The notes under the pieces: model-generated
Seen by the model: the letters and a program-made list of their open reading frames with translations, nothing else
Told to the model about the DNA's origin: nothing
Database searches by the model: none
Part shown: positions 1 through 64,000 of the stretch, in pieces
Position numbering within the stretch: position 1 is the first letter of the stretch
How the letters are laid out: each line of letters begins with the position of its first letter
Position numbers and translations under genes: made by a program
Assembly (NCBI GenBank): GCA_013368375.1
Contig: JAACJP010000056.1
Coordinates: 62,001 to 126,000 of the forward strand
From: Tricholomella constricta
Taxonomy: Eukaryota > Basidiomycota > Agaricomycetes > Agaricales > Lyophyllaceae
Reading direction: 5' to 3'
Length of the DNA: 64,000 bases

Positions 1-627
1 CGGGTCACGCACTGCGCCCCATCGACGTCATTGTCATGAAGAAGCTCAGCGAGGTTGTCAACGTTGTCCCCGTCATTGCCAAGTCGGACAGCTTGACCCC
101 CGAGGAGAGGGAGAGATTCAAGGCGAAGATCAGGGAGGAGCTTCAGTACGACAACATCAGGCTGTATCCGTTCGATACGGACGAGGATGATGAAGAGGAA
201 GTGCAACTCAATGCTGCTATTCGGGTCCGTGCTTTCCCTTTCGTTAAATTGTGCCGTGTTAATTGAGACTGACAAAATGCATCGGGTATAGAATATCATC
301 CCGTTCGCCGTCGTCGGCTCGGAGAACAACGTGATTATCGACGGCAAGTCTGTCCGCGGTCGCAGGAACCGATGGGGTGTTGTCAACGTCGAGGACCCGA
401 ATCACTGCGAGTTCATGAACCTCCGTAACTTCCTTACTAGGTGCGATCGATGCCATCCAAGCTGTGGTTTTGTGTCTGTGCTGACACGCCCTCATTACTT
501 TCCCAGGACCCACTTGCAAGACCTCATCGAGACAACGGCGCAAATCCATTACGAGGCTTTCCGTTCGAAGCAGCTGCTTGCGCTTAAGGAGGGCGTCAAC
601 CAGCGTCCCGCGCAGGCTCAACAGTAG
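1..627 (+). CDS. CDC10: septin, Cdc10-type (5' truncated by window edge)
   Basis: C-terminal part of a septin, a GTPase that polymerises into filaments at division sites and the cell cortex. Three exons can be read: up to 224, 292-440 and 507-627, ending at TAG 625-627. The first holds the septin G4 region (PVIAKSDSLTPEE, the AKSD guanine-specificity motif). The second has the WGVVNVEDPNHCEF stretch typical of septins. The third starts THLQDLIETTAQIHYEAF and ends about 20 residues later. The protein therefore lacks the long C-terminal coiled coil of Cdc3, Cdc11 and Cdc12, which points to the Cdc10 group; the tail also resembles yeast Cdc10 as I remember it. The P-loop and N-terminus lie upstream of the window. 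Septin is certain; the Cdc10 subgroup is probable. Confidence 0.88.
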
Positions 628-1224
628 AGCTTGGTCGTGCTTGAGTCTTTTGGGTCGGCCCGACCGGCGGGCAAAAAAATGGATACCCCTTCGTCTGCAA
701 ACGCTCGCTTACCGTCTCACTCCGTCTTTGCATTGGAATACCGTTACAATTACTCTTCACTTTCGCTACATACTGTCAGCTTCTTGTCCCATTGCCTCTT
801 GATATAATACATACCCGGGGCCACACTCGTTGGAAATGCCGTTCGTCCGCGTAATTTCAAGCATCACGGCGATCAACGTGTCATGTCGGCTGACACACTC
901 TGTTTATGCTTCGTGATCGTGTCAGTCGGTAAAATCTGGAAGTCTCCGCAATCGTGTGCCTCGAAAAACACTGGGAAAGGAAAGATACAAGCTTTCACGG
1001 CAACGATGGTGCTGGGATGTTTCTGAAATTTTTTAGAATGCAGTGGGAGGAGGAACGTGAAAAAGGTCATCATTCTTATGTCATGGCTGATCGTGTGTCA
1101 GCTCCGCTGAGGCGCGGAAGAAATTGTGCTCAGCACCGTCTCTATCGTCCGCATTGTTATGACCAACGCCCTCGGACGGCTGCGACTCTGAACCCCAGTC
1201 CGCGACTCGTCCTTTACGACCATT
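628..1224. other. intergenic, septin 3' end to flippase 5' end
   Basis: Holds the septin 3' UTR and the flippase promoter. I see no convincing coding exon; open frames here lack splice-supported extensions or recognisable motifs. Confidence 0.5.
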
Positions 1225-4200
1225 ATGGCCCCTGTTGCGCTCTCAGGGTTCGCTTCTTGGTACAATAAACTCGCAGCATTCAATGTCGAGGACTTGTTCG
1301 TGCGTAAGCAGGAGCCCGGACCGCGGCGGACAGTTTTTGTCAACGAAAATCTTCCGGAAGACTACCACGACCACAAGGGCCGCGTCAAACCAGAGCATGT
1401 ATACGCCACTAACCAGGTCCTGACGTCGAAATACACCATCATTACCTTTCTTCCACGAAACCTGCTTGAGCAGTTCAGGCGTGTGGCGAACGTGTAAGTT
1501 TCAAGCTTGTATTCGATGTTGAACGTGTCTAACAGCTCTGCAGTTTCTTCCTAGGCATAGCTATTCTCCAATTCTTCAACAAGTTCTCGACGATATCACC
1601 GGGGCTTGTCATCCTCCCACTTCTCATCGTTCTCGGCATTACCGCAGTTAAGGATGCATATGAAGACGTTAAACGCCACCAGTCTGACCGCCGTGTCAAC
1701 CATACACCCGTCAGAGTCCTTGCTGGCGGCGACTGGGTCAACCCGAACGTCATGGTCAAGAAAAGTCGCACATTTGTCCGCGGGATCATCCCCAGGATGG
1801 GAAAGACAAAAGGCGCCCACGTGAAGGATAACAAGATACCTGAACCCGCCCCCGGGGAACACATGGACAACGAATACGACGATGCGCACGAGGAGGAGCA
1901 GCACGGGATCAGCCTATTCGGGCACCACGGGGACAGCCGCCCACACTGGCACAAGGCGATCTGGGAGGACGTGCGCGTGGGCGACTTTGTCAAGATCAAG
2001 GACCACGAGTCTCTGCCGGCGGATATCGTCATCTGCGCGACGAGCGAGGAAGAGAACGTCGCATACGTGGAGACGAAGAATCTGGACGGCGAGACGAACC
2101 TCAAGAGCCGAAACGCGTGCCCCGCTCTCACTCACCTACGTACTGCCAGCGACTGTGCGGACCTGCGCAATCGTTTCCGTCTTGAGTGCGACAGGCCGGA
2201 TGTGAACATGTTCAAGCTAAATGCGGCGCTAGTGTTTGACTCGAAGGACGAGAAGGAACGCGAGGCGGGCGTGGGCGGAGAGACGCACCCGGTTGACATG
2301 CAGATGACACTGCTGCGCGGGACAGTGCTAAGGAACACGGCTTGGATTATCGGCATCGTCATGTACACCGGCGACGACACGCGCATTGTCATGAACTCGG
2401 GCGGCACCCCCAGCAAGCGCAGCAAGGTCGAACGGCAGATGAACCCACAGGTGTAGGTGTTAAACTTGATCTCATGACATTGGCTGACTTTATGTGCAGG
2501 TTCATTAACTTGATCATCCTCGCTCTAATGGCGGTTACGTGTGCCATCGTGGACTCTGTCTTGGAACACCGCTACTACCCGTTGGGCGCTCCTTGGTTGT
2601 ACAATGACAACCAGCCTGACGATAATCCCTCAATCAACGGCCTCGTTACTTGGGCCTTTGCCCTTATCACGTATGTCGGAACGCCTTCAAAAGTTTCGCT
2701 GTCTAACACCTCGATAGTTTCCAAAACATTGTACCGATTTCATTGTACATTTCCATCGAGTTTGTACGCACATGTCAGGCGGCGTTCATCTATTTTGACT
2801 CGGACATCTGCTACGACAAGACCGGGCAGGCCACCGTTGCGCGCTCATGGAATTTATCGGACGACCTTGGCCAAATCGAGTACATCTTCTCTGACAAGAC
2901 TGGTACCCTGACTCAGGTGCGTCGTTTCCCGTAATAATTTTATACATATCCTCACGGACCTCCAGAACTCGATGATATTCCGCGAATGCTCTATCGCCGG
3001 AAAAGTGTATCGTGGCGACCCCGAGTCGGTTCGTGAAAAACAGCCGGATGTGCAGCCCGTCGCACCCATAACAAAAGGTGCAAATCCCGCCTCCCTGCCG
3101 TCGTCCTCCGGCGAATCCTCCACAGCAGCAGGCTCCAATGACGACCAGAAAGACCCCGCAACAACCGTTCCCGACCCGCTTGCCGCTGGCGCCACCAAGC
3201 TCCCTCCACAAGTCATACACCACTTTTCCGACGCAACCCTTGCCGCAGACCTCCAAGCCTCTGCCAGCGCAGACCCCAATTCCCCCGATGCAGCACACGC
3301 ACGATCCCTCAATGGCTTCTTCTCCGTACTCGCGCTCTGTCACACCGTCCTAACTGGCATTGACCCCGAGACAGGTGCACTCGAGTACAAGGCACAAAGT
3401 CCGGATGAGGCGGCGCTCGTGCAGGCCGCGGCGGACGTCGGGTTTGTCTTCCGGGGGCGCGACGTTGATGTGCTGATGCTGCAGACGCCGTTCAGCGAGG
3501 AGCTGGAACGATACCAGCTGTTGAATATCCTCGAATTTACGAGCGCTCGGAAAAGGATGAGTGTCGTGTTGCGCAAGCTGGACGAGCAGGATGGGCGGTT
3601 GTTCTTGTTGTGCAAGGGTGCAGATAATGTCATCTATGAGAGGCTGAAAGAGGGTGCGGATGAGTTGAAGGCGGACACGGAGAGGCATTTAGCAGAGTTT
3701 GCCAGCGGAGGACTGAGGACGCTTACATTGGCGTACAAGGTCATTCAAGGTGGGTCTCTAGCTTTTCTTCCCTCCCGAGAGTTATGACGTTAATGTACTG
3801 GGCGTGTAGAGGACGAATACGCAGCATGGAGTGAAAGGTATCATGCTGCGAGTGTCGCAATGGAGGAGCGCGAGGAGAAGATCGAGGCCGTGTCAGATGA
3901 GCTCGAGCAGGATCTGAGGCTGCTGGGCGCAACCGCTATTGAGGACCGTCTGCAAGACGGCGTCCCGGAGGCCATCGCCGACCTCAAGCGCGCCGGAATC
4001 AAGATTTGGGTTGCCACAGGCGATAAGCTCGAGACTGCCATCGGTGCGTTCATTATCTTTTTCCTTTATATTATCCCTGACACTGACCGACTGCTTACAG
4101 CTATCGGTCACAGTACGAATCTTATCGGGCGCGAATCCAACATCATCGTCATCCGCGGTGGCAATGTCAGCGGTCGTCCTGTGTATCAACAACTGGTGCA

Positions 4201-6223
4201 TGCTGCGGAAGAGTTTTTCACCGAGGCCGACCTGCTTAATCCTCATCATGCTCATCTACGCTCGCGGCACTCGCAGGATCACAGCGACTATGGACATGAT
4301 GACAGGCAGTACCCTCTGCAACGCGTTGAAACAGGACTTTCGTCCATAGTGGGCTCAAACAACGGCCAACGCCCCGGCGGATTTGTACTCGTCATAGATG
4401 GCGCGGCGCTGGCACATGCTCTTGCGGATGAGCAGAGCAAGGGGTTGTTGTTGCGCCTTGCGACGCAGTGTGAGGGTGTGATATGTTGCCGTGTGTCGCC
4501 TTTGCAGAAGGCGCTCATTGTTAAGCTCGTCAAGGATGGCCTTGGTGCGATGACGCTGGCGATTGGGGATGGGGCTAACGATGTTAGCATGATTCAGGTC
4601 CGTTTGAAGTCATGCCTCCCAGTTGTCTACTTAAACTGATCTTCCCCACTGGATAGGCTGCGGATGTGGGTGTTGGTATCTCCGGAGAGGAGGGTCTGCA
4701 AGCCGTCAACGCGTCCGACTACGCCATTGCGCAGTTTCGCTTCCTGAAACGATTGCTTTTGGTTCATGGGCATTGGTCGTATGCTCGGAACGGAAATATG
4801 TATGCGCTTGTCTTGTCTCGATCGTTGAGTTACTGACGTGTTGTTTCTTTTTTTCTGCTCAGGATCCTGAATTTCTTTTACAAGAATATTGTCTGTATCG
4901 GTGTTTTATGGTGGTTCCAGATCTATTGTGCTTGGAGTTCGAATTAGTGAGTGTCCTAAAACCACAATGGGCCCTTGTCTTTTTTGACAATGTCCTGCGC
5001 AGCGTCTTTGAATACACGTATCTCCTTTTCTGGAACTCCTTCTGGACCTTGGCACCCGTCATTGCAATAGGCTTGTTCGACCGGATCGTCGGTGCGTAGC
5101 CCTCCAGTTTGTATGAGATGTCACCGAAGCCTGATCACATAACAGATGCGCACGTCTTGATGGATCTCCCGGAGCTCTATCGCTACGGACGCGAGGGGAG
5201 ATGGTTCGGGATGAAATGGTTCAGCATATATATGTTTGACGGCGTCGTGCAGGTAGGATTCCCTCATTTAATGACTGGCCAAATGCTGACCCCTGATTTT
5301 TCGTGTTTTAGTCGGCAATTATATTCTTCCTTATTCTCTATGCGTATATCTCGGTCTCCGCACGCACGGATGGATGGCAGGTCACTTTATATGAATTCTC
5401 CACTGTGAGTGTTTTACAAGATATCTATACTGTTTGGCTTGACTCACCGTCGGATAGACCATGGTGTTCTCGGCTGTCATTGTTGCCAACCTGTTCAATG
5501 GCTTGAATACAAACGTATGGACAGGCTGGGTATTCTTTGCGGTTTTCATTGGCATTGCTCTCCTGCTGGTTTACACTGTAAGTAAACAAGAGTCTGCCAT
5601 GTGTCACACTTCCTCACATGCAGTTCTAGGCTGTATATTGTGCCATCTCTCCTGGTTGGTTCGTCACCCCGATGTACGGCATGAATCAATTTCTCTGGCC
5701 TTCGGCCTTCTTCTGGCTCTGTCTGCCTCTTACGATCTGCCTCTCGTTGGCGCCGCGCTACCTTGCGAAGGCCTGGAAGTTCGGCTTTGCTCCGGACGAC
5801 ATCGACATCATGCGCTATATCCGCAAGATGGAACCAGATCGCGACCTTTCCAAAGATGCGTTCGCTCCAGGATCGAGCTCTCTCGTCCGTGCTTCGTCAT
5901 CGCGGCGGACGTCCCGCACAAGTCTCGCATCAGCCCTTCCAGGGCGGCAATCTATCGATCCGCGGTCTGGGAGCAGAACGGACATGTCGACTGGCACACG
6001 GTCGATACACCGCGGGTTCGATTTCTCGACGGAGGAGGGCGGTGTGGCGATGCAGCGCATGCAGACGAACCTTTCAGAGCGGCGGCAGAGCAGAGGGAAT
6101 CTTGCGACGGCGACGGAGCAGAACACCCATAGAAACAGGAGGGGCGGCGCACTCGGACACGTCTTTTCTGTGCGGCGTGGTTTCCTACGAAAGAAAGCTT
6201 CGTCATCGGCGGAGGGACGGTGA
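1225..6223 (+). CDS. P4-type phospholipid-transporting ATPase (flippase), Dnf class, copy 1
   Basis: Aminophospholipid flippase that moves lipids to the cytosolic leaflet, usually with a Cdc50-family subunit. ATG at 1225; exon 1 ends at 1493 and exon 2 starts at 1544. In order I see the N-terminal [10 protein letters not shown] and TKYT-like [13 protein letters not shown] segments of P4-ATPases, the actuator motif [10 protein letters not shown] (DGET for TGES), and [11 protein letters not shown] (the PISL motif in TM4). The phosphorylation loop DKTGTLTQ, the ATP-binding region with [21 protein letters not shown] and the hinge [11 protein letters not shown] follow. The C-terminal third has the expected hydrophobic segments, then a Ser/Arg-rich cytosolic tail. 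At least eight introns are needed. All key P-type residues are present, so it should be active. It is a close paralogue of the gene at 9559-14605, in opposite orientation. The Dnf assignment comes from the N-terminal and actuator sequence and is less sure than P4-ATPase. Confidence 0.93.
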
Positions 6224-6638
6224 TTGACATTTCTCTCATTCTTCTTTCTGCATCTCTGCATTCATTTTTCTCCACCCACACTCTCCTAATCAGACAACAC
6301 TCCCTCGAGTCACACTTATCTACTCTTGCATATTCCCCAACCACGTGTACTGCCATGCGAATTGTATCCACCAGCATACCTCCCCACCTCCTCTCATGAC
6401 CTCATCATACATTAATCTATTCACCACGCTTTGATGCGATGAGGCGACTGCTTTGCAATCCAATCGTGTTTTTTTACTCTCTTTTTTTTTATATCATGGA
6501 CACCATAATACAGCACAATTCCAAAAAAAGAACGCTAATTATACAAGTTTACACGATGCTTGGAAACCAGTTCGAAACTTTGTAGAGCTTGGGAGGCACA
6601 TACATTTACGGCGAGGAAGAGCAGGAGGAATTGTCAAT
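6224..6638. other. convergent 3' intergenic
   Basis: Tail-to-tail space between the first flippase and the DUF7918 gene. It contains T/A-rich runs consistent with 3' UTRs. No gene seen. Confidence 0.5.
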
Positions 6639-7808
6639 TTAGTCGTCTGTGAGATCGATGATTTCAGGAGGAGTTCGGTTATGAGTCCTCTTCAAATCCT
6701 TTACTGGACGTCGAGTCCTGCTCGCCACACCAGATTCAGTTTTGATCTTCCGGTGAACAAGAGGAGCATCGTCCCCGGGCTGTGATGCCCTCGACCGCAG
6801 AGCCGCTAGTCTAACCTTCAGGTGTGTCAGCAAAAAAATAGAGGCCAGGGAATAAAGGACTCACCTCCAGCGCACGGATTTCTGCTGTTGTTACTCGGTC
6901 AGCGACTGGGATGGGTCGGGGGACGATACCATTGGCCATTAACATGGCTTCGTAAAACCCATCAGCCGATGGAAAAACGTAGCGCTGCGAAACACCTGCC
7001 TATCGGCCTGTATTTAAATGTGAAAGTCGCATACGGGGCGCTGTCCAACGCATGGGTCGTCACGACGTCGACTACAGGAGCAGGGAGGAAATATTCCTCG
7101 CCATATCTGCAAATCCAGTGAGAGAGAATAAGAAGCCGCCATGGATGGTGAACTTACTTCACATGATGTGTCCCCGCTTTCTTGGATCGTTCGTGTACGA
7201 GTTGAGCTTCCAGAACCGGATTATCCGGCTGATGTTCCAACTTGGTCAGCGGCTTGAAAGTATCGACATGTATACGCCACAATTCCAAAGTGATTGTGCC
7301 AAATTTGTATGTCCGGCCAACAGTATGCAGATACGCATCATCGTCTATATGTTAAAATTCTGCTGAGATAGCACAAGCAGAGAGATCATCGTGAGAGCGT
7401 ACCAGTGACTTCGATGGACGTAAACATGAAATCCCTACGGGTTAAATCTGAGGTTCTCGCATAGTATACCCCAACGGCGTTGGGCCTCTGTGGGTAAGAA
7501 ATGGCATCTAGCATAACGTGGGTGTCGCATACGACGCCATCAATAACAACGAAAGCCTGCAGGGGTATTTTCCGGGTCAAATTGCGCCAGTTCACAGAGA
7601 ATTTCTGTGGCATGAGGACCGTCGGTAAGCATGGAATACCCCACTCTAATCTCATTATCGTTACCTTTCCAGACTCAGAAACTATCCAACACGTAAAAGA
7701 GTTGGGCTGCAGGGTTTGAATTTCGTAGACCTCTCGCGCTTGGCTATCCACCGAGATCCACGCGGATAGGTCGTTGTATTGGAGGGCTGTTGCTGTGGCT
7801 AAAGGCAT
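6639..7808 (-). CDS. DUF7918-type protein with C-terminal SIM-like motif; probable frameshift
   Basis: Function unknown. Exons read as 7808-7403, 7344-7158, 7106-6865 and 6815-6639. The N-terminus (LSAWISVDSQAREVYEIQ), the middle VHERSKKAGTHHVKYGEE, then ATFTFKYRP and AMLMANGIVPRP fit the layout of the basidiomycete DUF7918 family as I remember it; this is recognition from memory, not a search. The last residues are PPEIIDLTDD, a hydrophobic core followed by acids that matches a SUMO-interacting motif. In exon 3 the frame after FKYRPIG runs into a stop near 6996, while ANGIVPRP lies one base out of register. No small intron fixes this, so there may be a one-base frameshift near 7010-7020 (real decay or sequencing error). 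The gene ends tail to tail with flippase copy 1. Confidence 0.65.
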
Positions 7809-8794
7809 GGGTTGAAGGGTACTGCGCTCTTAGGCGCCCATATATAGGTAACGTAATACATAGCCACTGTCACTTCGTATCCGGATAAAGCGCCTTATAA
7901 GTAGCTATATATCGCATGTCACATAACGTTAATGTCAGTCCTTTCGTTAACAGTAAGTTTTGACAAGGCACTCACTGCACAGCGAAGTGACCTCCATGAG
8001 GGGTAGACAAAAGCTATTATGTAAATCGCTTTGAAAACAGTGTCAGCGATATCGGAATACGCTCTCCTAGCAATTGATGGGAGCACCTCACAGGCGTTTG
8101 AAGAAAAAGTGATCAGTTGACAGTGACTCGGAAAGATGTGATTTGGATCCGCGACCAACTCCGCGACACTGATTCAATCATATTCAAATCGCCGACGCCT
8201 CCTCAAAGACGACGATAGACCGCTCGCAGACTCGAGTGAATCGTAAGTATTCCCTCGCGATGGTTCTCGCTCAAATATCTGCCATTCCACATGGAGTTTC
8301 ACCGCTCTACTGATTTTTGGCCGCCCTGGAAAGCGCCATGGACCTGCGTTCCGATGAAATGATAATTATATACAGAAAAATTCTACTCCACATGCCTAGG
8401 CCATGAATTTGTGGTATGTCAAAATGCCTGCAAAATACTTGTCGCGATTATGGACTTACTGGTGAACATTGTCGTCTTCGAATTCGTTCATCATCTGTCC
8501 CTCCGAGAAACAGATGAAGGCGCAGATTTGAATCCCGTGTGTACTCGACTGACCTGTTTTTTTTTTTGCGCGAAGTGCAAGGCTTTCTCTGTAGATCGAA
8601 CACATTCAATGATTGCAGCAGAAACCAGAGATTACCATAATTACCTCTGACTTGTCTTCAGGAATGTCGCGCGCCCGTTTAGGGTGACGCGTTGTATATA
8701 TGTATTTATATTTGAATCCGTGGCTCAATCCAGCCGTCGACTCGGACTGTCTCTCGACTTCACCGCGCCCACCACCAAGCACCATCTGCCGATA
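7809..8794. other. intergenic, about 1 kb, divergent
   Basis: Shared 5' region of the minus-strand DUF7918 gene and the plus-strand small gene at 8795. It contains a T10 run near 8560. No coding exon or RNA gene is supported. Confidence 0.45.
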
Positions 8795-9250
8795 ATGAAT
8801 TCCCCACCTGATCCAGGCTCTCCGATATCCACAGACTCCGAGTCTCCACCTCCAGAGGATATACTACCGCAGTCGTCCAACAGTCCCCAATTCATGAACA
8901 TCGCCAGAGACCTCACACAGTCCTTCATGAGCGGTGGTGGGTCCAAGCGCCGTCTGGGCGGTTCGACCTTTGGTGGATCGTCGTCCAACCGCGATCCCAA
9001 ATCGAGGCGGCGGCTGGATGTCGGAAAGTCCGGAGGTGGGAGTGCAAATCCGACTCTATGGGAGGGCTCGAAGGAGAGCAAGCGCGAGGAGAGGGACCTT
9101 GTCGATCACAATGTTGTGGATTATCTGAGAAAAGGTGCGTTCACGCGGCGTGAGTCGGATGAGAAGGTGTGGAATTGAACTCGTGTCTCTCCCACTCTCC
9201 CAGAAGTTGGCGATCCGTTCGATGACTCTGTCATCCAGAAACACGCCTAG
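8795..9250 (+). CDS. small unknown protein, 128 aa, two exons
   Basis: Not recognised. ATG at 8795 was chosen because the protein then begins MNSPPDPGSPISTDSESPPP, a disordered Ser/Pro-rich start. An in-frame ATG at 8684 would add a hydrophobic stretch that looks like 5' UTR. Exon 1 ends at 9134 (donor GTGCGT), exon 2 starts at 9204, and TAG is at 9248-9250. The join gives DYLRKEVGDPFDDSVIQKHA. The middle is rich in Gly, Ser and Arg (KRRLGGSTFGGSS, SRRRLDVGKSGGG), while the last 40 residues look folded (ERDLVDHNVVDYLRKEVGDP). The low-complexity half plus short ordered tail suggests a nuclear or complex-subunit protein, but I assign no function. Confidence 0.6.
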
Positions 9251-9558
9251 CCTCCAGTTACATGTTACTTGGTAAATCCATCACCAGAGATGGTGAGAGT
9301 TGACTGACTGGAGGATATCAAGTTTCTGTCACACATCAAAGCCCTCCAATGCAATGTATAAATACCCTTGTAAGCTTAACCAATTTTGACCATCGTCAAC
9401 ATGCCAGGACGTTTTGGAACAGCTATATTCCATTGACTCGTATGGCTAAGCGATATGTTACATATTAATATATCTTCCCTATATCCAGAACGCAAAGCAA
9501 GTGTACAACAAAGGGTCCAGTGTCGTGATTTGGGCGAAAGCGAAAAACAAGACGAAAT
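9251..9558. other. convergent 3' intergenic
   Basis: Space between the small plus-strand gene and the 3' end of flippase copy 2. A/T-rich; no gene seen. Confidence 0.5.
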
Positions 9559-12500
9559 CTACTCGTTCTTCTTCGAGGACGACAACTTTTTCCTCAACCC
9601 TCTCCTCAACGAGAACATATGCGAAAGCGTCTCTTTCCCCTTCTTTGACGTAGATCTCGCGGGTTCAATGTTCCGGTTGCTCGCTCTCCGCTCTGTAAGG
9701 TTACTCTGCATCCGCCGCATCGCAACTCCGCGTTCCTCCGTCGCAAAATCGAACCCACGGTCGATTGACACCAAGCCCGTCGCCATGTCCGTCCGGCTGG
9801 CCGCGCGGACATCCAGAGAAGGACGCCGCAAGTCAAGGGAAGCTCGCAAATCGAAAGACGAGGCGCTGCCGTTGTGAAAGGACTGGCGCGGGGTTGAGGA
9901 AGGCAGACGCCGCAAGGCTGTGAGGTGGGACATGTGGATGTCGTGCTCAAAGTCATGGTCGGGGTCGTATTTGCTGATCCAGCGCATGGTGTCAAGATCG
10001 TCTGGTTCGAACCCGAAGTTCCATGCTCTTGCGATGAAGCGGGGTGCCAGAGAGAGGAAGAACGTTAGGGGTATGCAGAGCCAGAAGTAAGCTGACGTGA
10101 AGAGGATGTAGTAGTTGCCATAAAGAAATGTGACGAGATATCCAGGAGTAAGCAATGAATATATAATCTGTGAATCACGATTAGGCACAGTGAAGGCAGT
10201 GAGGGGAAAGTTCGACTTACTGTGAATAGCCATACGATGAGGATGCCGATGAATACAGCGAAGAATACCCATGCGTTCCAGGCAGTGGCACTGAATCCTG
10301 TGAAGATGTTGGCGACCATGACTGCAACTATTGCCATCGTCTATATTGACATCTTAGCTTGCGAACGGAACAAGACCACGAGAACATGACATACCGTCGA
10401 AAACTCGCTACCGTTGATATCGTAGCCATCCTTACGAGACGTAGGTGATGGGTTGTAGGCATAAAGAATGAGGAAATAGATGATGACAGACTGAAGCGCA
10501 GATTTGTGAGATTATCACTGCTAGGATAGAACATAGGCACTTACTTGGTAAAGGCCATCGATCATATAGGCGAAGAAGGACCTCAGTCCGAACCAGGTAC
10601 CTCGGCGACCATAGTGGTATAGCTCCGGCACCGCCATCAAAACATGTGAGTCTATCTCACTGCATAAATACAAATACGAAAGCAAAGGAAGGAAGGACAT
10701 TACCGAGAATGCGGTCGAACAAGCCGATACCAATCACGGGCGCGATTGTCCAGATTGAATTCCAGAAGAGGATGTAGATATAATCGAATACGCTGGGCAC
10801 AAATTCAACATCATCCATCACAAGGTCATTAACGAGGCTAGACCCACAAATTGGCACTCCATCCGTCATAGATCTGGAACCACCATAGCACGCCGACAGG
10901 GACGACATTTTTATAGAAAAAGTTCAGAATCCTGCAGCAAATATCAGTGGCTGGTTTTTAAGGGAAAAAAAGAAGCAGAACCCACATCGTTCCATTACGA
11001 GCATATGACCAATGGCCATGAACGAGGAGGAGCTTCTTCAAGAACCGAAACTGCACACACTATCAGCATAGTCATTATACCTCGTCAAACACCCCCCACG
11101 CACCTGTGCAATGGCATAATCTGAAGAATTGACGGCCTGTAACCCCTCCTCGCCCGAAATCCCAACACCCACGTCCGCAGCCTACACAAGCGCGGCGCAT
11201 CAATATTTGAATAATGCGTAAATTCATAAGGATATACCTGAATCATGCTGACGTCGTTGGCTCCGTCTCCGATAGCCAGTGTCATCACACCTAGGCCATC
11301 TTTCACCAGCTGCACGACGAGGGCTTTCTGGAGCGGAGACACGCGGCAACAAATGACACCCTCGCACATCGTCGCAAGACGAAGAAGCAGGCTCTTGTTC
11401 TCTTCGTCCTCCAATGCCTTAAACCATACGGTAAGGTGAGATGCTAATGAATGAAGATAATAAGGCCGTACATATAGAAGCGCGGCTCCGTCGATCACCA
11501 ACACGAATCCTCCAGGGCGGTCACCGTTTTGCGAGCCAACGATTGAGGTGACGCCTGTGTTGATGCGCTGCAGGGGGATTTGAGGGTCCCGGGATGAGGT
11601 CGAAGCGCGGGGATGGTCGCCAGTGCCGAGCCCACTCTCAGGGAAGAACTTGTCGATGGAGTGGATCATCTGTTGGTATACGGTGCGGCCCTCACCGCCT
11701 CCACGAATTATGATGATGTTCGAGTCGTTGGCGATGAGATTAGTGCTCCGTCCGATGGCTAAGTCGCCGACGCTCGTCAGAGTCTAAATGAGCGAGTACA
11801 GAAGAAGAGGATCTCACCAATAGCCGTCTCGAGCTTGTCGCCAGTGGCTACCCAGATGCGGATGCCCGCCCTCTTGAGGTCAGCGATTGTGTCCGGAACG
11901 CCATCTTGCAGTCGGTCTTCGATGGCGGTTGCTCCAAGAAGTCGTAGGTCCTGTTCCAGTTCACTAGACACCGCTTCGATCTTTTCCTCTCTGTTTTCTA
12001 GAGACACAGAGGCCTGGTGGTACCGCTCGCTCCATGCTTGATAGTCGTCCTCTGTTTCACACCGCGTTAAATATAAATAATGATATCACATATGTTTCGA
12101 TAGAAGATACTCACCATTGATAACTTTGTATGCCAAAGTAAGCGTTCTCAGACCATTATTCGCGAATTCGCTGAGATGCACCTCTGTCTCATCCATAAGA
12201 TCGCGCTCGCTATCTTTCAACCGCTGGAAGATGATATTGTCGGCGCCTTTGGTAAGCAAGAACAGCCGCTCGTCCTCCCCACCCAACTTACGCAACACCA
12301 CGCTCATCCTCTTCCTCGAGCTCGTGAATTCTAAAATATTCAAAAGCTCGTACTTTTCCACATCGGGGGATGACGATGGAGTGCGCAGCGACAACGTCTC
12401 CTTGTCACGTCCGCAAAAGACGAACCCAACATCCGCAGCGGCCTGTACCAATGCAGCTTCATCGGGAGATTGCGCCTTGTATTCGATCTCACCTGTTATA

Positions 12501-14605
12501 GGATCGACGGACGTAAGTACCGTGTGGCAGAGCGCCAGAACCGTGAAGAAGCCGTTAAGGAGCCGGGAATGCGGGGCGTGTTCCGAGTCGGAGTCGGCGT
12601 TGACAGAGAAATCTATGTCCTGGGCCAAGGTCGCGTCTCTGAACCGTGGGGTCGTGCGCTTCTTCTTTTCCTCCACCACTTTGTCTGCGCCTTGGGCGGG
12701 CGTTTGAGGGGGTTCCATCGCGATGTTGGAGCTCGATGACTGAGCGACACCCCACAGATCCACGTTCACGGCGAGAGATTCGGTCTTCGTGTCGGAGTCG
12801 ATCGATGCAGGCTTGACTCCCTCCACGACCTCTTCACCCTCATCCATATCCGCATCACCTCTGTATGCACGTCCTCCGATAGAGCATTGCCGGAAGACCA
12901 TAGAGTTCTAGATGACGCATCAGCCAAGAACACGTGTCAATGCATGGGATAGTTTACCTGCGTGAGAGTCCCCGTCTTATCCGAAAAGATGTACTCAATT
13001 TGACCCAGGTCATCTGATAGATTCCAACTCCTGCAAATGGTGGCCTGACGTGTCTTCTCGTACCAGATGTCTGCGTCAAAATAGATGAAAGCCGCTTGAC
13101 AGGTGCGAACGAACTCTATTGAGATGTAAAGGGAGATGGGAACGATGGCCTGAAAGCTGCAGGTAATGTCAGAAGAGTGCGCAGGCAGGTGACAGCCCAT
13201 TGACGACTCACGTTAGAAGTGAAAAGGCCCAAGTTATCAGACCGTTGATACGAGGATTATCATCGCTCAAATCGGCACCATAAAGCCATGGGGCCTCCAT
13301 CGGAAAGTACTTTACTTGAAGGAGTGAGTCGGCAATTGCGCAGCAGGTAGCCATGGCCGCGAGAATAAGTAGATTGACGAAACTACGAGGACAGCATAAA
13401 TTGAGAGGCTTTAGCTAGAGCCGAATGAAGAACTCACACTTGAGGATTCATCTGCCGCTCGACTTTGCTGCGCTTACTTGGAGTACCTCCAGAGTTCAAG
13501 ACAATTTTGGTGTCCAACCCGGTAAACATGACGACGCCCATGGCCCACTTCGTATTCCTGAGCACAGTCCCCCGCAGGAGAGTCATCGATAAATCGACAG
13601 GAGAAATGTCCCCATTGGCCGCCACATTAGCTTGAAGCCTGTACATGTCGGTATCGGGACGGTCACAGTTGATTTGAAACGAATGTTGCGCAAGTTTAAC
13701 GGCGTCTCGGAGGTGGGAGAGCGAAGCAACAGCATGTCGGGATTTAAGGTTCGTCTCACCGTCAAGGTTCTTGGTCTCCACAAAAGCGACGTCCTCCTCC
13801 TCCGACGTTGCGCAGATCATGATATCGGCCGGAATCGGGTCGTTATCCATGATCTTCACAATATCCCCCACATTGAGATCCTCCCACAGGATCCGTTTCC
13901 AGTGAGGTTTCCTCCCTTGCGGTTTCTCGTCCGTGTCGTCGGACGTTACGTCGTCGAACTCGGCGTCCGAGTCGGTGTCATCATCGTGAGATCCAGCTGA
14001 ATTTGGTGTGGGAAGTCGACGTCGAGGACGGGTCAAACCACGGACGAAAGTTTTGTTTTTCGGCTGCATTGCGTTCGTATTCTTCCACTCTCCACCCGCT
14101 AACACCTTCACCGAGCTGTGATTCACTCGTTTGTCCGATTCGTGCCGTTTGATATCTTCATATCCATCTTTAAGCGCGGTGACGGTAAGGATGACTAGCA
14201 ATGGTAGAATGGCTACGCCAGGCGATATTGTTGAGAACTTGGGGAAGAACTGAAGAATCGATATTCCAAGGAAAAATCTGAAGAGTTGTAACGAGGGTGA
14301 GAGAGCCGGGTAAAGATTATGAATCCCACGCACAAGTTCGCTATGCGCCTGAACTGCTCCAGAAGATTTCTAGGGAGGAAGGTTATGATGGTGTACTTCG
14401 AGGTGATGACCTGGTTGCTCGTATAAACATATTCGGGCTTGGGTCTGCCTTTGTGGTCGACGTAATTATCTGGAATATCCTGGTTAACGAATATTGTCCG
14501 TGGTGGTCCCGGTTCTCGTTTCTGTGAGAAAAGCGACTCGACGTTGAATGCCACTGCTCGGGCGTACCAGCCTCGACTGGTCTTGCGGTCGGCCTTGGTC
14601 GACAT
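9559..14605 (-). CDS. P4-type phospholipid-transporting ATPase (flippase), Dnf class, copy 2
   Basis: Second flippase, start ATG at 14605 ([20 protein letters not shown]), stop at 9559-9561. The order of motifs is the same as in copy 1: [75 protein letters not shown] and [11 protein letters not shown]. The two proteins share long stretches, including the segment before TM3 ([16 protein letters not shown]) and the C-terminal [19 protein letters not shown] region. They differ mainly in the acidic insert of the actuator region ([12 protein letters not shown] here) and in the linker after the phosphorylation site. All catalytic motifs are intact. The inverted pair suggests a local duplication with inversion, old enough for introns and linkers to have drifted. 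Likely Golgi, endosome or plasma-membrane localisation, by family. Confidence 0.93.
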
Positions 14606-16326
14606 GATCGAAGACGTGGCAGCAGCAGAGGAAGCGGTCAGTCGGTCAGTCTGCCATCATGGACGTCTGGCAAAGAAGACACTGATGAGTACAGTCAGAC
14701 CTCGCAAGCTCTATGATGCACCCAGTCGGAATTGATTATCACTGAATCATGTGGGACCCCGGTGACAAATGATCAAACGTCAGGGATGATACTATTGGCG
14801 GTTTGGTCGTTTCGACTCCGAGCTCGGGAGTCAGTGGAACGCGTTGCATCCCGGAAGGCCACCCTGTGTATCGGTAAAGTGAGGGGGGGCTATAATTAAA
14901 TAAATCAATGGATGATGAGTGGGTCATAGAGGCTCTTGTCCAGCCTTGACCCCATATGAAGTCCATTCCTTGGCGGCATCAGCCGGTCTTTGGGCAAAAT
15001 TCCAACGCAGCGAGCCCGAAGTGTGCGAAAGCGTGTTTGAATTTCTTTCCACATTTGATATGTACGCGAGTCGCGGCACGTCGGATGACGCGTCCCGTGT
15101 AGAATTGTAGTTTTTCCGACCCTCTTTCCGAGGAGGTTCGGGATTACTCGGAAAATGCTACGGACTGTTTTAACCACGGATGTCAAAAACCATTACACGA
15201 CGGACCTTGTCTGCAAACAATGGGGCAGAGGTTGACAAGGCTGGAAGGCAATCTGCTTAGCCTTAAAAGCTCAAGTGTGCATTGACAGTAAACTTGAAAC
15301 AGATCAACGAATGACGCATTTTATCCCCGGAATCCGGATGAGTGACCTTGGTGTCGATACTACCATCACGATGATGGATGCATACTATATTAAGTATGGA
15401 TGGTTGGATGGATCATCTTGAACTGTTGCATTGCGGACATGTATCGCTCGTCATTCTATTCGGGGTCTTCGGTCTTGCTCGGTCGCATAATTTGGGCGAG
15501 GGGACGAGACACATCCCATTGACACTGGCCAGCATCCAACGTGGTTCGTTCATATTTTCGTCTTCATCATAAAGTTCTGGAGGCACTTCCACATTTACTT
15601 GAAAGGCACCAGTATATCACTCAACCGGGAACTATGGTCCTAATTAACAGCAGCCAACGGCGCGATATTATATATATATGACCTTCAGTAGTAGAAGAAT
15701 TCCAAATCCAGATTAATCTATACATGCGACCATGCAAAGAAAAAGCACAGCATCAGGCACTGACTGAGGGCATCTCAAGGCCAGCTATCCGAATATGCCA
15801 AACATTCGCTGCGCCGCAAGTATTTATTATGTTCACCCGTATGTGGGCAGGGCAGTCAATACGCGCGTCGACACTCCCGCGGACCTGAGACTGAGATAGC
15901 AACTTCAATACCGAGGCGAGCCCCGGTTACTCGACACCACAAACTGCATGCTCTGCCTACTTATGCAGTTTTGTCATAACTTATTGGGAGACTTTACGAT
16001 ATACTTATTGTCCTGCTACATGGGCAAAATTCGTAGCTATCGCGGGTAAAGAAGTGATTGGCTTTAGAAGATGAAAAATGAGGTGCGATTATATCGTGTG
16101 CGAGTTGAAACAACATACTGGTAAGGTAGAAATTAACAGGTAACCTACGAGAGAATAAAACAAAACAAAACGTGGGTATCATACCTGGTTGTGAGATAAT
16201 GTGTAGGGAAACATATATGCCAGTAATCGCAATCATGGTACATATGTAGCAGAACCCGGAGGAAGACAGAGACAATCTCGATATATAATTTGGCAGAAAA
16301 CATACAAATATCACGCAGCGGAGAGT
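14606..16326. other. intergenic, 1.7 kb
   Basis: 5' region of flippase copy 2 and 3' region of the MFS gene. It contains a TATATATATA run near 15670 and short G runs near 14884. I find no open frame with splice-supported extension, no tRNA and no repeat shared with the rest of the window. Confidence 0.4.
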
Positions 16327-18975
16327 CTAGTGGCGCTCCGAGCTTCTCGGTGGCCCAGCCCCTCTGCCAGGATTATCCAAACCATCTCCAAGCAGCGTCT
16401 CCTCCCGATCGCTCCCAATACGAGTCTCCTCATCTTCCACATCACTCGACGACAGCGACAGCAAGGGATCAGATTCCGACCCCGAACTTGGCCCCGAGCG
16501 CGTCTCTTTTGGCAGCCGGACAAAAGTCAAGAGCGCAAACGATGTCATAATCGTCACCATCGACAGGATAAATATCCCCCTCGGGAAAGTCGCGACCGTC
16601 TTCATGTACACCAGTCCGTACAGCGCCGGGCCCAAAATCTGGGACCTATCCATCCCCGCACCCCGAGTTACACACAAAATAAGATGCGGAAGAGAATGTA
16701 TGGACTCACGATAGCGCTTGTATGACGCTGAGCGCGCCGAAGAGCCTCCCGGACTCGGTGCCGCCGCGTCGGCGATACATGGCGAGCGCCACGCTCTGCA
16801 GGGCGGGGTTGAGGCCGGCGCCCATGGAGGCGAGCATGCTGAAGACAGTGAAGAATAGGGCGGTCGGTGCTATCGCCAGGAATGTGTATGAGATGACCTC
16901 AATGAAGAGTGAGGCATGTGCGAGCCTGAGGTCAAATGCGGGGGAATGCAGCTCTTTAGTGACAGTCTTTGGGGTGCTATTCGGTTCAGATGACGCGCTT
17001 GTCGTTGAAGAGAGGAGAGGGCCCTCGGCTGGGTTGTTGGATTTCGATGGGACCTCGATGGTAACAGGCTTTGGCTTAAGGACGTTAATGATACCTGCAA
17101 GGCAATTGTGAGTCAAATGTGGATGACGAGGATCAAGTAAAAATATTTGCATGGGAGAATGATCGTCAAAAAAAGAGCGCGGGCAGCGCCAACTAGTGTG
17201 AGCCAATATCCCAACTATAAAGCATTAGATGAGCACATAAAAAAACAATTGATATAATCAGACTTACTGTTTCGGACGTCCACCCAAACGTCGACGCAGC
17301 GAACTGGAATTTAAACGTATACGACCCCTAGCAGATCCCGTCAATTCCCAAATCTAACGCAAATTGCACATCGATCCACCCACCATGATCGACACAGCCA
17401 AGCCATACACAGCAGCTACAATCGTCAAGTTCCAATCCCTCTTCTTCCTCTTCAAAGGATTATCACCCGGCCCCCTCGGCTTCAGCTCGGGTAAGAACAC
17501 TGTCAGCGGCAACAAAAACGCAAACAGGCGTTTCGCTCTAACGAGGAGGCCCACGGCCGGATTACGCTCGCGATCCAAAGCCGTGTCGCGCACTTCCTCA
17601 TCATATTTTATTTTCGATTGTTGCATCTGAGATTTGAGAAGCGATTCGGGGAGGACGAACCAGATCAGGAAGGCGTAGATCAGATGCACGGCAGCTGCTG
17701 CGTAGAACACCGACAGCAATTGGCCGGAGAAGCGGATCAGGAGGCCACCGAAGGTAGGACCAATGGCCATGCCTGTAAAGAGCAAACCAAGACTGAGGGA
17801 GAAGGTGCGAGAACTACATGTGCCGTCAGTCAACTGGTCAATGGGGGTAGAATATTGATGGTCGAAAATCCCTACCGCGTTGCTTCCGTGGTGGTGTCGG
17901 CTATGTAGGCGTGCATTGCAGCAACTGAAGCAGTAAGACCTGTGAACACCATCAAGATTACAATTCCCTGAGGTCAACGATAGTATAAGAACTGACCACC
18001 CAAAGAGCCTTCTATGAGTGGTCCAAGAAGTAAAAACCAATAACCTCCAGGAAGGCGCTGAAAATTACGCGAGACAAAGATAAAATTGAAATCTGTCAAG
18101 AGCAGGCCAATGACGGAAAGTCCTAGGAGCCGAGTACGCCCATGGCGGTCCGAGAACTACATGGGTTTGTCCTCAAGAAAAGCGCCATAGACTTAAAGCG
18201 AGCAACGCACTGAACCCCACCACCCAGTTGTCAGACAACTGAGGATGCCCATAGAAGCGGTGATGACTATCAGAAAAATGATTAGTAAAGTTCTCCGAAG
18301 TCGACCGATGCTCGTAAAGAAGAGCGCATAGTGTTCGTTTCAGAACCATATCAGACAACTTACCGGCGGTCAATTTTGCAACTGCAGCCTGCACAACTGG
18401 GTCCGAGGCGCAAATGCCACCTGGCCTCTTGGGGACCTCAGTGTCATTCTGTACACCAAGACGAGGGACACTAAAGTCCTGGCTGTATTTTCCATTTTCT
18501 GGCAGCATAGGAGGCATGATAGGCGAGATTCCAGGAATATCGAAAGAACCTCCAAGCGTGGGGAGCGTCTGCCGGAGGATATCCGGTTTGTGAACACTAC
18601 AGGCCAGAAGGGTGTATATTTCTATTCGCGGCGCAATAGTCGCGGACATGGCAATAGCGGTGAATGGTACAATGACCAGCAGCCTATGAACAGTGTGAGA
18701 AACGCGTTACGATCGCCGCAGACAATGGGGGACGCCTACCACCACGGTGAAGGCGTCTTCCACCATGGAAGATGCTTGTGAGATTCCTTGCGAAGACGAT
18801 AGTCGGCATCGGCGTCTAGGTCCTCGTGGTTCGGATGAACGAGATCTTCTAGGAGTTCGGCGGCCTCATCGCCCACGGCCCCGTCAGGCAATATGAGGCT
18901 TTCTGGCTGTGGAACATAGGGGCCTGGGGAGGGAGATCTATGGGCCCGCGACTGGCTGCGCGATTGAGGAGACAT
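16327..18975 (-). CDS. major facilitator superfamily (MFS) transporter
   Basis: Predicted 12-TM secondary transporter; substrate unknown. ATG at 18975 begins a polar N-terminal tail (MSPQSRSQSRAHRSPSPGPY). TM1 follows after SPWW (LLVIVPFTAIAMSATIAPR). The MFS signature after TM2 is seen as GWWGSFSDRHGRTRLLG. A long cytosolic loop near the middle (KSQMQQSKIKYDEEVRD to LKPRGPGDNPLKRKKRDW) separates the two halves, and a second Ser/Pro-rich loop follows KPKPVTIEVPSK. The C-terminus is acidic and Ser-rich (SDPLLSLSSSDVEDEE). Stop at 16327-16329. Several short introns are needed. The start codon is only 129 bp from the left end of the nested transposon block; before that insertion it would have shared a short divergent promoter with GMF1. 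Confidence 0.85.
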
Positions 18976-19104
18976 GAGGAGATGGTGGTTGCAGCTACAA
19001 AAAAAGTTAGACCCCCACGAGGGGGCGCATTACACGACCGTGTCGATGGCGTCCCGCATGGAACCTCCAATTATAAAGCTATGTCATCAGATCTTATCGA
19101 ATCT

Positions 19105-19145
19105 GATAAGCCCGACCGCATTCGGCAACAAGTTCCCAGCGTTAT
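19105..19145. repeat. 41-bp direct repeat flanking the Ngaro-like element, left copy
   Basis: Begins GATAAGCCCGACCG and ends CCAGCGTTAT. It is identical to 37678-37718 and in the same orientation. The internal B1-A2 junction lacks it: there GATAAG is joined by only GCCA to GCGCTCTCG. Confidence 0.85.
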
Positions 19146-19330
19146 GCGCTCTCGTAATTGGTAGTAATGAAGGAATAGATAAAATAGAGTAAGTAAGCGG
19201 TCAGGGGGGGTTCTACGAGTCAACGTCGGCGCGAAAGTCTGCCGCGACGGTTGCTGTGGGGAAACCTCCCCGGTACAAATGGTAGTGCGTCCTGTATTGC
19301 GTCTAGGTAAGCGAGTGAGGCAACAACCCA
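19146..19330 (-). repeat. Ngaro split direct repeat B2
   Basis: 185 bp, matching 31891-32075 (B1) with one difference near the end (GTGAGGCAAC here, GTGAGACAAC in B1). It is the 3'-terminal repeat of the element on the minus strand. Confidence 0.9.
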
Positions 19331-19389
19331 AAACAACAACATACCAACTGTGGGAGAGTAGAAGAATAGTCAAAGGGAGGGAAGGAGGG

Positions 19390-19480
19390 TGAGCAGAAAT
19401 TCTTCGAAGATGAGCGGATGCGAATGAGAAAGAATGTCTGAGATTGGTCGAATGCTCGAATGTATATTAGAAAGCAATAA
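19390..19480 (-). repeat. Ngaro repeat A2, distal 91 bp (cut off by KDZ insertion)
   Basis: Identical to 37503-37593 of A1. It ends at GCAATAA, the target duplication of the KDZ element. The rest of A2 lies 12.3 kb away at 31797-31886; 91 + 90 bp equals the 181 bp of A1. Confidence 0.9.
19474..19480. repeat. 7-bp target site duplication, left
   Basis: GCAATAA, repeated at 31790-31796. The uninterrupted A1 copy reads AAAGCAATAATCG, so exactly these seven bases are doubled. The bases beyond on each side differ from A1 and belong to the insert. Confidence 0.85.
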
Positions 19481-19499
19481 CACCTGATGCTGGCACCCT

Positions 19500-19597
19500 T
19501 TTGCAAAATATACTGTAGTTACAGTCGACGTGCTTTGCAAAACTGCCTGATAGCTATAGGTCTGCAGTTTGCAAAGTGCAGTCCTGTACTTTGCAAA
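19500..19597. repeat. subterminal TTTGCAAA array, left end of KDZ element
   Basis: Four copies of the palindrome TTTGCAAA start at 19500, 19534, 19568 and 19590 (spacing 34, 34, 22), with ACAGTC-type words between them. They are probable binding sites for the transposase or its zinc-binding N-terminus; that role is inferred. Confidence 0.8.
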
Positions 19598-19827
19598 CTC
19601 GTCTGTAACTGAATGATGCCACGCTTGTCCTTCCCGCCATGCTTGTCTTTCCCGCCACTGTGCTCGCTGCGAACTACACTCCTCGAGCCCGCCCGCCCGC
19701 CCCCGCCCCCCCCTGGCCTCCTTGGCTCCCCGCCTTTGCGCACTGACCATTCTCGATATGGATACCAATGTTTATATTTAAATTCAATTCTTTTTCTGAT
19801 TTTTACGTTGCGAATAAAAAATGTCTA

Positions 19828-22800
19828 TTATTCGCCATCGTCGTGTCCGTTGAGCTCGGGGGGGATTACATCTTCTACATCTAGGCCTAACGCTACGTAT
19901 TCGGGTACAAACCGCCAGATATGCTGACAATGGCCCCTCATCCTGCGGTACTGTGATGCTTGACGAGCGGCGTATGCTCTGAGGGCCTCAACCGATGCAC
20001 TATCCTTCGACACGAAACACATCGCTGCCGGCCGCCGATCCCATTTGACAGCCATCGACTCGAAAAACTGGAGCACGCGACGCATCTCCTCGAGCAAAAG
20101 CTGGACTTCCTCCGACCAACGATCAGCCCTTGCCTTGCTCTTGCAGAACTCGATACGTAGTGCTTAAAACAACCAATTACTTCAGGATAGAGACAATAAA
20201 AGATGAAATGAGATAACGAACCGTCCTTCATGCCTTGATTGTTGGCCAGTTGAGAACCATCCCCCAATCGTGACCAGATCCAGGAAACGCTGCGATGCCC
20301 CTCTGACTGACTACCATCCCCCGAGAGCTGTGAGATGTCAGCCTCTGCAAGCACGGGAAAAGAGACCTCCCAGCTGGACGTGCCGGAAAGTATCCCTGCG
20401 AGATGTCCCAGAGCCACCCGCGCCACTCGATACTTCAACGAAGCCGCCTTGATCTTGACCTTGACACGATCGATGATGTTTCGAGACCGGGTGTTATGGT
20501 GCTGCCCGCGCTGGAAACGGTCCTTGTCAATGTAAAGATAGGCTTGAAGGCGTAGCCCTTCTCGCAGTTCATCGAGTGCATCGTTGGCCTGCGATTTGCG
20601 AAGCCTCCACTCCATCTCCTGTAGACGCACATCGCAAGGGAGTTGGCGCTTCAAAGACGAGGGCAGCATTAGTGGAATTTTCTCCGGCATCTCGTCCTGA
20701 TCACTGGTATTTTTGGAGCGGTGTAAGGAGAGCGCCGGCATGTAGAGGTGCTGGATCTCAATCCAAGCATCAATTTTGCGGCGGAGAACATTTCGTCGAA
20801 CCTGGATTCGGGTGTTCTGGTAGTCAGTCGAGTGGCTTGTTAATTCACCCGCATCAATACCAAGACGACGCCTGGAGAATGATAAGTCAAGGTGATCTCT
20901 GCCCAAGTCTTAAAGAGACACGTACTGATGCTCCTCGAGGTCAAGCCCCATTGTCATAAACTGGCTTGCCGACACAGTCTCGTGAAGGATGTAAGCATTT
21001 CCGTGGGCCAGATCTTTGGCATCCTGAACAGCTAGCTCGCGTCGCACGGCATCCAGAGTGAGAGCTAACGAACAATGCTTCAGAAGAGGACATAACAGAA
21101 GCCGTGTGCGGTACTCACATTTGAAGCGTGATTCAAAAGGGTTTGGCTTACTGTGGTCCTGGAGCCATTCCTCCAATTCAATCTTCCATGCCCTGACTTC
21201 ACCTTCGCCAGCCTCGTCTAATCCCTGCTCCAATTGATGGTAGCGAAAGACTTGTTCGCTTCGCTCGGCGACAGCATTTTGGATCTTCCGTAGCAATGAA
21301 ACGCCTGACGCATTTGTTAGTTGTTACAATGTTTAGGTAGCAATGCATGCGTACCCATGAGTGTGGTCTTCTTCCAGTTCCAGTCACCGAAATGATCGTC
21401 GAGGGTGTCTTGACGAGAACCAGGGCCCATTTCACGCGTACTTGTGGCAACCGGGTTGATATGCGACCAGCCACGTTCAGGGGCCTCACCGTCTGTTCGT
21501 CCAACGCCCCAATTGTAGTTGAAGGAGAAGACCGTTTGGCAGGCCATGATGTGAGCAGGAAGATGAAATTTTGGAACGAGGAAAACTATATGCTGCCGCC
21601 CCTCCGCATCTAGGTGAAGGCGTCTTGGGTATTTCTCCATGCGCTTCCAGATATGTATGCTCCACTGGCAAGCAATATCGTATGATACAACTAGCTCGAT
21701 AGACTCGGAGGGTGACTCGGAGGGTGAGAGGTGGGAAAGGCTAGAAAAGAACAGATAATCCATGTTCACATACCTATTGAATGGCGTCAGCATCATCAAC
21801 GAAGAAAACAGCTCAAAGAATGCACGTACCGCTCTGATCGCTGAAGATCACCCACTGATTGGGGCCGCTTCACATCATGACGAGCGCAGTCAATCGTACC
21901 AACGCCAGTTGCAGCGAGGCCTTTTGCTGAGCGTTCAGCGTCGACAGCTTTATGATTGGAGCAAGTAGAGGGCTGGAATATTGGTATCAGTGATCAGAGT
22001 TGAGAGGGTACGTGAAACAACTCACGTCTTGAATCACGAGCGTACCGAATGTGTTGAGAAAGTTGATAAATTCGTCCCTCTTGACAAAGTACGACATGCC
22101 GTCACCCAAGGCAGGATCAACGATGCTGTTGGATACGTGCTTCCTCTTAAGGCGAAAGTTGGCATCGATTCCAAGGAACAAGCGGTAAATCCACCTAGGA
22201 AGGGTGTTATAAAAAATGATACTACAACGGCAAAATCACGCACCGCTTCTCTGGTGGCTCGTTCTGCCATCCTGAAGGGAGATTGAGACCAGGCTGAGGA
22301 CACGCTGGGCAGAGAACTGCCAGCTCTCCAGCGGCTGTCCCCGCCGCACCAGCAGGATCGTGGCCTCGCCCCGAACGTTTCAGCATCTTGATATGCCGGT
22401 ACTCCCGAACCATGCGCATGAACGCTGAATAGCGATCCTATACGAGAACGTTAACAATTAGACTGCTGGTAGAAACGGTCAAACAGACCTTGATTTTCGG
22501 AATGCCGGTATTGTCCGAAAGTCGAGTGAGCGCATGGTAGAACTCGAAGCACGATGCCTTCGACTCGAAGGTCAACAGATGAAAGTGCTTCAAAACTGCA
22601 AAGGTGGCAGCAGACTTGGGCTGGGAGACAGTTGCCGGATACCAACGATGACGAAGAAGCTGGACAAAGGAGAGCTGGGCAGTCTCACAGTTGCAGAAGT
22701 CAACAGCTACTTCATGTACCCCATTGACGTGCACGACAACAAAATCATCGCCGTAGGCAACCTTTGGATTGGAGCAGCCCTCACCCACCCGGTGGCCCAG

Positions 22801-23538
22801 TTGAATGCGAAGTCCGAGGTCCTTGAGGGTGATCTTTTCGAAGAAAGTTTTGTTCCACGCCTTGTGAATTTAATTTTAGGCCTGAGGAAGGATGAAACGA
22901 ATTCACGATACACACCTTGACCCTGTGAAGGCTGTTTTGCCGGTGTCCAGCGACGGTGCAGCCCGAGCATAGAAGCTGACCTCCCTCGCAGTCCTCGCAT
23001 CTGATTTTCGCCTCATGTAGCCCACACATGGGGCATAGCTCTTCAGTGTATTCGCCCCTACCGTCCCAGCGCATGTCCTCGGCAACAAAGCTATCTCGAT
23101 CGGGAATCCAGCATTTCAATGGGTTATCCTGGCCATATACATAAGTGGATGCAAGCCAAAGGTGAGGGTGATGAATGCGCTTACCGTTGCACGTCGCGGG
23201 CGTGGTGCGACCATAGTCGCGTCCAAGTGCTCAGCGTAGGCAGGATCGAGCCAAGGAGCACTGTCAGTGACGTCCACGGAATGATGAGCTGCTGGCGTGT
23301 CCTCCCAGGCATGTGGTTCGAAGCTGGGACTCGATGACCGCACACGTTTACCAGGGGAGGCGTGGATGGAGGAGTAGTGGGTTGACCAACCCAGGTTTCC
23401 ACTGGGCAGGGCATGATACCGCGTAAGGGGTACCTGGATAGGTTGAGGGGGTGGAGTGAGGCGTGAGGGATCATCATCCTGGCATGAATGTATGCGGATT
23501 TGGAGGTTAGCTTTCTTGTTGCGTTTGGCGTTCGACAT
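19828..23538 (-). CDS. KDZ (Kyakuja-Dileera-Zisupton) transposase with CxC2 zinc domain
   Basis: Transposase of the element. ATG at 23538 gives a basic start (MSNAKRNKKANLQIRIHSC). After a Pro-rich linker and one intron comes a cysteine cluster (CPMCGLHEAKIRCEDCEGG, then LLCSGCTVAGHRQNSLHRV), the CxC2-type zinc domain of this family. The catalytic core follows: first Asp in FLGIDANFRLKRKH, second Asp in VVSYDIACQWSIHIW, Glu in RTDGEAPERGWSHINP. The C-terminal part is helical and rich in Arg, Gln and Glu. It ends in an acidic tail (LDVEDVIPPELNGHDDGE) at 19828. About eight short introns join cleanly, for example PPEKR to WIYRLFLGIDAN across 22240-22190. No internal stop was found, so it is probably active. 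It lies about 190 bp downstream of the TET/JBP gene, same strand. Confidence 0.9.
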
Positions 23539-23729
23539 GGAGGGGGGGGGGGGGGCTTGGCGTTACAAGTTGGCGTCAGACTAAAAAACCTCAGTACGCA
23601 TGGACCATGGTGGCTCCCAGGGTTGAAGACAGCCTGCAATTAATATGATCAGACAAATTGCTACGCGCCGCACAACAGATTCTGGTGGAATCAATGGAAT
23701 TGCCAAGGAACAGGAGATATTGAGCATGA

Positions 23730-25516
23730 TTAAAAGACAGGCGCCGATCGGCAAAAAGCTGCGCGTCGATCAGCATCTAACTCGGAAACTTTTGAAAAAA
23801 GGTTGAGGGCCTCCTTTGTTCTCCCCTCGTCATCCCCTTCCAGCTTCCTCTTCAAGTCTTTACCACCCTTCCTTGCCTCAAGAGAATCTGAGGTCTGAAA
23901 CCCGTATTTGACCCAGCGGAAAAGTCCTCCCGCACAATACTGGCTGATGGAAATGCGTCGCTCGCCTCCCTGAATCGGACAGTTGCCATGGCGCAGGATG
24001 CTTGAAGGAAGCATGATCGTTGCCCCTGGCGGAAACTCAATCACAAGTCCCAGGTCGAAAAGGATGAGGTGGCCTCCTTTGGTAGGATCATAATTTCCCC
24101 CAGAGGTCAGGAGACACATCCCATACGCGACATTTGCGGGATCCGTGTGGTCGAGCGTAACGGTTTCGGGTCCGAAGTTGATGGTGATGGCGGGGAATAT
24201 GCTGTGAGGAAAGTTGATTTGGAGTTGCGGGTCGTGCACGTACAGCGCCTCTAGATTGGACGCATAATCCCTGTAAATTTTCGGCGCGTAGTAGGCAAAC
24301 GCGCCTGAGCAGTAGGTGAATGAATTATTGGAAGGGTAGGGAGAAGCTAGAATTTACGCACTAGATTGGAACCCAGCGATACGCTGAACGCTTGGATCAC
24401 CCAATACCTCGTCGAGAAGCGCCCGCACCTTGGTGCTGTGGACCAGATTGCCTGGCCGCTGTAGGAGAACATTGATCAGGAAGCTGTATAATACAAAATA
24501 AACAGAATCCCCTACCGTCTGACCACCGCCATGAGACACGCCGGATGCTAATGCAAAGAATCTACCCCGGCGATGGCTCAGTTGATCGCTTTTGAATAGC
24601 TTTTTTTCTTCACCACGTAAGCGCGCCTGGGTTATGGCCTCTTCGGCAGCCGATGCCACCTGTGGCCATGAATCATCATTCGGGTGGCCGACCAGAAAGA
24701 CGATGCCCCGGTCGTCCTTGTCGACGATTGCATGCGGGTCACTACATACGCCCTGTCAATTTAAGCACATAGGAGGAGACCAAGTAATACGCACCGACCG
24801 TTCCAAGGGAATACCCTAAAACCCGCCGCTTTGCACTCAGCAAGTGTCCAAGGGGTAGCCCGAGAAGGCCGAAGACGTTTGCCAACCCAGCGTCCAGAAG
24901 CCGCTGGAAGTTGCGCAGCGTTCAGATCAGCAGGGATCACGGAGGGACCTGCGCTTCGTAGCGCAGGCGTATGGCGTAGGCGGTAGTTGACGGCGGGAAC
25001 CCTGGCATTTGCACCCAGTTTGCGATGGGCTGCCCGTCGCGCCTTTGAGCGAGCCTTGTTTCGAGATGCCTCAGAAACACCTTGTTGATATGCCGGGGGC
25101 TCGGACCTGGCAGCTTTGGATGGGGGCGTTAGGTCTTCCGGAGGTGTGGACGCGACGGCTTTGGATGTAGGGGACACAGAAATGCCCTGTTGATACGCCG
25201 GGGGCTCGGACCTGGCGGCTTTGGATGGGGACGTTAGGTCTTCCGGAGGTGTGGACACGACGGGTTTGGATGTAGGGGGCTCGGACGCGGGCTCAGACGC
25301 GGCAGCGTTGGAGGATGGGGGTGTTGGATCCTCCGGGGGTGCGGACGCAACCGCTTGGGATGGTGAACGCTGAGGGGAACCTGATGGGCCCGAACGAGGC
25401 AGTGGACGGATAGGACGCGGTACCAAGGTCTGCGATGAAGAGAGCTCGACGCCATCATTGTGGCTCTCACCATCAAAAAACCGCCCGTCCTCCGCGTCAA
25501 TAGCGCGCTGGAGCAT
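23730..25516 (-). CDS. TET/JBP-family Fe(II)/2-oxoglutarate dioxygenase (5-methylcytosine oxidase)
   Basis: By family, it oxidises methylated cytosine (or thymine) in DNA. The stop is at 23730. The N-terminal 170 residues are a Pro/Ser-rich linker with a tandem repeat (positions 25080-25330). Spliced segments then read FPWNGRDPHAIVDKDDRG, SWPQVASAAEEAITQARLRG, RFFALASGVSHGGGQTRPG and GFQSSAFAYYAPKIYRDYAS. The double-stranded beta-helix has the iron ligands HxD in TLDHTDPANVAYG and the distal His in SILRHGNC; GGERRISI holds the Arg that binds 2-oxoglutarate. All key residues are present. The ATG at 25516 is a minimum start: the frame stays open upstream (SPFSPTLHEISTGISILP), so at least one more 5' exon probably exists near 25.6-25.9 kb. 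Confidence 0.88.
25080..25330 (-). repeat. in-frame tandem repeat in TET/JBP N-terminal linker
   Basis: A unit of about 120 bp encoding SKAVASTPPEDLTPPSKAAR followed by SEPPAYQQG occurs twice almost unchanged, with a third diverged part (SKPVVSTPPEDLTSPSKAAR). The third bases vary little, so the duplication looks recent. Disordered linker. Confidence 0.7.
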
Positions 25517-26040
25517 GGGAAGGATGCTGATACCGGTGCTGATCTCGTGAAGTGTTGGAGAAAAGGGGGAGAATGTGGCACCCGAGCGTGTCTATGCCAC
25601 CAGTAAGTACCCTTCATGACCTTCTGAAGCAAAGCGGAACTCCCCTTTCGTTCCATTAGCGCGTAACGGTTGTCCTGGTGCGAGGCTTGAAGAACTAGGA
25701 AATTGGTTAGCGTTGGGTTCGGAGAGACGTCCAAAAATAAAACAAGAAACACTACAATCAACCGCCGTGTGCCCATGGGTGAGGCTCTCCGTGCAGCTCA
25801 TGAAGTGGAAGAAGGGAGATTGAAGTAAGCAGTTGAATAGATAGGCGTACCTTGAATATTTGAATGCTCGAGTATTGCAGTCGAATGTGGGCGTGTAATC
25901 GAACGTGGAGGAGGAGGTCAACGTTAATATAATACATTGACAATGAATGCAAAGTGATCAACAGAATTTGATCACGTGTCCAAATCACGATCAAGTGATC
26001 TGATCAACATCTAGCCGACAGTTATCAGCATTGAGATTGG

Positions 26041-26081
26041 GTCGCGAACATATTGTAATGGTCGCGAACACGGTCGCGAAC
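26041..26081 (+). repeat. GTCGCGAAC array, left (3 copies)
   Basis: Copies start at 26041, 26061 and 26073 (spacing 20 and 12). The array lies in the roughly 400-780 bp region between the divergent TET/JBP gene and the basic-region gene at 26298. TGATCA/GATCAC words cluster just to its left (25950-26010). Confidence 0.8.
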
Positions 26082-26297
26082 ATTTTGAAAACCGCACTTT
26101 CAAGAGCCTGGAGGAACCTATGGTGTCTGATACATTTGGTACGCATTTTCATAGTTATTACGCTCAGATTTATATGGGTGCTGAGGCACAAGATTTGCCC
26201 AATAGTAATGGAATGTAAATCGTCTTTCTGCAGCCCATCAATCGTCCATATATATAGCTAATACACTGGCAATAACATGTTGTCTTTGTACGAACGC

Positions 26298-27277
26298 ATG
26301 AGCTCAGACAGTGAACCCGATATTCCTGATGGCACCAAGCACACGAGGTATTATCAAAGGTACGTTACAATATCTTGCTGTACGTTTGTCGAGACTTGAA
26401 GCTTGGGTACAGGAACCGCGACAAATGTCGAGATGCAGCCCGTCTAAGGATGGCAAAAATCCGCGCTCAACGGTTCATATTTTGTATCTTCTATTTGAAC
26501 TGCTACTGATGTCAATCCTGTTCAGGAAAGCAGTTACGCTTTCCAAAGAAACAAGGGCCGAGCGCGCACAGAAATCTAAGACGAGGTATGTGCACATTTG
26601 AATTGCTATCGGCCTAGCTCACAAGGAACTTCAAACGTAGAATTTCCTCCCCGACCCCGAGTGCGAGTGATAACGACTCGAACTCGGAAACGCGACCCCC
26701 CATGACACTCCGGCCACCAGAGAACACACTCCTTCTTCATCGTGATCTTATGGGGTTCGAGGATGAGTTCAATTCCAGTGATTACGACTTTCAGGCAGAC
26801 AACCACGCCAACGCCGCTACATCTAAAGCAAAAGCGACGTTTGCCGTCCCGGCTGCTCTGGCGGTATCCGACAATGACACCGATTCCACTCAAGATACAC
26901 ACTTCAATATTTTTAACCAGCTGCAATCTGACGTCGAAGCTTGGAGCGCCGCATTTGGTGGTTCATCAACGTGGATCTCCACGCTCGAGCAGTCGTACTC
27001 AGATGCTCTTTGGGCCAATACCGTGGAGGATTGGATTCGCAGCATCTGGGACCATGCAGCGGAGGGTCGGGAGCTTCTCGAACGTCTGAGAAGTATGGAG
27101 GGTAGGCTCCCAAGCGAGATGTGGAAGATCAGAGAGCTCTGGAGGCTCAAGGTGAACCTTGTCGAGACGGTTGTTCGAGGTGTTACCTGTCTCGAGCTCA
27201 GAACCAGTCTCATTGATGCGGGAGCCCTCAATCTTGTGGTAAACTCAGATACCGTAGGAGCGTGGTCAGATCTTTGA
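26298..27277 (+). CDS. basic-region protein, KDZ cargo (putative DNA-binding)
   Basis: Four exons: 26298-26359, 26413-26472, 26526-26585 and 26641-27277. The joined start is MSSDSEPDIPDGTKHTRYYQ, then RNRDKCRDAARLRMAKIRAQ and RKAVTLSKETRAERAQKSK. The central block is an Arg/Lys/Ala-rich amphipathic helix that looks like a bZIP-style basic region, but no leucine zipper follows at the expected spacing. The rest is acidic and disordered, then helical (FNQLQSDVEAWSAAFGG, VEDWIRSIWDHAAEGRELL) to the end. I recall similar basic-helix proteins as common in agaricomycete genomes, but this is from memory. A DNA-binding role is inferred. It ends 43 bp from the next gene, tail to tail. Confidence 0.75.
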
Positions 27278-27320
27278 ACGCTGTTATGATTGATGTACAA
27301 AAATTCGCTCGACATACTGC

Positions 27321-28320
27321 TCAGATGGATGTATCATAAGGAGATAAAACGGCGCGAGTAGACACTGAGGTGACTTTTACTACGAGCCCCGCCACTAATG
27401 CCTTCTCGTACGCGTCGAGTGCGTCTTGCTCCGTGGTGTACCGTTCAGGATTCGCGCCCGATATGCCACTGACGTTATTCATGATGCCGGCGCTGATGAA
27501 CCATGAGCATGAGTTCGAGACGTGCAGAGGCAATAGAGTACTCACGATCCACGGAAAACACCTGGCTCGCGCCCAACCTTGACAACGTACCAATAGTCTT
27601 CTTTTGCCATCATGTTCTCTAACACCATTAATGCATCAGTTGGTCTTGTCTTCAAATTGGGCAGGGGAGCGGAGTAAGAACTTACCAGAAGACAGGAGGC
27701 GGGGAGTGGCGATATCTTGTTGCGGCGACGTGCTTCCATATTGTGCCAAGGGCAACGCGGGCATCCCTGTGGCACCCATAAGCTCATATCGAAAAGCGCC
27801 ACATAATTGAATCTACGTACCTAGCGATGCGTCGTCAAGGTCGCCTCGAGCGGCCAAGTCGGCGGCCGTTTCTGCGAGGAAAGCCTTGTAACGCTCTGGT
27901 CCGAGAGCTCTTGCGATGATGCCTAAGGAAAGTCAGTAAAAGTCAGTTTCGCATAGACAAAAAAAGATAGGTAGAAAACGTACGAGGAGAAATAGGCAAT
28001 ACACGTCGAAGCGCTGAGTTGATATACCGGTCAGCGGACAGATGTGAGATAGAGATGGAGAGGGACGTACCAGCTTGAGCTTCTTCGATGGCGGTATGGG
28101 CTGCTTCAAGGGAGATTGCGGCGGATTGAAGGCCTTCAGAGTGATCGCAGAGACGCTGCCCTCTAACACCGTGAGCGCTCGTGCAATTGGGCTGGGGTGG
28201 CGGAGACATTGAGGGCATCGGTGAAGGAGAACGGGCCTCGGGTGGCGAAGATGTTGGGGGCGTTGGTGAAGGAGAACTGGGCTGAGAACTGGGCTGGGAT
28301 GGCGGAGATGATTGAGGCAT
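27321..28320 (-). CDS. protein with RNase H1 N-terminal (viroplasmin-like) domain, KDZ cargo
   Basis: Exons from the 3' end: 27492-27321, 27618-27546, 27766-27686, then further exons up to at least 28320. The last two exons join into YWYVVKVGREPGVFRGSAGI and MNNVSGISGANPERYTTEQD. This fits the fold of the RNase H1 hybrid-binding domain and caulimovirus viroplasmin (YxVxxGRxPGVY ... V.GF.GA.y..F.T..EA). That domain binds RNA:DNA hybrids or dsRNA in known proteins. No RNase H catalytic domain follows; the protein stops about 30 residues later. The N-terminal half is Pro/Ser-rich (MPQSSPPSQPSSQPSSPSPT), then helical (GLQSAAISLEAAHTAIEEAQ). The start is uncertain: a possible upstream exon lies at 28484-28397, but its phase did not fit. 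Confidence 0.7.
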
Positions 28321-28794
28321 CGGTGAAGGAGAACTACGACGAATGCAGATATGTATTTGTATAGATATTCAAAGTCAGCCGAAGTGAGTTACGAGAGCGT
28401 ACCTGGAGGACTAGGCCCGATTCTGCTAGATGGATCGGGCACATGTTGTGGCGCGTGCAATATGTTCTGGTCCTGCATAGGAATGAAAGCAAAGGACAAT
28501 CTTGACGGTCAGCGGGCATTGTACCGACTCAATACAGTATCGAGGAGTTGTCGGCGACGTGGCGACGTGTAACCGAATCTTATACCCCGTATTCTCGCAA
28601 ACGTACGCAGTTGAGCTGGCCTGGTCGTCTTGGGTTGGCATGACACGCATAAAGAGAGACTTGATGCCAGCCGAGTTGTCATTAACTTGGAATATCGGAG
28701 ATCTGGCTTGGGTTCATGACTATAGGACCAAAAAATAAAATGATACCGTTCGAACGGCTCCTACATAATCGAAACCCTTGACTCCAACTCCTCG

Positions 28795-31102
28795 ATGGCT
28801 TCGCAGTGGACGGACGAGCAGCAAACCTGGCTGAAATCCAAGCTCCCTGACTTTCTCGAAGCTCAGAAGAATAATACGACAAAGCGCTTTAATCAACTCA
28901 CCGAAGAAGAATGGTTCCAAACATGGCCAGAGAAAACAACTCGAAAGGGCGAATCGTTCTCCGTTGACGAGGGAAAAGAAGTAAGTCCAAGGAAATACAT
29001 GCAGAATATTACTTACGTTCACCACACAGAAACTCCGGCGTTGGTTTTTGTGGAACTCGAAGTCGGCGAAGCGTGGCAGATCGAAGAACTCTGCCATCTT
29101 CATGAAGCCTCGAAAGGCATCTCGCGCTCCCCAGTTAGTTCACGTATACCAAAAGCTATACAAGACCAAGACCCAGGAGGCCATCCGAGTCGCCATTGCT
29201 GCAGCAGGGGGTAAAAGCATTGATGCGGCTCGTCGTATTCAGATCATCAAAGAAATCCCGTTGAAGATGCTGGCTGAGGAGGGAGAGGAGGTTGTTGAAG
29301 CGGTCAAGGCAGAGAGAGATGCAGTTGTGAAGGCAAAGGAGGAGCAGGCGGAAGCCCTTGAGAACGCAAGCACCAGCTCGGAGCGAACTCCGCAAGATTA
29401 TCACGAGTACGTCAGTCGAGTTTGTATGGCTCTGTTGATTGACCAACTTGACTTTGTTGATCAGCGCCATTCAAGAGTTACCGACTGCTTTGAATGACCT
29501 ACTGCAAGCCGCGTCGGAAGCAACTGGCTGGGTCTTTCATTTGCTAGCTGCGGGTCCAAGTCCCATCTCAAACGGTGAAATCGCGAGCATCGAGTGCGTG
29601 TTTTCTTGTGATTTTCCTATTACTGACCCATCAACTTTTGTTGCACCTCGTAGGCAGTACTTCGGGCCTACGTCTACTGCCGGAAACACCTTCTCAGGGG
29701 CCCATCCAAGCTACAGAGATCATGTCGAGAAGCCATTCCTCAATCACGTCAAGGGAATTTTTCGTATGTGATGTTGTTATATTTCCAATGCCTTTCTAAT
29801 TGTATTTTCGCAGCACACGATGTCCGTGTCTCAAGGGCCTTAAGAGCCGCCTCATCACTGCCCTCTATTGACCTCCATGGTCTCACCCCCATGGGTTCGC
29901 CTTCAAGTCCAAAGCACGCCGTCCCACTGCCGCCATCAAACGCTAGCCAAACGGATGCGTCGATTACCGGTCACAATGAGTTTGATCTTGACGAATTTAT
30001 GTTGAACTGGGAGGTGCAGTACAATGAGCTTTCGGATATCTCCAGCCTCCTTTCGAGCACGACACCGTTACCGTATGGTCCGCTGCCCCCGGCGACAGCA
30101 GGTACCTCGCCCTCCTCGGACAGCCCTTCATTTACGCCGCCACCCTTTGCTCTACCAGCCTCCACTCCTGTAGCAGACTCAAGTGGCCCGCTTGCTCTGC
30201 CAGTCCCGAATATGGGTGTATTCATACCGCCGGCCCCCAATCTTCCCACTCAATTGGCTGCAAACGGACTCGAAATCACACCATATGCACCACCAGCCCC
30301 GACTCTGAGCCCGCTTCCCCCGCCAGACACGCGTGGAATCGTGCAGCCTGCCTTAAACATGCCAAGCCAGCCAGCCTCGATCACGACTACATCCGTACTG
30401 CCTTCCTTGAACACCCAACACCCCTCCCTCTCGAACACGTCGAACACGGGTACATGTGTTCCACTAGCCCCAAATATGGTCCCACATGGACCTACCCAGC
30501 CAATGTCCCCATTCATGACCATACTCCCGAACACCACCACTCACCTGAACACCGCTCACCCCACTCACCTGAACACCGCCATGCACCCAAACACCGCTCC
30601 CCCGACCACCACTCACCCGAACACCGTTCACCCGAACACCGCCATTCACCCGAACACGACCAACCTGAACACGACCAACTTGAACACGCCACCTCAGGAC
30701 TACACGGTTGCAGGGCCTGCAGCGACGACTCAGCTCGTCGACGAAGATGAGCCTCTCAGTACATCGGAGGAAGTTTTTACAAAGCGCCAGGCAGCAGCGC
30801 AGAAGCGTGCGGGGACCATGGCGCTTAAAAAGGCCATTGCTGAAGAGAAGAAGAAAGCTCTGGCTGCAAAGAAGAAGGGAACGGCGGCGGCTATAAGGAA
30901 GGCCTCAACTAAGGCCGTCACGAAATCAGCACCTCACGCGGTGCCCAAGAATGTTTCAGAGCGCCCCCGCCGCGCTGTGAAACCTCCACCGCGGGCTGAC
31001 CGGAGCCCTTCCCCTCCTGCCAAAAAGTATGCATTTTCTTCCCGTTTGCATGTGAGCGCCGCTGACTGTCATGCGCAATCCAGGCAGAAAAAGTCATCTT
31101 GA
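28795..31102 (+). CDS. WT..Q..WL / WF.TWPE family protein, KDZ cargo
   Basis: ATG at 28795. The joined N-terminus reads MASQWTDEQQTWLKSKLPDF, then LEAQKNNTTKRFNQLTEEEW and FQTWPEKTTRKGESF. As I recall, agaricomycete genomes hold many proteins with this W-rich start; its function is not known to me. Exon 2 begins at 29031 (KLRRWFLWNSKSAKRG) and continues with a charged helical region containing EEVVEAVKAERDAVVKAKEE. Later exons give EQYFGPTSTAGNTFSGAHPS. A long Pro/Thr-rich region with a HPNT minisatellite follows, then a Lys/Ala-rich basic tail (RAGTMALKKAIAEEKKKALA). After a last intron the protein ends at TGA 31100-31102. No enzymatic motif is visible. The basic tail suggests nucleic-acid binding (inferred). 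Confidence 0.75.
30525..30690 (+). repeat. HPNT/HLNT minisatellite inside the WPE-family gene
   Basis: Degenerate in-frame repeats of about 12-24 bp around CACCCGAACACC encode about ten copies of H-(P/L)-N-T with short Thr/Ala spacers. Low-complexity linker prone to slippage. Confidence 0.75.
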
Positions 31103-31186
31103 GAGTACTGAAATTAAATTGTTGATTTACGAATTAGCGTAGTGTCCTGTATCTAGAGTATACTGATAATGCGCTTGAGTAACAAG

Positions 31187-31248
31187 GTCGCGAACGTCGC
31201 GAACCGTAAACCGTAGTCGCGAACCTAGTCGCGAACTTAGTCGCGAAC
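31187..31248 (+). repeat. GTCGCGAAC array, right (5 copies)
   Basis: Copies start at 31187, 31196, 31216, 31228 and 31240. The middle spacings of 20 and 12 equal those of the left array at 26041-26081, in the same orientation. The array lies 85 bp after the WPE-family stop codon. Confidence 0.8.
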
Positions 31249-31666
31249 AAATATTAAAAACTTCACGAATGACTTGATCATGAACGTCTTGAGTGTTCTG
31301 GATTCACAAATGTCTTCAGCGTTTTCAGCGGAGAGGGGAAAATCGTATTGCATGGCATGTTCGCATATATACCTGGCGTGACTTCACAAAATTAAACAAA
31401 GTCAGGCCGAGTTGGCCGAGGCACTTCACGTGAGTCGAAACTAACTTAAAAAAACAACTAAGTCCCAAATTGAAGACCCGAGGGCGCACATCAAGGGCGT
31501 CTGTCTTGGCATCGTGAAGCACAGCGACAACATGGTGCAGGAAGCTGCCAGCAACAGCGATCAGAATGGTGGCCGCTTCTGGCAGGCACGAACAGAACCC
31601 AAGCCCAGGCCAGCGCCCAAAATGGACCCAAAATGGACCGGCAATCTGATGCCGAGCAGTACCCGG
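31249..31666. other. non-coding right arm of the KDZ element
   Basis: About 420 bp between the GTCGCGAAC array and the right TTTGCAAA array. Open frames exist on both strands but show no motif or splice support. No gene called. Confidence 0.4.
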
Positions 31667-31770
31667 TTTGCAAAGCTCAGTCGACTGGACTTTGCAAAGT
31701 TCAGTCGACTGGAGCATACAGTCATTTTTGCAAAGCTATTTTACTGTGTGTTACAGTCTGTTTTTGCAAA
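31667..31770. repeat. subterminal TTTGCAAA array, right end of KDZ element
   Basis: Palindromes start at 31667, 31691, 31727 and 31763. Counted from the end inwards, the spacing is 36, 36, 24, mirroring 34, 34, 22 on the left. The outermost copy ends 19 bp before the terminus, as on the left. CAGTCGACTG occurs twice between copies. Confidence 0.82.
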
Positions 31771-31789
31771 GTTATTACAGTGTTGCCTG

Positions 31790-31796
31790 GCAATAA
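31790..31796. repeat. 7-bp target site duplication, right
   Basis: GCAATAA, the second copy of 19474-19480, continuing into TCGAGAGAG exactly as in intact repeat A1. Confidence 0.85.
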
Positions 31797-31886
31797 TCGA
31801 GAGAGTGAAATTTCGTGACACGCGTTAGCCTTATCTAAGCTTAGGCCAGCCGTGCGCAGGCTTACGTGGCCTCAGCCGCCGATAAG
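31797..31886 (-). repeat. Ngaro repeat A2, proximal 90 bp
   Basis: Identical to 37594-37683 of A1. It is joined to B1 by the four bases 31887-31890. Confidence 0.9.
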
Positions 31887-31890
31887 GCCA

Positions 31891-32075
31891 GCGCTCTCGT
31901 AATTGGTAGTAATGAAGGAATAGATAAAATAGAGTAAGTAAGCGGTCAGGGGGGGTTCTACGAGTCAACGTCGGCGCGAAAGTCTGCCGCGACGGTTGCT
32001 GTGGGGAAACCTCCCCGGTACAAATGGTAGTGCGTCCTGTATTGCGTCTAGGTAAGCGAGTGAGACAACAACCCA
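31891..32075 (-). repeat. Ngaro split direct repeat B1
   Basis: 185 bp, 184 identical to B2 at 19146-19330. It lies about 100 bp downstream of the tyrosine recombinase stop codon. Confidence 0.9.
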
Positions 32076-32173
32076 CCTGGAGCATGGCTCGACGTCGTTG
32101 AACGAGCTTCCCCAAAAAGTCATGCGACGGGAGTAAAAAGATGTATTGATGTAAAAGGATGTATTGAGGTAAA

Positions 32174-33703
32174 TTAAAATAGACGAGGCAAATTAAAAGT
32201 GTCAGCGAACTCGGCGCGTCGAGCAGCCCAGGAGCGGGTGATGGCAGCGGGGACAATGAAATCGAGGTGGCGCCAATAAATAAGGAAACAAAGAGAAGAC
32301 CAACCACCGAGCTTCATAACGACTTGAGGTGGAACACCGGCTGCGAGGAGCTCCGCAGTACCGCCGATGCGGAAGCTGTGGCCGAAAATAGGCTGAAGAT
32401 GGTGGGCGTCGAAAATAGTAGACAAGGATCGAAGAAATTGGGACTTGAGGAGGATAGAGAAAGAAGGGGGAGAAGCATAAGCGAAAAGAGGAGTGGAGGG
32501 AGAGAGGCGGTTAATACGAAGGTGATTCTCAAGAGCAGTGACGGGACAAAAAATGTTATGCGTAGCGGTGAGGATGCAGTCAATCCCTTGTGGGGATGTT
32601 TTTGTCCACGGGATGTGGAAAGAAATGACTTTTGAGCCATTGACGAAGGAAGTGTGGAGGTCGCAGTCGCGAGATACGTGACGAGAAGGATCGAACGACA
32701 ATTTTGAAGGTAGAAGTTCGCCAAGGCGGCGACAGCCCCAGAAGGCGACGAGGGCGCAAGCCCAGATGGCGGCACCCGAGGGGGAGGTGAGGTCGAGATC
32801 GTGATGAAGGGCGAGGAGGTGGCGACTGGTGATTGGCTGGCGGGGAGGTCGCTTAAACCGAAGACCTTGTTTGTCGGCAGATTTCAGTAGGGAGTGGACC
32901 AATGGTTCGTGACCGTGCCATTCGGCATAGTTGAAGAGGTGCCAGAAACGGAGGCCATTGAGCCAGTTACGGATGCATTCTCCAGTGCAGGAGCCTAACG
33001 CGTCTGCGACAAAAGCTGAAATGAGAATATCGGAGGCGGGCATGCGAAGGTTTTCGGGAATATGAAGTCGATCACAATATTGAGTGAAACGGAGTAGGCC
33101 CGCGCCGTAAGAGACGCGCGTCGACTCGGCTAAGGAGTTGAAGAGACCGAGAAAGATTTTGGACTAGAAGAGAAGGGTGAGTGAGAAATAGAAGAGGATG
33201 AAGAAGCATACTTGAGCGTCGACAGGAATTTGAGCATCAAAGGAAGCGCGGGCGAGCTGAGAATGCGGCGTTGTCCAGAAAAGCAGACGTTGGCCCGCAG
33301 GAACGGCGGGACGGTAAGGACTAGGAGCGTAGGACGAACTGTCGGAGTTTGTGGCGTGCTGGGTCGACGAAGGCAACGAGGAGGCCGCGAGACGGCGAGG
33401 CGAAGCAGGGTGAATGAAGACACCCGGGGCCGCTGCGTAAGAGGTGGTTCTGCGGGGTGCAGCGACAGTCTCGAGAGACGGGAAAGAGGGAGCCGGGGAC
33501 CGCGGCTTTGGAGGCGACGTGTAGCGAAGAAAACGGGAGGATGGGGAGCTGGCGTAAACTCCGGGCGCGACAGTGGTGGAGGTAGTACGAGCAGATCGAG
33601 GAAAGTTTTCGACTGGCGGAATGCGTGGAGAGAGCGAAGTGGAGACTCTCAGACCGTCGTCGACGGCTCCAGAGGAAGCCGGAGAGGGACGAGGGTCAAG
33701 CAT
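32174..33703 (-). CDS. tyrosine recombinase, Ngaro-like ORF3
   Basis: Integrase of the retrotransposon; by family it inserts a circular DNA copy. ATG at 33703 overlaps the stop of ORF2. A Pro/Ser-rich N-terminal region is followed by an intron; the join gives DAQSKIFLGLFNSLAESTRV. The core-binding domain runs from there through SDILISAFVADALGS. Catalytic residues: first Arg in ALVAFWGCRRLGELLPSK, HxxR in IFGHSFRIGGTAELLAAGV, and the Tyr within CFLIYWRHLDF, next to the last Arg/His. Stop at 32174. All expected residues are present, so it is probably active. Confidence 0.85.
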
Positions 33704-36045
33704 GGAAAAAATGATGTAATTCGCGCGGTAGATCGAATGACCGCACGAGTAAAGTTTTAGGTGCACCCGATTCTCCACGCGAGATCGGGTCTGCAGGGTT
33801 ATCCTCGGATCGAACATAGGCGAAGGAAGGGGCGATGAGATGTTGGACGAGAACGGCATATGCCCGTCGCGTGCTCAAGTTAATAGGCACGTTGGGACTG
33901 CGATGTTTGTGATGCGCGCCGATGGCCCCGAAATTGTCAGAGTGGATAATGACGTGAGTGTTTGTATAATGCAACTGGACGAGGAACGAGAGGGCGAGTT
34001 CGATAGCGACTGCTTCAAGCCAGCAGATATCGTGCTGTGGTTGTTTCCAGTCGTCCACGAGCTTCAAAGCATACCAGAAATCACCGATAATGATACCTAA
34101 GCCCCATGAAGTGGAAGCGTCGACATAGATGCCGACATGCGCCAGATTACGGATGGGATGGAGTTGTCGGAAACCGGTAGGGCTCTGGAGTTTCGTCAAC
34201 CACCAGCGTAGAGCGGCGACCACGGAGTCACTGAGATGATGGGTGACGAATGTATTAGATTTGTATCCTGAAAAGAATGAGGAAGGAACGTGATCGGGAG
34301 AGAAAGGAGATCAGACCTGACATGAAGTTCGAGAACGCAGGAAGCCTCGAGGAGCCCTCGGGGTAGACAAACGTGACATGCACGAGGGTGCCATGAATGA
34401 TTTGTATGTCGCGCAGGTTAAAGGCCGCACGGTTCTTAAGGTGGGCGTCGAGCATGAGCGCCACGCGATTGAGATACTTCAAGCGCTTCTTTTCGGGCAA
34501 AGATACCCTGCGTAAGACGAGATCCCAGGAGAAACCAATATACGTGAAATTGGTGGAGAAGTGGGTGTCCGTTTTATCAGGATGCCACGGGATATTGAGA
34601 TCTGCGACGAGAGCCATGACCGAGTCACGGTCATGAGTGTAATGATAAGGTCCCTCGTGGAAAGGGCCAGTTGAGACTGGATAACGAAAAGCCTCAATGT
34701 CGTCCTCATATTTGAAGAATAGGCATGAAGGCCGCGTCTCCGCATGCCAAATGTCAATTGAAGCATTAGCTACCTGTCCCGAATTGCTACTAGCAGGACG
34801 GGCGCCAAAAGGATGAACATGATCGATGTAGAAATCTCCTTTAAAAGAGACAACGAGAAAAGGTTTGTGATCCGGGAGCGCAGGACAGGTACGGTGAAAC
34901 GATTTTATGTCGAAGGACATAGCCTGGGTGCCCGGGGGAGCACGGGCGACCTGAAGAAGAATAGAGTGAGATGAGAGATTAAGAATATGAGGACAGAGCA
35001 TAGACGATGAAGAGAGGAGGGAAGAAATTCTAAGACGCCACAGGGTACCGGCGTCGCATAATGAGATGAGACAGGAGTTATTCGGCGCCGACGGCGTCGT
35101 GTGAGGAGATTAGATAAGAGTTACCCAGCGCCGACGAAGATCGGCGTCGTGCGAAGAGATGAGATAAGAGTTATCCGGCGCCGACGAGAATCAGCGCCGC
35201 ATAATGAGTAGAGGGGCGGCCAAGATAAGACCGCGCCGCCCATGAGTAGAGTAGTACGACATCAGCGAGTGCTAACGCCGAGAGAGATGAGATAGGCGGC
35301 CTATAAAAGGTCGCTTGAGGGAGCACAGAGCTCCAAGAGATTATACGCGGTGTCCGAGAGTACGGCACCAGGTCAGAGATGAGATGTGCAGCGTCGCCCG
35401 ATGCTGGGAAGAGTTATCGAACAGATAAAGAGAGTGACGAGCAAGTGAATAAACCACAGTAAGTTTGGAACCACATACCTCGTCGGCTACACGGAAGGCC
35501 ATATCGAAACGAGTTGGGAAATCCTCCTTGGCTATGTGGCTGTTGACTGAGGGCGTTCCGGTAAGAGGATCGGCCTTAGAGAGGTTTCGACAGACACGAA
35601 GTTTAGGAGGGGAGTCCGGGCCGGTGTCTTGCTCTGCCACGATAAAAGGAGAACAATAGATCGGGCCACGCAAGATACGCTCGACCTCTGGCAGAGTGAA
35701 CGGACCGGACATGCGACCAAGGGCAATCTCTGTTGATAGGTAGTCCGCAACGGCTTCGGGATGGAGGTCGACCGAAGGGTGGTTCTTGATAATAATGGAT
35801 TTGGTGAGTTTGGGAAGTGTACCGAGGGGGAAGCCGCGAGTGAGATTAGTGATAAGGAGTGGATAGTTCGAATGTAAGTTATGCTTGGTCAACAAGCGAT
35901 CATACGCCGAGACATCGTAGGGAGTGACAATACGTTCGAATAGCTCGTCATCAGAAGGGAGCGAAGTGAGTGAGCGTGGACGATAAAAGATCGTGTCCGA
36001 AAAGTCTCGGTAGCAGAGAACTTCATCAGGCTTGGATGAACCCAT
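33696..36045 (-). CDS. reverse transcriptase - RNase H, Ngaro-like ORF2
   Basis: Copies element RNA into DNA. ATG at 36045 overlaps the gag frame by 20 bp in another register. Exon 1 (to 35479) carries the RT fingers (SGPFTLPEVERILRGPIYCS, LRVCRNLSKADPLTG). A 528-nt intron (35478-34951) joins RVADE to VARAPPGTQAMSFDIKSFHR, which holds the first catalytic Asp. The block HPFGARPASSNSGQ follows, then FFKYEDDIEAF with the YxDD box. A second intron of about 50 nt leads to the RNase H domain: VDASTSWGLGIII, CWLEAVAIELALS, HSDNFGAIGAHH and SEDNPADPISRG supply the D-E-D-D set. Stop at 33696-33698. Both domains look intact. Confidence 0.85.
35049..35200. repeat. GC-rich tandem repeat in the ORF2 intron
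   Basis: About three imperfect units of roughly 50 bp, each with GGCGTCG, then GAGATNAGATAAGAGTTA, then CGGCGCCGACG. The CGGCGCCG cores are palindromic and could form hairpins in RNA. Confidence 0.6.
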
Positions 36046-37498
36046 CAAAGGTCCGGTCACAAGCCGGGCTGCGCTCAAAAGCGGCATGCTGAGCTCCGCA
36101 GAGAGAGCAGACATGCAAGGCGTCGGGTCCGTGACGGTTGTCGCAGAACCGGTTGAGGTTGTAAAGACTGCAGATTCTCTTTTGGGTGCCGCCTTTGTGC
36201 GCCTTTGCGGGCCAGATAGCGTTATCTCGGAGACGTGAGAAGAGGGGTTTACCGTCTTCGAAAGTAGTGGTTGCCGACGGATGGTCGCGGTAGGAGTGCC
36301 CTCTGGCGCAGATAAGACACTGCGGGACTCGCGTCGAACCCGAACGAAAGGGCTGGCGAGAGCGACCGGCAGTGGGGAAGGTGTCGGAGCGAGACTGCCG
36401 AGAGAACTTGTTAGGATAAGCGGAGTCCGGTTCCGAGGCACGTTTGGGACGACGTTCGCGTTCGAGCTCTCCCAGTCGAACACGAAGCAGCACTTCCGAG
36501 GCGTAAGCATCCCAATCGAACAGTACACCTTTGAGGATGTCCCTTCGCGCTTTGAGCTCAAAGGGGTACCAGTCGGCGTACGTGACCTCGAAGTTGTCCA
36601 GCTGCAAGAAGAAGTCGCGATGCTTCTTGTATTCCGAAGCATAGGACGGAACCGAGGGCGCGACAGCCGAAGAAGGAGTCACTGATCCCATAGTAGCTGA
36701 GACGGAGGGTGAAGGATCGCACAAGAGCTCCAGGGCGGCCAGCAGGTTCCCAGTGGCCTCGACGAAACGGAAGGGACTAAGGCAAGTGCTGGCGTCGTCC
36801 GAGCCCCATAAGGAAATCATCTTGGGCATGTCCAAGAGCTGGACCTTTTCGGTGGTATCTTCATCAGCCCAGGGTCGCAGAAGCTTGAAGTGGATCTCCT
36901 GGGGAGCGTAGTTGACCGCATCAATGTGTTCGTTGGTGAAGAAATTTAACGGGGGACATAGCTTGTTCTTGATGCATAGCAAGTAGGTTGTCGGAATACT
37001 GATCCGGTCGCGCTGGGCAGGCACCCGCTTAACCGGATCAACCAACTGCATGCTGCCGAGCAACTTGGTGCGCGTTTTGGTGTCTCCCTCCCTGTCTTTC
37101 TCCCTTTCGGCCTGCCTGTCACGCTCAGCTGTCTTCTTCGAGATCGCTCGCTCGCTCTCGATGAACCGGAGAAGAGCGATCGGAAGGGGGGCGAGGCTGG
37201 CGCACAACGCCTCGCTATTTACTAACTCCTGGAATTCTTCATCCGAGAGAGAATAGAGACGGCGAAGGGGAGGACCGATGTCGAGGTCCACCGGACGAGG
37301 TGAAGGAGTCTCTTTAGCGTTAACCGTTCTGAAAACACTGTCATTGTTGTAAGCTTCAATCTCGACGTTGCGGGAGATGCGGATCGGGAGTGCTATCTCG
37401 GGCATGGTTAAAGCATCCGGGACAGCCATATGGGCGTCAAAATCAAAGTCATCAGGAATTGGGCCGGGTATACCGGCATTGGGCAGCTGAGCGGACAT
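36026..37498 (-). CDS. Gag-like protein, Ngaro-like ORF1, 490 aa
   Basis: Putative capsid/nucleocapsid protein. ATG at 37498 follows repeat A1 by four bases, so A1 probably holds the promoter and leader. The middle is helical with a charged stretch (SKKTAERDRQAEREKDREGD). The C-terminus has cysteine/histidine clusters: CLICARGHSYRDH, then ICSLYNLNRFCDNRHGPDA and LHVCSLCGAQHAAFERSPAC. These fit the zinc-knuckle arrangement of Gag proteins from tyrosine-recombinase retrotransposons. Stop at 36026-36028; ORF2 starts inside its last codons. No break seen. Confidence 0.82.
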   Translation of the reverse strand: MSAQLPNAGIPGPIPDDFDFDAHMAVPDALTMPEIALPIRISRNVEIEAYNNDSVFRTVNAKETPSPRPVDLDIGPPLRRLYSLSDEEFQELVNSEALCASLAPLPIALLRFIESERAISKKTAERDRQAEREKDREGDTKTRTKLLGSMQLVDPVKRVPAQRDRISIPTTYLLCIKNKLCPPLNFFTNEHIDAVNYAPQEIHFKLLRPWADEDTTEKVQLLDMPKMISLWGSDDASTCLSPFRFVEATGNLLAALELLCDPSPSVSATMGSVTPSSAVAPSVPSYASEYKKHRDFFLQLDNFEVTYADWYPFELKARRDILKGVLFDWDAYASEVLLRVRLGELERERRPKRASEPDSAYPNKFSRQSRSDTFPTAGRSRQPFRSGSTRVPQCLICARGHSYRDHPSATTTFEDGKPLFSRLRDNAIWPAKAHKGGTQKRICSLYNLNRFCDNRHGPDALHVCSLCGAQHAAFERSPACDRTFDGFIQA

Positions 37499-37502
37499 TT
37501 GT

Positions 37503-37683
37503 TGAGCAGAAATTCTTCGAAGATGAGCGGATGCGAATGAGAAAGAATGTCTGAGATTGGTCGAATGCTCGAATGTATATTAGAAAGCAATAATCGAGAG
37601 AGTGAAATTTCGTGACACGCGTTAGCCTTATCTAAGCTTAGGCCAGCCGTGCGCAGGCTTACGTGGCCTCAGCCGCCGATAAG
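37503..37683 (-). repeat. Ngaro repeat A1
   Basis: 181 bp, intact copy. It proves the insertion site of the KDZ element in A2, and stops four bases before the gag ATG. Confidence 0.9.
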
Positions 37684-37718
37684 CCCGACCGCATTCGGCA
37701 ACAAGTTCCCAGCGTTAT
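37678..37718. repeat. 41-bp direct repeat flanking the Ngaro-like element, right copy
   Basis: Identical to 19105-19145. Its first six bases (GATAAG) overlap the end of A1. The GMF1 start codon is 31 bp to the right. Confidence 0.85.
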
Positions 37719-37749
37719 CTTATCTATACACACCTTCGTCTGCTAACTC

Positions 37750-38329
37750 ATGGTCCGTCGTTACTCTGCCTCTCTTTTGTCGTTAATTGATCTTTGTGCA
37801 AGTCTCAAACCGTCGACATCCCGCAATCTATCAAGGACTCCCTCCGGAAATTCCGCTTTGCACGCAGGAATGAGGGCAGCGCAGCGCTGGTGATCAAGAT
37901 CAACAAGGCAAAGCTCATCATGGAGGAGGTCGAGCAATTCGATAACATCAGCATCGAGGAGCTCGCAGAGGGTGAGCACCATATCTTCCGACATCCTGTT
38001 CTACAATCTGAGGTTTCTACTTGCAAATGCAGAGTTGCCTGAGAATTCGCCCCGTTATGTCGTCCTGTCGTACGAGCTGAATCACAAGGACGGGCGAAAA
38101 TCTTTTCCGCTCGTGCTCATCAACTGGTCGCCGACAACGAGCGAGATTGGCATGCTCACGCTCCATGCGAGCGCCCTCATCAATTTCCAGGCCACAGTAA
38201 GTGCGAATTTGACTAGTCCAAATACGAAGCTGCGACTTTTATTAGGCCGACGTTAGCAAGGTCATCGAGATTCGGGAAGGACCCGAGGGCCTGACGAAAG
38301 ATGTTATCGATGCGAAGTTGCTCCACTGA
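37750..38329 (+). CDS. GMF1: glia maturation factor (ADF/cofilin fold), Arp2/3 regulator
   Basis: GMF binds the Arp2/3 complex and promotes debranching of actin networks. Four exons: 37750-37752 (only the ATG), 37803-37971, 38033-38196 and 38246-38329, giving 139 residues, the usual GMF length. The protein reads MSQTVDIPQSIKDSLRKFRF, then RRNEGSAALVIKINKAKLIM, RYVVLSYELNHKDGRKSFPL, NWSPTTSEIGMLTLHASALI and VIEIREGPEGLTKDVIDAKL. The first exon is inferred: the donor GTCCGT directly follows ATG, and the acceptor at 37801-37802 leads to SQTVD, the expected GMF start. The transposon block ends 31 bp upstream, so its 5' UTR or promoter has been altered. Confidence 0.9.
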
Positions 38330-38460
38330 AAGGAAACATAATACCGTAGACGAGATACCAAATCTTTGCTTTCCTGCTTGCTGCACTCTCTGTATTTTAA
38401 AGTCAATCTATCAAAGCTTCTACAGGCAACTTACAATTACGGCACCACCCCTGGTACTTA

Positions 38461-40081
38461 TCACGGAACGTAATCGCCCATGATCCCCCCGAGCACCCAG
38501 GCGTCACCCAAAACATACACCAAGCCCCTAACCCAGAGCCCAAAGAACACATTCCGGCCCAGAAACTCGAGTTTGTAGGCCTCGCTCAACCAGAGCGCCT
38601 GCGTCCCAATCCACACGCCAAGATAAGCCAGCGCGCGCCGTCGCGTCGTCTCCAGGCGTGGGAGGAGCAGCGGGAGCAGGAGGAGATACCACAGGAAGTA
38701 CTGCGCGTGCCGGCATCAGTCAGTGGGCATGGAAAAAGAAAGCCAGAACTGGGACATGAAGGCACACAACGCACCTGGGACGTGCAGACCTTGTTGAAGA
38801 TCACGAACACGACCGTCTGGGTGAACCACGCGAACACCAAATCCTGCTTGCGCCGGCCGAAGACAAGGCCCATGCCCAGCGCGAGGCCCATCTGGGGCCC
38901 GAAGCTTACGAGGGGCGAGTGGACAAGGCGGCTCCACAAGGTCAATGGTACAACGTCGTGAGTTGGCGCGTCGGCTGCTGGGTAAGTCAGGTACGTGAGG
39001 TAGAAGTACGGCGAGAAGTTGTGGCGATGGTCGAGGCGGTGTATATGGTAGAGATAAGATTCATACAAGAATGGGTAGCCCCAGCTGCAAAGTCATCAAG
39101 AAACCAGTCGTATTAAAGGAAAGGGGAGAGCGTACATGAGATAGCACCCCACCCCGAGCAACCCAAACGTGCCCGCACTCAGCGCGCCAAATCTCACTGT
39201 CCTCCAGTTGACCCAAGTCCCCAGATACGCTCTCCAAGTCGCCGGACGTTTCGTAGCAGCGCCTCCGCCTCCAATGACCCCAAGGCACGCTACACCGTAT
39301 ATGAGGGGGTATATCTTCCAGTGCGTGCTGAGCCCCAGCATGAAGGCCGCCGCGTCCCACCGGGCCCGGAGCGCGGCGTACAACGTGAGGAGGACAAAGA
39401 GCGCGAGGACGGACTCGGAGGAGCCCCGGGTGGAGATGGAGAATACCAGTGGGTTGAGCAGGTGGATCGCGCTGTAGAGGGTTGCTAGTGCTTCATGTTC
39501 CCTTGCCCTTCCACCCTCCTCTACCCCTTTCTTATCCTTCCCTGGACTCTTCGTATCCTTCCTCGCGATGCCAGGCAGGATGTCCGAGACGAGCAACCGG
39601 TATATCAGGATGCCGTTGAAGATATCGCATGCCGCGAAGAGGTACTTTCCGAACGAGGGGTGCAGCCATGCATTCGGCGCCAGAAGGAGCGCGAGCAGCG
39701 GCGTATAGCGGTACGTCTCGCGTGTGTATGGGCTATACGTCGTATGTGCCATCAGCTTCAAGTCGCCTTGTGCGGGTGCATGCATGGGTATTTGTGTGGA
39801 CTCACTTACTCGCCGAGGGTGAGATTGAGGCCGAGCGGCGCGTTGGGGCCTGCAAGGAGGCGCGCGAGAGGGCCCTGGGCGCGGTTGGTGTCACCGGGCC
39901 CGGGGGATAGGAGGAAACGAGCAGCGTCACTGAAGACGCGGTAGTCGACGTCCGTATATTTGACGACGGAGTGTGCGTCGTGCCATTCGCTGTAGAGGAT
40001 TAAGGCGACGCGTATGGCGGCGGAGAGGAGTAGGATAGTGTGGAATGAGGGGAGGCGGTGGTGTAGACCCGCAGACTTCAT
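38461..40081 (-). CDS. GPI14: GPI mannosyltransferase 1 (PIG-M homologue)
   Basis: Adds the first mannose to the GPI anchor precursor in the ER lumen, using dolichol-phosphate mannose. ATG at 40081. The N-terminal TM (TILLLSAAIRVALILYSEW) is followed by KYTDVDYRVFSDAARFL, where DVD is the catalytic DxD motif. Further family signatures are YSPYTRETYRYTPLLALLLA, HPSFGKYLFAACDIFNGILI and HWKIYPLIYGVACLGV, then ESYLYHIHRLDHRHNFSPYF and SQYFLWYLLLLPLLLP. Several TM segments are evident. The last residues are GGIMGDYVP, stop at 38461. Introns are short and join in frame. It is convergent with GMF1, about 130 bp apart. Confidence 0.92.
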
Positions 40082-40328
40082 AGTGGCATGGGCGTTCGCG
40101 AGCAGAAATTAAATTTATTATTTCTCAGGGCACACACAGTTCACAGATCGCGTTGCAACTCAGGTGATAGGCGAAAGGGGTAAAGAAATATGCATAGGAT
40201 AAGGCTACAACTCGCAGAGAAGAGAACCGCTGGGAGAGGTACGATGTAATAAAAACTGAGGACAGAAGTAATGCAGGAAAACACATGTACAGAAGAGATT
40301 CCGCTAGAAAGCATCCATCAGACCGTCT

Positions 40329-41303
40329 TTAAATCTATAGGAAAGAGTGCATATCAGCTTGTGAGCAGGTAAGGCCAGGCGAGGAGACTTACGTATTGCG
40401 AAACCCAACGGAAGCCTAAGTTGACGCAAGGATGTCAGCAAAGTACAGGCAACAAGGAAAAAAAAAACAACGACGCACCCTCTCCGTACCCTTGCCTCTG
40501 CACAACCGAGCACATGAAGATCTCAATGGGACGAATGTCACTGAGGGGAACCTTGCCCTGGAACAATTCGTCAGCAGGCCACGCAAATCTTGGACCGGTG
40601 GAAGCTGACCTTGCCAGTGGTCTGGTAGAGACCGAGATGGTGCCTGAGCTCCTCCTCGCTGACTGCACCGGGAGCGTCGATCTTGTTGCCAAGGACGAGG
40701 AAAGGAACCTTGGAGAGCTGCTCGATCGAGAGAAGGGCGTCGAGCTCGGCTTTCGACTCAGCAAAGCGCTCGAAGTCGGCGCTGTCGACGAGGAAGACGA
40801 TCCCATCGACCTCAGGGAAGTAGTCACGCCAGAGACGGCGGGCTATGCGAGAAGGGTATTTTAAAATTATCCAACAGTGCTTGCAAGAGTACGTACCCTG
40901 TTGATGTCCACCAAGGTCGTACGTTGTGAACTTCACGTTTCCAATAGCGAGCTCCTCGGAGGCTGAGGGAGGTCGATATAGCTTTGACTGATTATTTTAG
41001 GAGAAAGAAGAATCTCGTACTCGGGTGGAGGGTGGGCTGTAACGTCGCCAGCCTGTCGTTTTTCAGCATGTGCAACAATGTCTACACAGCCTAGTCAGTG
41101 CTCCGCAAGCTCAACCATAGATACCCCACCACACACCGTCTTGCCAGCATTGTCGAGGCCAAGGAAAAGAATTTTGGCGTTCTTGTGCAACAAGCCTGTG
41201 GAGCGTAACTATGAGCTCCGAGTGCCGGGATTTGTTTCCTTGATAGTACCGAGGACATACCGAGCTGTGCGAGAACGTCCCAGAACCAGTTAATAATGAA
41301 CAT
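40329..41303 (-). CDS. SAR1: Sar1 GTPase (COPII coat assembly)
   Basis: Small GTPase that starts COPII vesicle formation at the ER. ATG at 41303 gives [15 protein letters not shown], the hydrophobic N-terminal helix typical of Sar1, which inserts in the membrane. The P-loop exon supplies [38 protein letters not shown] is the G3/switch II region, [18 protein letters not shown] holds NKID, and [20 protein letters not shown] is close to the end. The final exon is only ATT TAA (40334-40329), giving the C-terminus SQYI like yeast Sar1. All GTPase motifs are present. Confidence 0.95.
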
Positions 41304-42026
41304 GATTATGTCTGGCGCAGACTGTGAATGTCACCAAAGGACAGAGCGAGAAGTATTATAAGCCGCAAAACTGGAAACGTGGACCAGCGCAATGATGTGG
41401 AAGCGTGACGTTGACGGCTGTGTCACACTTGTGACCGTCGCGTACTCCACGCCGACCCAAAGGGCGACACGGCTACGTTTCGTCGTTCACTTTCTACGAT
41501 CGATGCGTCGTATCTCAGGCTTGCAATAGAGAGAATTTCATAGCGTTACGTATGTTTTATAGCCTTGTACGATTACTCTAGTGTTTAGCTCTGGCTGCCA
41601 AAATCCAAAGGGGTTGCTCGCATCTGATTCACGTATGGGGGCACGAAGCCCAGTTCCCTTTAGAGTCGCCATCTGGAGATGAGAATTCGCCGTCCGACCG
41701 TGGACAAGGTCGTTTTAGAAAGTCCATCAGGCTGGCCCCATAAAGCGAGAAAGTGATAACAAAACCTAGCGAGCAGCAAAGCCGTGAATAATGTATCGAG
41801 AACCCAGCGAAATCACCAGTCGTAGCCAAATGCCCGTGTGGTGTTCGACGCTGTGGGCGATAACACTAATGCCCTTCAGTCAGCGAAGCTTGAAGGGATG
41901 AGCATATCTGTCTGCATTTTAAAACCTATCACACCATCGCCCAGGAGGTGGATTCGTCCAACAACCATTCGATCTTAGGGGGGCCTAAAATGTGATTTAG
42001 AAAAATTCTCATACTTTGTCGGATAT
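41304..42026. other. intergenic, Sar1 5' region
   Basis: 720 bp upstream of SAR1 and downstream of the tRNA. The T run complementary to 42000-42005 probably ends tRNA transcription. No other gene seen. Confidence 0.45.
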
Positions 42027-42111
42027 CGACAGGCCCGAGACTCGAACTCGGAATCTCCAGCTGGTTCCAATTGACCGGAAACTGGCGCGTTAACCATTAC
42101 GCTAGCCCGCC
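42027..42111 (-). tRNA. tRNA-Arg (anticodon CCG) with 12-nt intron
   Basis: Read from 42111 down, the cloverleaf closes by hand: acceptor GGCGGGC with GCCTGTC (two G-U pairs), D stem GCGT/ACGC, anticodon stem CCAGT/GCTGG, variable loop AGATT, T stem CCGAG/CTCGG with loop TTCGAGT. The anticodon loop reads TT-CCG-G, then a 12-nt insert, then A. This places the intron one base after the anticodon, the canonical position. Total 85 nt, 73 after splicing. An oligo-T terminator follows about 22 nt downstream. Confidence 0.88.
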
Positions 42112-43201
42112 AATAAGGCGGAAGGACAGAACGGAGACCAGGACGGGGGGAAGAGGAGAAGGGAGGTTCTTCTGAAGGTTTCCAATGACACTTCGTCACC
42201 CGTACGTGCTGGGGATTAAAGCTGCAAAACAGCGGACTGCTAGTACGAAGTCGCGGCAGTTCAGACATTTAAAGTCGGGCACAGGATGTGGTGAAAGGCT
42301 CACACGCGTTGCATGTACCTCGAACCCCGAGTAGAATTTTTCAACTTTGCAGGGCGTAGCGATGCACAGTAGAGCAGGTATTCGCATTCGAAATCGACAA
42401 AAAGAGGTAGATGTATTCATTCTACACCATCTACGAAACAGCAACGACACCACGAGGTTACAACTCAAAGGTGTAGGAAAGGTCTGACACTCACCGACAC
42501 CATTATCTAGTGTGCGAGTTCTTATACCCGGCCAGGCATTCCTCTGCGCTTTGCCTGAATCACCTCATCCCGCGTAATACTGAGCAGGGATGGGCACTGT
42601 CTAACAGGTTGCGATGAAGAGATGCGATTGAAATTTTCGCTTTTATTTATCGAAGTGTTTGCGCGTGTTATGTGATGGGGTCGAAGCCTCGTGATCAGAG
42701 GACGCCCGAGAACGCGAGGTCAGCAGGCTCACTGCAACTTCAAGGACGTCGGATATTATGAACCTTGAACGGTACATTATGGCCCCGATGCTATTGGAAG
42801 ACTATTCTCATCCTCTTTGTAACAGAACGATGCCAGCTCGCATCGGGCAAGGCAGCGCCACACGTATCACTGAACAGCGGCGAACACTGTAAGCGAGCCT
42901 GGATTGGTAGGAAGGGTGTATGTTTTCAAACCTGTGTTCGGCGGTCAATAGATATCTAAGGAATAGGTAAGGAATGGCGAGGACACAGAGTGGTCTAAAA
43001 AGATTTTACTGCGCGGTGTAGGACAAGAGTGTGGAGAAATAAGATGAGTGTGAAAGGAATGGAAATGTAAGCAAGGTTACATTAAGTGGGAATAAGTAAA
43101 TCGGTGGTAGAGATGGTATGACGAGCCTTGAAGGGTTCATTGAAACTAATACAGAACATAAAGCGAGAGAAATAGCCAAGCGAAGGTCTGACGGTTTTGA
43201 A
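42112..43201. other. intergenic, 1.1 kb
   Basis: Between the tRNA and the F-box-like gene 3' end. No splice-supported coding region and no repeat were found. Confidence 0.4.
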
Positions 43202-44767
43202 TCAATCGGCTTCCACCGCCATCATATCGGTGCGCAGATATCTCTCGGATGACACCGTTACCGCAAAATGCACAATAGTCCTGCTTCTACACAGACCTCG
43301 AACCTCGACTTCTCTTTCCCACTGCTGGGGCATGTAGAACGATATGTTTTTCAGCCGCCCAAATACCTCGCGATAATTATGACGTGTCCTGAGAAAGGAC
43401 TTCACCAGGGGGAGGTTGAAGTAGCCCAGCCCGAGATAGCGAAGGGCACGGAAGGGACGTCCAGGGCATGCGGTGTCCTCGCTGACAGGGAGGTAGTTCA
43501 GGCAATTGAGGGCTGCCGCTGAAGGGTACATGAGGAAGAGCGATTCGAGCTTCTTGAGCGATGAAAAGAACTTGAAGGGCAGAGCCCGGACGTCAAGTCC
43601 CTCGCGGTTGGAGAGGGGTGTAGCGTCATCGGCGTCGTCGAGTCGGTCAGGGCTGAGATGAATGTACTGAAGTTCGAGATGATGGAGTGTTTCCAGGGGA
43701 AAATATTTGACGAGTGCGGCAATCAGGAGGTAGGAGGTGTCTTCGAAGACGATGGGAAAGTTGCGTTGGTTGTATTCGTCCCTCAGAGCGAGAGTAGCAA
43801 GGTTTGGAACCTCGATCATCTTGATCAACGGCAGGATACCCTCCGGACTATAGAAGCCCAATGACAGGGACACCAGCCTCGGGAGCGTAAGCCGGGTGAG
43901 ATTGTTGTCGTCCACGTTCGGCTCGACAAAGCGCAAGGTAAGGATTTCCAGAGTATCCATCGTAGTGGACAGCACTTTGTGCATGTCAGCCAGAGAAGGC
44001 CGTTCCATCTCATATAGAGACGACAGGTTGAGGACCGTTAGTCGTTTACTGGGCCTAAACGTCCGGAGGTCGATTGGTGTTCCACTCAGGACGAGGGACG
44101 TCATCTGAGGATAGGCGTTTGTGGGATCTGCACTAGGCGGCCGAAGGGGGAACGTTACAATCTCAAAGGTTTCCAACGAGGAAAAATCAGATATGTCTCT
44201 GGGAAACTCCATGTTCGCGGGGTCTACTGTAGTCTCCCAGGATTCCAGTTGTGGCATTTCGGTGGGACTAAAAGTGCTTTGGACGTCCAACAAAGACATC
44301 AGCTCGTCGACGACGAGACTAAACCGCCGGAAGCGCCATAGTTGAGACGCAAGAACGGTGGATAGACGGGTACTGTTGTTCCGAAATGCATTCGTATAGG
44401 AAAACCAGGGATGGGCGCTATCGCTCATGGAAAGGTGGGAGGGGTTCTGGAGGTTGATCGAGACCTCTAGTGGCAGACCTTTAGACTGCTTTAAATAGTG
44501 CTCAACCCGGCAAACGGATCTGGAAAATCGAAAAGGGGATTCCTTGTCGAGAGTTTGACGAACGGTGATATTGGTCCAGATTTGGGGAGCATGTTGAGCA
44601 ACGGCTCGCCACCGAGACGATACGAGCGACAGTATGAGCGCCGTATTAACTAAGGCACCAGTACTGAGAGCTGCCATCTCAAAGATGTAGTGCAGCTCAT
44701 CGTCGTTGACCTTGGAAATATGGGATGACGGGGTGATGGTGAACTTGGGGAGTGTCGGGACGGGCAT
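43202..44767 (-). CDS. F-box-like protein with leucine-rich region, 521 aa
   Basis: Probable substrate adaptor of an SCF ubiquitin ligase, from a family greatly expanded in agaricomycetes. A single open frame starts MPVPTLPKFTITPSSHISK; residues 18-60 (VNDDELHYIFEMAALSTG, then LILSLVSSRWRAVAQHAPQI) match the F-box pattern of an L.EIF core followed by V.r.Wr.va...P.LW. The remainder holds repeated Leu-rich strands (PQMTSLVLSGTPIDLRTF, PRLVSLSLGFYSPEGILPLI, LETLHHLELQYIHLSPDRL) as in LRR-type F-box proteins. The ligand is unknown. A 5' non-coding exon may exist near 44.83 kb. Confidence 0.75.
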   Translation of the reverse strand: MPVPTLPKFTITPSSHISKVNDDELHYIFEMAALSTGALVNTALILSLVSSRWRAVAQHAPQIWTNITVRQTLDKESPFRFSRSVCRVEHYLKQSKGLPLEVSINLQNPSHLSMSDSAHPWFSYTNAFRNNSTRLSTVLASQLWRFRRFSLVVDELMSLLDVQSTFSPTEMPQLESWETTVDPANMEFPRDISDFSSLETFEIVTFPLRPPSADPTNAYPQMTSLVLSGTPIDLRTFRPSKRLTVLNLSSLYEMERPSLADMHKVLSTTMDTLEILTLRFVEPNVDDNNLTRLTLPRLVSLSLGFYSPEGILPLIKMIEVPNLATLALRDEYNQRNFPIVFEDTSYLLIAALVKYFPLETLHHLELQYIHLSPDRLDDADDATPLSNREGLDVRALPFKFFSSLKKLESLFLMYPSAAALNCLNYLPVSEDTACPGRPFRALRYLGLGYFNLPLVKSFLRTRHNYREVFGRLKNISFYMPQQWEREVEVRGLCRSRTIVHFAVTVSSERYLRTDMMAVEAD

Positions 44768-45269
44768 ATCTAGAGTTTTTAAATTAATAATCAGTGTTTG
44801 GCTTCAGTGAACATAGGAGAAAGACCAGAAAACTCACCGTGTCCTAAGAATCGTAGCAGGCTAGCGGTGTCAGTGCAGATGTGAGGTGTTGCTGGTCACA
44901 AGCATAAAAATCCATGGTGTTTTATAGGCTTGCAGTTGACCATGGTTCGTTTGCCGCATTGGCCAGGAGACCACGATGATCAGGATTAAGACGGCATTGT
45001 TCCTTGAATCCGTTTCCGATGTACTGCTCACTGGCCAGTACGGACAAGTGCGAATCGGTGACAATGGGCAACGTCACAGCCACCGACAGCAGAAGGCCCA
45101 AGAAGTGGCCATCGAAAGTACCTGGCCAGCGCCAACGCATGAGGCTTCATTTGGGCGTAACCTTCAGTGCACCAGTAAGCTCTTAAGCATTTGTATCATT
45201 GTTTGGAGACCACCTGTGAGTTATATCGGTCGAAGGACGCTGTTGCAGAGCTGGATAGCAAAGGATGGA

Positions 45270-45860
45270 TCAGTCCCCACGGCCAATGATCATGATCACT
45301 GAATTCCAGAGGATCCCGACGAAGCGCAGTTCATAACGCGTCCTAGATAGGACTGAAACCCGATGCGGTGGAAAAGTGGATGCCCAAGCGACTGGCATAA
45401 TAAGGAGGCTTCGAGGCTCGACATAACCGCTTATTTTCAAGGCCTCGACAGAACTACTGCGGCAAAGCATTTGTACGTCCAGATACGGGTCGTCCTTCCG
45501 TTCCGACGGCATCCCAATATGTATATTCTCCAGTTGCTTGAATGCCCTGTGATGGAGCAGGCGAGACTCGAGAAATCCCGAACAACGTCCGGGTTGAGGA
45601 TGGAAAGCCTCAAGCGTTCGAGGGCAGCACGAAGTTGTGTAAACGACGTCGCAGGTTGAAGAGGGGCGTATTTGAGAACAGTCCGGCACCCCAACGGCCG
45701 GGAAGATGAGCGTAGGCTTCCCGAGGTTGTGAAGGCGCAAGAAGAAATGGGACGACGGTCACTTGTATCGAGGTTTAAAGCGTTGGGGAAATGTTTGATG
45801 CCAGCGGGAGCGTCAACGCTGCCTGGATGGATTTGGATACTGAAAGAACAGGTCTAGAGC
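45270..45860 (-). pseudogene. possible decayed LRR/F-box-like gene fragment
   Basis: Two minus-strand frames share the signal. FTQLRAALERLRLSILNPDV runs in one frame to near 45570. RAFKQLENIHIGMPSERKDD and SSSVEALKISGYVEPRSLL continue in another, one base shifted. The Leu-spaced pattern resembles the C-terminal region of the neighbouring F-box-like gene. No start or F-box is seen. This could be a broken paralogue or chance; low confidence. Confidence 0.3.
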
Positions 45861-46272
45861 TCCAGAAATGAAAGTGAGAAAAGGAAGGGCTATACGCGAT
45901 CGCAACTTGACGGAAGTCAGCTTTCAGAAATAGGCCTCGAAATCTGCCTCAACGGAGCTAGACCGACGAAGAGGGGAGTAAGGCAGGTCAATGCGGAATG
46001 CAGGACGTTCGTGACGAAAGCATACCGCTCGTCTTCTCTTATCTCAAGTGCAAGACTGCCTGCACTGAGCCCTCCCGTCGAACAACTGATGTCAATTAGA
46101 AAGGAGCTAGTACAGCGCTGTGACACCTGCGTGAAGCCTGTCCGTCAGTGGAGCTTGTAAGGTGCATGTTTGAAGAAATAGGATAAAAACAGCGTACTGA
46201 TAGCCCAAGGAGATGATTTAGTTTGCGCACATCATCAGCCAGGACAGAATATATTGAGTTCAAAGCTCAACC

Positions 46273-47285
46273 CTACATATTCTCATCCAGCCACTCTCGA
46301 AGAGCCAAGAGCCCATCATCGACTGCCTTTTCAGAACCTTCAGCAGCTTTCGAAACCTTGGCCGAAGTCCCAATGAACGAAATCTCTCCTCCTTCCCAAT
46401 CCGAAAACTTGAATGCTCCGCCTACAGGGCCGTTGCAATCCAAGCCTCCCATTTCCGACGTCTCACCCTCTGCTCCGAGTCCCTCCACGCCGACACCCGA
46501 CTGCGACGCCCGGCGTTTCTCCAGCTCACGTTCCAGGACAGACTTTACGCGGTTGATGGCAAGGCTATCGGCCGCGGCGTTGGCTTGGCTGCCCGTGTTG
46601 AGGAGGTCACATTTGTGTGCGAGGATAATCACAGTGGGAAGTGTTTGGGATGGGGGGAGTGAACTCAGGGTGTGTAGGATATTGTGAAGGTGCCTGTATC
46701 GTCATTAATGAGATAATTTTGTGACAGCATTTATGATACGCACTCGGCGACCACTGCTCCATTGCGGGACACTGTGCTTACATCCACCATGAAGGCAATC
46801 ACCTTCGCGTCATCGAGATGTTCCCGAAATTGGTCCCGGATTCGTGGGTGTCCCGGAATGTCGACAACGCGGATGTTCTTCTGGGGTGTTGATAATGCCA
46901 CGATAGACGAATTTGCTTGCAGGGATGTGTGCGTTTGGAGTGCTTGTCCATAGACAAGCTGTCGAGAATTTCAGTAAACGCACTTGCCGTGAACTAACAA
47001 TTCACGCACCCTTGACAATATTGCAGTCTTGCCTGCATCTGGAGGACCCACCAAAAGCAATGTATTTCCTCTCAACTTCGATCTCCGCTTGCTCGAGAAG
47101 GCAATGACTGGGAGTTGAGATTAGGCTGGCTTTCCGCAAGAGAGACGGTAAGACGGACTTGCAACGATTAGCAAGGAGACAAGGAAGGACAGCAGTGCGA
47201 TGTTTTGTGTACTCAGAAGCGCCGCTGGAAAGAGTTGAGGGACTTTCTGACTGGCATTGGAAGATTCCGGGTTTGAATGTTCCAT
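46273..47285 (-). CDS. SRP102: signal recognition particle receptor beta subunit
   Basis: Membrane-anchored GTPase that holds the SRP receptor alpha subunit at the ER. ATG at 47285 gives MEHSNPESSNASQKVPQLFP, then one N-terminal TM (NIALLSFLVSLLIVAIIAF) and SSKRRSKLRG. The P-loop is NTLLLVGPPDAGKTAILSR. Next come KNIRVVDIPGHPRIRDQFRE (switch II region with DxPG) and AKVIAFMVDVSTVSRNGAVV, then TVIILAHKCDLLNTGSQ with a HKCD guanine motif. The C-terminus ends ALREWLDENM. A Gly/Ser-rich insert lies between the guanine motif and the end. Introns join in frame. Length and order match the SR-beta family. Confidence 0.9.
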
Positions 47286-48126
47286 GGCGTGGAGGTGGTG
47301 AGAGCGTAGGACGTATGATAGGACCCAACTTTGCTGTGGCGTCTCTTCCCACGTGTCCCACTCTCAGCTCCACACGCAACATCCATCTCATTAATTGCGC
47401 GTTCAACGGTTCTCACCAAACGTTAGCCACGCAGGGTACGCAGGGTCGACTACTCTAAGGCCTCTGCGCGGCGGGGAGCGATTTTAGGAGAAAGAAAAAG
47501 GCAGAAAGCCTAGAATCGGCCACGCACGAGGAAATTAAATCCCGGTGATTGTGATACTTGGGTGAAGTCAGGGAACTGAAAAAGATTCTTCTTACACGCA
47601 GATTTCCAGGAAGATCTCTCTAATCAGTGCTCAACATTGTTACGGTGTATAGAGTTTGTGCACTGTGATGAACGCGTTGTCGACAGTGAGAGGTCTGGAC
47701 GCCGTGTCCTAGGTGTATTGCCTGCAATGGAAGTTCTACTGAAAGTTTTCATTGGGACTCTTTGCCTTGTAAAATATTGAGCGGTGCGTTGAATGACGTT
47801 GATGGACCAAGCTTCGCACTCATCGTGTGACGGGCAATGGGCAACGGTTCCAAAACTTCACAAACGGTAGCGCAAGCTTCGGACAGCCTCTCATTTCATG
47901 ATGTCAAGTTTCGGAGGCTGAAGGGCAAAACGGCGATCGGCTTTGATGTCTACAATACCTGAGTTTGGGAGATGGTGAGGTTGAACCTCACCTGGTTAGG
48001 CTCACATGTTGCATTCTGCCTGAACAACTCTTGTGCACGCTCACAATCAATCGTGGATACCTGGAAGAGGATGAACAGGTTTATGTTGTCTTTCAACGTC
48101 GATGGTGATGGTAAATGATCGCATAG
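47286..48126. other. intergenic; expected carbonic anhydrase 5' exons not found
   Basis: About 840 bp between the divergent SRP102 and carbonic anhydrase genes. I searched by eye on the plus strand for the CxDSR exon of the carbonic anhydrase and did not find it. Confidence 0.4.
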
Positions 48127-49079
48127 AGTTGGCGAACAGGTCATATTCTCCGCAGAGCCGGGCACGCTCTTCACCTCCGGCAACGTCACGAACCAATTCC
48201 ACGAGCACGATCTCAACTCGTGCGTCCCTCACCCTCGCCCTTCCCCCCTCCTTGTTGCCACCTTTCATGCCCTAATCCACCTCTTTTCACAATCCCCAGA
48301 AAAGCAGTTCTTGCATATGCCGTAGACGTTCTCAAGATCAAACGCGTCATCGTCATGGGCCATTATGGGTGCGGAGGCGTCGCCGCCGCCACTCTCCCCG
48401 TCCCCGAGTCCGAGGTGGACAACCTCGGCCCCGTGCAGGACTGGATCGCGCCCATACGCGGTATCTACGACACCTCGGAGCGGTGCGTGCGCCTGGCCTG
48501 GCTTCATGTCCCCTTGTGCCCAAGTACGGCAATTCACGTATGGTAAAAACAACGTTTGCAGGCCAGAGATTGTGCGACACAGGAAAACGCATAAGATTAA
48601 GGTTGAGCTGGAAAGCAAGGAACAGTGGGCGAGGGAAGTGGCAGCGCCGCCGCCGCCGCAGCCGCACCTCCACGATCGTACGTTGTCGTATATACATGTC
48701 CGGCGTGTCTGACCCTTTACTGACTGGTGTTGTGGTTCTGGTTCTGTGCCTACAGCTGCCTTCCGTGCACTCGTTGAAGAAAATGTCAAGGCAAACGTCC
48801 AGCGCATCGCGCGCTCCGCCGTCATCTCGAATGTACGTCCCATCCCGTCCCACACACATACACCCACGCACCGTTCCCTCGCCCTTCTTCACACACATTA
48901 ACTCATCTCGTTCGCACTACGCCGATCTGGCGACTCGGCCCGAGCACGAGCGGGAAGGCGTGTTCATACACGGGTGGGTGTACGACATCGAGACGGGCGA
49001 GGTGGCGGACCTCCGCGTCACTGTAGGCCCGCCAGGGCAGAAGTTGCCCGTCACGCCGTTCCCGACACATCACACGTGA
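48127..49079 (+). CDS. beta-carbonic anhydrase, N-terminal part missing
   Basis: By family it interconverts CO2 and bicarbonate. Readable exons start at 48127 (VGEQVIFSAEPGTLFTSGNV, then TNQFHEHDLNS) and continue KAVLAYAVDVLKIKRVIVM, then GHYGCGGVAAATLPVPES. His and Cys of HYGC are two of the three zinc ligands. Later segments (AFRALVEENVKANVQRIARS and REGVFIHGWVYDIETGEVAD) fit the family C-terminus; stop at 49077-49079. The CxDSR segment, with the first Cys ligand and catalytic Asp-Arg pair, should lie just upstream of VGEQ. I cannot find it in the preceding 800 bp. TSGNV also replaces the usual HRN. The gene is either truncated or has a distant 5' exon. The middle has an unusual His/Lys-rich insert ending in a Pro run. 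Confidence 0.7.
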
Positions 49080-49516
49080 GGTGGGGTGCGCGGTGGGTGT
49101 TAAGTGTATGTATGGTGTACTGTGCGATGTGTATTCTTGGTCAAAGAATGATACCGTTGGATCTTGACTGGGTGCGCGAGAGGGGAACTTGTGGTGTGGG
49201 TGTCGTGAATTTCAGTACATGACCTCCACAACAGCCACGACATGTGCGTTCGTCCAGTTTGACGATCCACATCGGCTCTAATAGTAGCCCACGAGTGACG
49301 GCTCTCAGGTCGGAGTATAGATGCGCTCCGGCTCACGAGCTGCTGGTGCTTTTGCGACCTCGGATTAAAGTCCCGGTTTCTCAGCCTGCTTCTTGTACTT
49401 GAAAGAGCTGAGGTCTGTTACTCTTTCGAGCTGACTCGGATGCACCAAGTTCCGATCAAGAGACGACCATACATACGTTCCCCAAATATTTTACGACACA
49501 CAATAAGGTAAGTTCA
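49080..49516. other. convergent 3' intergenic
   Basis: Space between the carbonic anhydrase and GH6 3' ends. No gene seen. Confidence 0.45.
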
Positions 49517-51413
49517 TCAAAGAGGCGGGTTTGCATTCCTAAGCAGCTGCTCAAAATACTCCTGAAACCACGATCCTAACATCCAACCTCGCATTAGCAA
49601 CTTCGGCGAACCGAAAGCCTTTAAAAAAGAACTCACCAGCCTCGGGCGCGGGGATGAAGCTCGTCTCGCTGTGTAATTTTTAGCTTTAGATTTGATGGTG
49701 GGGTAGACAGACAGGGACAGAACGCGTACCTTCCGCACGCCTCGTCATATCGCTCAGCGGACGTGTCCGAAGTCCCATCAGCTTCGCCTCCGGGCTTCGC
49801 CCAGACGATGGCATCGACGAGAGGATCCGGGGTGTTGGTCGTCGGACGCGGGCCGAAGCCAGCGAACTAAGCAATAAAGGCGTTCAGAGTACTGAAGGCA
49901 ATGAAATAAGGACTCATGGGAAAGAGGGCTGTACCTTGTTGTTGCACCAGTCGCCGCCACTGCGCACGGCCATTTGGTTCCCGCTACGGCCTTGGTCGAT
50001 GATAAAGTGCGCGTCGATTCCCTGCGCGGCGAGGAGCGGTGCGAGCTTGCGGATGTACTTGAGCTCGTCGTACCCCTCCTGCGGTTGGTTTCCGAGGCCA
50101 TTGTAGTTGCTACGGAACGGCTCATAAGTATCATTATATAAAATAACACGGACGTCATGTGTTCTACCTGACGTTGGTGGCTATTCCGCGAATTGTTGCC
50201 TTTGGGTTGATGGCTTTTGCCGCGGTGAGCAGCTCGCCGATGATGGTTGCAGTGGGACCGACGTTCTGCGAGAGTGGTTAGCCATTGCAAGAATGTTAAG
50301 TCAACGGCAAAGTTGATGGGCGGACGTACCGAGTCCCAGCCGAGCCACGCGCCGTGTGCGCCATCGAGGTATAGAGCCACGTTGGGAAGTTGAAGGTTAG
50401 CAATAGCATACGCGAGAGAACGCTGTCAATTGCTGAGTGAGTTTCACTCCGAATGATTCATATAACCACTACCTTTTGCGCGGATGCAGCGTTGCCGCAT
50501 TTAGGATTGGCTGCAGGGAGTCAAATGAGGTCAAAAATAAGTCACGAATTAGGGGAACGCACCAAGGTTAGTAACCAAGTTACCAATCGCGTCGGTTTCG
50601 AGCTGGAGGACGACGCGCACTTTCGGGAACTTGAGTAGCTCCTTTTTTACCTGCTGAATGAAGGTCTTGTACTTCTCCTCGCCTGAGATTTTCGTTGGAC
50701 ACAATGCGGATATGGAAAATATGCAAGGAAATACCTCCGTTCGCCAGATCAAGTTCTCCTGCACTCTGTCACAGGAAAGCTTTCGTCGGACAAGGTAATG
50801 TAGGCTGGACGGTGTGTACGTACTGCTTTGGCGCTGCAGTCCCTATCTGGAAGATTGTAGACCTTTTTGGCGTCAGCGAGCACCCACTAGGTTTGGCTGA
50901 GATATAACTTACCTCGATTTGAACGACTTGCTTCTTGCCGGTGAGCCTTTCCGTCAATTCGGCCTCACGCAGCCAATCTAAAAGGCGGAGTTTAGAAGCT
51001 CATTGAAAACAATGTTTACGGCTACTTCAACATACTTGCGATATTTGGGATTGCAGCGAAATCTGCCACCCAGAGGAAAGACGAAACTGCAATCTTTCGT
51101 GAGCTCGAGCCAAAGTTCGTCGATTATGGTACATACTCTCGGTAGCGACCTTCAGGGCCTTTTTGGCAAGTGCGAACTCTCCGCGAGCGGTCAGACTTGC
51201 CGCAGCCTTCAAGACCTTGGGACGATAGACGGGAGATACGAAACTTGAGTCGAGCTCAGTGCTTTGCGCAACACGCATAAAGAAAGAATTAACTCACAAT
51301 TGATGTCCCAAGAAAGGGTTGACCGTGGATATCGACTGAGTGCCCGTGGCAGCACCAAGACTCGCCGCCGCAAGCGACAGGATGCTGGAGGTGACAAGCA
51401 GCGAAGATTTCAT
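49517..51413 (-). CDS. GH6 family cellulase (cellobiohydrolase II-like), secreted, no CBM
   Basis: Hydrolyses cellulose chains outside the cell by an inverting mechanism. ATG at 51413 gives a signal peptide (MKSSLLVTSSILSLAAASLG). There is no CBM1 cellulose-binding module; the catalytic domain begins soon after (VNPFLGHQ, FVSPVYRPKVLKAAASL). Active-site loops seen: VYNLPDRDCSAKA, VVLQLETDAIGNLVTNL (Asp of the usual EPDS is kept, Pro and Ser are replaced), LPNVALYLDGAHGAWLGWDS, YNGLGNQPQEGYDELKYI, FIIDQGRSGNQMAVRSGGDW and DAIVWAKPGGEADGTSD. Ends LLRNANPPL at 49517. Many introns of about 50 nt. By family it acts in plant cell-wall degradation, which fits a wood- or litter-decaying fungus. Confidence 0.9.
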
Positions 51414-53119
51414 CTTTCAAAAGGTAGATTGTATGGCGAGGAGGCGGTGGAATCTTACCACCTCCCTTCGCGCTTTTAAGCAAGTAAACGTCGTATAGTG
51501 ATAAAGGTGGAACAAATTGTCGCATATTCCTCGGGCATCATGTCGACCCCGAGATTATTCCTTCGCAATTGGATTGGACCCTCAATTTAAGAGAATTGAC
51601 AATATAGAAGTGATGAAAAGCGACGTGCTTATTTCAAAGTTCTCACCCAAGGGTACTTACAACGTGCGGCAAAACGCGAAATCAGCACCGGAAATCCTCC
51701 TGCTGTGACCGCACTCACACATATGGTCCTGGTGCGAAGTTGACGACGGTGGCTGACCTAGAGGTAGTTAACGCCGCGCATACAAGAAAATTGGTGTACT
51801 AAAAACTCACGTCCAGGGCCAAAGTGAAAACCCATGGGAGGTACAAGCTAGATAGTAGCGAGAATCGGATGCTGGGCACGGGCTTGATTATGGCTTGGTT
51901 CTCTGGATCATTCAAGCACGTGGTCCCATTGCACATGGAGTAGTATCGGACGACTGTCAAGATCGGAGGTATTAGAGCCTTGTCGTCGACGAGTACTCCG
52001 CATACCCACCTCCTTGGCAATTCTTCTTATAAATATTACCATTAGGACTCGGAGGTTCAGTCTGCGAAAGCAGAATAGGACTAAGCCAGCATTCACTGTA
52101 GATTCTCCGAGCCGAGGACGGACTCTTTCAAAGGTCGGCAATTGGTCTTTATTGACAAAGAATAACCGAAGTTCGAACCTGAACTTCTGTGCACCGGAAC
52201 GCAAGTTCAATCCAAGGTCCAGGACTATGGGTCTGCTGGACCTGAGGACCGGTTCCAGGTTCACTGAGGCTGAAGAATGTATTAACTTGTATGAACCCGT
52301 ATGAACCCGTTCGAACCGACCTTGTCAAGTTGGGATTTTTAGGATGGATCGTTCGTGGCGTACTGTGTATAATACAAAGTCTCATAGATCTCATCCATTG
52401 AAGAAACATACAAATTGTTCTTGAACGGCGCCAGCCCAGCACCTGAATTAGGGTTCGACGAGGCAAATTTGACGATGTATCATCCCAATTTGGTCCTGCT
52501 CTACACATCACTTGCATTGTCGCACCAACTACCTTTGTTGAACTTCACAGTGCTCGATGCTCGGATGCCCCGACAGCATGCCTGCTCGGGGATGCTTGTG
52601 GGTGATTTCCGTAGCTGTGAGTAGAGTAGCGGGGTTCGTGTTGAGCGGCTGTAGTCGGAAGAATCGTGAGTACTTGTATTGGGCGGTGTGCTAAAGGTGG
52701 GTGGTGACGAAGACGGGGCCAACTAGGTGAAGATTCGATAATTTAGCACCAATGAAGAAATAAAAGAAAAACACCTGAAACCGTTGCCAACGAAGTTGGA
52801 TGGACTGTCAGCTCTTCCAGTTGACGCGGCTCTAATTCCTCCCAGCAAATCGCAATTTCGCATCTAGGTATCTACAGTAATAGTACAACTCTGGAGAGCT
52901 GATATACTCAAGAAGAAACCTCAAGGTGCGAGCTTAAGCTTTACAGGTGATAGTACCGCCTAAAGCGGAAAATTCGACGCGACGCGTATGGTCACGTGTA
53001 CCAATCTCTCATTTTTTGCGTTTACCTCGAAGTCCCACCGAGTCCTGTAACCGCTGCCGACTGTCAACTGACAGATCAGCGTCTGTTCTGGCTGCCAACT
53101 CGTCTGCAAAACAACCATC
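51414..53119. other. divergent intergenic, 1.7 kb
   Basis: 5' regions of the GH6 cellulase (minus) and UTP21 (plus). There are short direct repeats near 52270-52310 (TATGAACCCG twice) and several GGTTC/GAACC words. No gene supported. Confidence 0.4.
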
Positions 53120-56100
53120 ATGGTGGCTGCTATCTCTCCGATGGACGTGGATGATGTTTCCACAAACCAGCCGCCCCGAAAACGTCTGCGCCAGGACCCA
53201 GAATCTGTCGCCCAAAAGACGCCAAAAGAACCACGTCTCTTCGTTCCGTTCCGAGCTCTCGGTCTAATCACAAATTATGTCCCATTTGTACTGCAAACCA
53301 GGACGCACAAGGGTGCAACAGACGGCCCGAGGCTTCATCTATTAACTTGTTTGGGTCGCGCATGGGCGTTGTGGGAGGGAGGCAAGATGGGTTTGCTTTT
53401 CGTAGGTAAGTAAGCGTGTTTTGTGTGCTAGCATTGTAGAGTATAACGAGGTGTGTAGGACCTGATGCACCAGAGCAAATTTCTAGCCTTGCGATGGATG
53501 GGGATGCTGTATGGGCTGCCGCAGGCCCGCATGCCCTCAAGTATATCAGAGGGAAGGAGGTACGTGTGGAAGTGGTGGTGTGGCTTTGAAGCTTATCTGT
53601 TCCAGGTTTTAAAAGTGACGAATCCTCTTGGAACATCACTCTCGTTCATCACGATATTTGGGTCACAACTCCTTGCTCTGACCGAAGATGGTGGGCGGAT
53701 GTTGCTGTGGGATACCAAGGAAGGAGGTGCGGACGCTCTTTACATCACATCTGGGAGGTTTCACTTATCTAATCCTTTCTCCTTGATGCAGTTTTGGATT
53801 CAACCATACAATTCGAGGCCGGATTCACAGCGACATCTATCCTGCATCCAGCGACATATTTGAATAAAGTGCTCGTTTCGAGTAGCCAGGGTATCATACA
53901 ATTATGGAATATCCGATCACAGTGCGTGGCATTCTCTTCACAGTTTACACTCGTGCTGAAGTTGTACAGGACATGTATCCATAAATTTCCTTTGCACCAT
54001 CTACAATCCACCCCTCAAGGAAAACATATGGGATCTACAGTACCCGGCTGTGCAATTACGGCCCTCGTCCAATCCCCTGCTGTGGACGTTGTCGGAATCG
54101 GATTTACCTCAGGAGAAATATCAGTCTATGACGTTCGCGCAGACGAAAGACTGATGCGTATGTTCATGGAGGGCGGTGGCGTAAGAGCGCTTGGCTTCAG
54201 AAGTGGTGCGCATCATATATGAAGCCTACCCATAGCAACTCATTTGCCTAACATAGATGGTCACCCGATACTTGCGTCTGCATCCTCTGCGGGACATATC
54301 GCGCTATGGGATCTCAATTCGGGCGGACGTTTACTTCATATGATCCGTGGCGCGCACGACGGTGCTATTAGTGCAGTGGAGTGGGTGCCCGGACAACCTG
54401 TTTTGATCACTTCAGGCGAGGATAACAGCGTCAAGGTAAAATTCCTTCTCCCGCTTCGAAGAGCTCGACACTAAATGCATATTACAGCAATGGTTGTTTG
54501 ATTCGCCGACAGCAGCACCACGACTTTTAAAATTCCGCTCAGGCCACCACGCACCTCCGCATCTCATCCGATATTACGCCAACGACGGCAAGCAGCTGCT
54601 TACAGCCTCCAGGGACCGCAGCTTGCGATGTACTTCTGTCGTGCGAGACTCGCGGTCGTTCGAACTCTCGCAGGGATCCTTGGCGAGGAAAGCCACCTCC
54701 CTCTCCATTCCTATCGCCTCCCTCAAATTCCCGCCCATCACGTCAATATCCTACTCCTCTGCTCGCTCGAAAGACTGGGACGACATATTAACAGCGCACA
54801 CGGATGAGACTTTTGCACGCTCGTGGACCATGTTGAACAAGAAGCTGGGGAAGTATACCTTCGGGTTCAACGATGCTGCGAAGGGTAAAGCCAAGGAACG
54901 TGCTCCCTTAGGCTCCGTCAAAGTAAGCCATGCACTTTTATTTTACCATCAGACGGCAGACGCTGACTTTACCCCTGTAGGCGGTGTGTGTGACGGCGTG
55001 TGGTAATTTCGGCCTTGCGAGTTCGTCGACGGGCGCGATCAACATGTGGAACATGCAGTCCGGGATCCAGCGGAAATCGTTCAATGTGGGACCATGCCCC
55101 CCCGAGGTAGCGCAGCGGTTCCAGTCAGGGACGAAAAAGAAGGAGAGGTGTATAACAGGGCTTGCCACAGATGCGCTCAATCGGACAGTGATCGCGAGTA
55201 CTCTCGATGGAACGATAAACGTGCGTTCCGTCTTGCGATATCTTGTATTCTGCGGTCTACGTCTGATTCGGGTTTCTAGTTCTTCGATTTTCAGACAACG
55301 AAACTCGAGCATACCTTGGTGCTACCTTCTACTGCAGTGTCCATAATACTCCACAGCGACAACGGACTGCTCGCGGTTGTGTGCGACGACATGGTTGTTC
55401 GTATCATCGACATCGAGACTAGACGGATCGTCAGGGAAATGGGAGGGTTCCGGGGCCGAATACTCGATATCGTAAGCTGGTTTCCTTGAACAATTGTCTG
55501 CATAATCTGACCCTTCAAAGACTTTTTCGCCGGACTCGCGATGGTTGGTTACGACCTCTCTCGACTCAATCATTAGAACATTTGATATTCCAACCGGGCG
55601 TCTAATCGATGCCTTCCGGACGCCGAGTGTCGCTACTAGCATTTCGTTCTCACCCACGAACGACTTCTTGGCAACTGCTCATGTAGACAGTGTCGGCATC
55701 TTCCTCTGGTATGTGATAACTTGTATAGTTTCGTACTATCTTCGTAACTCAAATCTTGATAAAGGGCGAATCGCGCTCAATATGCTGAGGTTTCCTTCCA
55801 AAGCGTCACGGATGACGATTTGTTGGATGTCAACCTGCCCTCTATGCAAGGTGTCGCTGAGGACGATGGTATGTACACTTTTGTTTCTATTCCCATTATC
55901 AACTCGTCTAATTCACGATCAAAATCAGCTATCAATGCACTTAGCGCTCTGACCGTCAACGACGCACCAGTGGACGTGTTTTCAACGCCGCCTCAACTAG
56001 ATGGTGAATTGATAACGCTGACGCTTCTCCCGCGTGCCCGCTGGCAAACTCTTCTCAACCTTGAGGTCATCAACGTAAGTGTCACCCTTCTTATAATCCA

Positions 56101-56704
56101 TGCTTCCCCTGCATAGTCCTTTTCTAGCAACGTAACAAACCCAAAGAACCACCAAAAGCTCCCGAGCAAGCCCCCTTTTTCCTCCCCACTCTCCCAGGCG
56201 TCGAGACCCGGTTCGCACCCGCCGAGCCCAAGGCGGCAGATCCGAAAAAGCCGACGCGGAGACTGGAGAAGGTTGCTGGCACGCTGGAGAGCACGTTTTA
56301 CCAGAAGCTTATGGCAGATGCTCGCGAAGGCGACTGTAAGCCTTTCGTGATGTTCTTTGGGTATGTGCTGACACCATTCCGCAGACGAAACGTTCTTCGT
56401 GTTTGCCAAATCTCTCTCGCCTGCTGCACTCGACCTAGAGATTCGTTCCCTGGTCACGCTTGAGAGTCTCGGCGTCTTCATCAACGCGCTTACTAGGCGG
56501 CTGCTCACCCGCCGCGACTTTGAGGCTGTCCAGGCGCTGCAAAGCGTCTTCTTAAGTGTCCATGGAGATGTGGTTGTTGAGAATGTAGAGCTGCAGGAGA
56601 ACCTTGAGGAGCTGTTGGTAGTGCAGAAGAAGGAGAGTCAGAGGGTTCTGGACCTTGTGGCGTCGTCTTTGGGCACGCTTGCATTTGTGCGGGACACCAT
56701 GTAG
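53120..56704 (+). CDS. UTP21: U3 snoRNP protein Utp21 (WDR36 homologue)
   Basis: Scaffold of the UTP-B complex in the small-subunit processome, needed for 18S rRNA maturation in the nucleolus. ATG at 53120. Two tandem WD40 propellers can be read. Examples are LLALTEDGGRMLLWDTKEG, VLVSSSQGIIQLWNIRSQ, ILASASSAGHIALWDLNSG, VLITSGEDNSVKQWLFDS, LTASRDRSL, FGLASSSTGAINMWNMQSG and WLVTTSLDSIIRTFDIPTG. After the propellers comes the Utp21 C-terminal helical domain (WQTLLNLEVINQRNKPKEPP, TRRLLTRRDFEAVQALQSVF), ending LGTLAFVRDTM with TAG at 56702-56704. Introns are numerous and short. Length is close to yeast Utp21 and human WDR36. Confidence 0.93.
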
Positions 56705-57296
56705 TTGTTGCGTATCTTACGAATCTTACTCCTGTGCTCAGGTTTTCTCTTGAGTGTATCATAACTTGGTTGGAAGAAAGGATGTTGCGCGAATTAGGAA
56801 GCGAAGTCCATAAGCTGCGCCATTTATGTGGCAGCAGCAGGCCCAGTAGGCCCAGTAAAAAGTCGCATCGTATTTGATCATGCCGTGTGAGCTCATAGAA
56901 ATCATGCCACATTGCCAAGTGTATGCTTGAGTGCGCGCCCTGTCTACGACTTGCCTTAGATGAGATCTTCGGACCATCATCGTCACATTTTACAAGATCT
57001 ATTCGATATCACGCGAATGATTTTTTGACTGGGCTTGACTACCCGTACATAGCTAGTTTCAAGACTAAAAAAATGCTGAAAAATCCAGTACGATAGGAAT
57101 AGTAGATATTTCATGATTTTTGCTATGCACATGGTGAGGGGGTGCAAGACCACCAGACACTCTTGAAACTCGAGGGTTACCGAAATGGGCAATTGCCGCT
57201 ATGTCGCGTCTGTTAAGGCGGTGACCCATCACATATCCTCTTGTCCTCTTGTCCTCATTTCTGATCTCTTGGCTGCATATTAACGACCTAGACCTC
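56705..57296. other. intergenic, UTP21 3' end to SAPS gene
   Basis: 590 bp. No coding exon seen; short repeats of TGTCCTCT (57240-57255) and GCCCAGTAG (56829-56845). Confidence 0.45.
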
Positions 57297-60200
57297 ATGT
57301 TCTGGAGGTAGTCTGGCACAAAACTCCTCAGAGTGACCATATTGCTCAGTCCTGCGGTGCTTTTGCCATAGATTCGGGTTCCACAATGCTTCGGCCATCG
57401 ACAGCCTGCTGGACAAGGAGGACGTCGCATTAGAGGCAATTCTGGACGAAGATGATCTGCTGCAAGAATGCAAGGCTCAAAACACGAGGCTTATTGACTA
57501 CTTTCAACGGGTGGACGTCCTGCAGCGATTATTTGCGTATGTGACAGGTCAGATCGAGGGGGACGACAAGGGCCGTTTCAAGTGAGTCGCTGTTTCTTAT
57601 CATATTTAGATAACGCTTTACGTTCACAGGTATCCATATGTTGCAACAGAAGTCTTGTGCAGCGAAATCTGGTCCATTGTCGAGACATCTATTAATGAGC
57701 AGACCCAGCTGCTGATACCGTTTTGGGAGACGGTTCTGGACAGATCTCCCGACGACATGAAGACGCAGATGGTCATGGCCTCACATTTCTCCAAAATCAA
57801 TGCAGTATTCTTGAGTAAAAAGCCAGCAGAGGTGAATGCTCCTCTCCTCCTATACCTCGAGCACACGTGAATAGAGCCCTTCGCGTGCTCAGATGTTCGC
57901 CTTCATTCGCTCGCAACCGTCCGTCGTAGAACGGCTCCTGTTACACATTGAAACACCATCATTTGTCGACCTCATAGTCCGGATAATCCAGCTCGATGAA
58001 CAACCTAGTGGTGCAGGGGTACTCGAAGTACGTCTCATAATCATTGTCTCTGGAGGGGATGTCTTCATGCATAGCCTTTCAGTGGCTTTCATCCGAAAAC
58101 CTTATGGGACGCCTCATTGAGCTTCTGGCGCCCACTCACACGAGCGACATCCACGCAGTCGTGGCCGAACTGATCAAGAACATCATTTCAATGGCGGCAC
58201 CGTCACCCGGAGCAAGTCTCAATGAGGGTCTTCAGAATGGCCCCGCATCAAACCGTTTCGCTCGAGAATTAGCCCGCAAGGATAACATCGAAAAACTTGC
58301 ATCGTACATGCTCATTGACTATGAACCACCTCCGTTAAGTGAAGACAGTGACGACTCGGAAGACGAAGAGGATCACGAATCGCAGCCGCTCCCCAACTTC
58401 CACTCCAAGACCTCCTCCGTCGTGAATTCTGTCTCCATGGTCGTCGAACTCATTCGGAAAAATAATTCTGATTTCTTCGAGCCATATCTATTCCACACAC
58501 TGCGAAACCGGCTTATTCAGGTGCAGCAGCAGTTGCAGGAGGATGGACGTGAGGCATTGGAGAGGGCAATGAAGGAGATGGTGGATCGCATGGGTGTGGT
58601 ACATCTGGGACCAGTATTGGAGGTTATGATGCCAAAGTTGGAAGCACTCCAGCGTTACCTGATTCACCCACGATCTCTGGTGAGTCGCTTGCCATGCCGG
58701 CTTTGGTTTTCACTGACCCTAGTTATAAGAGTGGTCCTGTGAATACGACCATCGGCGCAATATTGCCTCTAACATTTGAACGATATCGAATATCGGAGTT
58801 GTTCGCAGAATTACTACACTGCTCGAATATGTCACTGCTAAATCGATCGGCTGAGGCGAACCGCATGTACGACTCAGAAGGTCGATTACAGGGTGGTCTG
58901 GCTGCGCTGGAGGAGTTGGCCCAGGTGATCTCATTGAACAACGGCGGCGATCACGATGCAATGGACGAGGGAAACGATGAGATCGAGCCTGCTCTGGAGT
59001 TGCCTGTGACGAGCCCTCACGGCTCGCTTTCCATGGACTCTGACGACGAGATGAGCGATGGTGAGCCCGGAAGCTCCGACGACGATGCCATGGAGGAGAT
59101 CGTCATGTACGACGAACCTCAAACCCAGATCGAGCTATCTCCCATCTCAACCGAAACGCCCCTCCCCGAGCCCCATATCACCGTACCGTCCTCCCCCAAT
59201 ACCGCTTCTATGCCCTCCCCGTCCAAAATCGCGGCGCAAGGTGCTGCCCTAAGTCGTGCTCAAAATCCAGAACCAGATCCTATGGCGGGGAGCTCTCCGC
59301 GTTCGCGAGCATCCTCCAGGAAAAATTCAAGACGTACAACTATTCGCAACGACTCGACTGCGAGCGACATATCACTTCCTATCGGGGAAAAGCTCAAGCA
59401 GCGGTTCCTGCAAGTTGGCGTTCTCTCAACACTCCTAGTATGCCCCCGTTCCTGTCGGTCTCGCACTTAGCTAACAGATATCTCATTGGGAAACTAACAG
59501 GACCTGTTTTTCGAATTCCCTTGGAACAACTTCCTACATAGTGCAGTGTATGACGTCGTGCACCAGATCTTGACCGGGTCTGTAGACACAGGTTTCAACC
59601 GCGAACTGGCAATATCCCTTTTCCGGGATGCACATCTCATGCAACGGATAGTGGACGGCCAAAAAAGGAACGACGAAGAAACGTACGGAACCTTTTACCC
59701 TCTTTTCCAAATTACAGACATCTCATGAAAGATCTTTCTCGGCATTCAACAAACCTATAGTGCGAAACCAAAAGGCGTGCGGTTAGGGTACATGGGGCAT
59801 CTGACGCTTATTTCGGAAGATGTTATCATGGCTCTTGAACGCTTCCCGCCAGACCTCCGCCTCATCCTGATCGAATATGCGCCCACCCCTGGATGGGACG
59901 ACTACGTCATGGGGAGGTACATCGAGACGAAGCGGAAGGACACCCGCCTCCTCGGTGGTGGAAAGCCCGCCGTGGCATCTGCCGCCAGGAACGTTGCACG
60001 GTGGAAGGTCGACGAGGACGACTCGCCATTGGAACAGACGGCGGCAGTGGCGACCACAGCAGGGACGGTGAACGGGGCAGCGACTGCGCTGTCAGAGCCG
60101 AGGGGCGAGTTCAAACGTGCGGGGAGCGTGCGCACCGTGAGGGAGAGCACTGCGGACTTTGGGCCTGCGCCAATGATGGAAGAGCCTGAAGAGGAGGAGT

Positions 60201-61129
60201 CGCATTCGGCGCCACATGTTCGTGGCCCATCTTTTGCAACACCGTTGTTTTTCTTACAGTGATTTTTGGGGTGTGTGCACGCAGTTTGCGCGGTATCTGG
60301 CGCAGGAGATGCACACGTCGGATAATACCTCTGATGACGAGGACGATGACGAGGAGGGCGGATGGCTCTCGCAGTCGACGTTCGGCCTCGCTCCGCCTCC
60401 TGTATCTGCACGGCATCAGACGGGCGTGGGTGCGGAACGGAGACCACTGGCTCTCAGCACATCTGGTTTTGACGTGAGTTCTCTATATCCTTTGCTCTTC
60501 CTCTCGGACCCCACATTCCGCTTCTTCGTGTCTGCACTCTTCCCGTGTCAAAAGCTTTTTACTTACCACATCATCATCTTCCAATCACAACAGGACACAT
60601 TCGCCCCTTCCAATGCAGCCGTGCGTGCTATGACTGAAGATCCTTTCAATCCGAACATAGACGTAAGTTATCATTGTTTACCCTCCTTTGCTTCTTCTCG
60701 TACATACATACATCCATCGCCTTCCGCCGCTCCATTTATCCTCTCAAGCGACAATCCGAAGCGAAAATCCTCACTTGTTGAATTCCACAGGACGGCTTCG
60801 GGCCCTTCTCAGATGCCGCCGCCATCGCACCTGCCAACGGTGCTGGTGCCGGTGCCGGAGCCGGTGGCGATGCGTTCACGTTCTCCTCGTCCTTCTCTGA
60901 CGAATCTTTTGACTCTGAATCCTTTGGAGACTTTGGTGATTTTCAGAGCGCGAGCACGGAGGGCGACGGCGGCGATTTGACGCCTACGACGGGGAGCTGG
61001 ACGTTTGCGAGTGACTCGAGTACGGAAGATGAGGTTGGGTCGGAGGAACGGGAACGGGAACGGGACCGGGACCGCGCGATAAGCTTGAGCCCTGCGGCGA
61101 GGGATGAGAAGGGTGGAAAGTTGCCCTGA
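57297..61129 (+). CDS. SAPS-domain protein (Sit4/PP6 phosphatase regulatory subunit)
   Basis: Binds and directs a Sit4/PP6-type phosphatase; the yeast homologues are Sap155, Sap185 and Sap190. The first exon is 11 bases (57297-57307, ATG TTC TGG AG) and joins 57372 to give MFWRFGFHNASAIDSLLDKE. The SAPS domain continues with LLQECKAQNTRLIDYFQRVD, LQRLFAYVTGQIEGDDKGRF, FSKINAVFLSKKPAEMFAFI, VERLLLHIETPSFVDLIVRI and WLSSENLMGRLIELLAPTHT. Later TFERYRISELFAELLHCSNM and FFEFPWNNFLHSAVYDVVHQ are strong family signatures. An acidic disordered insert (DSDDEMSDGEPGSSDDD) splits the domain, and a Gly/Ala- and Ser-rich acidic tail ends the protein at TGA 61127-61129. Many introns. Confidence 0.92.
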
Positions 61130-61509
61130 GTTGGACGACGACCGGTGCGATGCGAAAAGAGTTCGGTGCTTTGCTTGGATAGAGAGAGAGATGTCAATGG
61201 TGTCGGGTGCTGGGTGCTGGGTGCTGCTTACCGGCTGATCGCAGCAGCCCTGCTTGTTTACTTGTGCCATGTTGTGCAACTAGTGTACATACGTCATGTC
61301 ATGCTTATGGATTTATTGTGTCTCCTGCATTCTCCTTGCTGCTGTGATCATGAGTCTCTACGGTGAGCCCGGAGCGGGTACTTGACCGCCAAGGACACTT
61401 GTTCTCTTATCTCTTGTCACCATTTGCTTTATTCCTTTTGTCCTTTGTGGAGAAGCTATCCATCTATCTATATACGGGAGCACACTCCAAGAGTTATCGG
61501 AGCGCACGA
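61130..61509. other. convergent 3' intergenic
   Basis: Between the SAPS gene and the FAH-family gene. GGTGCTGG-type short repeats near 61203-61225; no gene seen. Confidence 0.5.
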
Positions 61510-62692
61510 TCAGCCTTGGAACTGGTACCCGCCCTGCCGCGCCGTTGCGGTGAATTCAAGGGATGCTAATTCTTTTCCATCGGAATCGGCCAGGGCGCAC
61601 TCGACCTTATCGCCTGCCACCAGGGCGCCGACGCCTTCAGGTGTGCCCGTGAGGATGAGGTCGCCTTCCTGCTCAGAAAAAAAAAGAAAAAAGCAAATCG
61701 CAATACATTCGGCGGGGGCGAAGTAATGATATAAGACTGGAACTGACCTCCAAGGTCATGATGGATGAGATGTGTTCGATCAACCGGGGGATGCGGAAGA
61801 TCATGTCTGCGGTGGTGCCATCTTGCTTGGTGATGCCATTGATCTACAAGGCCAAGTTGTGTTACTCCATGCTGGACGAAAAGCGGATTGGACTCCAAGT
61901 CGAAGACATTACCTTGAGGAGCAGCCTGAGGTCGTGCGGCTCCTTGACCGTGCTCTTGGGGATGAACGGCCTTGGGGTTCGGCGTGCACGGGGATATCAG
62001 AACGCGGGCGCAGGCAGGAGGAGAGGACCCAAGGACCAAGGATACAAGACGACAACGGGCAACGGCCAAGTAAGCAACTGGCCATGGACACCCCGAAAAC
62101 GCGGAAGGACTCAAGAAAACTCAAGACTTACCCGATGGGTGTGAAGGTATCAAACCCTTTGGCGGCAGACCAAGGAAGGCCTTGTTTCTTGACCTTGTCT
62201 TGGAGGTTGCGCGCCGTCATGTCGACCGCCAAGGCTTGGCGCACGCGAGGTATGTATGTATGTATAAGTTCATGGGGGGCGGAGCTGGCGCGACGCACTG
62301 TAGCCTGCGACGTGCGCTTCGGCGCTGCTCTGCGGGATGTCACGCCCGCCTTTGCCTATGACCAGCCCGAGCTCGACTGGAAAAATGCCATGGGGAAATT
62401 GATACGATGGGGATCTGAGGGAGGAGGGACACACACACACCTTCGTAGTGGGCGATGATACCACTTGGGATCTCGACGTTGCCTCCAGAGGCTACGTAGC
62501 TGGTTGTGGGCTTCAAGAAGAAGAAGGGCTCTTTGGGCGTGGGGTTGTTCAGCTCTTTTGCGTGTGCGGCATAGTTCCTCCCAATAGCGACAATCTATTC
62601 CACTGCGTCAGAATTCGGGGTTTAGGCACGTAGGGTGTATCTGAACATACCTTCTTTCCCCGTTGAACGAAAGACGCGGCAACACTAGCCAT
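61510..62692 (-). CDS. FAHD1: fumarylacetoacetate hydrolase-family protein (FAHD1-like)
   Basis: FAHD1 enzymes act in mitochondria as acylpyruvases and oxaloacetate decarboxylases. ATG at 62692 gives [14 protein letters not shown], then [20 protein letters not shown] and [20 protein letters not shown]. The metal-site region reads [14 protein letters not shown], and the next exon gives [20 protein letters not shown] and [13 protein letters not shown]. The C-terminal half has [40 protein letters not shown] and [17 protein letters not shown], ending [11 protein letters not shown] at 61510. Metal ligands (E of AELG, D of ALDMTARN) are in place. Introns are short except one stretch of low-complexity CACACA near 62430. 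Confidence 0.9.
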
Positions 62693-63347
62693 GTTCCGGG
62701 ATGGTCCTCAGTCACAAAGGAGGGTTTGTAAGTAGGTTCGGGAGAGAACGCAAGTTTTGATCGGTAAACAAGTTTGTTCTCAGCAAGCCGGCGAAATTGA
62801 CGCATCGAGACTTGAGGATATGTAGATATCAGTATTTGACATACACACCGCATCTCTCCTCGTCACTCTTCAAGCATTCTTGCTCTTGAAGCAGTAAGCT
62901 ATGTAGAGCTTCTTGCCTGCCCAGCCAACGAATGTAAGAAAGGTTCGATCGGTCTTGCAAGGGTCTTGCAAAGTCACGCTCCGGCTTGAGCCCAAGAGAC
63001 GCTTGGCATTCCCAGCCCGACTTTTCCTCTTGAGTCTTGACGGCATTATTCTGGCTTGGGGCTTGGCAGCGGAAAATGACGCTTGTGAGTCTTGAGCTTG
63101 ACGCCGAGGTTGGCTTGGAAGATGGTTCAAATCAATCATATAAAGACGCCTCTTCACTAACTTTACACCGTTCTGTTTTAGTCGATACTACCCTTCGTTT
63201 CTCGCTAAGCTCCTCCCCCGCGCCCCTCCCCTTGGCTTCCCTGTCGTACCCTGACTGTTGCCCCTGCACTGTCTCGCTAGCGACTCGCTGATTCAGACAA
63301 TCGAAACTCCCTCTTACAACCGACTCAACACAATCACCCGGGCTCAT
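62693..63347. other. divergent intergenic
   Basis: 650 bp between divergent genes. It has a cluster of CTTGAG/CTTGG/TCTTGCA words at 62880-63120 (for example GTCTTGCAAGGGTCTTGCAA). No coding exon called. Confidence 0.45.
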
Positions 63348-63902
63348 ATGGCTGCAGGAGAAGACGGGTGAGCATACCATTTCCCTCGTCCTCCTAATAC
63401 ACGTATTTAAAACACGTAGACCCCACAATGGCCATCTGGGCACTACATGGGAGATTGTTGTTATAACGATATTCGGTGAGCCCCACCCCCTCTTCCTTTG
63501 CCTCCCCTTTTCACTTACACGTTAGCGCCATAGTTGTGCTAGTCATCGTCATACTGGGCACTGTAGTGTTCCAAACCCGACGGAAACATCGGCGGCGGCG
63601 GGAAGAAGCGCTCGATGCAGAGCTGGGGCGGCGGCAGGGTGAACTGGAAGCGGAGAAGGGGGATAGCATCGTGGACGGGGCGTCGCTCTCAGTGGTGAGT
63701 TCCAATCGATCGACCTTGCGCTATCCCAAATACTGGAATTAATTGGAACGTTATGAATTTGTAGCCTGAACCCACCGCAGACCCAGCACGGCATCCAAAA
63801 TCGAGTCGAAGTAAGGCGTCGACCCCGACGTCGTCGTATCACGATCGCGAGAGGCCGTCAAAGAAACCTCCGGCCCCGCGCTATTATTGGGACCACCGAT
63901 AG
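63348..63902 (+). CDS. small single-pass membrane protein, unknown function
   Basis: ATG at 63348. Joined exons read MAAGEDG, PHNGHLGTTWEIVVITIF, VVLVIVILGTVVFQTRRKH, RRRREEALDAELGRRQGELE and KGDSIVDGASLSVPEPTADP, ending KPPAPRYYWDHR with TAG at 63900-63902. One TM of about 20 residues is followed by an Arg/Lys stop-transfer run, predicting a type I or III topology with a cytosolic basic, Ser/Pro-rich tail. The second intron uses the acceptor before TTGTGCTAG (after CGCCATAG), because the earlier AG gives a stop. I do not recognise the family. Confidence 0.65.
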
Positions 63903-64000
63903 CGCGCCGCCCCCCAGCGCTATTTCGGACGTATTTTTATTGTGTGCTTCTTGTTCCCATTTGTATCCTTGTGTTGTATGATGATTTGGGGGGGTGGAGG

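Follow-up and report, generated by a model that had tools for sequence, protein, structure and literature searches.

A repeatedly inserted five-gene element of Kyakuja-type appearance, with a predicted TET/JBP dioxygenase and palindrome arrays at both ends, in Tricholomella constricta

Few well-defined loci allow one to ask why transposons carry putative demethylases, a question still open, and a locus of Tricholomella constricta (Agaricales) is one of them. Within the window, that is, the whole 64-kb stretch of DNA that was analysed and to whose positions all coordinates refer, a TET/JBP-like gene (23730-25516) sits between the borders of a transposon that also holds a KDZ transposase gene and three further genes, here termed g3, g4 and g5 (Table 1). 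We propose, with a probability of roughly 0.6, that the element is a five-gene unit of Kyakuja type, that its repeated insertion likely proceeded by cut-and-paste, and that its predicted dioxygenase would free the element's own DNA of silencing methylation.

Table 1. Positions of the element, its genes, its end arrays and its target site in the window
Feature	Position	Strand	Basis
Complete DNA transposon, 12,309 bp, termini CACCTGATG...GTTGCCTG	19481..31789	.	Nine same-end insertions in own genome
Left copy of 7-bp target duplication, GCAATAA	19474..19480	.	Target-duplication comparison; empty site
Right copy of 7-bp target duplication, GCAATAA	31790..31796	.	Target-duplication comparison; empty site
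Left array, four TTTGCAAA palindromes	19500..19597	.	At 19500, 19534, 19568 and 19590 (20, 54, 88 and 110 from the terminus)
Right array, four TTTGCAAA palindromes	31667..31770	.	At 31667, 31691, 31727 and 31763 (116, 92, 56 and 20 from the terminus)
Predicted KDZ transposase, 10 exons, 1075 aa, CxC2 cysteine cluster	19828..23538	-	Pfam KDZ E 2e-67, CxC2 E 4e-45
Predicted TET/JBP-like dioxygenase, 4 exons, 539 aa	23730..25516	-	Tet_JBP E 3e-5; HxD, distal His and Arg motifs
g3, 4 exons, 272 aa, basic N-terminus, predicted helical C-terminal half, no known family	26298..27277	+	Gene model; low-confidence helical model
g4, 6 exons, 235 aa, RNase H1 N-terminal (Cauli_VI) domain	27321..28320	-	PF01693 E 7e-7, over cut-off
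g5, 6 exons, 677 aa, conserved first ~280 residues, proline-rich tail, no known family	28795..31102	+	Gene model
Empty site (unoccupied sister copy of target)	37503..37683	+	181/181 bases identical to joined flanks with one duplication; genome-wide search

A preliminary description had presented the element as a complete transposon with defined ends and a target duplication, and the comparison of copy ends bears this out, as the borders are exact at 19481 and 31789 and GCAATAA lies on both sides. The organism's own genome contains nine full left ends (among 17 matches to the left end) and nine full right ends (among 25 matches to the right end); the nine insertions end at the same bases, and all nine pairs (9/9) carry a 7-bp target duplication, different in sequence in each. 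Five right-end matches on C11 were rejected as further insertions, since all share one flank, which marks them as fragments carried in copies of a different repeat. Six pairs (C56, C29, C14, C59, C27 and C67) have both ends on one contig in the expected order, while for C22 with C8 (two contig ends), C50 (inverted) and C5 (ends 72 kb apart) the two ends were paired by the 7-mer that they share. Further empty-site evidence in the genome consists of clean junctions. All five reading frames are open in C56, C29, C14 and C67, which are located at different sites, so the claim that the five genes travel together holds. Because the nearest copy differs from the window element by just 6 substitutions in 12.3 kb, movement was recent. 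The element has thus inserted repeatedly and recently as one five-gene unit, and the mode of transposition is likely cut-and-paste. Beyond this recent movement, the labels "active" and "epigenetic" that had been attached to the element are what we infer from its sequence.

The element appears to belong to a known kind. Its termini are CA..TG, and a search for long terminal inverted repeats at both ends returned just short inverted matches, built on the TTTGCAAA boxes. Because these termini, the 7-bp duplications, the lack of long inverted repeats and a TET/JBP-like gene inside an element with a KDZ transposase are shared with the TET+ Kyakuja transposons described for Agaricomycotina, such as Kyakuja-1_LB and Kyakuja-2_LB of Laccaria bicolor (Kojima 2025, PMC12730594), its features fit a TET-bearing Kyakuja-type (KDZ) transposon. 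That KDZ-TET pairing is already known in basidiomycetes, as previously suggested, agrees with that publication. In its main text we found neither further genes nor end boxes named, although the supplementary sequences may hold both; unlike the elements as described there, the T. constricta element has three further conserved genes and four plus four end palindromes.

The five gene models were predicted from the DNA sequence, with GT-AG introns and no internal stops. The transposase matches PF18758 along its full length (E 2e-67), and the motifs IDANF, YDIACQ and DGEAPER support the earlier view that its catalytic acidic residues are intact. For the dioxygenase, the Tet_JBP match reaches 23.6 bits against a curated Pfam cut-off of 34.9 (E 3e-5), a threshold exceeded at six other places in the genome. 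The HxD (DHTD), distal His (ILRHGN) and 2-oxoglutarate-binding Arg (GERRIS) motifs that had been reported for it were all recovered, and they are kept in C56, C67 and C42. In C33 a search for the exact motifs YDIACQ and GERR[IV]S came back empty, so that copy may be decayed. Searches of solved-structure sequences with the TET protein and with the TET pair returned nothing meaningful. Measured against the old copy C67, dN/dS is 0.10 for KDZ, 0.22 for TET, 0.33 for g3, 0.40 for g4 and 0.32 for g5, and the one-sided p values for purifying selection are 4e-35, 1e-15, 0.001, 0.002 and 6e-11, respectively.

The substrate of the dioxygenase is the point at which the proposal is most readily challenged. 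The enzyme might modify another base, for instance 6mA, or have RNA or host DNA as its substrate, in which case the element would not be unmasked. We regard this as rather unlikely, although the weak Tet_JBP score is in keeping with it, as is the report that CcTET also acts on 6mA, in an article that itself states the functions of transposon-borne enzymes to be untested (PMC12730594). Gly331 and Asp337 are named there as important in CcTET; at these positions, where Gly/Ser and Asp are expected of the AG type, plain counting from HxD rather than alignment gives Asn and Cys in the element. However, the catalytic motifs are kept across copies and the gene is under strong constraint. Moreover, the C-to-T changes in the decaying copy C59, taken by itself, are biased to CpG, which is the pattern to be expected of an element that has 5mC to contend with. 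This bias is likely a methylation footprint. CpG decay may be general in the T. constricta genome, in which cytosine-5 methylase domains are present.

The three additional genes had been called cargo, a term that must be given up given their conserved order and orientation in C42 and C33 and the purifying selection on them. These two families are about 66% identical in DNA and also carry 7-bp duplications; a comparison of gene content between copies, as had been advised, finds the five genes in the same order in three families. Judged from these patterns, g3, g4 and g5 are conserved constituents of the element. Neither g3 nor g5 matched a Pfam family, and each has one foreign relative in the database search, both in Collybia nuda (44% and 48%, respectively). 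The g3 structure model, built from two sequences, has four helices and a mean pLDDT of 53.5; Foldseek returned 143 PDB matches with E of 10 or less, none of them at 0.001. The PF01693 match of g4 covers 42 residues and scores 29.8 bits in the window and 28.8 in C42 against a cut-off of 21, with 20.2, just below, in C33. The contact residues of the human RNase H1 N-terminal domain do not seem to be plainly kept, and the solved-structure sequence search with g4 gave nothing meaningful. The g5 structure model, with a mean pLDDT of 39.2, was set aside, and a search of solved-structure sequences with the g5 alignment yielded nothing meaningful, the best being a GCM-domain chain at E 0.19. Several KDZ elements reportedly encode additional proteins, among which a divergent HMG domain is said to occur; in contrast, three g5 segments had no match to any HMG family with E of 10 or less, in a search whose HMMER filters drop weak matches.

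The genomic neighbourhoods of these genes suggest a division of roles. A KDZ match lies within 16 kb of 12/13 g3 loci, 10/12 g4 loci and 18/25 g5 loci in the same genome, many of these loci being copies of the same transposon family, and 21/42 TET places have no KDZ match within 16 kb among the matches listed. In this genome g3 and g4 were observed almost only beside TET genes, and g5 relatives adjoin eight KDZ places without TET or g3. Stable single-copy versions of the extra genes without the termini were not found, their relatives lying mostly beside KDZ or TET genes. It is very unlikely that transposase and dioxygenase alone matter and that g3, g4 and g5 are chance captures riding along. 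The scarcity of relatives and families for g3 and g5 would suit such passengers, as would constraint weaker than that on KDZ and, for g4 against copy C27, not significant (p 0.13). Nevertheless, the same three genes recur in like order and orientation in C42 and C33, all are significantly constrained against C67, and g5 relatives stand beside transposase genes elsewhere. Least tenable is the notion that the extra copies arose by segmental duplication or assembly error: the C22 and C8 contigs break off within one copy, and an inversion is present in C50, yet comparing the 1.5-kb flanks of the six contiguous copies gave no match from one copy to another, every pair has a duplication of its own, and the empty sites have clean junctions.

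The ends themselves offer a further clue. The eight TTTGCAAA palindromes of the two arrays are the only ones in the window; they are regularly spaced at each end, with a spacing kept in the other families, and contain no CpG. Another motif found between the boxes is ACTGN(5-9)CAGT, but its 7 occurrences in the window are not above chance (15/100 shuffles reach 7). Under the five-gene proposal, the KDZ transposase would gather both ends through the four plus four boxes, perhaps helped by g5, whose relatives adjoin KDZ genes without TET too, and would cut at CA/TG and insert with a 7-bp stagger. The predicted TET/JBP dioxygenase would strip silencing methylation from element DNA and so probably help the element to escape silencing. 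It may work with g3 and g4, which are regarded as partners because they are seen almost only beside TET genes in this genome; g4, through its RNase H1 N-terminal domain, could attach to RNA of the element or to RNA-DNA hybrids and thereby direct the dioxygenase to copies that are being transcribed. Since the boxes lack CpG, what the dioxygenase would protect is more likely the transcription of the element's genes than the accessibility of its ends. A bolder version, which we consider distinctly unlikely, is an RNA-guided demethylation kit in which g4 and g3 would recognise RNA-DNA hybrids on transcribed copies and recruit TET. Such a kit would be a counterpart of the mammalian R-loop/GADD45A/TET1 route that is mobile and self-contained, joined to a transposase reading CpG-free palindrome arrays.

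Comparison with other fungal elements places these features in context. KDZ1 of Cryptococcus neoformans, which has been shown to transpose, likewise encodes a KDZ transposase and measures about 11 kb, but is described with 241-bp inverted repeats, 8-bp duplications and a CxC1 domain, and we saw no mention of a TET gene (PMC12810828); the T. constricta element has CxC2, 7-bp duplications and no long inverted repeats. The large helpo1.3 copy of Pleurotus ostreatus is described as a 10.7-kb stretch holding a PF01693 gene like g4, a predicted RNase H-like-fold gene, a third gene and adjoining inverted repeats, its genes being interpreted as Helitron captures (PMC4289320). That copy might be a KDZ element. 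Our literature searches found no print report of the three extra genes as conserved parts of TET+ Kyakuja, of the four plus four TTTGCAAA end arrays or of CpG-biased C-to-T changes in a decaying copy.

The box arrays provide concrete candidate binding sites in a group described as lacking terminal inverted repeats. The association of g3 and g4 with TET and of g5 with the transposase would split it into two predicted parts, one against silencing and one for movement of the element. The element, bounded by precise ends and accompanied by an empty site, is present in one genome as near-identical recent copies beside old, decaying ones, and a few partner genes are co-conserved with it; it thus offers a test object for why transposons carry demethylases.

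The stretch at 19481-31789 of the window is a real, complete and recently mobile transposon of a known kind, the KDZ elements that carry a TET gene. A preliminary description had assigned it precise borders and a target duplication, and both were recovered at equivalent ends elsewhere in the genome assembly of the species itself, Tricholomella constricta of the Lyophyllaceae, Agaricales (44 Mb, 118 contigs; the window covers bases 62001-126000 of contig 56). Queried against this assembly, the first 300 bases gave 17 matches, nine of them full left ends, and the last 330 bases gave 25, nine of them full right ends; the remaining matches were short matches to the end boxes and seven partial right ends. 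From the full ends, nine insertions were assembled, named here by contig with C56 as the window copy, and all carry a 7-bp direct repeat that is distinct in each. Six of the nine end pairs lie in order on a single contig, and the shared 7-mer is the basis for pairing the other three: C22/C8 (contigs ending in the copy), C50 (halves inverted) and C5 (halves 72 kb apart). The 1.5-kb flanks of the six contiguous copies showed no match between copies. Contigs C22 and C8 both start within one copy whose outer ends have the duplication GCGTTTC in common, and they are thus probably neighbors in the genome. At 49-99 kb of C50, a copy is split by an apparent inversion with its breakpoint within the element and ACGACGT at both ends. 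Five places on C11 hold right-end fragments with one identical flank, which represent another repeat holding a piece of a related element.

Unoccupied versions of the target were sought by joining the window flanks with one duplication (171 bases), which yielded 41 matches in the genome. One, C56:99504-99674 (window 37504-37674), is perfect, and with longer flanks it extends to 181/181 bases. The transposon thus occupies one of two sister copies of a repeat, the other of which, 5.8 kb away, is unoccupied. Nine further matches span the junction with 77-88% identity (C28, C16 and C29, two each; C5, C72 and C2, one each); the rest comprise the two occupied halves and partial matches. The target of the C67 copy has a tandem neighbor that aligns with the joined C67 flanks at 96% across 444 columns; a single difference falls within the duplication. 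At C59:107292-111176, the 171-base joined flank is split into two segments that are separated by about 3.7 kb and overlap by 8 bases, as if the target repeat had been interrupted by another element near the same point. The host repeat around the transposon (window 19105-19480 and 31790-37718) is another repeat element, with a layout reminiscent of tyrosine-recombinase retroelements and their split direct repeats; its three ORFs matched no Pfam family. Two oppositely oriented sets of P-type ATPase exons lie farther left.

The transposon moved recently. Compared with the window copy, and leaving out nested insertions of C59 and C27, C29 has 6 substitutions in 12,308 aligned bases, C14 has 12 in 12,202, C59 has 68 in 12,295, C27 has 827 in 12,177 and C67 has 1,495 in 11,997. 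Decay is visible in C59 (TET has a stop and g3 a frameshift) and in C27, C22 and C50, which carry KDZ frameshifts, C50 also having one in g3. The C27 copy (C27:152751-170920) is a mosaic, nearer the window copy across most of its left 8 kb, nearer C67 at about 8-11 kb and again resembling the window copy in its final few hundred bases, likely through recombination between subfamilies.

Gene models were hand-checked with GT-AG introns, and all five are free of internal stops. The least certain point in these models is the g4 start; its starting motif is shared by database entries P0004-P0006. In Pfam, the transposase matched KDZ (E 2e-67) and CxC2 (E 4e-45), the dioxygenase matched Tet_JBP under the family cut-off (E 3e-5), and g4 matched Cauli_VI, the RNase H1 N-terminal domain (E 7e-7). 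No Pfam family was matched by g5, and the sole match of g3 fell below the cut-off (E 0.085). Protein-database relatives were few: one for g3, from Collybia nuda; three for g4, every one from T. constricta; and, with the 7,998 best candidates scored, two for g5, one foreign (C. nuda) and one from T. constricta (D9615_008461).

Features of the transposon, its surroundings and related elements
Feature	Position	Strand	Detail
KDZ transposase		-	1075 aa (predicted)
TET/JBP-like dioxygenase		-	539 aa (predicted)
g3		+	272 aa (predicted)
g4		-	235 aa (predicted)
g5		+	677 aa (predicted)
Tandem repeats, dioxygenase first exon	window 25053-25262		two of 105 bp; one fewer in C14
Host-repeat 185-bp copies	window 19146-19330 and 31891-32075		99.5% identity
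Host-repeat 181-bp target copy	window 37503-37683		extended perfect match to joined flanks
Host-repeat 41-bp copy of 19105-19145	window 37678-37718
P-type ATPase exons, first set	window 1533-3784	+
P-type ATPase exons, second set	window 9562-14369	-
Distant element C42	C42:43112-55761		duplication AATGACG
Distant element C33	C33:243822-256433		duplication CGGACCC
7-bp duplications, nine insertions			GCAATAA (window), AACATCC, GGGAGTG, AGGATGG, ATCAACA, AGTCCAT, GCGTTTC, ACGACGT, GAATGTT

That the five genes belong together, as first proposed from the borders, was confirmed by comparing copies: all five are present in 7/9 insertions (C56, C29, C14, C67, C59, C27 and C5). C22/C8 lacks the middle part because the contigs end there, and in C50 neither g4 nor the front of g5 was found. 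Two distant elements, C42 and C33, were read whole; they have 7-bp duplications and the termini CACCTGATGCTG and TGCCTG of the window transposon, and their five genes follow its order and orientation. DNA identity is 66% over a transposase-side stretch of about 4 kb, and g3 identities are 42.5% and 36%, respectively. In C10, the five genes are present and rearranged, and a search for its left end did not find one. Matches to all five genes also occur at C5:974-1003 kb, and C41 has matches to TET, g3 and g5. The old copy C67 keeps open frames for all five genes, and comparison with it gives a dN/dS of 0.10 for KDZ, 0.22 for TET, 0.33 for g3, 0.40 for g4 and 0.32 for g5. With a transition weight of 3.5, chosen by us, every gene shows significantly fewer amino-acid changes than expected (one-sided p 4e-35, 1e-15, 0.001, 0.002 and 6e-11, in the same order); in the comparison with C27, four genes do so, g4 being the exception (p 0.13). 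The label "cargo" originally given to the three extra genes is contradicted by their kept order in C42 and C33 and their constraint against C67: g3, g4 and g5 are parts of the element rather than passengers.

The association of these genes was counted over 112 KDZ places, hand-copied from an incomplete list, so that counts of KDZ proximity are minimum values. Within 16 kb of a listed place lie at least 12/13 g3 loci, 10/12 g4 loci, 18/25 g5 loci and 21/42 TET loci, many association loci being copies of the window transposon's own family. Outside that family, by our sorting, a KDZ match accompanies at least 4/5 g3 and at least 12/16 g5 loci. Each of the 13 g3 loci lies within 10 kb of a TET match, and 11/12 g4 loci lie within 3 kb of a match to g3. 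Eight g5 loci sit at KDZ places that have neither TET nor g3 close by (C4, C6 twice, C15, C17, C19, C33:150 kb and C37), and the majority of TET loci have no g3, a fast-evolving gene that may go undetected elsewhere. We read this pattern of positions as g5 tracking the transposase and g3 and g4 tracking a TET of the window-transposon type. Six stronger Tet_JBP matches, above the Pfam cut-off, lie at C6:995473, C39:264029, C17:814288, C10:65237, C61:165953 and C95:9423, none near the listed KDZ places; HxD is kept in all three that were aligned.

Each transposon end also carries four palindromic boxes. The sequence TTTGCAAA occurs eight times in the 64-kb window, all within the two ends, versus a mean of 1.17 and a maximum of 4 in 100 shuffles, a count that is by itself not a clean test, as the motif was chosen after the repeats were noticed. 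Independent support comes from the spacing: in 8/9 insertions, boxes start at 20, 54, 88 and 110 from the left end and at 20, 56, 92 and 116 from the right, the exception being C5, which keeps three per end. C42, C33 and the right end of C10 have near-identical box positions, each with a box altered or absent, and the interiors of six elements (C56, C29, C14, C67, C42 and C33) contain zero exact boxes. The boxes lack CpG.

The copies also bear a probable trace of methylation. When changes in C59 were polarized against the other copies, leaving out 13 unpolarizable substitutions, C-to-T changes affected 26/1573 CpG positions versus 10/4810 other C/G positions (odds ratio 8.1, p 2e-9). A similar CpG tendency appears in unpolarized changes of C67, C27, C50 and C22. 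Observed/expected CpG is 0.95 in the window copy versus 1.04 in the remainder of the window, and cytosine-5 methylase gave five matches on four contigs, all above the cut-off. Judged on transposon copies alone, the CpG-biased change is suggestive of earlier methylation rather than of any action by the dioxygenase.

The 2014 paper naming KDZ reportedly noted further proteins encoded by several of these elements, a divergent HMG domain among them; extra genes as such are therefore not new. Among literature titles and abstract starts, no paper was found on end boxes or on the presence of g3, g4 or g5 within KDZ elements. A 10.7-kb region of Pleurotus ostreatus, described in PMC4289320 as a Helitron capture, holds a PF01693 gene together with a gene of RNase H fold; it might be a related transposon. 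TET-bearing Kyakuja elements are described in the main text of PMC12730594 as having 7-bp duplications and CA..TG termini without inverted repeats, and the window transposon agrees in each structural feature tested; the terms "HMG", "RNase H" and "subterminal" are absent from that main text, which proposes that TET enables transposons to escape silencing. An epigenetic function of the window transposon is a prediction. Within the titles and abstract starts covered, the additions to the known kind are the conserved five-gene set and the spaced end boxes, and these make the window transposon a good experimental object.
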